NCBI GenBank assembly: GCA_013306675.1
Contig: JABLUY010000246.1
Span: forward strand, 1 to 55,329
Length of the DNA stretch: 55,329 nt
Reading direction: 5' to 3'
Source of the DNA: Thraustochytrium sp. TN22
Lineage: Eukaryota; Sar; Bigyra; Thraustochytrida; Thraustochytriidae
Position 1 is the stretch's first letter. Each line of letters starts with the position of its first letter. Of this stretch, positions 1 to 55,329 are shown piece by piece. A program made the translations under genes and the position numbers. The notes beneath the pieces are model-generated. The model made no database searches and had not been told where the DNA came from. It worked only from the letters and a program-made list of their open reading frames with translations.

Positions 1-68
1 TGACGGCTGTTCAGGCGTGGCGTCTCCCGCACAGTCGAGCTTGCTGATCATCGGCGCGGCTCGGCGCG

Positions 69-887
69 ATGCTGGCGCGGGGCGGGATGGCGCGGGTGGC
101 GCGGGCGGCGCGGCCGGCGGCGGCGCGGGCGCTGGCGTCGGCGGCGGCGCCGGCCGCGGGCGCGGGCGCGGGCGCGACGTGGGCCGAGGAGAAGGCGCGG
201 CTGGAGGCGGGCGCGGGCAAGTTCTCGCGGTCGAACCTGCTGGTGGGCCACTACACGGAGGTGATGCGGTCGAGCAGCGTGTGCTTCTTCGTGGCGGGCG
301 ACATCAAGGCGGCCAAGCCGGCGCTGCGGGAGCTGGGCATGACGGCGACGCGCGTCAAGTCCTCGCTCGTCAAGGTCGCGGCGCAGCGGTTGGCGCCCGA
401 CGACGAGCGCGCCTACCAGATTGCCTCGCGCATGTCGCAGGGCGTGCTCAACATGGTGTACATGCAGGAGCCGCTCATGGGCCTCGTGCAGAAGCCCGAT
501 CGCCTGAAGAGCTTCACGGACGTGCTGCCCGTCGCGCCCACCAAGAACGACCTCTACAGGAAGTCCTTCATTGTGCTCGGCGGCTTCATGCACGACAGCG
601 GCAAGGCCAACGCCAACCTCTGGTTTTCGCGCTCCGGTGTCGACGCGCTCTTCAAGCTCCTTCAGGAGGAGGCCAAGGCTGTGCAGGGCGCGGACGAGCT
701 CATCCCGCACCAGCTCTTCCAGGCAAAGCTTGTCGCCGGTCTCCGGGGTCAGCTTGGCGCCGTGCGCGCCCCGCTGCTCAAACCTGCACAGGCTGCTTCT
801 TCCACCGTGCGCAAGATTCCGGAGAACATTGCCAGCACGCTCGCCAAGGTGCGCGCTCTCCGCCAGGACGAGGCCAAGGACCAGTAG
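69..887 (+). CDS. Probable mitochondrial large-subunit ribosomal protein uL10m
   Basis: A 272-aa intronless ORF. The first ~45 residues are Ala/Arg-rich with no acidic residues, a good mitochondrial presequence; a second ATG at 87 would still leave one. The body follows the bacterial L10 plan: a strand-helix opening (YTEVMRSSSVCFFVAGDI), then an R-E-L-G segment followed by RVKSSLVKVAAQRL, matching the L10 'vvKNtLlrrA' RNA-binding stretch. The C-terminal helix (APLLKPAQ ... IASTLAKVRALRQ) resembles the L10 stalk-base helix that carries L7/L12. Length is about 100 aa above bacterial L10, as in many protist mitoribosomal proteins. The call rests on pattern similarity only; the middle (residues 130-200) matches nothing I recognise. 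The gene converges on the minus-strand ERICH2-like gene. The start codon lies 68 bases from the window edge, so an upstream exon cannot be excluded. Confidence 0.55.
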   Translation: MLARGGMARVARAARPAAARALASAAAPAAGAGAGATWAEEKARLEAGAGKFSRSNLLVGHYTEVMRSSSVCFFVAGDIKAAKPALRELGMTATRVKSSLVKVAAQRLAPDDERAYQIASRMSQGVLNMVYMQEPLMGLVQKPDRLKSFTDVLPVAPTKNDLYRKSFIVLGGFMHDSGKANANLWFSRSGVDALFKLLQEEAKAVQGADELIPHQLFQAKLVAGLRGQLGAVRAPLLKPAQAASSTVRKIPENIASTLAKVRALRQDEAKDQ

Positions 888-1494
888 GCCTGCAAAGCTA
901 TGCCCTAGGCCTAGGCCTAGCGCGCGGATGACGGTGTCTCGGCCTCTCTCCTGTCAGTTCACACACATAACACAGACACGAAGGGGTCGAGAGAGGGAGG
1001 CGAGACGCACCAGGGAGACCCGAGAAAACGAGAGAGAAGTAGAGAAGAAAATGGATGAGGACGTGCTGATGCATTCTTGCACTTGGTCAGGAGACGAGGG
1101 GTTGGGGTAAGTCGTACGCGCAAGGCTCAGGTTCAGAACTTTCTAGCAGACAGACAGGCTCGCAAAAACGCGTAGGTGTGGAATCAAATGGGCAGGTCGC
1201 AGAGGCAGCCGCTCGTGGCACGCCAAGGGCGTGAGCATCTTTGGTCGAGCACTTGAGGTGTCCTTGCACGCAATGCGTTTTGCCTCTTGAAACTCGAGGT
1301 CAGGCCAGTTTGGGCTCAACGCTTGGCTGGCGAAGCGGAGTGCGTTCGCGATGGCGAGAGAACAGCTCGGAATCAGATTTGCTTGCGCTCGTCATCATCG
1401 TCCTCACAATGAGATCGCTTTCGGTCACACAGATCGAGGTGCTTTTCTTCCCGCTGCCAGTGCGCTTCCCCGACCGAGTCCAGCCCAGCCTAGC
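888..1494. other. Intergenic spacer between convergent genes
   Basis: No supported gene. It holds the 3' flanks of both neighbours. A CCTAGG-type tandem (about 903-920) lies just after the uL10m stop, followed by a purine-rich AGAGAGGGAGG stretch near 990-1050. The short ORFs here have no family resemblance and look like chance. Confidence 0.6.
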
Positions 1495-1623
1495 TCAGGC
1501 AAGCTTGGATTCGATGGATGGCTTGCGCAGCGAAGCGCGCTCACGCCGAGCAGACGAAAGCTTGGACTCAGACCGCTCGCGCTCGTCGTCGTCCTCCTCT
1601 TCTTCCTCGTAGTCCTCGTCGTT

Positions 1624-1659
<36 letters not shown>

Positions 1660-2048
1660 TGCCTCATCGGCATCGTCGTCGCCTGACGAGTCCGACTCAG
1701 ACTCCGTATCGGCTGCGAGCTGCTCCTGTGCGCGGGCAAGGACGAGCTCGTATTCCAAAAGAATTCTATTCTCCGGCTCGTACTCCAAGAGGGACTTGCA
1801 AAGTACAAGCGCGCTGCTGTACTGCTGAAAGCCAATCAGCCGCTCCAGCTAACACGAGCAGGCCTCCGTCAGCGCTCCAGTTCCTGGCGCTCGAAAGCTC
1901 AGCACACGCCACCTACCTTTTGCAGGGCCGCGGTCACGCCGCCTGCCTCCTCAACCGGGTTGCCGGTCTTGCCCGCCTTTCCAACCTTCTCCGGCTGGCC
2001 CTCGTCGAGCGCCATGAGATCCGCGTGCTTCTCCTCGTAGCTGGCCAT
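1495..2048 (-). CDS. Small acidic ERICH2-like protein, two exons
   Basis: Joining exon 2048..1917 to 1824..1495 gives a 153-aa protein. Exon 1 starts at MASYEEKHADL and ends at ...AALQK, immediately before GTAGGT. Exon 2 continues as QYSSALVLCKSLLEYEPENR. The junction restores a TPR-like helix pair, A-L-x-L-C-x-x-x-L-x-x-E-P-x-N (residues ~46-70), which resembles the C-terminal core of glutamate-rich protein 2 (ERICH2), where a similar 'LCQ..L.YEPEN' motif occurs. This is followed by a Ser/Asp/Glu tract with a run of about a dozen Asp encoded by a GAC/GTC trinucleotide repeat (1616-1664), and a basic Ser-rich tail. ERICH2 relatives are associated with ciliated cells, so a flagellar role is possible but inferred. 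It shares a 317-bp divergent promoter region with the giant EF-hand gene. Confidence is good for the splice model and moderate for the family. Confidence 0.6.
1616..1664. repeat. (GTC/GAC)n trinucleotide repeat inside a coding exon
   Basis: About 16 near-perfect GTC triplets on the plus strand encode the poly-Asp run of the ERICH2-like protein on the minus strand. Repeat-length variation would change the number of Asp residues without shifting frame. Confidence 0.85.
1825..1916 (-). other. Spliceosomal intron (92 bp) in the ERICH2-like gene
   Basis: Donor GTAGGT follows AAG; the acceptor is TTTCAG. Its length (92 bp) is not a multiple of three, so reading through shifts frame. The acceptor is a NAGNAG site (CAGCAG): using the second AG at 1822 would remove one Gln. 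The evidence is that splicing restores a recognisable helix-turn-helix motif across the junction. Confidence 0.65.
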
Positions 2049-2365
2049 GGCTGCCGCGTCGCAACGCGACGCGTCGCGGCGCCTCAAGCGCTCGCGCAAT
2101 GGGCGCTTGCCTGCCCTGCCCTTGCAAACTTGCAAAGGCAACGCAATGGATGGCGATGCGCAGACGATACGTGGGCGCTGTCCGGCCATGCATTGGCAAT
2201 ACAATGCAATGCGGAGAACCCGCCCGGGGTGTGACCGTTACGGCGTGGAAAAATGATTGAAATGCAAGCGCCTGAGCGCTGGCGAGCAGGAGCAAGAGCA
2301 AGAGCAAGAGCAAGAGCAAGAGCGTGCGCGCGGCCGTGCAGTCGGCCTCACGCGGCGCCCGCGGG
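2049..2365. promoter_or_regulatory. Divergent promoter region, ERICH2-like / giant EF-hand gene
   Basis: A 317-bp gap separates two start codons pointing apart, so both promoters must lie here. It contains an A+T-richer patch (around 2240-2262, GAAAAATGATTGAAATGC), unusual in this G+C-rich DNA. A GAGCAA hexamer array (2284-2322) precedes the plus-strand start. No core-promoter motif can be assigned with confidence. Confidence 0.45.
2284..2322. repeat. GAGCAA hexanucleotide microsatellite
   Basis: About six tandem copies of GAGCAA/GAGCAG lie just 5' of the giant EF-hand gene start, probably in its 5' untranslated region. Confidence 0.8.
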
Positions 2366-5300
2366 ATGGCGGCGTCTGCGCGCGAGCGCATGCGCGCCTT
2401 TGCGCCCAACGAGGTCGTCGAGTGCCGCGTGGACGCGGACGCGCCTCGGGCTCGCGCGTACGTGCGCGCCAGGGTCCTGCGGCAGGTTGAACCGGAGGGC
2501 GCAAGCGGGGGCAGGGCGCAGTATGAGGTGCAGACGCTCGGCGCCGGCACGGAGGCGAGGCGCACGGCCCTTGTGGCGGCGGAGCGAATGCTCAAGGACG
2601 GCGAAGCGCGCAGAGTCTGGGCCGCCGTGGTGCACGCCGTGCGCGCCGCTGCTGACGCGCCGGACATGGACCCGCGCAAAACGCTGCGTGCCTTCCTCGG
2701 AGACACCTCCTGCGTGCTCGACATGTTCGTGAATGCCATCGCGGAGCTGGACCCGTCCTTCCAGACGCCGCACCCGGACGCCTGGCAGCAAATCCTGTGG
2801 CAGCAGGACCTATTGAACGCCGCAGGCGACCTCGTCGTCTGCTCCAAGCTGCACGCGCACCCCGACCTCGCGGCCTTCTTAGCACCGGCCACGTCTCCGG
2901 CGATCGCGCGACCCGCAAAGACAGCCCGCGCGCAGGCCGCGCGCGAGGTCTTCCAGCGTTTTAGCCCGGTGAAGGTGGCCGACATCTTCCGCGTGGCGGC
3001 CGCTCTGAAAGGTAGCAACATCTCTGCTGCCGAACGCGACGCCATCGTGCGCGCTTCTGCCGGCTTCGCGCCACACACTGTCTGCACGCTTGAGCAATTC
3101 CTGCAAATCGTGGACGCCGCCCACATTGACCCGTCAGGGCGCCTCATTCCGAGCGTGGCGGAATCCGTGCCGAACGCCGAGACATCGGCTGCCGACCGCG
3201 CGGAGCGTGAACTGCGTGCCATCGTGCGCCAGGCCCATGATAACGGACTGGACTGCAGGGACATTTTCGAGCGCTTCGACACAGACTTTGACAACGCAAT
3301 CTCGGCCGCCAGCTTCATCAAGGGTATGGAGGAGCTGGGGGCGCGCGACCTGACGATGGAGCTCCTTGAGGCCATGCTTGCCAAACAGGGCCTCGAGCTT
3401 TCAGCCGACGGCCGCATCGACTACCGACACTTCCTCTCCCTGCTCGCGCCCAAGGCCTGGCGTCGCGGCTCCGGTGTCCAGGCGTACCGGGACAACGCCA
3501 CGGCCGTCGCCGCGCTCGAGAAGCTACGCCGCGTCGTGCAGGGTGCCCTCGGGGAGGACGTTCCGATGGACGAGGCTTTCTCGTACTTTGACAAGGACCA
3601 GAACGGCGTCATTGATCGCAAGGAGTTCGCTCAGGGCCTCGCCAAGCTGCACATCCGGCTTGACGGCGCGCAGGTGCGCGTCCTCATGCACATGTTCGAG
3701 TCAAACCACGAGGCTCACGCCAAGACAATCGATTTCGCGGCCTTTCGCCAGGAGCTGCAGCGCAAACGCGCCGTCGGCATCCAATATCGCATCATGGAGC
3801 CCTCCGCGGCTGCTTCAACGACCGCACCAGCCCCCTTGGCGCCCCACGAGGCCGCCTTGCAGAGGATTGGCCGTCTTTTGGAGCGGGCGCGCAGCGAGGG
3901 CGTTGACGTGCGCGAGGAGTTTGAGGCGCTCGACCCTACGCTCTCGCGCGAGCTTCCTGTCGACGTGGTCTTCGACGTTCTCTCGCGGCTCGGACTCTCG
4001 CTCGCCGAACTGACATCGGAAAGCACCCCGGGGAGCGAGAACACGGAGCGCCTCTTCCAGATCCTCAAGGATGCTTTAAACACGCTGGACCAGGTAGCTG
4101 TGCCTCCCCAAGTACAAAGGGTACGCTACGCCCTTTTGCTCGCGTACCTGTGCCCTGACGCCTGGCTGGATTCCTCGAGTCGGCGCAAGGACGAGGTGGC
4201 CGAGGATACCTTCACGCACCTCATCGATTTGGTGGCGGGTGAGCTCGAGCGCGGCGTCACGATCCAGTCTATTTTTGCGTTCTTTGACGAGAACCGCAAC
4301 ATGCTCATCAGTGGCGAGGAGCTGCGCGCCGGTCTCGCCAAACTCAAGCTTAAAGTCGACGTGCGCACGGTGCGCCTGCTTATGCGCAAGCTTGAGGGTA
4401 GCCTGCAGTCACTCTGCGTGAACACGATTTCCTTCCAGGCAGCCATTGGAAAGCGAATCGAGGCGCGAATTCACCTCGAGGCGATGCTGCGAGACGCGGC
4501 GCGCCGCTGCTCCGTCGGGGCGCTGCGCGACGCCTTTCTGCGCCGCGACAAGAATGGCACGGGCGTCGTCAGTCTCGCCGACGCTGTGCAGGCATTGGGC
4601 GATGTCGGTGTGGTCCTGCCGTCGGACGGCCTGCCGCTGGCCGATCGCCTTGGCCGCAAGCACTTCTTGCGGCGCGGCCCGCATCGCGAGCGTGCTCTCG
4701 TATACGCGGCCCTCTTGGATGACGTGGAGAAAAAGGCTGCGGGCGATGCAGGCTCGCCGCTCAAGACGCTGTGGAACGGCTCGGGATCGCCCATTGCCTC
4801 GCCCTCGGCGGCGACGGTCACCGAGCAAAAGACTCAAGCCCCACAGGCCTCGTCGCGGTCCGCCGGGCACTCTGTGCAGGCCACGCAGCGGGCTGAGGTC
4901 ATCCTGGACCGCCTACGTACAATGGTCAAGGCCGCTGTGGCGCAGGGTTCCAGCCTACTGGAGTGCTTTGAGCATTTTGACAAAAATCACGACGGCCTAA
5001 TCTCCCGCAAGGAGTTCCGCGTCGGGCTCGCCAAGTTGCACCTGGAGGTGACGCCGCAGGAGGTGGATGTGCTGATGGATCACCTGCACGCGCCGAGTCA
5101 CAACGCCATCGACCTCGTGCGGTTCCTCCAGGCCATGGAGCACCGCGCCACGCAGGAGCAGAGCATTAAGGACCTGCTCACGAGCCTGAACGCGCTGCTG
5201 CGCGACGCCGCAGACCGAGGCTCGGACCTTCGCACCTCCTTTGCGTTCTTTGACCGCAACGGGAACGGCGCCATCGACGCCCATGAGCTGGAGCAAGGTA

Positions 5301-8300
5301 TGGTCAAGCTAGGCATCGAGGCGACGCGCCTGCAGGTGCGCGCGCTCATGGGCGAGTTTGGCTCGGCGCAGCGCGACGGCCGCATCGACCTGGCCGGCTT
5401 CTTGCGCATGATGGGCGTCGAGGAGCAGCGCACCACGCGCCTTCGCATCCTCAAGACCACGCAGCTCGGCCTGGCCAGCGCGACGCAGGCCGCTGCTTCC
5501 ACCGCAGGGCGGCGCTCTACGCCGCCTGGGCCCGCTGGTGCTGCCGCTGCCGCTGGTGCTGCCGCTGCCTCGGATCACGTGGGCTGGGAGATGTTGCGCG
5601 CCGCCTTTGCGGACGTTGACGCGCAGAACGACCTCGTGATCGAGGTGGACGACTTCAAGCTGGTCCTGCGTCGGCTGGACCTCGGTCTCGAGGAGGAAGA
5701 TCTGGACCAGCTCGCCCGCATGCTTGATGCCAACCGCGACGGCCTCGTCGACGCCGAGGCCTTCTTGGCGGAGCTCGACCCGCCCGGTCTGGCCCGTCAC
5801 CTCTGCGCAGCCGTAGAGCACGTGCAGACGCAGGTGGCGCGGCGACGGCTCGATCGACACGCTGCATTGGCGCCCTTCCAACACTTTGACCTTTCGCACG
5901 AGGGAGTCGTCACGAAGCGCGAGTTTCGCTGCGCGCTTTCGGCGCTTGGCATCCGGCTCGCGCCCCTCGAGCTCAAGCATCTCACCAACACACTTGACCT
6001 GCACGGGGACGGCAGGGTTCACTACGCCCGGCTTGTGCATGTGGCCTTCGCGCGTCGATCCGTCGCTGGCGGAGGGCGCTCTCTCGGGGGCAGCAGCGGC
6101 GGCGCTGGAGCGTCGAGTCCGGGGCCCACGTCCCCAGCCAGCCCGGCGAGCCCAGTGGGCGTGGATGACCCGCTGGCGGTCTTGGAGGCCGACCTGCAGG
6201 AGTTCATCGCGAGCGCCGAGAGCATGAACATTCCGCTCAAGGAGACCTTCCGCCACTTTGACAAGAACAATGATGGGACTGTGACGCGTGACGAGTTCCA
6301 CCGCGCCCTCATGGAGCTCGGCTTCGAGTGCACGACCGCGCAGCTGCATCAGCTTATGGAGCGGGTTCGTGGGGCGACGCGCCGGGTCCACGCCAGCGGG
6401 TCGCCAGGTGCAGGCGGTCGCAGGCGAAGTAGCAGCGGCCACGGGGACCTGAGCCGCGACGAGCCCATCGACTACGCCGCCTTCCTCGAGTACTGGTCGA
6501 ACGTTCGCAACCCGGAGCGGGCTACGGATAAGGACACGCGGTCCGATAAGGACGTGATGAAGCTTGTGCGTCGCCTTCGGCGTGAGCTCAAGGCCTTTCT
6601 ACTGGACTCGAGCAAGCGCGGCATCAAGGCATCCGACGTCTTCAGCCACTTCGACGCAAATGGGGACGGCACGATCAGCGTGGAGGAGTTCGAGATGGCG
6701 CTCGAGGATATCTTCGCAAACAACGAGCTGTACGATCAGCGCGTGTTGCGGCGGTTCACGGAGACGCTCGACGAGTCTCGCGACGGCCAGGTGGATTACT
6801 TCGAGTTCCTCGGCATCAAGCGATCCGCACTGCCCGGGCTGACGGCTGCCGAGGCCGCAGAGGTGAAGAAGCAGACCTGGCAGTCCGTCTTTGGCACGCG
6901 ACAGGCGGCCAAGACGCGGCGGGCAGCCAAGGCCGCGGCGCGCTTTGCGGTGGAAGCCCTCTTGTCCCGTGTCGAGGAGGAGATCTCAACGCAGGGTGCG
7001 GTCTGGGTCTCGGTGCGCCAGGCGCGCGCGGCGCGGCTCAACAACGCCAGCTTCATCCGCCGAAACGAGGATGCCTCGCGCGACCGAGCATACTGCGAGC
7101 GCAAGGCCCGCGCACCGGGGGCCGCCTTGCAGCACTCCCAGCAGCGTCCCACCTCGAGCAGCGGCGACACGGCGCAGGACTCCGAGGCGACGGTCTCGCA
7201 AACGTCTCGCGCGGCCGCGCGCGCCATGGACAGGCGTATGCGCCTCGCTCAGCGCGTGCACGCCGCCGAGACGGCGGCTGCCCGGATGGCCGAGGAGGCC
7301 GCGCTACGCGCGGAGGAGGCTGCCGAGGCGCAGCGCATGGCCAACGTGGACGAGGCGGCCACGCGCCACGCGCTGGGCCAGCTCGCCAATGTAGTCTTCT
7401 TCGCGACGCGCGAGCGTGTCGTGGACTTCCTGGACAGCATCGGGCTCGTGCGCTTCCAAGACCGCATCACCTCCGGTATGCACCGCGGCCTCGGCGCGTG
7501 CTTCGTGTTCTCGCTCGCCAACGACCGCGACATGCAGGAGGTACTCGGCACCGGGTCAACCATTGTGGCGCGCAAGGTCAAACGTGAGTTGCTCCGCCTG
7601 CTGAGTGATTCGGGCGGCGCGAGCGCGGCGGCGCGGGGGCTGGGCGTCGCGGACCCGGCGCATTGGAATGTCAAGCAGGTGTGCCGCTTTGCAGCATCCT
7701 GCGGGCTCGACGCGGCGCCACTGGAGCGCCACGAGATTGACGGCGAAACGCTCCTGGAGCTGGACCCTGTTGAGGCCATGGAGGAGCTGCGCATCGCGAA
7801 CGAGGTTGGCCTTCAGGTCATGCTCTTTCGCGCCGCGCGCATGCACTTCTTTGCGCGGGCTCGCGAGGCCGGGCCTGCAGGCAGCGGCAGCAGCAGCAGC
7901 AGCGGCGGCCGCGCTGGTGCCAACGGCGCAGCCGAGCACCGCGCCGCCGTGTACAAGAGCCTGCGCGTGGACGACCGGACGCTGCCGCGGCCCAACGATG
8001 CGCCCATCGAGCAGTGGTCGACGCTGGACGTTGTTCAGCTCATGTCGAGCCTGGAGCTCCCGGTTCAAGATGTGCAGGCGCTCGCGGTGGACGGCGAGAC
8101 CTTGTTGGAGCTGAGCGACACAGAGATCGAGCAGGAGCTGCGCATCCGCGGGCCGCAGCTCGCGCGTTTCCGCGCTGCCATTGAGGCGGTGCGCCAGCCC
8201 CCCTGGCTCGCGCTGGGCACGGGTCCATACTTTGAGGCGCGCCTTGCGGCGCCGGCGCCCGGCGACGCGCAGCCCGCCGTGAACCAGAGCGCGCGGCTCG

Positions 8301-11300
8301 CATGCACCTTCGTCAAGGTGGGTCGCGAACACGACATCTGGTTGCACCTCGGCCCAGCGCTTGCCGAGGCCATGCAGGTCGCAAAGCGTGTCTTGGACAC
8401 GGGCGCTGAGGCGGAACGGGCCCGCATGCTGGCGCGGCCCGAGTCCTCGTCCGACGAGGAGGCAGCCGCCGAAGCGGAGCGCGCCGCCGAGGTCTCTGGC
8501 GCGAAGCTAGACGCGGAGGAAATCCGCCTTCGTGACTTCGTACGCACCGCAGCTCGCGGTGGCCTCCCGGTGCTGGAGACCCTGCGCGCCCGCGATGAGG
8601 ACAAGGAGGGCTACCTGAGCTGGTTTCACTTCGAGGAGTGCCTGGGCGAGCTCGGCTATAGTGCGCCGGACCTCGGCCTCCTGCGCCTTGCCCTGCAAAC
8701 ACGGGTCCCTGAGGCGCCTCGAAAGGGCTGCATCTCCTACGAGCGCTTCTACGTGGAATGCTTGAATCGTGCCGAGTTCCACCATCCGGTCTTTGCGCGC
8801 TCGCGCGGGTCTCGCACCTTGGCCCTTACGACCGACGGCCTTACGGTGAGTCTGCTCATGGACACACCAGAGGGCCGGGATGAGGCTTCGGATCGCGCGA
8901 CGGGGACACCGAGCGCTGCGGCCGCGGCCGCTGCAGCGAACTTTATGAATCGGATCGTCCGCGTGCGCTACGGCGGCGGCTCCGCCACCTATGCGGCGAC
9001 CGTTCTTTGCAACCACGAGGATGGTGCGGTGGACGTGCGCTTTGAAGACTCGGGCGACGTCAAGACCGTGCCCATGGAGTGGATTGACGCTAGCAGCGCC
9101 GAAGAACCGACCGCAGACGGCGTGGGCGTGGGTGCCTCCGGCGGTCTCCAGCTGCAGCTTGCGCGGTGCGAGACCGAAGTCCGCGAGGGCATCCACGTGT
9201 GGCGGATGCGGGTGCGGCACGTCGCGGGCAAGGTGGTCGTGGGCGTCGCGTCAACGGGGCGCTACGGCCAGGAGCGTTTTATCGGCGTCGATCTGCGCGG
9301 CAATCTGGTCTGCCGCGGGTATTCAGCGACGCGGGCCCGCAGCATGCAGCGCTTCGCGCGCCTCGACAAGCGCGGCTTCGGCTCTGCGGAGAGCGTGCTG
9401 CTGCGCCTCGACCTAGACGCCCAGGAGCTCTGCATTTTCTTGGCCCCGGAGCCGATCAACACCAAAGAGTCCGCCGTGGAGGATTTGCCCGAGCTCGCGC
9501 GCATTCGGCTGGGTGAGGTGTACAGCGCGGGCACGATTGCGGTGCGAAGCGCAACGCAGAACATCAAGACATTCCTTCGTCGGCACCGCCAGCGCGTAGA
9601 GCGCTCGCTGCTGCGCAAGGTGCAAGGCCAGCGCCAGTCTGTCATCCCTTTTGCGGTGCTTGCGCACCTGCTTTACGATCTCGGGCTGGAAGCCAAGGAG
9701 AGCGACCTCCTTGGGTTTGTGCAGCCCTTCATGCACCGGCGCAAGCATGGCGTTGACGTGCGCGCCATGATCGAGGGCCTGAATCTGTCGAGCGAGCGCC
9801 GCTGGGAGGAGGAGGAGGAGGAAGAGGAGGAAGGCGAGCTTGAAAGCGAGCTAGAGGGTGGCACTGCGGACGCCAGCGTGGGCGCTGCAACGGTCTACAC
9901 GCCAGCTGTCTTGCTCCAGCGGGCAGGCGACGCCGTGCAGTTCGTGGAAGCCTCCGTGGAAACCGGAACGCATGTGCTCGCCAAAGTCGGCTCCATGGTG
10001 GAGGTGCGCTATGGCGGCGGCGCTACCTGGTATCGCGGCGAGATCGTGAGCGTCGAGCAGGATGCAAGCGGGGCGGCGGCCCCAACTTTTACAGTCCGCT
10101 ACGATGACGGGGACGTGGAGTCGGGTGTGCGTGCAAGCAACATGCGCGTGCTGGAGCTCGAAAAAGCGCCGGCTCCGACGCCGCAGAGCCGGCTTGTGCT
10201 CCAGCTCTTTTGCAGGCTCCTCACGTACGTGCCGCCTCGTGTGGTGAGCAAACAGGGGCGGAGCGCCCCGAGTGCGCCCGCGGCGCCGCCGCGGGCCCGC
10301 GTTTGGGCACAGGGTCGGCACCAGGAGTTTGAACTCCCCGGCGCCGAGACGCACGCCAAGCAGGCTACAGCTGTCGTGGCCGCAGCCACGCCGGCGATGC
10401 TGGCACCAGCCGGGACCGAGGTACTCCTGCGCGGGTCAACCTTCTCGGACGTGGGCGGCGTGCGCGTGCAGGAGCTGCTCCGAAAGCGGCTCAATGCACC
10501 GGACGCGGTGAACTGGGCGTTGACGACCGGGACGCGGCACGAGTTCTACGCGCCGCTCGCGGCCAAGCAGCAAGGTCTACACGGCGGCGCGGCAGGTGAG
10601 GAAGGTGGCGCGGTGCTGACCAATCCGGCCAGCGTGGTGGCAGACCCTGCATGGACATGCGTCGGAGCGGTCGACGTGAAGGCGATGCGTAAAGTAGCTA
10701 GCGGCGAGGCCGGCGTTCCGGTCTCACTGCGGCTCGACAGCAGCAGCGCGGAACATGGCTGCTACTATCGCGTGTGTTTCATGGGTGTCGTGGGGATGGT
10801 GGGTCCGCGAGGCGATTTTCGCACGCTGCAGGTGCCGGTGGAGCCGGTACGTGCCGTGATGAAGCAGTCGCGCGTGCGCGTGGGCGGCGGCTGGGAGCAC
10901 GACGTCTTCGACTCGCTCGCGCAGAGCGACGACGCAGACTTTTCGGCAGCCCGCTTCTTTTTGTTGAGTGGTGCTATCGCCACCTCGGGCGAGGTCAGCG
11001 CTGCCGCGACGCCTCCGTTGCCCATGTCTGAGATGACGGCAGCGCCACCCGTTAGCCGCAAGCACAAGCCTCCTCACGTCAAGGGTGCGGCGCGGCCCAA
11101 GTCGCGTCCCACTGGCAAGGGCGATCGCCCCCCGCCGCGGAGAGAGCCGCCGCCCCCGAGGTCACCGCGGCCCGAGCGGGAGCACCATGACTCGGAGGAG
11201 AATCTGCCTCAGGCAAAGCCGCCGCCTCAGGCACAGGCGCATGCGCATGCGCATGCGCATCCACATGCACAAGCGCAGGCTCGGCACGTGCGGTCACCCG

Positions 11301-12286
11301 TGCGCGCAGCGGCGCTGGCCCTGGCCGACGAGGCGTTCTCGCAGGACGAGAAGATCATCATGGACCGCTGGCTTGCGGAGGCCGGTCTGAACGAATTCGG
11401 CGAGCCACCTGACGTGAACCAGTACCAGTTTGGCCCGGAGCGCGAGGCGCAAAAGGCGAGGCGGTATGCGTACGTGGCAAGCATTCACCCGGGACGGCCG
11501 TGGATGGAGGTGGCGCGGCTGCGCGGTTGGATGCCGAGCCACGAGGACCAGCGCAAAATCAGACGCTGGGTCCGCAAGACCGGCGCGCAGAGGCCGAGGA
11601 GGCACTCACCACGGCAGACGCTGTACGAGGCGCTCCTGCAGGTGCGCCCGGACAAGCCCTGGCTGAGCTCGAGCAGCAGATCAAGCGCCAGCTCGCAGCG
11701 CGCGCCTGCGCGGCCAGCGGAGGCGGCAAAGCCCGAGGTTGTCGCCGCGCGCCGCGCAAGGGTCAAGGGAGAGGTGGAGGCGAGCCAGTCCAGCGTGAGG
11801 CGCAACCTAGACGAGTTTGACCGCGATCTAGAACACGTGAAGCGGGCCCAAGCCGGCCTCGCACTGGACAAGCCGCAGGCGGCCGAAGCCGCCCCAGACG
11901 AGGTGCATCGCCTGGCGCGCGCCATGGCGCAGGAGGCCACCACCCGTGCGAATGAGGAGGCCCAGCTCGCTTGGGAGCGCGAGCAACAGCGGCAGCAGCT
12001 CGAGGCTATCCAGGCACGCCAGGCTGCCCTCGACGCGCGGGCGGCGCGCCTTGATGCGGTTGAGAAAAAGCTCCAGGCTGCCGAGCAGCATCAAAACTGG
12101 GCGCAAAACGTCAACGAGAACTTTGCCCGCGGCCATCGCAAGCAGGGGCGCGACGCGCCGCGCGTTCAGGCTCGTGCACAAGCCCGTGCCGGCGCCAAGC
12201 CGGTCAAGGCCGTCGACGACGGCGATGACGACGACGATGTCTGGGAGCAGGCCGTGCGCCTCTCAGGGAAGAATGTCCCGCACTGA
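2366..12286 (+). CDS. Giant EF-hand / SAM / Tudor-like / SPRY-like protein (~3,306 aa)
   Basis: The frame is open without introns for almost 10 kb. I start at ATG 2366 (MAASARERM); the frame is open upstream to 2324 but has no earlier ATG. Order: a Tudor/agenet-like N-terminus; residues ~190-1495 with repeated ~100-aa EF-hand units. Canonical loops include DKDQNGVIDRKE, DKNHDGLISRKE, DRNGNGAIDAHE, DKNNDGTVTRDE, DANGDGTISVEE and DESRDGQVDYFE, plus several degenerate loops lacking the final Glu. Three SAM-like domains follow (~1680-1745, 1766-1829, 1881-1945); the last two share 'DGETLLEL'. Then come a further EF-like pair (~2060-2140), a Tudor-like segment (~2195-2244, VRVRYGGGSATY), a SPRY-like region (~2261-2395) and a second Tudor-like segment (~2542-2597). 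The C-terminus has a Pro/His-rich linker, a duplicated 'GRPW/DKPW' module (~2992-3100) and a coiled coil. It is probably a Ca2+-responsive cytoskeletal scaffold; that function is inferred and no named orthologue is recognised. Confidence 0.85.
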   Translation: MAASARERMRAFAPNEVVECRVDADAPRARAYVRARVLRQVEPEGASGGRAQYEVQTLGAGTEARRTALVAAERMLKDGEARRVWAAVVHAVRAAADAPDMDPRKTLRAFLGDTSCVLDMFVNAIAELDPSFQTPHPDAWQQILWQQDLLNAAGDLVVCSKLHAHPDLAAFLAPATSPAIARPAKTARAQAAREVFQRFSPVKVADIFRVAAALKGSNISAAERDAIVRASAGFAPHTVCTLEQFLQIVDAAHIDPSGRLIPSVAESVPNAETSAADRAERELRAIVRQAHDNGLDCRDIFERFDTDFDNAISAASFIKGMEELGARDLTMELLEAMLAKQGLELSADGRIDYRHFLSLLAPKAWRRGSGVQAYRDNATAVAALEKLRRVVQGALGEDVPMDEAFSYFDKDQNGVIDRKEFAQGLAKLHIRLDGAQVRVLMHMFESNHEAHAKTIDFAAFRQELQRKRAVGIQYRIMEPSAAASTTAPAPLAPHEAALQRIGRLLERARSEGVDVREEFEALDPTLSRELPVDVVFDVLSRLGLSLAELTSESTPGSENTERLFQILKDALNTLDQVAVPPQVQRVRYALLLAYLCPDAWLDSSSRRKDEVAEDTFTHLIDLVAGELERGVTIQSIFAFFDENRNMLISGEELRAGLAKLKLKVDVRTVRLLMRKLEGSLQSLCVNTISFQAAIGKRIEARIHLEAMLRDAARRCSVGALRDAFLRRDKNGTGVVSLADAVQALGDVGVVLPSDGLPLADRLGRKHFLRRGPHRERALVYAALLDDVEKKAAGDAGSPLKTLWNGSGSPIASPSAATVTEQKTQAPQASSRSAGHSVQATQRAEVILDRLRTMVKAAVAQGSSLLECFEHFDKNHDGLISRKEFRVGLAKLHLEVTPQEVDVLMDHLHAPSHNAIDLVRFLQAMEHRATQEQSIKDLLTSLNALLRDAADRGSDLRTSFAFFDRNGNGAIDAHELEQGMVKLGIEATRLQVRALMGEFGSAQRDGRIDLAGFLRMMGVEEQRTTRLRILKTTQLGLASATQAAASTAGRRSTPPGPAGAAAAAGAAAASDHVGWEMLRAAFADVDAQNDLVIEVDDFKLVLRRLDLGLEEEDLDQLARMLDANRDGLVDAEAFLAELDPPGLARHLCAAVEHVQTQVARRRLDRHAALAPFQHFDLSHEGVVTKREFRCALSALGIRLAPLELKHLTNTLDLHGDGRVHYARLVHVAFARRSVAGGGRSLGGSSGGAGASSPGPTSPASPASPVGVDDPLAVLEADLQEFIASAESMNIPLKETFRHFDKNNDGTVTRDEFHRALMELGFECTTAQLHQLMERVRGATRRVHASGSPGAGGRRRSSSGHGDLSRDEPIDYAAFLEYWSNVRNPERATDKDTRSDKDVMKLVRRLRRELKAFLLDSSKRGIKASDVFSHFDANGDGTISVEEFEMALEDIFANNELYDQRVLRRFTETLDESRDGQVDYFEFLGIKRSALPGLTAAEAAEVKKQTWQSVFGTRQAAKTRRAAKAAARFAVEALLSRVEEEISTQGAVWVSVRQARAARLNNASFIRRNEDASRDRAYCERKARAPGAALQHSQQRPTSSSGDTAQDSEATVSQTSRAAARAMDRRMRLAQRVHAAETAAARMAEEAALRAEEAAEAQRMANVDEAATRHALGQLANVVFFATRERVVDFLDSIGLVRFQDRITSGMHRGLGACFVFSLANDRDMQEVLGTGSTIVARKVKRELLRLLSDSGGASAAARGLGVADPAHWNVKQVCRFAASCGLDAAPLERHEIDGETLLELDPVEAMEELRIANEVGLQVMLFRAARMHFFARAREAGPAGSGSSSSSGGRAGANGAAEHRAAVYKSLRVDDRTLPRPNDAPIEQWSTLDVVQLMSSLELPVQDVQALAVDGETLLELSDTEIEQELRIRGPQLARFRAAIEAVRQPPWLALGTGPYFEARLAAPAPGDAQPAVNQSARLACTFVKVGREHDIWLHLGPALAEAMQVAKRVLDTGAEAERARMLARPESSSDEEAAAEAERAAEVSGAKLDAEEIRLRDFVRTAARGGLPVLETLRARDEDKEGYLSWFHFEECLGELGYSAPDLGLLRLALQTRVPEAPRKGCISYERFYVECLNRAEFHHPVFARSRGSRTLALTTDGLTVSLLMDTPEGRDEASDRATGTPSAAAAAAAANFMNRIVRVRYGGGSATYAATVLCNHEDGAVDVRFEDSGDVKTVPMEWIDASSAEEPTADGVGVGASGGLQLQLARCETEVREGIHVWRMRVRHVAGKVVVGVASTGRYGQERFIGVDLRGNLVCRGYSATRARSMQRFARLDKRGFGSAESVLLRLDLDAQELCIFLAPEPINTKESAVEDLPELARIRLGEVYSAGTIAVRSATQNIKTFLRRHRQRVERSLLRKVQGQRQSVIPFAVLAHLLYDLGLEAKESDLLGFVQPFMHRRKHGVDVRAMIEGLNLSSERRWEEEEEEEEEGELESELEGGTADASVGAATVYTPAVLLQRAGDAVQFVEASVETGTHVLAKVGSMVEVRYGGGATWYRGEIVSVEQDASGAAAPTFTVRYDDGDVESGVRASNMRVLELEKAPAPTPQSRLVLQLFCRLLTYVPPRVVSKQGRSAPSAPAAPPRARVWAQGRHQEFELPGAETHAKQATAVVAAATPAMLAPAGTEVLLRGSTFSDVGGVRVQELLRKRLNAPDAVNWALTTGTRHEFYAPLAAKQQGLHGGAAGEEGGAVLTNPASVVADPAWTCVGAVDVKAMRKVASGEAGVPVSLRLDSSSAEHGCYYRVCFMGVVGMVGPRGDFRTLQVPVEPVRAVMKQSRVRVGGGWEHDVFDSLAQSDDADFSAARFFLLSGAIATSGEVSAAATPPLPMSEMTAAPPVSRKHKPPHVKGAARPKSRPTGKGDRPPPRREPPPPRSPRPEREHHDSEENLPQAKPPPQAQAHAHAHAHPHAQAQARHVRSPVRAAALALADEAFSQDEKIIMDRWLAEAGLNEFGEPPDVNQYQFGPEREAQKARRYAYVASIHPGRPWMEVARLRGWMPSHEDQRKIRRWVRKTGAQRPRRHSPRQTLYEALLQVRPDKPWLSSSSRSSASSQRAPARPAEAAKPEVVAARRARVKGEVEASQSSVRRNLDEFDRDLEHVKRAQAGLALDKPQAAEAAPDEVHRLARAMAQEATTRANEEAQLAWEREQQRQQLEAIQARQAALDARAARLDAVEKKLQAAEQHQNWAQNVNENFARGHRKQGRDAPRVQARAQARAGAKPVKAVDDGDDDDDVWEQAVRLSGKNVPH

Positions 12287-12405
12287 CTTGCTACAGTTAG
12301 ACCTACGAAGAGTTATGTACAGGTAGTACCCGGTACAAGGATACGGGCCCTTTGCCGAGCGAGAAGATCTTCGATCTTTGGTGTGTGCGGACTAGTAGCT
12401 AGCTA

Positions 12406-13488
12406 CTAGACCCAGTAGGACGCGGAGGCACGGTGCGGCGTCGCTGGTCGTTTTCTGTTGAAGGAGTTCGTGAGGATGATCTCGTCTTCCCGCCATAGCT
12501 CGTACGTCTTGCGGTTGGTGCTGGTGGGCGGTTTGCGGCGGCCCAGGAGCTCGCGCGCATCGTGCATGCGCAACTCGAGCATGTGCTCGGTGGCCTCGTG
12601 GTATCGCAGGTTAGACGGCGGCCTCACGACGAACGGCGACGGGGTCTGGGCCCGTCTCACGGCTCGGTTGAGCTTGAGCGGAGCTGGGGATGCTGGCGCC
12701 GGGAACGCGCGGAAGTTGCGTGCGACGAACTCGCACGGCGGACGGCCCGTCGGTCTCGCAGCCTGTGCAGCGAGGAGCCAAATCACCCAGGCATGCCGGA
12801 CGAGCCACTGCGCGCGGATTGCGCGAATGTTCTGTAGCGCCGCGCGGCGCTTGTCCCGCGCTTGAGCGACGAGCTCTGCCCAGGCCACCAAGACGGCGTG
12901 GACGAGCTCCCCTTCCAGCGCTGCGCGCCTCGCCGAGCGCCTCGCCATGACTGTGTAGACGCGCCATTTGTCCAGAGCTCTACGCCACAGTCCGTGATGG
13001 AGTACGCGGGCAAGCTCTTGCACGGCTGCTCGTCGTCTGGCACGGATCGCGCGCGCGAGTGAGGCCCATGCATGCAGTGCGTCACGGACACACGAACGCA
13101 TCACGCAGAAGCGCTGCCAAGCGCGAAAGCGCGCGAGGAGCACGGCGAGCGCCGCTGTCCGTGCGGCATCGAGTACCCTGTTTCCTACTGGCGGCACGAG
13201 TCTGTGCCAAGCGCGGAAGACAACGCGCAGGAGTAGGAGATTTCCTTCGCCGCGCGTTTCCTGTGCCCTGGGCGGTGATGCCGGCGACACAGGTGGCGCC
13301 GGTCTCGGACGGCTCCTCTTGCGCTGCATACGTCCGCACGCCTCGACAAAGGCGCGCACGTCCTCCACGTCCTGGCGTCCGCCCTCCTCGAAGCGCCAAC
13401 CGCAGGCCGCGCGGCGCCCGCCCACGAGCCTGCAGCTCGCGCTCGGCTGCTGCAGCAGCTTGACGTGGGAGCGCGCTGCAGCCGCCAT
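12406..13488 (-). CDS. Sfi1-like Trp-repeat protein (putative centrin-binding)
   Basis: A 360-aa protein. Residues ~85-240 carry a spaced series of hydrophobic-A-W motifs: FRAWHRL (W94), FRAWQRF (W124), LHAWASL (W141), LDKWRVY (W175), LVAWAEL (W203), HAWVIWLL (W234/W237). They are separated by about 17-32 mainly basic helical residues. That is the signature of Sfi1-type repeats, which form one long helix clasped by centrins at basal bodies and spindle poles. The count (about six) is low compared with yeast or human Sfi1 (20 or more), so this is a short member or a related axonemal/basal-body protein. The N-terminus is basic and the C-terminus (residues 250-360) is Pro/Arg-rich and probably disordered. 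Its 3' end lies only ~120 bp from the convergent giant EF-hand gene. Confidence 0.65.
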   Translation of the reverse strand: MAAAARSHVKLLQQPSASCRLVGGRRAACGWRFEEGGRQDVEDVRAFVEACGRMQRKRSRPRPAPPVSPASPPRAQETRGEGNLLLLRVVFRAWHRLVPPVGNRVLDAARTAALAVLLARFRAWQRFCVMRSCVRDALHAWASLARAIRARRRAAVQELARVLHHGLWRRALDKWRVYTVMARRSARRAALEGELVHAVLVAWAELVAQARDKRRAALQNIRAIRAQWLVRHAWVIWLLAAQAARPTGRPPCEFVARNFRAFPAPASPAPLKLNRAVRRAQTPSPFVVRPPSNLRYHEATEHMLELRMHDARELLGRRKPPTSTNRKTYELWREDEIILTNSFNRKRPATPHRASASYWV

Positions 13489-14469
13489 GCTTTCCGTGCT
13501 CGTGCACCTCGCCGCGCGATGGGCTCTGCATGGCGCCTCCCTGCTACGGGCAGCGCTGTGGCAGCATCGACCCCCCCCCCTCGGCGCGCTTCGTCTGGCT
13601 GCCCCGATGGCTTCTTCGCACCAAATGAAGACAACGAGGTGGACGAACGGAGTGGTGTCCCCGCACGTTCGACCACTAATGCAACGAGCTCAGCTCAGGC
13701 TCAGCTCAGGCTGAGGCTGTTCGAGTTAGGCCCACTGGAGAGGACGCGGCGCCGATCACACGTCGGCCAGCCAGTAGCAGGCCAAAGCGAGGAGCGACCA
13801 CTGGTAGCCACAGCCGGCAGCGCTGGCTGCGGCCGCCACCGCATGCAAATGGCCGGTGGCTCAAGCAGGCAAGCTTGCATAGAAGCGATGCAGCGTTTTG
13901 TGTTTTTGGGCGTATGTCCCGCCCTGGCACTGGCAGTCACCGGCACTGCACGTGGCACTGCAACACCGTAGCTTGGAGGCGGACGGGCGGGCGATCGCGT
14001 GGCTCGGAGAGCGCCGTTTTCGGTGGAGTCCGAGTCGTGGCCGTAGCAAGCGTCGGCAGGTCGCGTCCGCCGCAGCCTGTGAGCGTGGGGACCTGTGGTG
14101 AGCCAGGTATGCTGCGTGATCGTTGCACGGATCGCTGTGCCTCGTACGTGTCCGGAACCACCAGGGGCGCGCTGCACATACTACAAAAGAGAAGCTGGAT
14201 GCGTAGGACGACTCGGAGGAGCGCGTCGTCGCAATATGTGGCAGTGCTGTGCACTGCCACAAAGGGTGGCCATAAGCCTGCAGCCAAAGCCAGGCACCAG
14301 CAGCCTGTCGTCAAGAGGGTGACAGAGGACTGGTCCCAGTCAGCCATGATCAACGCAACATGCATGCCCTTTCGCCGCTCCTCGTCAACGCACCTCGGCC
14401 ACGCCGGCGGTGCCGCTGCAGCAAACTCGGAAAGCGAAAGCGTATTCGCTCGAAAGCTCCGAAGGAACG
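13489..14469. promoter_or_regulatory. Divergent intergenic region, Sfi1-like / receptor 1
   Basis: Roughly 980 bp between start codons facing apart. It contains a C-run at about 13568-13580, a short GCTCAG/CTCAGG direct-repeat cluster at about 13687-13718, and lower G+C than its flanks. ORFs across it have irregular codon use and no recognisable domains. No gene is supported. Confidence 0.5.
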
Positions 14470-17400
14470 ATGGAGGCGTTATGCAGGATGGTGTCGGTAG
14501 TGGCCATCATGTTGGGCGCTGTCGTATGCAGTGAAGGCGCCGCGACGGGCGGGTGGCAGGACACCGGGCCGCTGAGCGACTACGGGGCGTTCTGGCTCGC
14601 GGGTGGCGGCGTGGCGAGCAACAACGCCTACAGGCCCGGCATCGCATGCAGCGGCACGAGTTGCATCGTGGCCTTCGCGGAGCTAACGAATGGCAAATTC
14701 AACAAGGGCAACGCGCATGTACAGATCAAGTACTCCGTGTATGAGGGGGCGAGGTGGAGCGACCCGGTGATTGCGCTGGAGCCCAGCAAGGCAGTGGACA
14801 CGAGCGACGCGCGCGGTCAGACTCAGCCGGCGTTGGCCGCGCTGGGCAGCACTCGTGGCTGGGCTATGTCGTATCGCAACATCGCCGATGGTGGGCAGGG
14901 CATCTACGTGGCTTACGTGAGCGCGGAGGAGGCCAGCCAGGGCATGCTGTGGATGGGCGAGGAGCGCGGCTATGGCACGAAGGCGTCCGAGGGAGGCGGC
15001 TACAAGCGATTCGCGGTCATCGCGGGCGATGCGAATGGCACGCTGACGGCGGTCTGGGAGTCGAATCAGGGGACGCTCCCTGACGGAACATCGATTGGGT
15101 CCGACAAGGACCTCCTGGCCAGCTCCATCTCGCTCAACACGGGTAGCGGCGAGGATCCGTGGGCTGGGGTGGCCAACCCCTCCGTCTCGTCTGCCTGGAC
15201 GGAAGTAGGCTCGGTTTACAGCGGCGTCGGCATCGATACGGTGCAGGACCGCAACCCGGTCATTGGCTACTCGTCCCGATCTGGGCGCGTTGTCATGGCG
15301 GCCACCGCGACCATTCTTAACCAATACGCAGATATCTTCGTTGCGGAGACACGTAATGGCGAGGGCGCGTGCGACTGGGAGGATCGCATTCGGCTAACGA
15401 ACCAGAATGGCAAGGACGCGGATGTGAACATCGCGCCCGACCCTTTCCGGGACGCCTGGCTCGCTGTCTGGTCGCACCGCGCACTCGGCTGTCAGTGGGC
15501 GCGCCTCGAGCCGAACGCCGAGACGGACCTGCTCGAGGTGAGCGAGATGGGCATGATGGACGCGCTCTGCTACCCATCCAAAATGAATGACGAAAAGACG
15601 GTCATTGTGGCCGACCCGGTTCGCGAGGGCCGCTGGGTCTACTTTTATCGCTGGCAGATCCCGTCCGATGAGGAGTACTACCGTCTCGCGTTCCGGCGAT
15701 CCACGGACGGCGGGCGCACCTGGAGCGGCGCGTACTTTGCCACGACTGAGGAGGAGGCGCTCGCCAACGATGATCTCTCACTCTTTCGCATCAATGCCGC
15801 CGCAACGACCCTGGGTGAAGTGCACGTGACGATGGTTCATCGAAAGGTGTCTGACACTGACTCGGGCACCTTTTCGGTGCTGTCAACTACGATGGACGCA
15901 ATCTTCGGCACCCTGGACGAGGCCGCCCTCGTGCCCCGTGTGGAGCCCTACGAGAGCGAGGACGTGTGGCCCTGCCTCGATGCGGACGTGCTTCCGGCAA
16001 GCGGCACGCGCGTCAACCTTACAAGCTTTTTGGTCAGCATGGCGCCCAACCAGCGGCAGTGCGTGCACGTGTCGGCGCCTGGCCTGCAGGACGTTGTCAT
16101 CCACCTCGAGGTGGAGCTCCTCATTGACCTCGAAGATCTCCCCGAGTACCGTGAGAACAGTCTATGCCCGTTCGACTTCCTGGCGGTGCGCGATGAGCCC
16201 GCGACCGCTGGCGAGGTCTTCATCGGCCCAGCGCGCCGCATGTGCGCGGCCGGCGCTCTACCGGAAATGACCTTCAGCGGAACCGACCTCTACATTGGCG
16301 TGATGAACGAAAAGAGCGCGCCCGACGAAGACTCGGGCCGTATCCCGGCAACCATCGTTGCGTGGATCACGTCGCCGCAGACCGAGGCGACGGCGCCGAC
16401 GCCGTCCGCTCCGGCGGCAGCGCCATTCGAGTCGCGCAGCGTGGCCTCTCACGCCGAGCTTGCCGAGGCACTTGGTGACGCTGACTTTGTTCACGGCGAG
16501 ATTCTGCTGCAAATTTCGAGCCTGGACATTGACGAGAGCAGTGAGATCGTCATCACCTCAGGGAAGAACATCTCTTTGATTGGAGCGCCAAGCGGGGGAG
16601 GACCGACGACTCTGATTGGAATGGAGTTCCTCGAAGTTAGGCTGGGCGCTGTGCTCTGGCGTTTGGAGCACATCGTCTTCCAGGGCGACTCGTCTGTTGA
16701 TAAGGGCTCCACGCGCCTTGGCGGCGCCATCCTGGTTCGCGGCCGTGTGCATGCCATGACGAACTGTACATTCTCTGGCTTGAAGATCAGCAGCATCGGC
16801 ACGGGCCAGGGCGGTGCACTCACAGTGGACGGCGGCACGGTGGATCTTGTGGAAGACTGCACCTTCTCAAGCAACAAGGCAGCCTTTGGGGGTGCAATTG
16901 CCGTGCTCTCCTCCGGGAGCATCGACACGATCCGGGGCTGCGCCTTTCGCGACAACACGCAGATCAGCCTGTCCAGCGGCGAGGCGGGCGCGCTCTACGT
17001 GGCCGGCTTCGTGCGCCGCATTGAGGGATCTGTTTTTAGCGGAAACTCCTGCGGCGGCGGCGGCGGCGCGCTATGTGTGCTTGGAGGCGGCGAGGTGCGC
17101 GAGATCGTCGGGACGGACTTCATCTCCAACAAAGTAGATACCAATGGCGGCGCCGTGGCCTTCCTCAGGGGAAGTCGCCTCCCTAGCCTCTGGCAGGGAG
17201 GCGTCCTGCGCGGCAACAGGGCTTCGGTCCTTGGGGGTGCCGTCTTTGCCTCTGGCAACCTGGCAGCGAGTTCTCCAAACTGCGGTCGCGCCGATGCCTG
17301 CATGGGAGGTCTGGTCCTGGAGGAGAACACCGCTCTTGCAGGCGGCGGCATGTACCTGGCAGAATCCTCGGGATTGCAGAGCATTTCCGTGGCCAACCTG

Positions 17401-20400
17401 ACCTTGACGTCGAACACTGCCAGGCAGGAGGGCGGCGGCGGCATCGCGGTCTCGGGCGACCTGGCCCTGGTGGTCTCGGCGTCGAGATTTGAGGAGAACA
17501 CGGCCTCGACGGCCGGCGGAGCGCTGGCGTTGCTCCTGAGCGCGCAGGGCGAGCTGTCCGGGTCGACGCTGAGCGCGAACGTGGCAAAGCAGCAGGGCGG
17601 TGCCATCTACGCAGGCGTGGGCAGCGTGCTGAACGCTACGAACGTGTCTTTTGTGAACAACGCGGCGCTCTTCACGTGCCGTGAGCAGAGCGCGTGCGAA
17701 CGGTACGAGTCGACGGCCTCGCGGCGGCGCTGCAGCGCCACAGTGATCGGCACGGACGTCGATAGTGAGGGGGCGACGGTCTTCAACACGCTCGAGTGCA
17801 GCATGAACGAGGCGGCTCAGGCGCCGGCGTCGTACGGCTGTACCAAGGGCGTCGGAGGCAGCATCTACATTGCGGGGGGCGTCACGGCGCAGCTCCTGCG
17901 CACGACCTTTGAGGCGATCGAGCCCCTGCCGTCGGTGCCGAGCACGGCCCTCTTCACAACGACGTCCGGGTCGAGTGCTTTCTTCGCGGACGAGGCCGGC
18001 CGCCACGTGTACTCAGAGTCGCGCTTCAGCCTCGCCGAGTCGAGCTTCGACGGCGGCGAGCTCTCCTTTGCGCCTTCGAGCGCTGTCTTGGGATGTGCCG
18101 GAACCTGCTCGTCGACGGGAACTTGCATCGCGGGCGACGAGGCCGCCGGACCGGCGCCTAGCGTCCGCTGCGTGTGCGCGGGCGCGTACGAGGGCAGCGA
18201 CGGGTACGAGGACGGCGGCTGCTCTCCCCTGCGTGTGCGTTCTGTGCGCGCTGTAAACATTGTCGTAAACGAGACAAGCAAGGAGAATGAGGGCGAGGGG
18301 AGCGACGATGGGGCCGCAGATGGCTACGTGGACCTGAGCTGGTCTTGGGACGGTGCCGCGGGCTCCTTCATCGTGTACCGCACGGAGTCGCGCGAGGAGA
18401 CGAAGAGGGTCAGCCTCAGTGCCTGTGTGGATGCGCCAGACGCCGCCAAGGTTGTCGCTGAATGCGCCGTAGTCGATGATGCGAGTGCCCGCTCTCTGCG
18501 AATGGGCCTGCGGCTCTGGGAGGGTAGCTTTTTTCGCGTGCAAAGTGTGGTGGATGGCGTGCGTACGCTGGACAGTGACGCCATGAGCTTGGCGTCCATC
18601 ATTTGCCCGGCCGGCTCGGAGCGTGTCCGCGCGGAGGAGGACGGCGCGTACGAATGCAAGCAATGTGCGCGTGGCTTCTACGCTCCGGATCTCGACACAG
18701 GGTGCGTGGCTTGCCCGAATGAGCTGCACACGACGCGTGGCGTGGCGACGAGGGTGGGAGACTGCGTGGCGCCGAGCGGATTTTACGAGGTCGGCGCGGA
18801 GGGCGATGATCCGAACGCTGTGGAGGTGGTGAGCTGCGGCGAGGGGTTCGCCTGCGAAGACGTGGGCTTCACGCTGGAGACTGTAAGAGTGCGTCCGGGC
18901 TACTGGCGCGCCGCCCTGGACGTGCGTGTGGTGCATGCGTGCCCAACGCCGGAGTTCTGCGTGGGCAGCCACCTCGACGAGGGGGACGACGTTGAAGATG
19001 ACGATGATGGGGATGATACTGGCATCCGGCGGCGAGATCTGTCCGTGTGGAGCGACCCGCTGTACTGCGCGCCGGGTCACACCGGTCCGTACTGCATGGT
19101 CTGCCAGGACGGCTACACGACCGACACGAGCGGCGCCTGCCTGGAGTGCACAGAGGAGGAGATTGCGAATGAGTGGATGGCGCTCGGCGGCATCGCGCTC
19201 GTGTGCTCGTTGACGTGGGTGGTTTTGATCACACTCTCATTCTACTGCTTGGCGTATAGCGAGCCTGCCACCAAGCCGACGGCGATGGGAAGGTTGTACA
19301 ACCGCCTCACGAACTTCAATGGCGAGGTGAGCAGTGGGCCTGTGCGGCTCTCCATCGGGTTTCTTCAGGTGGTGAGCGGTTTCCAGCGCGTCTTCGCCCC
19401 GACCTACGAGTGGTGGGATGGATGGAGCGTGCTTCCCAAGGTCGTGTGGCTGACCAACGTGGACGCGGGCGAGTTCGCGTACCTTGCGGGGTGCAGCTTT
19501 CGAAAGGACCACACAAGCCGCCTTTTGCTGTCCACACTGACGCCTCTCGTACTTCTCCTCGTGCTCTACCTGGCCTCGCAGACCTGGCGCTGCTGCATGC
19601 TGTGCCGTTGGCGTCGCAACCCCGAGGCATTCCATCGCAGGGCAGACCGGCTCTCGTCCACATCGTGGTGGCTCGCCAGCTACCTGCTCTTTCTGGTTTT
19701 TCCCTCGGTCAATACGACCATCTTCCAGACCTTCGTGTGCGATGAAATGGAGGACGGCGGGCGGCACTTGCGCTTCGACTTCTCGACCGACTGTGACGAT
19801 ATTTCGTACCTCCGACTGTACGCGCGGCTCATGGCAGTGGTTTATGTGCTTGGACCGATCGTCCTCTTCGTGGTGCTCATCTCAAAGAGTCACCGGCCGC
19901 AGTTCCAGGGCGTCCGGTACTTTCGCGAGCTTTACAACAAGCCGACCTCAGAAGAATCGCCGGTCATTTGGGCTAGCCTCCACCGCTACTACGAGGTAAT
20001 CGAGCTGGTCCGAAAGCTGTTGCAGACTTCGGTCGTGCTCGTCGTGGCCGATGGCACCGTCGCTCAGATGGGCTTCGCTATTTCCGTTACCTTTGCGGCG
20101 TCTACGCTGCAGAACATGCTTCGACCCTACCTCCGCGACAGTGACAACCACTTGGCCGCCTTCTCGCACGTCATGCTTTTCACACTGCTCATCCTACTGC
20201 TCATCTCCCCGGTAGTTCACAGCACCGTCTACACCCTCGGCAGCGTCATCGTCGTCATGGCCGTCCCTCTCACCGGCGGCGTCGTCGCCTTTGCGCGTCT
20301 CCGTCGGTACATGCAGAAATCTGATGCCGACGCGACCACCAGGAACTCCGCCGCTAGTTCTGACGCCGAACATTCGCAATGCGAGCAGGACTCGTCCACG

Positions 20401-20589
20401 CAGCACCCGCCGACGGAGCCGTACCACCAGCCAAGGGCGCCGCCGTCGTCGCCCGTGAGCCACGGCGCCAGTTCCTTTGAGTTTTGCCTTCACAATGACG
20501 ACCACACCAACGATGACACGTCCGAGATCCCTTGCGCAGAGGTTGTCCCGTTGCCCGAAGACGCAAAGCACGACCTGAGCGTCTTGTAG
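14470..20589 (+). CDS. Receptor-like 7-TM protein 1: propeller, CUB-like, beta-helix, EGF modules
   Basis: A 2,039-aa intronless protein. ATG 14470 is chosen because it gives a signal peptide (MEALCRMVSVVAIMLGAVVCS). The N-terminal ~470 residues resemble a BNR/sialidase-type propeller; an Asp-box (STDGGRTWSG) is at ~411. A CUB-like segment follows (~500-632, CPFDFLAVRD). Residues ~650-1195 are rich in GGA(I/V/L) turns typical of right-handed beta-helix or Pmp-type repeats. Next are an EGF-like module (~1209-1253), an Fn3-like strand region, a TNFR/GCC2-like Cys-rich stretch (~1378-1440) and a second EGF-like motif (CAPGHTGPYC, ~1533). Seven hydrophobic spans lie at ~1568-1940, with conserved FPSVNTTIF and YYEVIELVRKLLQTS motifs. 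The cytosolic tail is acidic and ends in SVL. It is likely a surface adhesion or sensory receptor; ligand and signalling partner are unknown. It does not look like a classical GPCR. It is the tandem paralogue of the next gene. Confidence 0.85.
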   Translation: MEALCRMVSVVAIMLGAVVCSEGAATGGWQDTGPLSDYGAFWLAGGGVASNNAYRPGIACSGTSCIVAFAELTNGKFNKGNAHVQIKYSVYEGARWSDPVIALEPSKAVDTSDARGQTQPALAALGSTRGWAMSYRNIADGGQGIYVAYVSAEEASQGMLWMGEERGYGTKASEGGGYKRFAVIAGDANGTLTAVWESNQGTLPDGTSIGSDKDLLASSISLNTGSGEDPWAGVANPSVSSAWTEVGSVYSGVGIDTVQDRNPVIGYSSRSGRVVMAATATILNQYADIFVAETRNGEGACDWEDRIRLTNQNGKDADVNIAPDPFRDAWLAVWSHRALGCQWARLEPNAETDLLEVSEMGMMDALCYPSKMNDEKTVIVADPVREGRWVYFYRWQIPSDEEYYRLAFRRSTDGGRTWSGAYFATTEEEALANDDLSLFRINAAATTLGEVHVTMVHRKVSDTDSGTFSVLSTTMDAIFGTLDEAALVPRVEPYESEDVWPCLDADVLPASGTRVNLTSFLVSMAPNQRQCVHVSAPGLQDVVIHLEVELLIDLEDLPEYRENSLCPFDFLAVRDEPATAGEVFIGPARRMCAAGALPEMTFSGTDLYIGVMNEKSAPDEDSGRIPATIVAWITSPQTEATAPTPSAPAAAPFESRSVASHAELAEALGDADFVHGEILLQISSLDIDESSEIVITSGKNISLIGAPSGGGPTTLIGMEFLEVRLGAVLWRLEHIVFQGDSSVDKGSTRLGGAILVRGRVHAMTNCTFSGLKISSIGTGQGGALTVDGGTVDLVEDCTFSSNKAAFGGAIAVLSSGSIDTIRGCAFRDNTQISLSSGEAGALYVAGFVRRIEGSVFSGNSCGGGGGALCVLGGGEVREIVGTDFISNKVDTNGGAVAFLRGSRLPSLWQGGVLRGNRASVLGGAVFASGNLAASSPNCGRADACMGGLVLEENTALAGGGMYLAESSGLQSISVANLTLTSNTARQEGGGGIAVSGDLALVVSASRFEENTASTAGGALALLLSAQGELSGSTLSANVAKQQGGAIYAGVGSVLNATNVSFVNNAALFTCREQSACERYESTASRRRCSATVIGTDVDSEGATVFNTLECSMNEAAQAPASYGCTKGVGGSIYIAGGVTAQLLRTTFEAIEPLPSVPSTALFTTTSGSSAFFADEAGRHVYSESRFSLAESSFDGGELSFAPSSAVLGCAGTCSSTGTCIAGDEAAGPAPSVRCVCAGAYEGSDGYEDGGCSPLRVRSVRAVNIVVNETSKENEGEGSDDGAADGYVDLSWSWDGAAGSFIVYRTESREETKRVSLSACVDAPDAAKVVAECAVVDDASARSLRMGLRLWEGSFFRVQSVVDGVRTLDSDAMSLASIICPAGSERVRAEEDGAYECKQCARGFYAPDLDTGCVACPNELHTTRGVATRVGDCVAPSGFYEVGAEGDDPNAVEVVSCGEGFACEDVGFTLETVRVRPGYWRAALDVRVVHACPTPEFCVGSHLDEGDDVEDDDDGDDTGIRRRDLSVWSDPLYCAPGHTGPYCMVCQDGYTTDTSGACLECTEEEIANEWMALGGIALVCSLTWVVLITLSFYCLAYSEPATKPTAMGRLYNRLTNFNGEVSSGPVRLSIGFLQVVSGFQRVFAPTYEWWDGWSVLPKVVWLTNVDAGEFAYLAGCSFRKDHTSRLLLSTLTPLVLLLVLYLASQTWRCCMLCRWRRNPEAFHRRADRLSSTSWWLASYLLFLVFPSVNTTIFQTFVCDEMEDGGRHLRFDFSTDCDDISYLRLYARLMAVVYVLGPIVLFVVLISKSHRPQFQGVRYFRELYNKPTSEESPVIWASLHRYYEVIELVRKLLQTSVVLVVADGTVAQMGFAISVTFAASTLQNMLRPYLRDSDNHLAAFSHVMLFTLLILLLISPVVHSTVYTLGSVIVVMAVPLTGGVVAFARLRRYMQKSDADATTRNSAASSDAEHSQCEQDSSTQHPPTEPYHQPRAPPSSPVSHGASSFEFCLHNDDHTNDDTSEIPCAEVVPLPEDAKHDLSVL

Positions 20590-21463
20590 AAGTAACACCA
20601 TGAAAGAAAGTCGACTCAAGCATAACCCCGCGTGCGGCCGAGTCCGGCCGACTTCTTCCGCTCTTGCAGCAGCGTCCGCGCGCCACCCTGCTCTATCGCT
20701 GAGCCCGAACGCTTCGGCACCCGCCTCCGCGTCGCCCTCATACCTTCCTTCCTCCTTCCTCTTCCGCCCGTGGCCGGCGGCCGGCCCTGTCAGTCTGTCG
20801 TGGAGTGAGTCCTCTTGCCTTGCAGTGGTGCCCTCCGACTCGGGCCCGCCCCGCCGCACGCCGCCGCGCCACGCACCCGGCCTGCATCGCAAGGCCCTGA
20901 GCGGCTGGCTGCCACCGCACCGCCGGCGGCCGGAGAGCCGCCGCGCCGTCGACGCCGAGTCGCCCCCGAGTCGAGTCGCCGCCGCGCGCTGCCAGCGGTG
21001 CCGTGCCGGCGGCCCGCGCGCGCGGCGCGACGCAGTGGCGTCGCCGTGGACGGCGACGGTACGTCGTTGCCCGCAGCCAGCACGCCAGTTGATCACGCCA
21101 TTCACTGCACATCATGCGCATGTTGTGCCATGCAGTGACTGGCTCATGATGGCTGGTGACAGACAGTCACGCCATGCATGTCATGCCGGGCTGCGGGCAT
21201 GATCTGCCTCTATGATGGCCTGCACGCGCGCTCTCTTCGGCTCCTTCCATCGCAGGTCGAGGAGGCGGAGTCGAGCCTTCAATCACAACTGCTCCAGAGC
21301 CAACGGAGGGCCTGGTCCGCGCGGCGCGGCGCGGCGCGGCGCGGCCTGCGCTCCGGCGGCGCGGCGGCAGCGGCGCAGAGCGAGACGCGCGGCGGCGCGC
21401 GGCATGGGCATGGGCGGCGGCGCGCGGCGGGCCAGGAGCCGGGGCGCGGAGCAGGAGCAGGGC
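20590..21463. promoter_or_regulatory. Spacer between the two tandem receptor genes
   Basis: About 870 bp holding the 3' flank of receptor 1 and the promoter of receptor 2. It is very G+C-rich (Pro/Arg/Ala-coding in every frame) with no supported gene. A CATGC/GCATG-rich patch lies at about 21105-21200. No repeat shared with the region upstream of receptor 1 is obvious by eye. Confidence 0.5.
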
Positions 21464-24400
21464 ATGGCGCGGGAGCGCGGGCACGCGCAGAGGCCGCGCC
21501 GCGCGGGGACGCTGGCGAGCGCGGCGCTGGCGGCGGCGCTGGCGCTGGCGACGGCGACGGCGACGGCGGCGGCGAGGGAGGCGGGAGCGACGACGGGCGG
21601 ATGGACGGCGCCGCACGTGATGAGCGAGTACGGGGAGCTGTGGATCGAGGGCGGCCGCGTGACGAGCAACAACGCGTACAGGCCCGGCGTGGCGTGCGGC
21701 GCGGAGAGCTGCGTGGTGGCCTTCGCGGAGTTCGTCGAGGGCGACGCGAACAGCGATGCGGCGACGGTACAGATCAAGTACTCCGTGAAGGAGCAGGCGA
21801 ACTGGAGCGAGCCGGTGCTGGCGCTGCTGCCCAGCAAGGCAGAGGATAGCAGCCGCGCGCGCGGCCAGACGCAGCCGGCGCTGGCCGCGCTGGGCGACGG
21901 GCGCGGCTGGGCCATGTCGTACCGCAACATCGCCGACGGCGCGCAGAGCATCTACGTGTCGTACGTGAGCGCCGAAGAGGCGAGCCAGGGAATGCTGTGG
22001 ATGGGCGAGGAGCGCGGCTACGGGACGGAGGCATCCGAGTTCGGGAGCTGGAAGCGCTTCGCGGTAATTGCCGGCGACTCAAACGGCACCCTGACGGCGG
22101 TCTGGGAGACGGACCGCGAGACGCTCGCGGACGGCACGTCCATCGGGTCCGACAAGGACATTCTATCAAGCTCCATCTCGCTCAACACGGGCGACGGCCA
22201 GGACCCGTGGACTGGCCTGGGCGAGTCGTCCATCTCCTCCGCGTGGTCCGAGGTGAACACTGTCTACAGCGGCGTGGAGACGGACACGCTGCAAGACCGC
22301 CACCCAGTGATCGGCTACTCGGCCGTCTCTGGGCGGGTCGTCATGGCGGCCACGGCGACCATCATCAACCAGTACGCGGACATCTTTGCGGCCGAGACGC
22401 GCGCCGGTGCGGGCGCCTGCGGCTGGGAGGACCGCATTCGCCTCACCAACCAGAACGGCAAGGACTCGGACGTTAACATCGCGCCGAGCCCGTTTCAAGA
22501 CGCCTGGCTCGCCGTCTGGTCGCACCGCAAGCTCGGCTGCCAGTGGGCGCGCCTGGAGCCCAACGCCGAGACGGACCTGCTCGAGGTGAGCGAAACTGGC
22601 ATGATGGACGCGCTGTGCTACCCGTCCAAGATGGGGGATGAGAAGACTGTGGTTTTGGCCGATCCGCTCCATGAGGGCCGCTGGGTGTACTTTTACCGCT
22701 GGAAGATCCCATTCAACACCGACTACTTCCGGCTCGCATTTCGGCGGTCCATGGACGATGGCCGCACGTGGAGCGGCGCATACTTCGCCACGACGGACCA
22801 AGACGCGATTGTGAACGCCTCGCTGTCTCTCTTCCGCATCAATGCCGCCGTGGACGGGCTTGGCGAGGTCCACGTGACCTTGGTCCACCGCAACGTGTCA
22901 GACATCTCCTCGGGCGTCTTCTCGGTCATTTCCACGACGATGGACGCGCTCTTCGGCGACCTCGACGAAGCCGCTCTTGCACCCTACGTGGAGCCCTACG
23001 AGGACCCGGACACGTGGCCCTGTCTCGAAGCGGACGCGCTCCCGGCAAACGGCTCGCGCGTGAACCTCACCAACTACATGGTTGGCATGGCGCCGGACCA
23101 GCGGCAGTGCGTGCACATTTCGGCCCCGGACCTGCCAGGCGTGGCCATCCACCTCGAGATCGAGCTCCTCATCGACCTGGAGGACCTTCCTGAATACCGC
23201 AACGGCAGCCTATGCCCGTTCGACTTTCTTGCTGTCCGCAACGAGCCCGCCACGAGCGGGGAGGTCTCCATCGGTCCGGCGCGCCGCCTGTGCGCGGCCG
23301 GCGTCCTTCCGGAGATGACCTACAACGGAACCGACGTTTACATTGGTGTCATGAACGACAAGCGCGCAGCGGACGCTAACTCGGGCCGCATTCCAGCGAC
23401 GATCGTGGCGTGGATGACGCCTGCGCAGGCCGTCGACCTCACGCCTATCGTCGACGCTGCCGCCTCCTCCTTCCAGTCTCGCACAGTGAGCTCCTACGAG
23501 GAACTGGCCGCCGTGCTCGTGGATGCTGACTTTGTTCACGGCGAGATCATCTTGAACGTATCCAGCATCAACGTGACCGACGACAGGCAGCTCTCGGTCG
23601 CCTCGGGCAAGAATATCTCGCTCGTAGGAGCGCCGGGGGACGGTGGGCCCACGTACCTTTATGGGCGGGAGTTCTTGGAGGTGCGGCTAGGCGCCGTGGT
23701 CTGGAGGCTGGAGAACCTTTCGTTCCAGGGCAAGACCTCCATCGCATCGGGCACCACGCGCCTCGGCGGCGCAATCCTGGTCCGCGGCCGACTGCACAAC
23801 CTGGCGAACTGCACGTTCAACAATGTGAGGATCACCAGCATTGGCTCGGGCCTGGGCGGAGCACTCACGGTGGACGGCGGCATGGTGGACCTCATCGAGG
23901 ACTGCGTCTTCTCGGGAAACAGGGCCGCCTTTGGGGGCGCTATCGCGGTGCTGACGACCGGGAGCATCGGCACGATCCGGCGCTGCACTTTTGAGAAGAA
24001 CATTCAGACGAGCTTGGCCAGTGGCGAGGCTGGCGCGCTCTACGTGGGCGGCCTCGTGCTGCGCATCGAGGACTGTGTCTTTACAGGCAACAAGTGCGGC
24101 GGCGGCGGTGGCGCGCTCTGCGTGCTGGCCGGCGGCGAGGTGCGCGAGATCGTCGACACGGACTTTATCTCCAACGCCGTGGACGCCAACGGCGGCGCTG
24201 TGGCCTTTCTCAGTGGCGCCCGCCTCCCCAGCCTCTGGCGCGGGGGCACGCTCCGCGGAAATTCGGCGTCCAGTCTCGGCGGCGCCATTTACGCCTCGAA
24301 CAACCGGGCTGCCACCGCCCTGGCCTGTGGGAGCGGGTTCGAGGATGCTAGCGATGCATGCATCCAGGACCTGACCCTGGAGGACAACACGGCGTTGTCC

Positions 24401-27400
24401 GGTGGCGCCTTCTACCTGGAGGCGTCTTCGGACATCGAAACGGTCGTGGCGGCGAATCTGAGCCTGACTTCAAACAGCGCCACGCAGGAAGGCGGCGGCG
24501 GCATCGCAGTCTCGGGCGACCTCACGCTGGTGGTGACCAACTCCGATCTGGCGGCGAACGAGGCAAGCACGAGCGGCGGCGCCGTGTCGTTGCTGCTCGG
24601 CGCGCAGGTGGAGCTGTCCGGGTCGGTCCTGCGCGAAAACGTGGCCAGCGAGCAAGGAGGCGCCATCTACGCCGGAGCCGGCACGGTGCTCTCGGCCACC
24701 GACGTGGCCTTTGTGAATAACTCGGCGCTGCTCACGTGCCGCGAGCAGAGCATTTGCGAGCTGAGCGCCTCGTCTGCGTCGCGGCGGCGCTGCAACGCCA
24801 TGGTTGTCGGTACGAGCATGGATAGCAACGGGGCCGCAGTCTTCAACACGCTAGAGTGCAGCATGAATACGGTGGCGCAGGCGCCAGCGTCCTACGGCTG
24901 CACCAAGGGCGTCGGTGGCAGCGTGTATATCGCGGCAGGTGTGACTGCACAGCTGCTGCGCACATCCTTCGCGGCGGCGGACCCGCTGCCGGCCGTGCCG
25001 GCGACGGCCTCCTTCACCACGACGGCGGGGTCCATTGCGCTCTACACGGACGAGGCTGGCCGCCACGTGTACTCGGAGTCGCGCTTCAGCCTGGCAGAGT
25101 CCACCTTCGACGGCGGCCAGCTCTCCTTTGCACCCTCCACAGCCGTCCTGGGCTGCGCCGGCACGTGCTCGTCGACGGGGACCTGCGTGGAGGGCGACGC
25201 TGCGTCGGGACCGGCGCCCAGCGTTCGCTGCGAGTGCACAGGGGCGTACGAGGGTGACGATGGCTACGAGGAGGGCGCCTGCGCCGCGCGCAAGGTGCGC
25301 TCCGTGCGGGCTGTGAGCGTCGGCGTGTATGCATCCTCCGTGGACACCGTCGCAGATGCCGCGGACGGCTACGTGGAGCTCAGTTGGGCTTGGGACGGCG
25401 AGGTGGGTTCCTTCATCGTGTACCGGACACAAGAGCGCGAGGGCAACAGGGCGGTGGACTTGGACGCCTGCGTGAGCGCGAGCGAGGCCGCCACCACGGT
25501 GGCAAGCTGTGCCGTGATCGAGGACACGAGCGCGCGCTCGCTGCGCATGGGTCTGCGACTCTCTGAGGGCAGCTTCTTTCGCGTGCTGTGCGTCGTGAAT
25601 GGGGTGAGCACGCAGGACAGCGACGCGATGAGTCTGGCGTCCATTATCTGCCCGGCCGGCTCGGAGCGCATCCGCGCCGAGGAGGACGGCGCGTACGAGT
25701 GCGAGCGATGCGCGCGCGGGTTCTACGTCACCGACCTGGAGACGGGCTGCGTGGCGTGCCCGAACGAGCTGCAGACAACTTCCGGCGTGGCAACGAGCGA
25801 GGAAGACTGCGTGGCACCGAGTGGGTTCTACGAGATCAAGGACGCAGGCGACGCGAGCGGCATCGAGGTGGTGAGCTGCGGTGAGGGCCTCAACTGCACC
25901 GAGTCTGGGCAGAGGCTGGAGTCGCTCGATCTTTTGCCGGGCTATTGGCGCGCCTCTTTAAGCGTGTCGGCGATTCACGAGTGCCCGGATGCCTCCTTTT
26001 GCGTTGGCGGTCGCCCGGAGCCGGAAAAGGACGAGGAAGACGGCCGCCGTCTCCACAGCGGCCACCGCCGCCTCCGCCGCCGTGGCCTGTCTGTGTGGTC
26101 CGAACCGCTTTACTGCGCGCCAGGCCACTCTGGCCCGTATTGCATGGCCTGTGTCGACGGCTACACGGCCGACGCGGGCGGTGCCTGCATGGAATGCTCG
26201 GCAGAGACGCTGAGCCGCGAGCGCGCCGTGCTTGGCGCACTTGTGGCTGTGGTCTTGCTCGTCTGGGGCCTGCTCGTTGCGCTCGGCTTCTACTTCTTCG
26301 TGTTCCGCGAGAACCCGCGGGGCGGGTCGGGTGGCTCTCGCATGCGCCAGATGGTGCGGAGCGTCTGCGGGCGCGTCAGCAGCTACCGGGTCACGACGCG
26401 GGGCCCCGTCAGCGTGATGATTGGATTCGTGCAGGTGGTGTCTGGCTTCCAGCGCGTGTTCGGCCCTACGTATGCGTGGTGGGACAACTGGAGTTTCCTG
26501 CCCACTGTCTTTTCGTGGCTGAACGTGGATGCGAGCGGCGTCACGTCGGTGGCGGGCTGCCTCTTGGGCGACAACCACGCCAGCCGCGTCGTAGTGGCGA
26601 CCGTGACCCCGGCGGTGCTCCTGTTGCTGCTCTTTCTCGCCTTCGGGGTCGCGCGCGTTGTGATCACGAGCCGGCGGCGGCACGACGAGGCTCTGTGCCG
26701 GCGCCGCCTCAATCAGCTCTCCTCGACGGCGTGGTGGATGACGGCACTACTTTTGTACCTAGTGTATCCCTCGGTGAACACGACCATCTTCCAAACCTTC
26801 GTGTGCGACGAGCTCGAAGACGGCTCGCGGCACCTGCGCTTTGACGTCTCGACCGACTGCGATGCCATCCCGAAGCTCACCGCGTACGCGCATGCCATGG
26901 CAGTCATCTACGTGGTTGGGCCCATTGCGCTCTTTGTGACGCTCATCCCGAAGAGCCACCGCCCGCACCTGGAGCGCGTCTCCTTCTTGCATGATCTGTA
27001 CTACGAGCGACGCGTGACTGGCGGGGCTTCGCTGTCGGCGTGGAGCAGCCTCCACCGTTACTACGAGGTCATCGAGCTCGTTCGGAAGCTGCTGCAGACC
27101 TCGGTCGTGCTGGTCATTGCGGACGGCACGGTCGGCCAGATGGGCTTTGCGGTCTTTGTCACCTTCGCGGCCGCCATGCTGCAGAGTAATCTGAGGCCCT
27201 ACCTGCGGCCCGCAGACAACGCGCTCGCGGCCTTCGCTCACATGCTGCTCTTCAGTCTGCTGATGCTGCTGCTCATTTCGCCCGTAGTCGAAGACCTCGT
27301 GGCGGTCGAAGTAGCGACCGTGCTGGTCGTCCTGGCTGCCCCGCTGGCCGCCGTCATCGTCGTCTGGTCGCGACTTGCCATTTCGCTCGGTATGGCGGCC

Positions 27401-27610
27401 AAGCAGCTGCCAGACGCCAAGACAGAGGAGGAGCCGCAGGCCAGCACTCTGCGCGGTGCCGCCTCGTTTGAGCGCTGCGACGACGACGTCGAGACCGAAG
27501 CCGGCAGTCACGGTCTCCTTCACGCCGAGATTGTTCCTGACAATGCTGAGGATCATGTCAGTGGCCGCGACAGCACCGCACGCGCTGATGGCAGCGTCGT
27601 GCTCATTTAA
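21464..27610 (+). CDS. Receptor-like 7-TM protein 2 (tandem paralogue of receptor 1)
   Basis: A 2,048-aa intronless protein. ATG 21464 is chosen because MARERGHAQRPRRAGTL leads into a long Ala/Leu/Thr signal-peptide core; the upstream in-frame Arg-rich extension looks untranslated. The domain order is collinear with receptor 1: Asp-box variant SMDDGRTWSG (~430), CUB-like segment (~520-651), GGA-rich beta-helix (~673-1216), EGF-like module (~1231-1271), Cys-rich GCC2-like stretch, second EGF-like CAPGHSGPYC, and seven membrane spans (~1588-1975). Long blocks are identical or nearly so between the two, for example GCQWARLEPNAETDLLEVSE. Divergence concentrates in the signal peptide, the acidic stretch before the second EGF and the cytosolic tail, which here ends VVLI rather than SVL. 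This pattern indicates gene duplication with tail divergence. Function is inferred as surface receptor or adhesin. Confidence 0.85.
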   Translation: MARERGHAQRPRRAGTLASAALAAALALATATATAAAREAGATTGGWTAPHVMSEYGELWIEGGRVTSNNAYRPGVACGAESCVVAFAEFVEGDANSDAATVQIKYSVKEQANWSEPVLALLPSKAEDSSRARGQTQPALAALGDGRGWAMSYRNIADGAQSIYVSYVSAEEASQGMLWMGEERGYGTEASEFGSWKRFAVIAGDSNGTLTAVWETDRETLADGTSIGSDKDILSSSISLNTGDGQDPWTGLGESSISSAWSEVNTVYSGVETDTLQDRHPVIGYSAVSGRVVMAATATIINQYADIFAAETRAGAGACGWEDRIRLTNQNGKDSDVNIAPSPFQDAWLAVWSHRKLGCQWARLEPNAETDLLEVSETGMMDALCYPSKMGDEKTVVLADPLHEGRWVYFYRWKIPFNTDYFRLAFRRSMDDGRTWSGAYFATTDQDAIVNASLSLFRINAAVDGLGEVHVTLVHRNVSDISSGVFSVISTTMDALFGDLDEAALAPYVEPYEDPDTWPCLEADALPANGSRVNLTNYMVGMAPDQRQCVHISAPDLPGVAIHLEIELLIDLEDLPEYRNGSLCPFDFLAVRNEPATSGEVSIGPARRLCAAGVLPEMTYNGTDVYIGVMNDKRAADANSGRIPATIVAWMTPAQAVDLTPIVDAAASSFQSRTVSSYEELAAVLVDADFVHGEIILNVSSINVTDDRQLSVASGKNISLVGAPGDGGPTYLYGREFLEVRLGAVVWRLENLSFQGKTSIASGTTRLGGAILVRGRLHNLANCTFNNVRITSIGSGLGGALTVDGGMVDLIEDCVFSGNRAAFGGAIAVLTTGSIGTIRRCTFEKNIQTSLASGEAGALYVGGLVLRIEDCVFTGNKCGGGGGALCVLAGGEVREIVDTDFISNAVDANGGAVAFLSGARLPSLWRGGTLRGNSASSLGGAIYASNNRAATALACGSGFEDASDACIQDLTLEDNTALSGGAFYLEASSDIETVVAANLSLTSNSATQEGGGGIAVSGDLTLVVTNSDLAANEASTSGGAVSLLLGAQVELSGSVLRENVASEQGGAIYAGAGTVLSATDVAFVNNSALLTCREQSICELSASSASRRRCNAMVVGTSMDSNGAAVFNTLECSMNTVAQAPASYGCTKGVGGSVYIAAGVTAQLLRTSFAAADPLPAVPATASFTTTAGSIALYTDEAGRHVYSESRFSLAESTFDGGQLSFAPSTAVLGCAGTCSSTGTCVEGDAASGPAPSVRCECTGAYEGDDGYEEGACAARKVRSVRAVSVGVYASSVDTVADAADGYVELSWAWDGEVGSFIVYRTQEREGNRAVDLDACVSASEAATTVASCAVIEDTSARSLRMGLRLSEGSFFRVLCVVNGVSTQDSDAMSLASIICPAGSERIRAEEDGAYECERCARGFYVTDLETGCVACPNELQTTSGVATSEEDCVAPSGFYEIKDAGDASGIEVVSCGEGLNCTESGQRLESLDLLPGYWRASLSVSAIHECPDASFCVGGRPEPEKDEEDGRRLHSGHRRLRRRGLSVWSEPLYCAPGHSGPYCMACVDGYTADAGGACMECSAETLSRERAVLGALVAVVLLVWGLLVALGFYFFVFRENPRGGSGGSRMRQMVRSVCGRVSSYRVTTRGPVSVMIGFVQVVSGFQRVFGPTYAWWDNWSFLPTVFSWLNVDASGVTSVAGCLLGDNHASRVVVATVTPAVLLLLLFLAFGVARVVITSRRRHDEALCRRRLNQLSSTAWWMTALLLYLVYPSVNTTIFQTFVCDELEDGSRHLRFDVSTDCDAIPKLTAYAHAMAVIYVVGPIALFVTLIPKSHRPHLERVSFLHDLYYERRVTGGASLSAWSSLHRYYEVIELVRKLLQTSVVLVIADGTVGQMGFAVFVTFAAAMLQSNLRPYLRPADNALAAFAHMLLFSLLMLLLISPVVEDLVAVEVATVLVVLAAPLAAVIVVWSRLAISLGMAAKQLPDAKTEEEPQASTLRGAASFERCDDDVETEAGSHGLLHAEIVPDNAEDHVSGRDSTARADGSVVLI

Positions 27611-28070
27611 CATTGAGGCGAATCATCCACGCGGATGCGAGCGAGAAGGACTCCGGGCCGCTGCACTGCACTGCACTGCACTGCACGGCACTGCACTGCA
27701 CTGCGTGCTGCACTGCGTGTAGTTACGGGTACTGGTACCCCCACCCATAGTTGGGAACCCTCAGCTACTTCTACTACTTTGTGCCCATAAATTGGGCACC
27801 TTGAGTGCCGTGAAATTTGCTGGACTGGGTTGGATCTCATAAGGGTCTGGCTCAATCTGTTGTTGCCTCTGTTGGTTGTCCCCCTTTCCGGGTCTTGATC
27901 GTGTGTGTGCGAACCGGAACCGAGCCAGAACTTCCTCGGACTCTAAGGTCAAAGAGGTCGCCTCGCTCAGGCTCTCGCTCAATCCCGCTCTCTCCGTCTC
28001 CTCCGCCAAGCTGCCGCTGCACGAGCGCTAGACCGGGATCAAGCCTCCCTCGCAAGGCAAGGCAGGTGCA
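27611..28070. other. Spacer with CTGCA repeat and small inverted repeats
   Basis: It holds a CTGCA pentamer array (27660-27719). It then has GGGTAC-TG-GTACCC (about 27727-27740), and GTGCCC-ATAAATT-GGGCAC (27781-27799). It is A+T-richer than the surroundings and lies 5' of the phosphoesterase start. No gene is supported. Confidence 0.6.
27660..27719. repeat. (CTGCA)n pentanucleotide microsatellite
   Basis: About ten imperfect CTGCA units begin ~50 bp after the receptor 2 stop codon. Confidence 0.85.
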
Positions 28071-29129
28071 ATGTACCGCCTCTCCGGCAGGCGCGCTGGC
28101 GAGGGGAAGTCGACGGAGGCGGCGGAGGCGCAAGTTGGGAGCCATGAGACGGGCACGACGACACCGGCGGACTCTTTGCACGTGGTGCACCCGCTGCTGC
28201 TGCCGCCGCAGGACGCCGCGGGCAAGCGGGAGGCCGACCGCATGCGCAGGTTCCTCGCGAGGCACGTGGACCCTGGAGCCGAGGAGGCGCCGAGCGAGCA
28301 GCTCGTCAGGAAGCTGGGCTGGGACCGGCTTGGGCCCGTGTACGGCAGGCACGATCCGGCCGTGCAGGACGCGGAGGTGCCGGCCGAGACGCGCACCTGG
28401 AATCGAGAGGACGTGGTGCGCTTTGTATGTGTGTCAGACGTGCACGGCCGGTTTGAGGACCTGGGCAAGCTGGAGCTGCCAGAGGGCGATATCCTGGTCA
28501 ACTGCGGCGACCTGACCCTGGCCGGTACAATGAAGCAGCTACGCGCCTTCCGCGAGTGGACAGAGCGCCAACCGCACCCGCACAAGGTGGTCATTGCGGG
28601 CAACCACGACGTGACGCTGGATCCGCCATTTCTCGCGGCGAACAAGCGGTCGTTCCCGCACAGCTTGCGCGAGGGCGAGACGAGCCAAGACGCGCTGGAC
28701 CTTGTGCGCCAGGGCGAGTACGTCTTTCTGGAGCAGTCCTCGGTAGAGATCGAGGGCCTGCACATTTACGGGTCCGCCGTGACGCCCTCGTTCTGCAACT
28801 GGGCTTTCCAGATGGGGCCGCGCGAGATTGCGGAGCACTGGCGGTCCATTCCGGAGAAGACGGACGTGCTCTTGACGCATGGTCCGCCGGCCGGCTACGG
28901 CGATAACTGCTTCAATGGGTCGCGCGCCGGCTGCCTGGACTTGCTGTACGAGACGAAGATGCGCGTGCGGCCGCTGGCGCACGTGTTTGGCCACATCCAC
29001 GAGGGCAACGGCGCGTGGAGCGACGGCGAGACGCTTATGGTCAACGCGGCCACGAGCAGCCTCCGCTACAGGATCGATAACCCGGTCCTCGTCTTTGATG
29101 TGCCCCGTGCGGCGCGCGACGAAGACTGA
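28071..29129 (+). CDS. MPPED1/2-type metallophosphoesterase
   Basis: A 352-aa protein with the calcineurin-like metallophosphoesterase motifs in order: SDVHG (D123, H125), CGD (D147), GNHD (N178-D180), THGPP (H270) and GHIHEG (H308, H310). These supply the ligands for a dinuclear metal centre. The spacing and the GHIHEGNG and 'NAATSS..YR..NPVLVFD' C-terminal strand match the MPPED1/MPPED2 (239FB) family, whose members hydrolyse phosphodiesters and cyclic nucleotides in vitro. The N-terminal ~110 residues are an extra Ala/Glu/Arg-rich extension without signal peptide, so the enzyme is probably cytosolic. All predicted metal ligands are present, so it should be active. Substrate is unknown. The neighbours, plus-strand receptor 2 and minus-strand CX3C protein, show no obvious link. 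Confidence 0.88.
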   Translation: MYRLSGRRAGEGKSTEAAEAQVGSHETGTTTPADSLHVVHPLLLPPQDAAGKREADRMRRFLARHVDPGAEEAPSEQLVRKLGWDRLGPVYGRHDPAVQDAEVPAETRTWNREDVVRFVCVSDVHGRFEDLGKLELPEGDILVNCGDLTLAGTMKQLRAFREWTERQPHPHKVVIAGNHDVTLDPPFLAANKRSFPHSLREGETSQDALDLVRQGEYVFLEQSSVEIEGLHIYGSAVTPSFCNWAFQMGPREIAEHWRSIPEKTDVLLTHGPPAGYGDNCFNGSRAGCLDLLYETKMRVRPLAHVFGHIHEGNGAWSDGETLMVNAATSSLRYRIDNPVLVFDVPRAARDED

Positions 29130-29506
29130 GGCCCTACTCTCTCTCTCTCTCTCTCTCTCTCGTGAGTGCGACATGGTGGGATGGATGAAGCTGAAATCCG
29201 ATGTGCGGTGGCGGCACACTGACGCTTTCACAGGCAAGCGAAGGAGTTTGATTCAGTTCACGCCGGGTCCTAGCTACTGATAACTTAGCATAGAAGGCAA
29301 AATCAGGCGAAAACCTCGAAGACCATGTGTGTGTGCATAGGTATGATCTCGCGAAGCTCGCATGCTCCAGCGACCAGAAGGCCGCCGTCAGGGAAGAGAT
29401 GTTGCGCGGGCGGCAACGGAAAGGCCTGAACAGGGTCGTTCATCACGCAGGAGGCGATAAGGGGCATCCAGACGTACTGAGGTCAGCGGCGGGCAAACGT
29501 CGCCAC
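29130..29506. other. Convergent 3' spacer with (CT)n tract
   Basis: A CT dinucleotide tract (29136-29162) lies six bases after the phosphoesterase stop, followed by an A+T-richer stretch around 29260-29310 (CTAGCTACTGATAACTTAGC) that may include 3'-end signals. No gene seen. Confidence 0.6.
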
Positions 29507-30094
29507 TCAGATGACCTCGTCATCAAAGTCGTCAAAAGCGGCAGCACCGCCGTCTCCACCCCCGCTTGAAGAGGCGGCAGGGCCGCCCTCGTCTTCGTCC
29601 TCGCCATCATCGAAGGGAGCAGCGGGGACGTCGTCCTCCTCATCGTCGGTACTATCCATACCTGGAGGCGCGAGTGGTGCGCTCTCGTCGATGCGGTCGC
29701 ACTTATAGCGGTTGGACACCTGGTGGCAGCGCGACTTGCACGGCTGAAAGGCGGCATGGCAGGCCTTGATGCACTTGTTGTGCTGGGCGGTGCTCCCCTG
29801 ACAGCCCTCCTTGCACTTGTCCATCTTCTGCTCACGCTCGACGTAGCCATAGTGCGGCTCATCCTTGCAGCGTTCCTCGCAGCGTGCCTTCATGCAGCGC
29901 TTGCGGCAGACCTTTTCGCGGTCGGACTTGCAGGACTTCTTGGCGGCGCACTTGGGCGTGATTTTCTTGTTGCAAGCGGAGATACAGTCTTCCATCCTGC
30001 AGGCGAGCTCCTTCTCCTTGGCCTTGTTGAGTTTGACGGGCTTTTTGGCCTCGAAGTGCTGGTCTGGAATTGCGTCATCGCCAGCCCCGCCGTC

Positions 30095-30125
<31 letters not shown>

Positions 30126-30637
30126 TCCTCGCCGCCACCCACGTCGTCATCGTCGTCGTCATCATCGCCACCGCCGCTGGAGCGGCGCGCGGCAGCGGCG
30201 GCAGGTGCCGCGCCGCCGCTGGCGCCGCCGCGCAAGAAGCCCGGCACGACGGCGTCCATGACGCCCGAGTCGCTGCCGGAGGCGACGCCTCCCCCGCTAA
30301 AGGGGTTGACGTCGACGCCGACCAGGCTGAGAATGGCCAGTACGACGGCGAGGAGCCACACGTAGAGCGCGACCTTCTTGCCGACGCGCTTGGACGTGCC
30401 GACCGGGTCCAGCTTGCAGGAGGCCACCAGGCCGGCCAGGTCGGCGCGAAGGCGCGAGCCGCCATTGAGCGCCTTGTCCTTGCGCCGCTTGCTGCTGCCG
30501 CTGTTGGTCGGCGTGCTGCTCGCCGACCCGGTGCCCTTGGCGCCCTTGCGGCGCGTTGAGCGTTTCACGCGGCCCGACGCGCTGCCGCCCTCCTCGTCCT
30601 CATCGCTGCGCCCGGCCCTGCGCTCCGCGCGGCCCAT
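29507..30637 (-). CDS. Single-span membrane protein with CX3C-rich domain
   Basis: A 376-aa protein from the ATG at 30637 (MGRAERRAGRSDEDEEG). The frame is open further upstream to 31231, but that extension consists of simple repeats and is probably not translated. A basic Ser-rich N-terminus (1-85) precedes one hydrophobic span (~88-110, ALYVWLLAVVLAILSLVGV). No cleavable signal is present, so a type II orientation is likely. A Gly/Asp low-complexity linker (~115-195) follows. Residues ~213-313 contain 16 cysteines, many as CX3C (CRKRC, CEERC, CKEGC, CIKAC, CKSRC), suggesting disulfide-pinned helices. The tail is acidic (~320-376). I do not recognise the family. Repeated CX3C occurs in small Tim/CHCH-type proteins, but the size and membrane span differ. 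Converges on the MPPED-type gene. Confidence 0.72.
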
Positions 30638-30776
30638 GGCGCCGCCGCGCTCTCTCCGCTCGCGCGCGTGGGGGGAGGGGGCGCGCGCACGCGCCGCCGC
30701 TCGCTCGCTCGCTCGCTCGCTCACGCGCCCGCGCGCGCGTGCGAGGCGCAGGCCCTTGGACGGCGGGGCAGACGGC

Positions 30777-30804
30777 GGATGGATGGATGGATGGATGGAT
30801 GGAC
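30777..30804. repeat. (GGAT)n tetranucleotide microsatellite
   Basis: Six to seven GGAT/GATG units in tandem, upstream of the CX3C protein gene. Confidence 0.8.
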
Positions 30805-31097
30805 GCGGGCCCGCGGCGCAGGTGGACCGCCGCGCTGTCGCCAACGGGCAGCGCGCGCGCGAGCGCGCGCGCCGGGCTCGCGCTCCGCCGCTCGCGCTCG
30901 CTCGCTCGCCGGCCGCAGGCGGGCTCGCTCGCACGCGGCCCCGCGCGCGGGCCGGGCTGGCTGGCTGGCTGGCTGGCTGGCTAACCGGGTCTGCTTGCTC
31001 TTCGTGCTCTGTCTCTGCTCTGCGCCGCTGTCTTCTTCGACCTGGCCGTCGTCGGCTCGCCGCCGCGCCGAGTCTCAGGCTCACGCCCGTGTCCCAG

Positions 31098-31171
31098 GGC
31101 GAGACGAGCTCAGCGGAGACGAGCTCTGCGGAGACGAGCTCTGCGGAGACGAGCTCTGCGGAGACGCGCAA
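31098..31171. repeat. 15-bp tandem repeat, 4-5 copies
   Basis: The unit is GAGACGAGCTCTGCG, with an AGCGG variant in the first copy. It lies 5' of the CX3C protein gene and, being a multiple of three, keeps the upstream minus-strand frame open as a repeated AELVS peptide. Confidence 0.8.
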
Positions 31172-33458
31172 AGCAGGGCGAAAGCGCGAGCAAGCCCCAG
31201 CTGGAATTCTCGTAGCGCTCGTGCGCCGCATCGGCGGGGCACTGGGACGGTGACGCCGTGACGGAGCCGTTTGCGATAGGCACTCCGAGTGGGCATGTTA
31301 GTTACTACAGGAGCGCAGCGCCGCTAACTTACGAGCAGCTGGCGAATGGCCACTGCAGCGTCCGCGGGCGCTCTTTGGCGTGAAACCTTGTAGAGCCTGA
31401 CAATGCAGTGCATAAAATAAACCCAAGGACGAGTCGGCGCGTGCAGGAGGGAGGAAAGAAGCGGACGAGCGAAGGCCTTGCATTCCAACGGACGACTTCT
31501 CCGCCTGCATGCATGCTACCTTTTGCTCAGCTCTTCTCGTCAGTCAGTCGTGATTGCAGCGCGCTGCAGTTTCCGGGGCGTGGCCTCAGCCTGAGGCTGG
31601 GCTGCACTGCAGTGCCCGGGCCACTGGTAGACGTGCAGAGCACCGGCCGGCGACCGGTGGCCGAATAGGCCGGCCTAACAGGGTGTGTACCCACTGTCAG
31701 GCCGCATCAGGCCACAGCCACAGGACGCGCGCGAGAAGCGCGTGCCCCCGCAGCGTCCCTCTGAGAGGCTCAGAGGCGCTCATCGCGCAGGGGGGACGGC
31801 AGCCGTCCATCGCGGCTGACCCCGGCGAACAAGCAGCTGCACGAGGCCGGCTGTGGGGGAATCTTCGCGCCGGTTTACGCTTGGAGAACGTAGCGGAGAG
31901 AGGGCTCGGGCGGACCCACGAGGAGCTGCGGGAGGGGCCGCAGGAGAATAAGGGCGCTAAGCAGCGCCGCAGTTGCCCGCAGCCGCCCCACAGCCGCGGG
32001 GGCGGCCCTTGCGAGAGCGGCGGCGGCGGCAAACAAGAAAAGGAAACCAAGGTACGTAGCTCACGCTCGCGCGCGGCGGCGAGTATGGCGGCGGGCGCGG
32101 CGGGCGCGGCGGGCGCGGCGCGGCGCGGCGCGGCGCGGCGCTGCGCGGGGTGCGGCGGAGCACGCCGGGTGACGGACGCACGCCTGCCCACGGAGCGAGG
32201 CGGCACGGGTCGATGGAGGATGGCGCCGCACGGCGGGCCTGGCCCTTTCTGTCGCGCGAGACGCTCGTAGCGCGCGCGCGCGGGGCGTGCGGCCTGCGCG
32301 CGGAGCAGGTCTACAGCTGCGTGGCAGCTGCGCGGCCGAGCCGTGCGCGGCCGAGCCGTGCGCCCGCCCGTGGCGTGACGCGGCCAGCGCGAGCGCGAGC
32401 GCGGCGGCGATCCCAAGGAGAGCCAGGACGGCCAGCGCGCGCGGATCGTGCGGAGCGAGCTAGCTAGCAGCTAGCCCAACGACGGCGGCGAGGCCCGTCA
32501 CTCACGCCTGCGTCGCGCGTAGGGCTGCTCGCCCGCGCCGCGCTGCCCTGCGCCTGCGCCTGCGCCTGCGCCTGCGCCGCGCCGCCCCCGAGCCGCGCCG
32601 CGCCGCGTGCCGTCTCCCGCGCTCCTGGCCGCGGCGCAGGTGCGTAGCCGAGGTGCGGTGTGAGTGAGCGTGCGCCGGCGTCCATGCGAGGCGAGGCGAG
32701 GCGAGCGAGGCGAGGCTGGACACGCTCGCCCGTTCTCGTGTTGGCGCGGCGAGCCGCGAGTCTCCGCCGCCGCCCGACCCGACCCTCGCGGCCTCGGCGC
32801 CCGCGCGCTGTCCGTCTCGCGCCGGGTACCCTTCCCCGCGCCGCGCGCGGTCCCGCGTGCGCGCGGCGCGCGGCGCACGCCGCACGCGGCGGCCGAAGTG
32901 TCCCGCTCGTGGCGAGGGCGCGCGCGCGCGCGGGGCGTAAACTTGTCGCGGCCGGGCGGAGGCGGGGCGACCGGGCGCTCGCTCGTGCCGAGGGCGCGAC
33001 GACGGCCAGGCGCACCGCGCTCTCCTCGCCCGCGCTCGCTGCCGCCCGTGGCCGCCGCCTCGCCGCGCCGCGCCTCGCCTCGCCTCATCGCTTGGACGCG
33101 CTCGCGTGCCAGCCGGTGCCGCGCGGTGCCGCGCGCGTGCCGCGCTGCGTTGTGGCGAGAAGCGGGAGGAAAGGGACCGCAGGGCCGGCAGTCAGCGCGG
33201 CCGCGCACCTTTGGAGCGGCCGCGGCCACGAGGCGGCGGAAAGAGGAGGAGAAGGGGAGGCGGGAAGGCGGAGAAGGGGCGGGGCCGGGGCCGGGGCCGG
33301 GGCCGGGGCCGCGCAGAACGCGAAGCGGAGAGAGACTAACCGCGCGAACAGCAGAGCGGGAGCAGACGCCTGGCGAGCAGGCAGGCAGGCGGGCGGAGCG
33401 ACCGCCGAGAGACAGACAGACAGACAGACAGGCAGACACGCAGCGAGAGGAAAGCAAG

Positions 33459-34550
33459 ATGCGGCGCACGGTGCGCAGCATCCGGTCGTTCTTCCGGTCG
33501 AAACCGGACGGCGATGCGGGCGGCGAGAGCGACGCGATGGACATGCAGAACTTCCAGGAGAGGTTCCGGCTGGGCGAAGTCCTGGGCAAGGGTAACTTTA
33601 GCACTGTGCGCGCCGCGGAGGACCTGCAGACGGGCGATACGGTGGCGGTCAAGTGCATCAAGAAGAAGGCGCTCTCGCGCGAGGACCGCGAGGCGCTGCA
33701 GGAGGAGGTGCGCATCCTCAAGAACATGGACCACCCGAACATCATCAAGCTGTACGGCATGGCTCAGGACAATGCGTACTTTTACGTGGTCATGGAGCTG
33801 GTGAAGGGCGGCGAGCTGTTCGACCGCATCGTGCAAAAGGAGTTTTACCAGGAGAGGGACGCCTCGCAGGTGGTGCGCACCATCGCGGAGGCGCTCAAGT
33901 ACTGCAGCGACCATGGCATCGTGCACCGCGACCTCAAGCCGGAGAACATTCTCATGGAGGACGACGAGGACGACCACCAGCTGAAGCTGGCGGACTTTGG
34001 CTTCGCCAAGGAGCTCGACACCTCGAGCGAGGAGGCCATGCTGCGCACCACCTGCGGTACGCCGGGCTACGTGGCGCCCGAGATTATTTCCGGTAAGCCC
34101 TACGGCAAGGAGGTAGACATGTGGTCGCTTGGTGTCATCGCCTACATTTTGCTCTGCGGCTACCCGCCCTTTTACGACGAGAACCAGGCGCACCTGTTCC
34201 GCCTCATCAAGAAGGCCAAGTATAAGTTCGACCCGGAGTTCTGGTCTGAGGTCTCGGACTCGGCCAAGGACCTCATCCGCGGCCTCCTCGTCGTCGACCC
34301 GGAGAAGCGCTTCACCGTCGAGGAGGTGCTGCAGCATCCCTGGATCGTGAACGGCGGCGCCGAGCAGGACATTACTCCCGCGCTCGCGCAGCTCAAGAGC
34401 TACCAGACGCGCCGTCGCTTGAAGAAGGGCATCCTCACCGTCATGGCCGCCAACAAGTTCCGCAAGCTGGTCTCCTTCGACACCCAGGAGGGCGCCGCAT
34501 CGCCTGCCGAGGAGCTCGACTACGAGCACGACGATGACGACCAGCGCTAA
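33459..34550 (+). CDS. CaMKI-like Ser/Thr protein kinase
   Basis: A 363-aa protein from ATG 33459 (MRRTVRSIRSFFRSK), preceded by AAGCAAG. The frame is open upstream to 32664, but that sequence is a G+C artefact rich in microsatellites. All kinase landmarks are present: Gly-loop GKGNFSTV (~43-50), catalytic Lys in VAVKCIK (K65), Glu in the alpha-C helix (~E83), HRDLKPEN (D158), DFG (179-181), activation segment TTCGTPGYVAPE with a probable phosphorylatable Thr (~198), and W-S-L-G-V-I of the F helix. The kinase domain ends at HPWIV (~293). It is followed by a basic amphipathic stretch (QTRRRLKKGILTVMAANKF, ~316-334), placed like the autoinhibitory and calmodulin-binding segment of CaMKI. It lacks EF-hands, so it is CaMK-like rather than CDPK. 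The N-terminal basic segment could bind membranes. Substrates are unknown. Confidence 0.9.
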   Translation: MRRTVRSIRSFFRSKPDGDAGGESDAMDMQNFQERFRLGEVLGKGNFSTVRAAEDLQTGDTVAVKCIKKKALSREDREALQEEVRILKNMDHPNIIKLYGMAQDNAYFYVVMELVKGGELFDRIVQKEFYQERDASQVVRTIAEALKYCSDHGIVHRDLKPENILMEDDEDDHQLKLADFGFAKELDTSSEEAMLRTTCGTPGYVAPEIISGKPYGKEVDMWSLGVIAYILLCGYPPFYDENQAHLFRLIKKAKYKFDPEFWSEVSDSAKDLIRGLLVVDPEKRFTVEEVLQHPWIVNGGAEQDITPALAQLKSYQTRRRLKKGILTVMAANKFRKLVSFDTQEGAASPAEELDYEHDDDDQR

Positions 34551-35777
34551 GATGTGTCGCCAAGTCCGCGCATGATGCCAGCCACGCGCACGTCGTGCGC
34601 CTTCATTTTCGCAGCTCTGCAGCATCCTCCCTTACACGCCCGCTTGCAGGTCTTGACCATCAGTTGCTGCACGCACTTTTCCCGTCCCCACGACCGCATC
34701 TCAGTATACAATACCGTGTCCGGGCGAGCTCTTGTTGACCCCCCCGTCCCTCAATAATAAGATTGATAAAACTGTTCCGAGATTCTATTTTGAAGGAGGA
34801 GCGCAGCAAGAGCGGCCGCTGTCGTTCTCAGGCGAGAGCGCCACAGGCTCATCAATCGTGTCCGTGCCAGCCCGATCCGCTTCCACCCGAACGAGTCATC
34901 ATGGAAAGCCTGATCGTTGTTGCCAGCCTGAACAAGCCATCGTTGCAAGCTCGAACGGTTCATTTTTGCAAGGCGTGGACAACCTCGAACGATTCATTCA
35001 TGCAAGTCTTCATGGTGTGGACAAGCTCGAACGATCCATCCATGCAAGTCTTCATGGCGTGGACAAGCTCGAACGATCCATCCATGCAAGTCTTCTTCAT
35101 GGCGTGGACAAGCTCGAACGATTCATCCATGCAAGTCTTCATGGTGTGGACAAGCTCGAACGATCCATCCATGCAAGTCTTCATGGCGTGGACAAGCTCG
35201 AACGATTCATCCATGCAAGTCTTCGTGGCGTGGACGTCGCGACTCTTCCTTCGTATGGCTCGTGGTGCGTGTCGGTGCTTGGCATTCGCGTGTCAGCCAT
35301 GGCCAGCGCGCGGCGCTTCGTTAGTGCTCGCGTGTTTCGCGACGCTTCGTTGTTGCTCCAGTGTTTCGCGAAACGCTTTCTCTCTTTCGCTTGGTAGAAA
35401 AAGGCAAAATCGTTGTTGGGAGTGTTTGAGTCCGTAACCATGGGAAATGTATAGCCGTGCAGCAGGCGCCAAGCGCCGCCACACCACAGAGGTAACACCG
35501 GGGACCTCACGCAAGCAATGACCAAGCGTGGTCATCTGGCCAGCCATCTACTAGCTGACCAGCTCGTACACCGAACGGTCGCCTACGGAGGGAGTGGCCC
35601 AGCTTCGCTCAACAGTCTTGATGCGCCAAGTCAGCCGCCAGCTGTTTCAGACACCGGCGACAGGGAGCGAGTGGAATTAGGCAAGGCCCGCCTCACTGAC
35701 AAGGCCTGTTTGGCCAGGCCCGCTTCGCAAAGCTCCTCCAGTAGCAAAGCCCTGCTACCGGCAACCCTTTGACCAAC
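34551..35777. other. Convergent spacer with 42-bp minisatellite
   Basis: About 1.2 kb between the kinase and zinc-finger stop codons, with lower G+C than the flanks. It carries AATACCG and AATAATAAGATTG-like A+T-rich patches (34705-34775) that may serve as 3'-end signals for the kinase, and the 42-bp array at 34945-35235. Weak ORFs run through the array on both strands because 42 is divisible by three. None has a recognisable domain. Confidence 0.6.
34945..35235. repeat. 42-bp tandem repeat (minisatellite), six copies plus partials
   Basis: Marked by GTGGAC at 34975, 35017, 35059, 35104, 35146, 35188 and 35230. All spacings are 42 bp except one of 45 bp, where TTC is duplicated. Units differ at a few positions (CGATTCATC versus CGATCCATC; ATGGTG versus ATGGCG). 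A degenerate copy precedes the array. Differences are non-synonymous in the frames I checked, so there is no sign of protein-level selection. Confidence 0.9.
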
Positions 35778-35975
35778 TCACTTCTCAGACGGAGGAAGAG
35801 ACTGCTGCTGCTGCTGCGACGGCGGGGGCTGCGACGGCGGGGGCTGCGATGGCCTTGACGGCTGCGTGTGCCCCCACTGTTGGTTTTGCTGGAAGTGCTG
35901 CTGATACTGCGGAGGATGCATATGTTGCTGGTGTTGGTGTTGGTGTTGCTGGTGCTGCAACCAGTGGTGCAGAAA

Positions 35976-36017
<42 letters not shown>

Positions 36018-37625
36018 ATGCTGCGCATCAATACCCTCCAACCTGGAATTGTGCTGATCCTGCTGGTGCTGCTGGTGAAACTTCTGCATGTAGAGGTGGT
36101 GCAGGTCGCGTGAATCCAAGGTCTCGGGGTCCACGCCTGGCGCACCACGCCTGCGCGCATCGGCGTTCGAGGATGATCCGGCCGAGGCCGCGGTTGCGGC
36201 GGCCGCAGCCGCAGCTGCGGCAGCGGCGGTGGCTGCAGCGGTTGGCCCGCTGCCACCACTGGCAGCCTCGTCCGAGGGGTGCGCGCCGCTCTGACCTGTG
36301 GCGGCCTGATGCAAATGACGCTGGTGGTGCATGAGCATTGCCGCCGAGGGAACCTGGAAGCCGGACGCGCCCGCGGCGGTGCCGGGCGGCCCAAAGTGCG
36401 GGAGCACATTGGCGAGGCCGCCAGCGCCTGCGCCGAGCGCGCTGCCGACGCCAGGGAGCATGCGGCCGGGCCCGGCGCCGCCGAGGCCCATGAGCGGGAG
36501 CTGGCCGCCGCCGTTGCCGAAAATAGAGTGGAAGCGCTGCTGCACGTGCATCTGCTGCAGCAGGGCGGCGGTCTCGAGATAGTTCTGGGTGGTGCCGTGT
36601 TGCTGCGGGAGCGCGGGGAGCAGCGGAAGGCCGGACGTGCCGGACTCGCGCTCCTGGCGCGAGCGCTCCATGAGGCAGACGCGATTCTCGCTGTGGCGGT
36701 AGAGGTGGTCCTTGCGGCCAAAGCGCTTGCCGCAGATGTCACAGGCAAAGCGGCGGATGCCCTTGTGCACGGTGTCCACATGTTTCTTGAGGTTGTTGCG
36801 GTAGCCAAAGGAGGCGCCGCAATGACTGCACTGATGCGGACGCTCGCCGTCGTGCACGGTCCGGACGTGCAGCTTGAGGTCGCCGGCGCGACCAAAGGTC
36901 TTGTCGCACTTGTCGCAGCGATGGCGGCGGTTCGCGTCATGCGCCGTCTCGACGTGCAGCTGCACATCGACGAGGCGCTCGAAGCGCTTGCGGCAAGTGA
37001 GGCAGCCGTACTTGCGCACGCGGCGGTGCATGTCGGCGGAGTGCGACTCGAGCTCGGCGGGTGTCTGCACGCACTTGTTGCAGACGACGCAGCGCACGCT
37101 GCGCTCCATCGCCGCCTGCGCGGCGTGCGTGGATTCCAAGTGGCTCACAATGTCGGCGGCGGTCTCAAAGACGGTCTCGCAGTGCTTGCAGCCGAACTTG
37201 AGCTCCTTGGTGCCGAAATCGCTCGCTTGCGTTTCAAAGAATCCCGTCGTCGAGTTGTTGTTGTTGTAGATGGTCCTGCGCACGATGTGCGCGTCCTCGT
37301 CCTCGTCCGCGTCTTCACCTTCACCGCGGCTCCCGCTCGCGCCATCAGCATCACCCCCATCCTCCTCCGCGTCCTCCTCCGAGGCGGGCGCGCCCTTGCT
37401 GCTTCGCTTCGCGGTCTCCTTGGCACTCCGGCCCGAAGCCCCGCTCGCACCGCCCGAAGCCCCGCTCGCACCGCCCTCGCCTGTCAGCTGCCCCTGTTGC
37501 TCCGGCGACGGCACCCTCAACACCTCATCCTGCTCGTGTTGTCGTTGTTCCTGCTGCGGCGCGTGCTCGTCGGCGTCCTCTGCGCGACGGCGTCGCTTAC
37601 GCTGCTGCTGCTGCTGCTGCTGCTG

Positions 37626-37659
<34 letters not shown>

Positions 37660-37688
37660 ACGGCGGGGCCGTCCTCCTGCTGTCGCAT
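35778..37688 (-). CDS. C2H2 zinc-finger protein with polyQ tracts
   Basis: A 636-aa protein from the ATG at 37688 (MRQQEDGPAV). The N-terminus has two near-contiguous polyQ runs, then RKRRRR (possible nuclear localisation signal), and an acidic/Ser region. Six consecutive zinc fingers span residues ~163-338: FGCKHC...H, VRCVVC...H, YGCLTC...H, HRCDKC...H, HQCSHC...H, and FACDICGKRF...HSENRVC. The last ends in Cys, making it C2HC. Finger spacing (~28 residues, short linkers) indicates cooperative DNA binding. The C-terminal half is low-complexity: poly-Ala (TAAATAAAAAAA type), His/Gln-rich, another polyQ (plus-strand CTG repeat 35979-36013) and Pro/Ser/Gln to the end. It is probably a sequence-specific transcription factor; target sites cannot be inferred here. 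Confidence 0.88.
37601..37660. repeat. CTG/CAG repeat encoding N-terminal polyQ
   Basis: About 19 CTG triplets on the plus strand, interrupted once by CTC, within the zinc-finger gene. A second CTG array lies at 35979-36013. Confidence 0.85.
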
Positions 37689-40600
37689 AGCGCCTAGCGC
37701 CCGTTGGGTGCCTGCTGCTGTCACAACTTCTGCTGCCGCTGCCGCTGCCGCTGCCGCTGCCGCTGCCGCCGCCGCCGTCGGCGCCCTCCTGCTGGTGCCT
37801 GTGCGGTCCCCTCGGAGCCCCGCGCCGGCGCACTTGGGGTTTGGCGCCGCCGCGCCGCCGCCCCGCCGCTGCGCCGACCTCCGCTGCGCCTCCGCGCCCC
37901 GCGCGCGCCCGGCTCGGAGGTCCTAGCCCCGCGCCGCGCGCGGGCACTCGGCCCACTGCGGCACTGACCGTCTGCGCCCCGCCCCGCCTGTGAGAGCGCC
38001 TCGCGCGCCGCGCGCTGTCCCCTGACGCCACGCGCCGTGCCGCGCCGTGCTGTGCTGCGCTGGGGCTGCGCGGCCGCCGGCGGCCTCCGAGCTGCGCCCG
38101 CGCTCGCCCGCCTCGCCTCCGCTCGCTCTGCGCCGCTCTGCGCCCTGCGCCTGCGCGCTCCGCTCCGCCCGCTCCGCTCTGCTCTGCTCTGCTCTGCTCT
38201 GCTCTGGCCCCCGCGCGGCGCCGAGGCTGGAGCGCCGCGCTCAGCGCCGCTCAGCGCGCGCGATCAGCCGCCGGCCTGCCTGTGAGGGCGCAGGGCGCGA
38301 GACGAGACTGGCGGGCTCCGCGCGGGACTGCGCCGGGTCGGCGGCGGCGGCGGCGAGCGCCTGGTGCAGCCTGAGGGAGGGCGGAGGCGCAGGACGACTC
38401 TGGCGGCGGCGGCGAGCGGGTGCCGCTGCGACCTCGCGGCGCGGGCCCCGGGCCTGGCTGGGAGTTGAGGCTGGCGACCTCGCGCCGGGCGCAATGCGCG
38501 CTGCAGCACGGCGCGGCGTGGCGCGGCGCGGCGTGGCACGGGGCTCGCTCTCGGCGGTCCGGAGTGGGTGGGTGGGCCAAGGGTGGCGGAGAGGCGCGGT
38601 GAATGCACGGGGCGGGCGGGGCGCGGCTGGTGCAAATGTGGGTGCCCGTTCGCTTGCTCGCTTGCTTTGCTTGCTTGCTTGCTTGCTTGCGGGTCTTGCT
38701 TCGTCGTTTGCTCGTGCTTGTTTTGGCTGACACCTGCGGACTGCTGCTTGCCTCCGAGGCGAGGGCGCGGCGATGGGGTTGACGGAGAGCTGATGGTGCG
38801 CCCGGCCGGTGCTGTGCTGCCGCTTGGGAGGAGAAGAAGTCAAGCGTGGGACGCCTTCCAGCCCGCGCGACGGCTTACTCCGAGTCGCGCAGATCACCTA
38901 ACTGTAAGTGTGCCGTTGGTTGGCACGGTGGTGCACTACTGCGTGCGGTGGACAGCGAGCGTCCTTGGCCTGCGGCGCGTGCTCGTGCCACACCGTCAAT
39001 GCACTGCAGCACGACGGGCTTACTCTCGTCGCCCCGCCACAGAGGTTGGAGGATGGAGTGCCGCGCGCGCGATGTCAGGCACAAGTACTGGCTTGACGTG
39101 GCACCCGCGGCCCGGCCCGCTGCCTACCGGGCGGTGCCGCACCGCGCCTCTGGGATTAGGTTCCGGGAGCTGCGGCTCCCCTTGGGCCCCTTCCACGCGT
39201 CGGAGCTGCTGTCGCGCGGCCAGCCGCCTGTGCTGCTGCTGCTGGCCGCCGGCGCTCGCGAGGCCCCGTGCCCCGCGCGCAATACCTGCGTACGCTGTGG
39301 TTCGCTGCGCCAGCAGCGCTCGAGGGAAGCCTGCGCAGAGGCGAGACCCCCAGGCTTGCCCGCCGCCAGCCACGACTCCGAGACCGCCACGGTGTCAGGG
39401 AACAACGAGACCGAGTCCGAGTCCGAGTCCGAGTACGAGTCCGAGTACGAGTACGAGACTGACACGAGTTGAGCGAGACACGAGGCAAGGACCAGTGGGA
39501 CGAGACGAGAAACGAGGCAAGGCGAGGCGAGGCGAGGCGGGGCGGGGCGGGAGGGCAGCGCGGGCAGGCGCAAGCGGCGGGCTCCGACGCGTGCGGGCAG
39601 CCGCGCGGGGGAGCGCCGAGGAAGGTGCCGCTGGCCGCGGCGCCGAGCTCGACGATGCCTGCGAACGCCCGTCTCGCAGGTCCGCTGGCCAGCTGGCCGA
39701 CGCCTCGGCGGCAGGCCACGGGCAGAGCAGAGCAGAGCTCGGCGAGGCACTGCAGCGCGACGAGGCGCGGGCAGTCGCCGCCGCCGCCGCCGCCCGGCCG
39801 CGCCGCGCTAGCGCCGGCCGCGGTCACGGGGCGCGGGCGCGACGCGAGCCCGATCGATGGCCGGGCGGAGGCAGGAGGCCAGGCCGCCGCTCCTGAAAGA
39901 GAGGCGCGCCCGTCGGCCTGGCGCCGGCCTGCCTCTGCCTGCCGGCGCTCGCGGCGCGGCGCGGCGCGGCGCGGCGCGGCGCGGCGCGGCGCCTGCCTGC
40001 CTTTCCGTCGGAGCGGCCGCGCGGGACAAGCTGCGCGAAGGAGCCTGCCTGCCTGCCTGCCTGCTCCCGGGCCGCGCGAGCTCAGCTAGAGATGTGGCGC
40101 AGGCGGTCACGGCAGGCAACAGCTTGGCTGCAGTCAAGTCACCCCGGCCTGGCTCGTGTGGGCGGTTATCGCCGCGAGAGGCCGGCAGAACTTGGAGCCT
40201 TCTTCTCGCTGCAGCGCAGGCTGCGCAGCGCAGCAGGAGAGATTGCCTGGCGCTGGAGAAGAAAGAAGAAAAAGCTGGCTGGTCGCAAGCGCGGTTACGA
40301 AAGCGCTGCACTGGCACTGCACGGCGCCGCGGCGTCGGCGACGGTCTCGCTGGCGGGATGCCGCGGGTGTTTGTCAGACAGTGAGGACCAGGACTACGTA
40401 GTACAGGCTGCCGCCGCCGCTGCCGCCGCGCAGCAGCGAGCTGCCGTCGTGGAGCAGGAGGATGTGGAAGGTGGTCCACCGAAGCGCGGGTGTGGGGCTC
40501 GTGTCCTGCGCCCCAGGCGCGTGGGTGTGGGCGCTGCGGTGCCCGCGCCTACCCAGCGGAGCCCGCGCCTGCTCCTCGCGCGGCCCCGCGGCGCCCGCCG

Positions 40601-42499
40601 TCGCGCGCTCGAGAAGCTGGCGGCTTTGCGCTCCGAGCAGCCAGCACGGCTGCGCCGCCAGGGCACGCACGGCGCCGGGGCGCGTCGCAGCGCGAAACGA
40701 GCGCGCGCCAGCCGGGCGTCGGTCGGCCTTGCGCGCGCACGCACGTTGTACTGTGCGCCGCGTTGATGAGGCGAGGCGAGGCATGCATTCCTGAGCGCCT
40801 GCAGCTCTAGCTAGCTAGCTAGCTAGCTAGCCTGCGCTAGAAGGCCTCGTTCGGGCGCCTGCGCGAGCGGCGAGCCGACGCCAGCGGCCCGCCACCCGCG
40901 CAGGCGCGGCGCAGCGCCGCCTGCGCCCGGCCGGCGATCTGCGGCGCCGTCACGGCGGCTGCGCGCGAAATCGTCCGCGCGACCGGCCAGGTTGAGCAAC
41001 CGCGCGCAGTGTGCGATGCGGAGCCCTGGCGGGTCCTCCCGCTATGAACCCCGCACGCGCCGATGTGGGGGGCGCCGCATCGGTTGGCGTCGGCGCACAG
41101 ACTCACATCAGGCCGTCTGCCACTGGCCGTAGCGGCGTGACTGGATGGCGGAGGGCCAAACAGCCAAACAGGGGCGCCGCGCTGGCAGGCAGAGCAAGCC
41201 TTGAGGCCAGAGCGCGCCAGAGCACGGGAGAGAGCGGGCGGAACTGCCGGGGGTCAGCGCACATGTGCGCGCGTGGAGATGGACCGCCGCGGAGCGAGGC
41301 CTCCCTGCCAGTGCAGTGAGCCCGCCTGGCGAGTCTTTCTTCCTCTCGCTCTTGCTTTCTTTCGCTCCTGAGTGAGGCTGAGTCCTGCATGTTGCGACCT
41401 TGGTTGCGCATTTTAAGCGGTGCTTCCAACGGCCGCCAACTCAAGAGTGCGGATGCGGGGCCTTGACAGAAGCTCCGATCGTCGGTGGCAAGCTAGCTAC
41501 GCGGGCAAGAAGCTTGAAGAGGAGCTTGAAGAACAAGGGCGTGGGAAATCTCGCAAGGTCGCTCCGCCTGCCGGGCCCTGCCATCTGGGGGGGGCCAAGA
41601 CTGGACCTGCGTTCAAGTACAGCGACCGCCGCGTTGATGATCGCGTTCATTCGGTTGCGCGAATTTGAGGAGTTGGCGCACGGAGTTGGCGCACGTTGTG
41701 CCGGCCCCCGAGCCTCGGTCTGCCAGAGACCTCTGCCAGAGAACAGCGGCGGGGCTGGTGAGCGGGGCATTGGGCAGTGGGCCGTGGCACTGCAGCCGCG
41801 CCGCGGACCAGCCTCACGGGTCGGGTCGGCGGACGTACAACTGGGTTTCAATTTGCCGGAGCCGAATGCTAGCGACTGGCGACTGCGTTCGGCAAGCCAC
41901 GCACTGCCACCACCAGTGCCAGCACGCAGCGCTTGTGCGTTGGAGCCTCGGACGGCAATATCTTGCCTTGCTCGCGTCGATTCGTCGCATCCCCAGTGCT
42001 CGTCAGCTGACTGCGAGCGGCGCTGAGCGCCGGCTCGGCTTGAGCTAGCTTGCTTGCTTGCGGCTTGCTTGCTTCTTGCTTGCTTTCTTGCTCACAGGCC
42101 AGCGAGGGCGAAGGCCAGCGATCTGACAGACTGACAGTGAGTAAGAACCGATCCGATCGCGGCAACCGGTCGTGGTCGCAGCACCGATCAGCGAGTTCAA
42201 CTTGAACGTCCAACCCAGAGCAGTGCCGCCAGCGCCGGACGCCAGAGGCTTGCGGAGCTTGTCGCCGCGCCGCGCAGAGTAGCACGACGACCTCGAGCCA
42301 CTGGAGCCTGGCAGCTTGACCCGGACGAAGATGGCTGACGAGGCCTCGGATCTTCATGACGACTCCTGCTCATCAGGCAGGCTTGAACTCGAACTCGGAC
42401 TCCAAGTCGAGCAGCTCGCCAACTCGCACTCGCGCTCCGCAGAGGGCGGCGCGGTAGCGAGCTAGCGGCGAGGCGAGGCGAGGCGAGGCGAGGAGCGCG
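37689..42499. other. 4.8-kb CpG-dense, gene-poor region
   Basis: A long stretch between divergent genes (zinc finger and 262-aa protein). It contains simple repeats: GCCGCT (37735-37765), TCTGC (38175-38205), TTGC (38655-38690), GAGTCC/GAGTAC (39411-39460), GGCGA (39521-39560), GCGCG (39953-39990), TGCC (40045-40067), TAGC (40806-40831), TTGC again (42045-42085) and GGCGA (42468-42493). ORFs exist in all frames, but codon composition and protein content (Arg/Ala/Pro/Ser, no domains) look like G+C artefacts. It may contain untranslated leader exons, promoters or an unrecognised RNA gene. I found no tRNA or rRNA signature by eye. Confidence 0.5.
40806..40831. repeat. (TAGC)n microsatellite
   Basis: Six tandem TAGC units within the gene-poor region. 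Shorter TAGCTAGC tracts recur in other spacers of this window. Confidence 0.85.
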
Positions 42500-43288
42500 A
42501 TGACGACGCCCGTGACGCCCGCGGAGGTGCGGCTGGAGCAGGCGGCGCGCGAGATGCTGGCGGAGCAGCCCAAGCTGGACGGCGCTATGCGCAACCTGCT
42601 GAGCCTGCGGCTCGCGCAGACGCAGGCGTCACCGGGCGCGCCCGCGGGCGGCGCCAGCGGCGCCAGCAGCGCCAGCTTCCCGCGCGGCGGTGCCACCATT
42701 GGGGCGGACGGCAAGCTGCGCAAGCTCGACAGCAAGGAGGTGGACGCCTACCTGAGCAAGCGCGAGGGCGGCGCGACGCCGACCATGGACCCGGCACGCC
42801 GCATGAAACTCGCCGGCGTCGTGCTGCGCGCCGTCAATGCTCACGCGCCGCACGACCCGCGCACTTGGGCGCAGACCACGCAGCAGGCGGAGCACCAATC
42901 CGCCTCGGATCGTCTCGACGAGATCATGCACTACAAGGTGGCGCACTTTGTTGCCTCCAAGCTCCAGGCGCAGCAGGACCGTCCCAAGGTCACCAAGGCG
43001 CTCGGCGCCTCGTACCTTGCGGCTGTTTGGCCTCAGCTCCGAGACAAGCTCGCACCGCTTGCCGAAGCCGCCGGCTCGACGCTCGACGAACTTGAGCGAG
43101 AGTTCGTCGACTGGCTGCCCCTGCCCGCCAAGCACGACGCCTCCGACGACCGCGAGCTCGTCTGGGCAGCCGACCTCTCCAAGGTTGTGGCGCAGCGTCA
43201 CCAGGCGCGCGCCCAGGCTGCCGCGGAACGCGCTGCTCAAGCCAAGGTACCGGCTGTGGAGGAGCTTCCAGAGTCCGAAGAGGTCTGA
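42500..43288 (+). CDS. Uncharacterised 262-aa protein
   Basis: An intronless ORF with ATG in AGCGCGATGACG and the G/C-ending codon bias of neighbouring real genes. It has no signal peptide or membrane span. The N-terminal helix (VRLEQAAREMLAEQ) is followed by a Gly/Ala/Ser linker (~42-62) and then a mainly helical, charged region (~70-235) with several Trp/Tyr residues (DPRTWAQ, ASYLAAVWPQLRDKL, FVDWLPLP). The C-terminus is Ala/Gln-rich and ends in an acidic tail (EELPESEEV). I recognise no family. The regular helical pattern, absence of simple repeats and third-position bias support a real gene. Transcribed in the same direction as the coiled-coil gene 570 bp downstream; no functional link is evident. 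Confidence 0.7.
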   Translation: MTTPVTPAEVRLEQAAREMLAEQPKLDGAMRNLLSLRLAQTQASPGAPAGGASGASSASFPRGGATIGADGKLRKLDSKEVDAYLSKREGGATPTMDPARRMKLAGVVLRAVNAHAPHDPRTWAQTTQQAEHQSASDRLDEIMHYKVAHFVASKLQAQQDRPKVTKALGASYLAAVWPQLRDKLAPLAEAAGSTLDELEREFVDWLPLPAKHDASDDRELVWAADLSKVVAQRHQARAQAAAERAAQAKVPAVEELPESEEV

Positions 43289-43856
43289 GAACCCTCGGGG
43301 TCATGACGGCTACGCAGCACGTGACGAGGCTGCGGCACTTGATGAGTTTGCAGCTTCTCACGAGGCTGCAGCCCATGAAGACCTAGGTTGCCCGCTTGCG
43401 TTCAGAATGGACCCATCTGCCATACAAGCCCGCCGTCGTGCTTTGTCTCGTGTGTAACATTTTTCTTCTTTCTCTCTCCCTCTGTCTTGCGAGCACTTGG
43501 CGTCACTTGGCGTCGCTTGGCCTACCTCAGTTGGTTGGTCTTCAAATCACCTGGGATGAAAATTTCCGAGCGTCCGACAACGTGTTGCCAGGCTGGACGT
43601 GTCCCTGCAGCTTCATGCCGCTCGTCTCACGCTAGCTTTTGTTATTATCTCATGTGGCGGCTCTCCCACGTCGCTAACCAGCTCACAGTCAAAAAGCCCA
43701 CTCGTCGTTTGCTGACCGTGACGCTTGTCCGGACGCGCGGCCGCTACACCTTCAACGGACATCCTCTTTGCCACGGCACTGGCACGTGCGCGCTGCACGT
43801 GAACCTGCTCGCGACTCACAATCGGCCACTTTCAATCAAAGGCGTGGCGGCGAGCG
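43289..43856. other. Spacer between two plus-strand genes
   Basis: About 570 bp. A pyrimidine-rich, A+T-richer stretch (TTTTTCTTCTTTCTCTCTCC, about 43460-43480) lies ~170 bp after the upstream stop. The rest probably contains the promoter of the coiled-coil gene. No gene seen. Confidence 0.55.
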
Positions 43857-45227
43857 ATGGAGTACCACCGCGTGCGGCAGCCGCTCGCGGCGCGCACAGG
43901 CGCGTCCGGGTTGGCGGGCGGCGCCATGGCTGGTGGCAGCGCCATGACCAAGGGTGAGCTGGTGCGCAGGCTGGGTCGCACCAAGTCGGCGCGCGAGGTG
44001 GTGGCCGGCTTGCAGGTGCGCGAAGTTGCACGCGTAAGCAAGAACAACAACAACAGCAGCAGCAAGAACAACAACAACAGCAGCAGCAGCTACGAGGTGG
44101 TGGAGATGCGTTCAAGACACGCGCCAATTCGGTCCGCGTCGGCAGGCGCTCTGACGTCCACGACCATGGCGCTTCCGCACGCCGGGACGAACCGCGCGAG
44201 CAGCGCCGGAGCGCCTGAGAGCGACAGCAAGAAGATGGCGGCCGTGCAACGCGCGCGACAGCGGTTTGAGGAGAAGATGCGCCAGCGCGAGCAGGTGCAG
44301 CACGACATGGAGGCGCTGCGCGAGCAGGAGGCGGAACAGGACCGCGCACGCCAGGAGCGCCGGCGCCGCGTCTTTGAGCGCGAGCGCGCCGAGCGCGCCA
44401 AGCACCTCGACGGCTGGAAGCGTGACGTGCAGGCCGCCGAGATGCAGCGCAAGCGCGCCGAGCAGCGCCGCAAGGAGAAGGAACGCCGCGAGCTCGAGCA
44501 AGGGCTGAAGGAGCGCCAGCTGCGCTATGCCGGCCAGCTGCGTGAGCGCGAGCGTGCCAACGCGCACAAACGCCCGGCCCCGCCCACCAAGTTGCCGCCC
44601 GTGCACGGTGCGGCGACCTCCTCGCTGCTGGACGTGCCGCGATCCTTGGGGGCGCGCATGCAGCAGATCAAGAGTTCCTATGATGCCCCGCCCGCTGGGA
44701 CCAAGGCCGCCGTCGCCGTCGCCGGTGCAGACTCGTCCAGGCAACCGAAGGCCACGGCCGCCGCGGCCGCCGCGCGTCGCGAGTCCAAGAAGAAAATGAC
44801 TGACTCAGACATCGTCGAAATGGCGCGCCGGATCGTGCAGGACGCCCAGGCCTCCACCGCCAACGGCGCCGACATCACCACACCAGACCACGCACTCTTC
44901 CAGGCACACGTACCTCCACTCGACGAGGCTGCCACGACACTCTGGGACACCGAGGCCAGCCTCGCGGCTCCGGACAGCGCCTTCGCGCTCGCCACTGCCG
45001 ACGACTTCCTTCCGAACTTTCGCTCCTCTGCACCGACCGCAACCTCGGCCTCGCCAGAAGCTGACGTGCCGCGCGGGCATAACGATCATGGTGACGACGA
45101 CTTCGCACGAACAGGGACCTCCACTGATGACGGCCTCTCGGCCAACATCGAGGAGTGGTATCGCCAGCAGCTGCGGCTGGGGGAAGCGGAAGAGGACTCT
45201 TTTGCCGTGGCATCTGGCGTCGTGTGA
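43857..45227 (+). CDS. Uncharacterised coiled-coil protein (456 aa)
   Basis: ATG at 43857 (MEYHRVRQPL). Residues ~62-78 hold two Lys-Asn-rich/Ser-rich runs (NNNNSSS) encoded by AAC/AGC repeats. Residues ~126-236 form a long, very charged Arg/Glu/Gln helix (for example ERERAERAKHLDGWKRD), predicted coiled coil and resembling many cilium- or cytoskeleton-associated proteins. The remainder is Ala/Pro/Ser-rich and then acidic, with a final IEEWYRQQLRLGEAEED motif. No enzymatic domain, signal peptide or membrane span. No named family is recognised. Its 3' end lies 190 bp from the convergent channel gene, separated by a GA microsatellite. Confidence 0.75.
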   Translation: MEYHRVRQPLAARTGASGLAGGAMAGGSAMTKGELVRRLGRTKSAREVVAGLQVREVARVSKNNNNSSSKNNNNSSSSYEVVEMRSRHAPIRSASAGALTSTTMALPHAGTNRASSAGAPESDSKKMAAVQRARQRFEEKMRQREQVQHDMEALREQEAEQDRARQERRRRVFERERAERAKHLDGWKRDVQAAEMQRKRAEQRRKEKERRELEQGLKERQLRYAGQLRERERANAHKRPAPPTKLPPVHGAATSSLLDVPRSLGARMQQIKSSYDAPPAGTKAAVAVAGADSSRQPKATAAAAAARRESKKKMTDSDIVEMARRIVQDAQASTANGADITTPDHALFQAHVPPLDEAATTLWDTEASLAAPDSAFALATADDFLPNFRSSAPTATSASPEADVPRGHNDHGDDDFARTGTSTDDGLSANIEEWYRQQLRLGEAEEDSFAVASGVV

Positions 45228-45327
45228 GGCATGTATGTTCGTAAAGAGAGAGGGGGAGAATGATCCGATTTTGTTGTTCTTTATTAGTGGCTTCTGGCGT
45301 CTTGGTAAAAAAAAGGCACGTGTGTTC

Positions 45328-45329
<2 letters not shown>

Positions 45330-45385
<56 letters not shown>
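45330..45385. repeat. (GA)n dinucleotide microsatellite
   Basis: About 28 perfect AG units in the 190-bp space between the convergent coiled-coil and channel genes, likely within both 3' flanks. Confidence 0.95.
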
Positions 45386-45387
<2 letters not shown>

Positions 45388-45417
45388 CGGTTTTGTTGTT
45401 GTTCTTCATGAGCCCAT

Positions 45418-48063
45418 CTATACAGCAATCTCCAGACCTCTTCGCAGGCGAAGCGTCTCGCGGAGTCCGGCGATGATAGCACCCTGTTGCTGCGCAGCAG
45501 CCAGCAGTTCGGCCACTGCAATCTGCAGTGGGTCTTTACGCTCAAGAGGCTTCGTCTCCATGCTGCACGCCTCCTGGGAGGCCTTGTCGGTCTCCGCCCC
45601 ATCATTTGACTGCTTTGGCTCATGTTGCTGCGTCTGCTGTTGCTCTTGCTCCCTACTCTCCGCCGCCAGTTCTTGCTGCTGTTCTTGCTCAAAATGCTGC
45701 TGACGTTCGCCTTCCTCCGATGTGGGATCGGGCGTCTTCTGCATTTTGCCCGCATCCTGACTCGCCTTCTCCTCATCCGCCTCGGGCTCGTCGCTGTCTA
45801 GATTGAGTCGGGGCAAGGGTTCGCCAGACGAGGCCAGAAGCGTCTCTAGCACGACCCTATTGTCCTCTTCTCCCGTGCTCGTGGCGTGCGATGCTGCCCC
45901 GGACAGCTCGTTGGACAAGCTCGACGCGGATCCCTGCCGCGCGAGGTTGACGTTGACCGAAAAGAGCGCGAGCGCACTGGCCTTGCTGCTGGTGTACACG
46001 TTCGAGTTGTGGCCCACAAAGGTCACAGCGCGCGATGGAGCGGTCTTGTACATGCTATCCTCAATAGCACCATCCTCCATCTTTCTCGTGGCCGAAACCC
46101 TGAAGGAGTGCGAGATGCGGCGCAGCGAGGCGCCGGCCCTGTGCAAAGTCCCGTGCAAGCCATCGCGGCCCGATGTTGGTACGTCCAGTGTCGGAATGGC
46201 CTCTTCGTCGGAGGCGTCTTCTTCGTCCTCCTCGTCGGTCTCCTTCATGGACTGCAGGGCGCGCAACGCCGCGAGTTTGTGCTTGCGGAAGGAGCGCAGG
46301 CGCTGTTGGACAAGCGGGAATTTGCCAGCTAGCTCGTACAGGTGCGACTGCGAGAGCGAGAAGAGGTCTGTCGCGCTCGCCGCCTGCACAGTGACCGAGT
46401 GTGGCTCTGAAGCGCCCGATGCAGAGGATGCCTCGCCAAAGTGGTTGCCCGGACCCAGGCAGGCGATCGTGACGAGCCTGGGCGCCTCGTCCGGCGACGA
46501 CGACGGATCCTCCATGAGCACGTTCACGCTGCCTCGCACAATGAAGTAGATCTCATCCATGATGTCGCCCTGTCGAATAATGTCGGAGCCGGCCGAAAAG
46601 GACACCGGCTTGACGACCTCAAGGAGGCGGGAGACCATTTCGGCATCCGAGATACCGCGGAAGATATCCAGGTCTTGCAGCGTCTCCTCGAGCAGGTACA
46701 GGCTCAACGCGCGGCGAAGATCCGCGGTCATGGACTCCAAAATGAACATCTCGTCAAAGTGCGCACGGCGGGCGTACAGGTGACGAAAATAGCGCATGAG
46801 GCGCAGCTGCAGGTCCTTGGGCACCTTGCGGAACCGCAGATACGCACGCAGCGCGTGCATGCGCTGGTTCGTCTCATGCTGTACCTCGTTCAGATCCGCC
46901 AGGATGCTGCTGATCTGCGCCACGAGGATGCCGCCCAGGACCGCTCCGCCCAGGCAGCCGAAGATCGACACAAGGTACTCTTCCTCGTTCACGCCAACAA
47001 AGGCTCCGAAACCGACCGAGCTCAGCACCGACACGGACCACATAAGAGCGGCAATCACCGCGTCCAGGTCACTCATGCCGTTTACGTACCCCTCATCGGG
47101 CTCTGAGACCGCCTCCTCGCGCCACGTGTCGATCACGCCCTCCTGGCCGCCGTCCACCGACACGAAAAGCCACAGGCACGAGAGGAGGTGCGACATGAGC
47201 GGCAGAAAAACCACAACCACGATGAGCCTTCGCACACCACGGTTGAAATTGAAATGCTCCCCCGCCAGCGTTGACTCCAGGTTGATGATGCGCACGCCTC
47301 GAAGAAGGCGCAACGAGCCTGCAACGCGCAGCAAGGCCTGCGCCGTGTCCGAGGCCCCCGTCAACGCCACAGCCAACAACTCCACTGGAATGCATCCAAA
47401 GACGTCTGGGACAAGCCAGGACCGCGCGTACCGCAAACGGATGCGCAGCAGGTCTTCCTGGCGCATCGCAAGGCGAACCAGGCCAGTGTGCAAGCGCACG
47501 ACCACGTCCAGAGCAAATATGAGAGCGACCAGCGAGTCTGAAAGAACGTACGCGAGTGCTGGAGGATGTGCCTGGTCGCGCGTCGCGAGACGCAGGGGCG
47601 CCACGAGCAACAGGTAGACCATGGCGAGGCTCACGATGGCGCCCCAGACCACCAGGTCCTTACTGTTCGGCGGAATAAGGCCTGCCTGCAGGCGAAACAC
47701 GCGCCCCAGAGCGCGCTCTATGCAGGTCAGACGCACGTGCAGCTCCATGGCCACGCTCATGCTCGAGCGACGCTCCCCGTTTCCGGCGGTACTTCGCAGT
47801 TCGTCGTCCTCCACCTCGAAGATCTGTGAGTTGCGCCGCACGCTGCGCGAGAAGTGACTCGCGAGCGTCGTGCGCGTCGACATGCCGCGCCCCAGCGACG
47901 CCATCGACGACGCCCGCAGAGCGCTCGCCGCCTCGCCGCCGCGCACCGGGTTGTTGTCGTCCAGCATGACGCCCCAGCGGGCCATGAACGTCGTGCGCCG
48001 CTGCAGGGCGCGCGACGCAGCCGTGCCGCTGCCGCCTTGCGCCGCCTCGCGACGCGACGCCAT
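45418..48063 (-). CDS. Cyclic-nucleotide-gated-type (CNG/HCN/KCNH-like) ion channel
   Basis: An 881-aa protein from the ATG at 48063 (MASRREAAQG). The frame is open to 48450, but that sequence is not convincing. It has a 6-TM channel core: S1 ~138-160, S2 ~171-192, S3 ~212-234, S4 ~244-262 (few Arg: LLRVAGSLRLLRGVRI), S5 ~278-304, pore helix and filter ~335-355, S6 ~366-392. The filter reads S-V-G-F-G (349-353), close to the K+ channel consensus T-V-G-Y/F-G. A C-linker (~393-480, YLRFRKVPKDLQLRLMRYF) leads to a cNMP-binding fold (~488-590: IRQGDIMDEIYFIVRGSV and GNHFGEAS). In the phosphate-binding cassette the usual Arg is replaced by His (EPHSVTV, H555). The C-terminal ~280 residues are acidic and polyQ-rich. 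It is probably a plasma-membrane or flagellar cation/K+ channel; gating ligand is uncertain. Confidence 0.88.
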   Translation of the reverse strand: MASRREAAQGGSGTAASRALQRRTTFMARWGVMLDDNNPVRGGEAASALRASSMASLGRGMSTRTTLASHFSRSVRRNSQIFEVEDDELRSTAGNGERRSSMSVAMELHVRLTCIERALGRVFRLQAGLIPPNSKDLVVWGAIVSLAMVYLLLVAPLRLATRDQAHPPALAYVLSDSLVALIFALDVVVRLHTGLVRLAMRQEDLLRIRLRYARSWLVPDVFGCIPVELLAVALTGASDTAQALLRVAGSLRLLRGVRIINLESTLAGEHFNFNRGVRRLIVVVVFLPLMSHLLSCLWLFVSVDGGQEGVIDTWREEAVSEPDEGYVNGMSDLDAVIAALMWSVSVLSSVGFGAFVGVNEEEYLVSIFGCLGGAVLGGILVAQISSILADLNEVQHETNQRMHALRAYLRFRKVPKDLQLRLMRYFRHLYARRAHFDEMFILESMTADLRRALSLYLLEETLQDLDIFRGISDAEMVSRLLEVVKPVSFSAGSDIIRQGDIMDEIYFIVRGSVNVLMEDPSSSPDEAPRLVTIACLGPGNHFGEASSASGASEPHSVTVQAASATDLFSLSQSHLYELAGKFPLVQQRLRSFRKHKLAALRALQSMKETDEEDEEDASDEEAIPTLDVPTSGRDGLHGTLHRAGASLRRISHSFRVSATRKMEDGAIEDSMYKTAPSRAVTFVGHNSNVYTSSKASALALFSVNVNLARQGSASSLSNELSGAASHATSTGEEDNRVVLETLLASSGEPLPRLNLDSDEPEADEEKASQDAGKMQKTPDPTSEEGERQQHFEQEQQQELAAESREQEQQQTQQHEPKQSNDGAETDKASQEACSMETKPLERKDPLQIAVAELLAAAQQQGAIIAGLRETLRLRRGLEIAV

Positions 48064-48687
48064 GGCTGCACCTGCGCGCGCCAGCCGGCGCCGGCCTTTC
48101 AAACCAAAGTTGACTGCGATGGCAAGGTCACGCTGCGCACGAGTTGAGTTGGCAAGACCAAAACAAACAAAACGAGCCAAAGCGCGGACCCCCCAACCGT
48201 GCCGTGTGTGGCGGCGCCACTGCACCCGGGTCGTAAATGCAGTCACGAACAGTAAACGTAAAGGCACAGACTGCGAGCGAGCGACGAGATGAGGCTTAGC
48301 GCAAGCGAATCGATGCTCGCTTTGTCTCTCAACTATAGAGCCGTGCTTGGTTTCTGACCATGACTCTGCTCCCGCCCACTGCACGGTCGTTTTTTGCAGT
48401 AACGGACTGATTCTGATACGCGCCGCGCAAGAGTTGAGGCAAGAGAACAACCAAGAACGAGCGAAGCTCGTCGCGTGGCCTGTAGTGGGAGATGAAAGAG
48501 ATGAACTGCCTCTGGAGTTGGCATGTAGCTAGTAGTAGCTTACAGTTAGTAAGACGCTTGCACGCCTGACTGAGGAGTGCATGCTTGCGCGGTCATTCAC
48601 AGTCAAAGCAAGTTTCCTGTAGACAACATACATGATCTCCCACGCATCGATTAGAGCAAAAGTAGCACAACACAAGTGCGCATCAGG
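48064..48687. promoter_or_regulatory. Spacer 5' of the channel gene and 3' of PDX2
   Basis: About 620 bp. It includes GTAGCTAGTAGTAGCTTACAG (about 48523-48543) and a relatively A+T-rich stretch (48600-48680) next to the PDX2 stop. The part nearer 48064 should contain the channel promoter. No gene supported. Confidence 0.5.
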
Positions 48688-49579
48688 TCAGGCCTGCTTG
48701 AGCACCTTGGTGGCAAACTGGAAAAAGTACTGATGCCACGTGGGGTCGTCGGTGAGCTCCGGGTGAAAGGAGGTGATAAGGATGCTGTCCTGCTGCGCGG
48801 CCACAACGACGGGCTCGTGCGAGTCTACCTTGGCGTCTGCCTCCCGCGACTCCTTGTGCGGCACGACCTTGGCCAGCACCGTGACGTCCGAGCCGTACTC
48901 GACGAGCACTGGCGCGCGAATGAAGACAGCACGGTAGTGCTTGGGCGACGACGCCTCCCCGTCGGCGGCCTCGCCCTCGACACGCAGAGGACTCTCAAGC
49001 ATGGCAGAGAAGCTGCCGAGCTGGGAACCGAAGAAGTTGCGCTGCACGACGCCGCGGAAGCCGCCAATAAGCTCCTGGCCCTCCTGTGCGTTCCCAGAGT
49101 CAGCATGCTCGCTCATACCGACGAAGTGGCGCTCTTTGACCGCGGTCTCTGAAGAGACCGCATCGCCACCTACCTTGATCTTGCCCGTGATCTTGTCGGC
49201 GAGCAGAATCATGCCCGCGCAAGTGCCCCAGATGGGCTTGCCGCTGGCCACCCACTCCCGCAGCGGGTCAAGCTGTGCTCGAGGCGTCTAGGTTAGTCTC
49301 GCAAACTCCTCCTCTCGCCTCGTCCACGCGCGCAGGCGCTCCAGCCAGCGCTCCAGCCAATCCACGTACCAGGCCTGTGCGCCGCGCCACGAGCGCGATT
49401 GCCGTGCTCTCGCCGCCGGGCAGCACGAGGGCGTTGACCTGCTCGAGCTCCTCCGGCACGCGGACCTCGATCGCCTTGACGCCAATCTTCTCGAAGAGCT
49501 CCACGTGCTGCTTGAAGGCGCCCTGGAGCGCGAGCACGCCCACCACCACCTCGTCCGTGCTGGCGGCGTCGGACCCCAT
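48688..49579 (-). CDS. PDX2: Pyridoxal 5'-phosphate synthase glutaminase subunit (PdxT/SNO), two exons
   Basis: Joining exon 49579..49370 to 49272..48688 gives 264 aa. The class I glutaminase supplies ammonia to the PDX1 synthase, which builds PLP from ribose 5-phosphate and glyceraldehyde 3-phosphate. Motifs: VLALQGAFKQH near the start, PGGES (54-58), GTCAG with nucleophile C88, QRNFFGSQ (~147), and SFHPEL supplying H240 and E242 of the triad. The intron removes a frame break exactly between ARRTGL and LDPLREWVASGKPIW, restoring the family's unbroken 'GL..PLREWVASGKP' segment. Two inserts relative to ~195-aa bacterial PdxT lie at ~110-140 and ~168-178. ATG 49579 is chosen because the family's first strand starts ten residues later; the frame continues upstream as basic low-complexity sequence. 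No PDX1 gene is in the window. Confidence 0.9.
49273..49369 (-). other. Spliceosomal intron (97 bp) in PDX2
   Basis: Donor GTACGT at 49369, acceptor CACAG at 49273, with an excellent branch-point candidate GACTAACC ~25-30 nt upstream of the acceptor. It is phase 0. Removal joins TGL to LDPLREW, matching PdxT proteins. Confidence 0.85.
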
Positions 49580-50144
49580 GGTGGTCTTGCTGCTCGCTGC
49601 TTTTTCAGAGGCCGTCGCGACCCGGGCGCGCTGGCCGGCCTCGCTCGTCTGCGCAGCCGCCTCCCGCGCGCCTGCCTGCCTGCCTGCCTGCCTGGCCTGG
49701 CCTGGTCCTGGTCCTGGCTGCTTGCAGGGTTTGCTTGCGTGCAATGGCCTCCGAAGTCGCTTTGCCTGGCGGCCTCGCCGACGACCACGAAGACCTCGCG
49801 GCGCTCGGAGGCCGCACCGGACCGCGAGGCCGGGCGGTTCGGCGGCCAAGGGAATCAGCCGGGTCCGGTGCGGGCGCGAGGCGCGTCAGCCGGGCGCAAT
49901 GTTCTCGCCACGGCGCGTGCCGAGAGGGCTACTCAGGCTACTACATGCGGAGCGGACGGCGAGCGCCGCGGGCGTCCGTCTGTGCCAGTCCTGTCGGGCT
50001 ATGCAAAGCAATGGTGGGTCGCGGACGGCTGACTCGTTCTGGCGAGCTGGTTTCAGGCACTGCGAAAGTTAGTTCTTAGGCCTCAGGCAGGACGCCGGCC
50101 GGCCATCAAGCGTGGTTTATTTATTCATTTTCATTCATTTCGAG
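49580..50144. promoter_or_regulatory. PDX2 5' region and importin-like 3' flank
   Basis: About 560 bp. It contains a TGCC tetramer array (about 49673-49693), a CCTGGT repeat next to it, and an A+T-rich TTTATTTATTCATTTTCATTC stretch (about 50116-50137) right after the importin-like stop, a candidate 3'-end element for that gene. No gene supported. Confidence 0.55.
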
Positions 50145-51863
50145 TCAGACCTTGTCGCTGGCCACGGACATGGCGGTGAAGATGCGCATCATGACGTCCT
50201 CGCTGACCTGGAGGCGCTCGAGGGTACCGAGGACGTCGATCTCCTCCATGTCGGTGAGTGCCTGCTGCGCGAACTCGCCGTCGACGGTCATGAGGATGGT
50301 CTCGGTGGCGGCGATAACGAGGTTTGAGAGCGAATCGGAGGTGACGAGGTCGGCCACGTGCCACATGGAGCGTAGCGCGCCGTGCGCCAGTACGAGCGTG
50401 ACTTGGTCCGGGCTGCCGTGGATGCAAATGTGCGCGTAAAAAGTGGCGATGTGCTTCTTGACGCTGGTGCTGCTCTCGCGTTCCAGGCGGTTGCGGGTCA
50501 CCTCGGCCAGGTCACAGTCCAGGAGAGCCTGAATGTGTGCCACGTCGCCCTTGGCCATATTAGCGAGCGTGTAGCAAGCGTTCACGCGTACGTTGCGGCG
50601 GTCGTGGTCGACGAGCGTGCGCAGCGGCGGCAACATATCCGCCTCGATGAGCTGCTGCACGAAGATGGGGCCCCCGTTCGTGACGCCAACCAGGGCGCGG
50701 AGTGCCGGAATGAGTAGGATATGCTCGACCTCGGCCCGGTTGGAGGTGTCCGTGGGCGCCTCGCCGTCAACATCGCGCTCCGTGGGCGCGATCTCTTCCA
50801 GCTCCGCGCCATCTCGAGCCAAAAGACGATCCGCGAGGGAGCCGTCGAGCGCGGATCGCACGCGCGGCACTAGCCCGAGCGCGCCGATGGACGCCAGGCT
50901 CGCCGGGTTTGACTCGGACAGGTGCGCCAGCGCGGACAAAAGGCTCGTCACAATGTCGAGCTGCTCGAACTCGAAGAGCTTCGCCACCGTGGGCAGCAGC
51001 GGCTGCACGACGGCCTCCGTGCTAGGCGCAGGAGATCCCTGCAGGAGTGTGGCGAGGGCCGAAGCCAGCGCCATGCGCATACCAATCGGCCCCGAGGACA
51101 CCGCGATGCGGTTCAGCACTGGGACCAGGGCGGCGTTCGATAGCGCATCGTCGCGGACCGTCATCTTGCCGCGCACCAGCCGCGAGATCGCGCGCAGGCA
51201 CTGCTGCGTCACGCGCGGGCTCACAAAGAGGTCCATGAGCCGCACCAGCTGGTCCAGCACGCCGTTTGACAGCAGCGCTTCCAGATTGTTGCGCGTGCGC
51301 TGCTTGGCCAGCTGCGCGATCATCCACACCGACTCGAACAGCAGCGGCTCTGCCGCGCCCGGCTTTAGGTTGTCCACAAGATGCCTGTGCAGGTTGACCT
51401 CCAGCATGGGCCAGATCGGGACGCGCCCCGTCACGTTCACCGCGAACAGGTGCCTGATGCACCGCAGGCCCGCCGTGCGCTCGGCCTGATCCTCGGCGCG
51501 CGCCGCCATCAGGTACACCTCCAGCCGCTGCACGCGCACGCGCTCTTCCGGGTCCTCCGGGTCCACGGCCTCGTCCTCCGCGCTCGGCCCCGCCGCGTCC
51601 ACGATCCACGGCGAGTTCGGGTGCTCCACCACCTCCACGCGCTGCCTTGTCGCACGCCCCAGCCCGCGCACGCCCGACAGCCGCCGCGCCACCATGCCGC
51701 GCAGCAGGCTCGACCGCGGCGCCAGCAGCGCCCCGCTCTTGGTGCGCGCCCCCGCCGCCGCAGCTTCCGCCGTCCCCGTCGCTGTCGTCGTCTCCGCCGC
51801 CGACTCGCCCGCGCCCGCGCGCGCGCCGGCCACGCGGCGCGTGCCATCCTCCATGCTCGCCAT
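50145..51863 (-). CDS. Divergent importin-alpha-like ARM-repeat protein
   Basis: A 572-aa protein from the ATG at 51863 (MASMEDGTRRV). An Ala/Thr-rich N-terminus with an Arg-rich patch (~55-76) sits where an importin-beta-binding domain would be, though it is not a clear IBB. Residues ~105-560 are a superhelix of armadillo-type repeats. Collinear resemblance to importin-alpha is clearest at FESVWMIAQLAKQ...LLSNGVLDQLVRLM (~176-210) and at ALRALVGVTNGG...VNACYTLANMAKGDVAHIQALLD (~388-449). The Trp/Asn ladder that binds nuclear localisation signals is largely missing: W180 remains but its Asn is Gln, and later repeats have no Trp. It may be a specialised transport adaptor or another ARM scaffold. 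An acidic loop interrupts the repeats (~350-380). Moderate confidence for the family. Confidence 0.68.
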   Translation of the reverse strand: MASMEDGTRRVAGARAGAGESAAETTTATGTAEAAAAGARTKSGALLAPRSSLLRGMVARRLSGVRGLGRATRQRVEVVEHPNSPWIVDAAGPSAEDEAVDPEDPEERVRVQRLEVYLMAARAEDQAERTAGLRCIRHLFAVNVTGRVPIWPMLEVNLHRHLVDNLKPGAAEPLLFESVWMIAQLAKQRTRNNLEALLSNGVLDQLVRLMDLFVSPRVTQQCLRAISRLVRGKMTVRDDALSNAALVPVLNRIAVSSGPIGMRMALASALATLLQGSPAPSTEAVVQPLLPTVAKLFEFEQLDIVTSLLSALAHLSESNPASLASIGALGLVPRVRSALDGSLADRLLARDGAELEEIAPTERDVDGEAPTDTSNRAEVEHILLIPALRALVGVTNGGPIFVQQLIEADMLPPLRTLVDHDRRNVRVNACYTLANMAKGDVAHIQALLDCDLAEVTRNRLERESSTSVKKHIATFYAHICIHGSPDQVTLVLAHGALRSMWHVADLVTSDSLSNLVIAATETILMTVDGEFAQQALTDMEEIDVLGTLERLQVSEDVMMRIFTAMSVASDKV

Positions 51864-52080
51864 CTCGGCGCGCGGGATGAGCGAGCGCCCGAGCGGGGGC
51901 AAGGGGCCGGCTGCCGCCGCTGCTGTCGCCGCCGCCCCTGCAGCCTCGCCGCCGCCGCTCCCGCCGCCGCCGCCCTGCCCCCGCGCGCCGCGCCGCCGCG
52001 CTCTGGGTCTGCCGGCGTGACAAGGGCGGAGAACGAGCGCGTGCCGCGACGACGTGGTCAACTACTAGGCCTACGAGGCC

Positions 52081-52460
52081 GGCGAGGTGGACGAGAGCAC
52101 GACGAGGTGGACGAGAGCACGACGAGGTGGACCAGAGCACGACGAGGTGGACGAGAGCACGACGAGGTGGACCAGAGCACGACGAGGTGGACCAGAGCAC
52201 GACGAGGTGGACGAGAGCACGACGAGGTGGACCAGAGCACGACGAGGTGGACCAGAGCACGACGAGGTGGACGAGAGCACGACGAGGTGGACCAGAGCAC
52301 GACGAGGTGGACGAGAGCACGACGAGGTGGACCAGAGCACGACGAGGTGGACGAGAGCACGACGAGGTGGACGAGAGCACGACGAGGTGGACGAGAGCAC
52401 GACGAGGTGGACGAGAGCACGACGAGGTGGACGAGAGCACGACGAGGTGGACGGAAACAC
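52081..52460. repeat. 20-bp minisatellite, 19 copies with two variants
   Basis: Unit GACGAGGTGGACGAGAGCAC and a variant with ACC for ACG at the second half. In order the copies read G G C G C C G C C G C G C G G G G G, then a diverged last copy (ACGGAAACAC). A G-C-C triplet (60 bp) is seen twice in succession, indicating amplification of a higher-order block. The array lies 5' of the importin-like gene. Confidence 0.95.
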
Positions 52461-52502
52461 GACGAGGAAGCGGCGATCTCAGGCTCAGAGCGACGAACCC
52501 TC

Positions 52503-52524
52503 TAGCTAGCTAGCTAGCTAGCTG
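52503..52524. repeat. (TAGC)n microsatellite
   Basis: Five tandem TAGC units shortly after the 20-bp array, with another AGCTAGCTAC tract at about 52552-52562. Confidence 0.85.
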
Positions 52525-52573
52525 GCTCGACGGAGCGACTCTCTCTGGAGCCAGCTAGCTACAGCTAACTTAA

Positions 52574-52619
52574 GCGCTCGGAGCTCGTTCGTCCGAGCGC
52601 TTCAACGAGCTCGGAGCGA
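52574..52619. other. Imperfect inverted repeat (hairpin)
   Basis: Arms CGCTCGGAGCTCGTT and AACGAGCTCGGAGCG pair over 15 bp with one mismatch, around a 14-nt loop that itself contains a CCGAGCG complement. Function unknown. Confidence 0.55.
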
Positions 52620-53122
52620 CAGAGAATGAGGCAAGGCGAAGCGCTGAGACGAGATGCTCATGCTCGCTCGCTCGTCGTGGAGCAGCTTTTCGTCGACCTG
52701 GCGAGCTGGCGAGCGGCGGTGGTGAAGACTGGTGACGAGGACGACACAAAGAGCTCGAGAAGCTTCTTGAAAGAAGACGTCGAGCATTAGTGTGCCGGCC
52801 CTGGAGGGACCTCGCAAGCGAAATGAGGTGCTGCTGGCGTGCCGCCGACCGCTGGCACCGGCACAATCTTCTCTTCTCCTTCATGCAGCCAGCGCAGTGT
52901 TTCGCCTCTCGTCAGATGATCATCTCGTCAAAGCGCAGCAAAGCTGCAATCAGCTCGCGCTCGAGGACGGCGCACGGTCGCCAGCGCAAGCGCGGGCGCC
53001 AGGGCCAGGGCCAGCGCAAGCGCCGGCGCCAGCGCAAGCGCCAGGTAGCGCGCCGCGGCCACACAACGGCAGGCAGAGCCGCGAGCACGGTCGAGTCTGA
53101 GTCCTAGGCGTGCGGAAAGGCC

Positions 53123-54013
53123 ATGACCAAGGCGGTGGCCACAGGCATGTTGGCGCGGCGCGCCTTGACGCGCGGCGCGGCGCGGGCACGAGTGGCTGGA
53201 GCACCGGATACGACGCTGAAGCGGCAGCTGCCGCGCCGGCCGACGCCACTCTCGGCCTGCTGGCGCGGGCTGGCGACCTCGGCGGAGAAGCCCAGCAAGG
53301 CGCGCACGACCGTGGACCCGCGCGAGGCGGAGAAGTTCGACTCGATCGAATGGGACGGCGGCGAAGGCCGCGCGCTGGAGGCCATGCATGAGACGCGCAT
53401 GAGTGCCATTCGCGACTACCTGCAGAGCAGGCACGGGTACGCCCGGCTGGAGGGCTTGCGCGTGGCCGACATCGGCTGCGGCGGCGGCCTGCTCTCGCGC
53501 TCGCTCATGGAGCTAGGCGCGGACGTGGTTGCCGTGGACGTTTCTGCGAGCAACGTGGTGCACACCACGCGGCGCGTGGCACCCGAAACCGAGGCGTACG
53601 CCGGTTCCTTCGAGGCGCGCTGCACGACGGCCGAGGGCCTGCTGGAGGAGGAGGGCGAGCGCAGCTTTGACGTAGTCCTCTCGCTCGAGGTCATCGAGCA
53701 CGTTAGCGATCAGGCGCTCTTCTTGCAGTCCTGCTGTGCGCTCACGCGCCGCGCGCTCGGGCTGTCCACGCTAAACCGCACGCTGCGCAGCTACGCGCTC
53801 GCCATTGTCGCCGCCGAGCACGTGACGGGAATGGTGCCGACCGGCACACACGACTGGAACAAGTTCGTGCAGCCACGCGAGATTGAGCACGTCATCCACC
53901 AGCACGGCCTGCACACTGACCTTGTGCAGGGTATGTTCTACAACCCGCTGCTCAATTCCTGGCACCTCAACACCGACCTCGGCGTCAACTACATCCACTT
54001 CTCTTCACGCTAG
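53123..54013 (+). CDS. COQ3: Ubiquinone biosynthesis O-methyltransferase, mitochondrial (COQ3-like)
   Basis: A 296-aa protein. Residues 1-~55 are Arg/Ala/Thr-rich with no acidic residues until E55's vicinity, a typical mitochondrial presequence; ATG 53123 is the first in frame, with a second at 53147. The SAM-binding motif I is VADIGCGGG (114-122), followed by VVAVDVS (135-141) and EVIEHV (189-194). The family signature STLNRTLRSYALAIVAAEHVTGMVPTGTHDW matches COQ3/UbiG, which methylates catechol hydroxyls during ubiquinone synthesis at the inner membrane; the W-x-K-F that follows is also typical (cited here in parts: STLNRT, AEHVTG, GTHDW). One oddity: before STLNRT the usual Pro-Gly-Gly turn is replaced by ALTRRALG, about two residues shorter. 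Divergent to the importin-like gene. Confidence 0.88.
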   Translation: MTKAVATGMLARRALTRGAARARVAGAPDTTLKRQLPRRPTPLSACWRGLATSAEKPSKARTTVDPREAEKFDSIEWDGGEGRALEAMHETRMSAIRDYLQSRHGYARLEGLRVADIGCGGGLLSRSLMELGADVVAVDVSASNVVHTTRRVAPETEAYAGSFEARCTTAEGLLEEEGERSFDVVLSLEVIEHVSDQALFLQSCCALTRRALGLSTLNRTLRSYALAIVAAEHVTGMVPTGTHDWNKFVQPREIEHVIHQHGLHTDLVQGMFYNPLLNSWHLNTDLGVNYIHFSSR

Positions 54014-54440
54014 CTTCGCCCGTCGCGCCGGCACTAGGCTTGCGCGCGAGTCCTTTGTGTCAGGTCGCCGCCGAGTTTCGAAACGAAGGACGCACTGGCT
54101 CATGCATTTGTTCGCTCGCCGCTTGCTTTGCTTTCAAGTGCGGCCATGCCGACTCGAATCGCCCGCCGCGCAGGAGCTAGGCCTGCGCGCGAGTCCTTTG
54201 CGTCAGGTCACCGCCGAGTTTCGCAACGAAGGACTCACTGGCTCATGCATTTGTTCGTTCGCCGCTTGCTTTGCTTTCAAGTGCGGCCAAGCCGACTTGA
54301 ATCGCCCGCCGCGCAGGCGCTAGGCCTGCGCGCGAGTCCTTTGCGTCAGGTCGCCGCCGATTTTCGCAACGAAGGATGCACTGGGTCATGCATTTGTTCG
54401 TTCGTCGCTTGCTTTGCTTTCAAGTGCGGCCATGCCGTCT
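54014..54440. repeat. 143-bp tandem repeat, three copies
   Basis: Marked by TGCGCGCGAGTCCTTTG at 54041, 54184 and 54327 (143-bp spacing). Copies differ by scattered substitutions and share CATGCATTTGTTCG and CTTTCAAGTGCGGCCA blocks. The array starts immediately after the COQ3-like stop. As 143 is not a multiple of three, the three copies are read in different frames, which argues against coding. Confidence 0.92.
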
Positions 54441-54770
54441 TGGAGCTGGTAGCCTTGGAGTTCACCTTGCGGAAGCTGACGACACAATGACACCCGTGCT
54501 CGTGTTCTCCAGAGGGCTTGCCCCCTGCCAGACAGCGCAGTGCGCCGGTCGAGTTCCCACCACGCTCCCACGATGGATGCCCTAGGCGGCCTTGGATGTA
54601 TGCCATGCCGTCCTGGAGCTAGACTCCAACATCACCTTGCGGCCCGGGGCACTGACGTTCCCCATGCTGTTATTCGTTTCTTGTTCTCAGGAGGGCCTGT
54701 TCTCCCGTCAGACCGCGCAGATCACTCCCAGCACGCTCCCACGCTTTCCGCGACGCTCCTGCGCGAGAGC
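54431..54770. repeat. ~172-bp diverged direct repeat, two copies
   Basis: Two copies begin with CATGCCGTC-TTGGAGCT at 54431 and CATGCCGTCCTGGAGCT at 54604. They share CACCTTGCGG, an AGGGCTTG/AGGGCCTG block, CAGACCGCGCAG-like sequence and CACGCTCCCACG (54561 and 54732). Divergence is greater than in the adjacent 143-bp array. Confidence 0.75.
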
Positions 54771-55329
54771 CTTCCTTCTCACCTTCCACCCGAGATCCGA
54801 GTCTTGGACGTAGCTAGCTCGCTAGCCCGGCTTCGCTCCGCCCTCGCAGTCAGCGTCCCGCGCGCACCCGAGCACGAGCGTCTCGCGGTCGTCCTGCGCT
54901 CCCGTGCCCTGCAGCGCATTCCCATGTCAAGCCATTGCAGACCTCCAAGTCAGCTTGGAGAGCGCCAAACTCGGAGCCCGGCCGCTCGCCGCCCCGCGCT
55001 CTCGCGCCGCTCGCGCTCCCGCGCCGCTCCGCTCCGGGCGCGCCGCGACCCGCGCTGCCGTCACCGCAGACTCCGTCGAGCCGAGCCGGGCCTCGAGGCG
55101 GCAGTTTGGCCGCGTTTGCCCCTGTTTGCCGCGGGCGCGGGCCCGACAGTGGGCGGGTGGTCGCAAGTGGGACTCGGCGCCGGCCGACTGCGAGACCCGA
55201 GGCAGGCTGATCGAGAGCGGGAGAGAGCAGGAGCGGCGCCTCGGCAATCCCGCTTCGCGCGACCGGCCCCCGGCGCGCGCGGCGGCGGCGCGCGGCGGCG
55301 GCGGCGGGCGCGCGGCGGCTCCGCGGACG
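54771..55329. other. G+C-rich end of window
   Basis: A TAGCTAGCTCGCTAGC tract at about 54812-54827 is followed by CpG-dense sequence ending in GGC/CGG triplet-rich DNA (55270-55320). Composition resembles the promoter regions elsewhere in the window, so a gene may begin beyond the edge. No ORF is supported. Confidence 0.5.

What the first reader, a model, noticed from the sequence alone, without database searches (positions are those of the whole stretch)
14470..27610. Tandem pair of giant 7-TM receptors with propeller, CUB-like, beta-helix and EGF ectodomains
Two collinear ~2,040-aa proteins share an unusual architecture: signal peptide, Asp-box propeller-like region, CUB-like half-domain, GGA-rich right-handed beta-helix, EGF/Cys-rich modules, then seven spans with conserved FPSVNTTIF/YPSVNTTIF and YYEVIELVRKLLQTS motifs. 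The layout (very large adhesive ectodomain plus 7 TM) parallels adhesion GPCRs, yet I see no GPCR motif or GAIN/GPS site. Domain signals are seen in sequence; the receptor role is inferred.
Basis: partly seen in the sequence, partly recalled or inferred. Interest (0 to 1): 0.75.

Follow-up and report, generated by a model that had tools for sequence, protein, structure and literature searches.

The report
Giant nine-span protist surface receptors
Two neighbouring giant cell-surface proteins of a marine protist look like receptors with a nine-span (not seven-span) membrane core, part of a large gene family in which the same core carries different outward-facing domains, much like the contact-sensing proteins that trigger secretion in Toxoplasma and ciliates.

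Summary
The tandem pair is real: uninterrupted ORFs of 2,039 and 2,048 aa, 65% identical, under purifying selection. Beta-helix and ephrin-receptor-like Cys-rich modules are supported. A sialidase-like propeller is weak; the CUB-like part rests on pattern only. The "seven spans" reading is not supported. A nine-span model puts more Lys/Arg inside than outside in 20 of 20 family members tested, against 1 of 20 for seven spans (segments chosen by eye). No GPCR model hits with confidence and no GPS site was found, although GPS occurs elsewhere in this genome.

The genome (thraustochytrid-like, carrying a PUFA synthase) holds at least 25 copies of this core; among 12 scanned, ectodomains are beta-helix, FG-GAP or LRR types. 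Profiles tie the core to five more distant proteins in the same genome, though the reverse search misses them. One of these five matches the TRP-like model PF06011 just under its cut-off and carries EF-hands.

The closest published likeness is the CRMPs of apicomplexans and ciliates: Cys-rich ectodomains, nine spans in apicomplexans, triggered exocytosis, already compared with adhesion GPCRs. Homology to CRMPs could not be tested, and both structure predictions failed. Verdict: a new variant of a known kind; receptor or channel function is inferred.

The parts
14470..20589 (+). gene 1 (P0001 from its first ATG), 2,039 aa, single uninterrupted frame
   Evidence: full-length paralogues
14470..14541 (+). 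signal-peptide-like hydrophobic N-terminus of gene 1
   Evidence: hydropathy peak; no signal-peptide program was run
14548..15858 (+). sialidase-like (Asp-box) propeller region, gene 1
   Evidence: PDB sialidase E 0.0037 for the five-paralogue profile, BNR_2 in 2 of 5 paralogues; weak
15961..16377 (+). CUB-like domain, gene 1
   Evidence: pattern only; no HMM hit
16429..18075 (+). GGA-rich right-handed beta-helix, gene 1
   Evidence: Pfam Beta_helix E 5.5e-10; 11 repeats against 0.55 shuffled
18094..18198 (+). EGF (Teneurin-type), gene 1
   Evidence: sub-threshold: E 0.012 in this member, best 0.0012, 4 of 5 paralogues
18640..18765 (+). Ephrin_rec_like Cys-rich module, gene 1
   Evidence: E 1.2e-4 (22.2 bits, cut-off 23.1)
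19066..19149 (+). DUF7630-like Cys module just before span 1, gene 1
   Evidence: weak here (E 0.039); the model matches 18 of 20 members at E<=10; five invariant Cys in the 18 rows
19177..20295 (+). nine-span membrane core, gene 1 (predicted)
   Evidence: helix pattern of the low-confidence model
20296..20586 (+). cytosolic tail, gene 1 (predicted)
   Evidence: follows from the nine-span model
21464..27610 (+). gene 2 (P0002 from its likely ATG), 2,048 aa
   Evidence: the start could also be an earlier ATG, from 21212 on
21596..22906 (+). sialidase-like propeller region, gene 2
   Evidence: weak
23009..23425 (+). CUB-like domain, gene 2
   Evidence: pattern only
23474..25135 (+). right-handed beta-helix, gene 2
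   Evidence: Beta_helix E 2.9e-8, Chlam_PMP 4.3e-7
25685..25810 (+). Ephrin_rec_like Cys-rich module, gene 2
   Evidence: E 4.1e-5, above its cut-off
26225..27388 (+). nine-span membrane core, gene 2 (predicted; start transferred from gene 1 by alignment)
27389..27607 (+). cytosolic tail, gene 2 (predicted)

Best explanation
The two genes encode giant cell-surface receptors of a thraustochytrid-like stramenopile. A signal peptide puts a roughly 1,550-residue ectodomain outside: sialidase-like propeller, CUB-like domain, PMP-type beta-helix, EGF, then an ephrin-receptor-like and DUF7630-like Cys-rich stalk. This sits on a nine-span core (N outside, C inside) with a short cytosolic tail. The core belongs to a genome-wide family of at least 25 genes in which ectodomains are exchanged (beta-helix, FG-GAP propeller, LRR+fn3). 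It is a distant relative of five other cores, some of which lean to the TRP-like model PF06011. Most likely mechanism: the ectodomain binds a surface or matrix ligand, the Cys-rich stalk passes the pull or conformational change to the nine-span core, and the core raises cytosolic Ca2+ or recruits effectors, triggering secretion or attachment, as proposed for CRMPs. Shown here: gene structure, modules, family, charge pattern, core relationship (by profile). Inferred: surface location, ligand binding, signal, any channel activity.
For: Nine spans: K+R inside exceeds outside in 20 of 20 members; seven-span model 1 of 20; eight-span 0 of 20. The second span passes a hydropathy threshold in all five bridge cores. 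The low-confidence model draws nine helices of 20 or more residues. Core family: 25 places in the own genome. Swapped ectodomains: 12 of 25 scanned; FG-GAP in 7, LRR+fn3 in 2, sub-threshold LRR in 1, beta-helix in the window pair. Relation to the bridge cores: hhalign E 4.2e-19 over 325 columns, 1.3e-7 to C161 alone; an HMM of the bridge cores alone finds P0002 at 1e-24 and P0001 at 7.9e-17 in the small set searched, with no hit at E<=10 in the 54 chance viral loci. Controls: cyclic-nucleotide channel of this window E 0.58, C156 PF06011-type genes 0.32. Bridge core C161: PF06011 E 6.8e-6, DUF7630 0.0054, EF-hands 1.1e-10. CRMPs are described with nine spans in Toxoplasma and Plasmodium, ephrin-receptor-like and EGF modules, and a role in triggered exocytosis (PMC9815656, PMC9670195).
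Against: The reverse HMM search is negative: a profile of the five window-type cores finds none of the five bridge cores at E<=10, and the bridge profile scores several FG-GAP cores weakly (0.0057 to 2.3) or not at all. Window-type cores against C156 PF06011-type proteins: E 0.32; other members against C156: 0.0056, probability 6.5%; bridge against C156: 0.0013, probability 18%. The nine segments were chosen by eye with the charges in view, so that test is not blind; a crude scan gives ten peaks in each of the five bridge cores and seven in the window family. Tetrahymena CRMPs are predicted to have five spans, not nine (PMC9670195). P0001 has a weak JAMP hit (E 1.8e-4). Both structure models failed (pLDDT 40.6 and 28.3). 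No CRMP sequence was available. No expression, localisation or ligand data.
Confidence: 0.55

Rival explanations
1. A divergent adhesion-type GPCR: seven spans coupled to G proteins, with a lost or unrecognised GAIN/GPS module.
For: Ectodomain-plus-polytopic layout; seven hydropathy peaks; weak NCD3G (family 3 GPCR) hits E 0.04 and 0.012; Frizzled E 0.0078 in 1 of 20 core members.
Against: Charge pattern rejects seven spans (1 of 20); no other 7tm family at E<=10 in the 2, 20 and 18 cores scanned (the last two show 25 of 26 families); GPS absent here but detectable in the genome.
Confidence: 0.08
2. An ion channel or carrier of the TRP-like (Flc/Pkd2, PF06011) superfamily whose large ectodomain serves mainly as gate, anchor or localiser.
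For: Bridge cores C161 (E 6.8e-6), C399 (0.0019) and C444 (0.0015) match PF06011 in the same C-terminal half of the profile; a basic pair (RK or RR; QR in C427 and C166) in span 6.
Against: Window-type cores do not match PF06011 in the listed hits or the C156 genes (E 0.32); none of these bridge hits reaches the Pfam cut-off; C12 shows no PF06011 hit; no pore identified.
Confidence: 0.27
3. A passive adhesin: the ectodomain attaches the cell and the membrane core is only an elaborate anchor.
For: PMP-type beta-helix and CUB-like modules occur in adhesins (general knowledge); tandem copies in the genome.
Against: The core is kept across very different ectodomains, which a mere anchor does not need; the ectodomain changes more slowly (dN 0.16 propeller, 0.14 CUB-like) than the core (0.38) between the window pair, unlike diversifying adhesins. 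The slower ectodomain can also be read in favour of this rival, since the core is the less constrained part.
Confidence: 0.1

Closest known systems
CRMPs (cysteine repeat modular proteins) of apicomplexans and ciliates
   Same: Very large ectodomain with ephrin-receptor-like and EGF modules (parallel beta-helix repeats are also in the paper's domain key), nine C-terminal spans in Toxoplasma and Plasmodium, N outside and C inside for TgCRMPa, compared with adhesion GPCRs in print (PMC9815656: passages; PMC9670195: passages, and first part of the Discussion).
   Different: Sialidase-like and CUB-like modules are not in the passages read; at least 25 copies here against two in T. gondii and four in P. 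berghei; Tetrahymena CRMPs are predicted with five spans and with a GAIN domain by HHpred; sequence homology not tested (no CRMP sequence in reach).
TRP-like Flc/Pkd2 family, Pfam PF06011
   Same: Polytopic core; bridge cores C161, C444 and C399 match its C-terminal half, below the cut-off.
   Different: Window-type cores do not match it directly; Cys-rich stalk instead of an ML-like domain (the latter recalled).
Adhesion GPCRs
   Same: Large modular ectodomain on a membrane core.
   Different: Nine predicted spans, no GPS, no 7tm_2 match.
Pfam DUF7630 (PF24633)
   Same: Cys module directly before span 1; the model matches 18 of 20 members at E<=10, four places of the genome above its cut-off.
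   Different: Uncharacterised; no paper in the library names it; P0001 is only weakly matched (E 0.039) and no window gene is over the cut-off.

Membership tests
Adhesion GPCR | seven spans | tested here: not met
   nine-span model fits 20 of 20, seven-span 1 of 20; prediction, segments chosen by eye
Adhesion GPCR | GAIN domain with GPS | tested here: not met
   no Pfam hit at E<=1; positive control (C412, two genes)
Adhesion GPCR | 7tm_2-type membrane profile | tested here: not met
   (the last two show 25 of 26 families)
CRMP | ephrin-receptor-like/EGF Cys-rich modules before the membrane core | tested here: met
   Ephrin_rec_like; EGF sub-threshold
CRMP | nine C-terminal spans, N outside | tested here: met
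   by prediction only: (charge pattern); no confident model
CRMP | sequence or structural homology of the nine-span core to apicomplexan or ciliate CRMPs | not tested
   no CRMP sequence in the collections used; model too poor for a fold comparison
CRMP | role in triggered exocytosis | not testable with these tools
   needs experiment
TRP-like PF06011 | match of the membrane core to the family profile | tested here: inconclusive
   window cores: no listed match; bridge cores below the cut-off; hhalign with C156 genes 0.32
TRP-like PF06011 | cation conduction | not testable with these tools
   needs experiment

The most novel reading that the evidence does not exclude
A repertoire of at least 25 ectodomain-swapping, contact-gated nine-span receptor-channels. 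CRMP-type sensors of touch and secretion are then not an alveolate invention. They would be one branch of an old protist superfamily that joins TRP-like channels (one with EF-hands) to adhesion-GPCR-like ectodomains, and the window pair would be a sialidase-like/CUB/beta-helix branch reading glycan surfaces.
Probability: 0.3. Interest if true: 0.8.

Novelty: new variant of a known kind. Interest (0 to 1): 0.5.

Why it matters
CRMPs are needed for rhoptry discharge in Toxoplasma and, in Tetrahymena, for mucocyst release (PMC9670195, PMC9815656). How they signal is open in the passages read, and one of the two papers calls them apicomplexan-specific. A large, ectodomain-swapping family with the same layout in a free-living stramenopile would give a tractable system and an evolutionary frame. 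In-genome intermediates that lean to TRP-like proteins make the receptor-or-channel question directly testable.

Tried and rejected
Seven-span and eight-span models were rejected on charge. GPCR membership was rejected (above). JAMP (PF05571) was considered: its only hit in the genome at E<=0.001 is 49 residues of P0001 covering the Cys motif and span 1, so it is treated as a local likeness. The TcdB_toxin_midN hits in three FG-GAP relatives are short and below the cut-off, and the one in C159 overlaps an FG-GAP match; no toxin is claimed.

Searches for relatives outside the genome found nothing: phages, plasmids, viral contigs, GTDB genomes. Those collections are not eukaryotic, so this says little about distribution. 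Two hand-made motif patterns gave 54 stretches of viral contigs, none related by tblastn; they later served as background. PDB by sequence: nothing at E<=1 for P0001; a designed protein at E 0.3 for the A2 profile; nothing better than E 0.52 for the C444 core. The models of the core (pLDDT 40.6) and of propeller+CUB (28.3) were too poor, so no fold search was run.

Papers: no description of this family in stramenopiles was found with the searches, in an open-access library; apart from the two CRMP papers only listings were seen.
Full report
What is there. The window lies in a 37.9 Mb assembly (G000, contig C162). The genome carries a PfaA-type PUFA synthase (2,540 bits with its neighbours in the frame), and the window is GC-rich with long single-frame genes, so I take it for a thraustochytrid or a near relative. 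This is an inference; no rRNA was examined. Gene 1 (14470-20589, 2,039 aa) and gene 2 (21464-27610, 2,048 aa) are collinear, single-frame and 65% identical. NG86 dN/dS between them is about 0.26 (dN 0.238, dS 0.912). By part, dN is 0.14 in the CUB-like, 0.16 in the propeller, 0.22 in the EGF-FN3 stretch, 0.23 in the beta-helix, 0.29 in the Cys-rich stalk, 0.38 in the membrane core and 0.63 in the tail; dN/dS is 0.18, 0.21, 0.18, 0.29, 0.27, 0.31 and 0.29. The ectodomain is the better conserved half, which speaks against antigenic diversification.

Ectodomain. The beta-helix is firm (11 GGA repeats in each protein against shuffle means of 0.55 and 0.43, maxima 4 and 3 of 2,000). The Ephrin_rec_like module is just below its cut-off in P0001 and above it in P0002. 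EGF is below the cut-off but found in 4 of 5 paralogues. The propeller rests on sialidase profiles (PDB E 0.0037; BNR_2 in 2 of 5 paralogues, best 5.8e-4; in P0001 alone an unrelated SEN2-like model scores better) and a single strict Asp-box in 4 of 5 paralogues. The CUB-like stretch is recognisable only by its Cys and hydrophobic pattern and has no HMM support.

Membrane core. But with the N-terminus outside (signal-peptide-like start, Cys-rich N-terminal part), seven spans would put Arg-rich loops outside. I compared models on alignment A2, which holds 20 of the 25 core members; the other five were not yet fetched, and four of them never were. With nine spans, mean K+R is 16.4 inside and 6.1 outside, inside greater in 20 of 20 members; with seven spans 7.9 against 10.7, 1 of 20; with eight spans 5.2 against 13.8, 0 of 20. 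The nine segments were drawn by eye with the charges in view, so this is not a blind test. The two extra crossings are the segment around FLQVVSGFQRVF and the split of one hydrophobic stretch into spans 6 and 7. In the five more distant bridge cores the former passes the hydropathy threshold (1.21 to 1.95); each of these gives ten peaks in a crude scan, one of which overlaps or adjoins another span or lies before span 3. The AlphaFold model is poor (pLDDT 40.6) but draws nine helices of 20 or more residues; I give this little weight.

A family with exchanged ectodomains. Protein searches of the own genome give 25 places with this core: C162 two (window), C219 three in tandem, C33 seven in tandem, C427, C166 and C111 two each, and one each on C332, C39, C401, C196, C159, C398 and C402 (lower bounds by the tool's own note; one C33 copy has a stop inside its match). 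Pfam scans of 12 of the 25 (window pair, ten others) show beta-helix in the window pair; FG-GAP propellers in 7 (C39, one of C111, C159, C398, one of C166, C196, C33 at 275 kb); LRR+fn3 in 2 (C332, C401); and a sub-threshold LRR in C402. The three C219 genes align over most of their length with the window pair. A tree of 21 of the 25 cores plus the five bridge cores groups the five window-type cores (97/99). It has long branches, and its deep joins should not be trusted.

What the core is related to. Pfam DUF7630 matches the Cys module just before span 1 in 18 of 20 members at E<=10, P0001 only at 0.039. A genome search with that model brought up two further proteins (C444, C12), and a PF06011 search brought up C161 and C399 (two genes). 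Aligned as A6 (five bridge cores), they match the window-type cores A8 by hhalign with E 4.2e-19 over 325 columns, C161 alone with 1.3e-7, and the 13-member alignment A9 with 1.5e-14. A9 leaves out three rows of A2 (C33 at 264 and 281 kb, the second C427 gene) and adds C398. A8 and A9 match each other with 5.5e-33. An HMM of A6, which contains no window-type core, finds P0002 at 1e-24 and P0001 at 7.9e-17 among the six-frame translations of the loci held, with no hit at E<=10 in the 54 chance viral loci. Against this: the same profile scores several FG-GAP cores weakly (0.0057 to 2.3) or not at all, and the reverse search, with the narrow profile of five window-type cores, finds none of the five bridge cores. 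Negative controls by hhalign: the cyclic-nucleotide-gated channel of this window 0.58; the four PF06011-type genes on C156, three of them over the cut-off, 0.32. The bridge cores lean to PF06011: C161 E 6.8e-6 (25.6 bits, cut-off 28.5; 28.0 bits), C399 0.0019, C444 0.0015; C12 gives no such hit. The profile comparison of bridge with C156 is only E 0.0013, probability 18%, and of A9 with C156 0.0056, probability 6.5%. So 'TRP-like' is a lead for the superfamily, not a membership.

Compared with what is known. In the papers seen, CRMPs of Toxoplasma and Plasmodium have Cys-rich, ephrin-receptor-like and EGF-like modules and nine spans (PMC9815656; passages). Dictyostelium proteins are said there to have a similar nine-span part. 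Two of three Tetrahymena CRMP genes could be knocked out fully and both were needed for mucocyst discharge; Toxoplasma CRMPs are needed for rhoptry discharge. Tetrahymena CRMPs are predicted with five spans, and a GAIN domain by HHpred. The authors discuss a GPCR-like, adhesion-GPCR-analogous model while noting that CRMPs lack the classical seven spans (PMC9670195; passages, and first part of the Discussion). That is the closest likeness to the window proteins in layout and topology that I found. I could not test sequence homology to CRMPs, so 'works like a CRMP' is my reading and 'is a CRMP' is not claimed.

Verdict. The pair belongs to a large family in this genome that I found described in none of my paper searches (listed under Tried and rejected). 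The receptor function, the ligand, and whether the core conducts ions remain open.

Noticed in passing
window 2324-12286 +: 3,320-aa frame with many EF-hand pairs (EF-hand_7 E 1.2e-52, seven stretches) and weak SAM and Tudor hits.
   Followed up: no
window 45418-48450 -: Cyclic-nucleotide-gated-type channel (Ion_trans E 1.5e-11, cNMP_binding 7.2e-13); used as a negative control.
   Followed up: partly
window 33453-34550 +: Protein kinase (Pkinase E 4.6e-85; CaMK-like by eye). An armadillo-repeat protein lies at 50145-52061 - (Arm E 1e-10).
   Followed up: no
L086 (own genome C161:5254-8568): Part of a 3,052-aa frame that combines DUF7630 (E 0.0054), TRP-like PF06011 (6.8e-6) and C-terminal EF-hands (1.1e-10): a candidate Ca2+-regulated bridge protein.
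   Followed up: partly
own genome C156 (L084, L085, L087, L088): Cluster of four PF06011-type genes, two over the family cut-off alone, a third with its neighbours in the frame, the fourth below it.
   Followed up: partly
own genome C412:116420-127182: Two frames of 2,979 and 3,029 aa with GPS sites (E 8.5e-7, 1.1e-5): the genome does have GPS proteins elsewhere.
   Followed up: no
own genome C33:280661-282268: One copy of the seven-gene C33 array has a stop inside its match (1 TAA); possibly a decayed or spliced copy.
   Followed up: no
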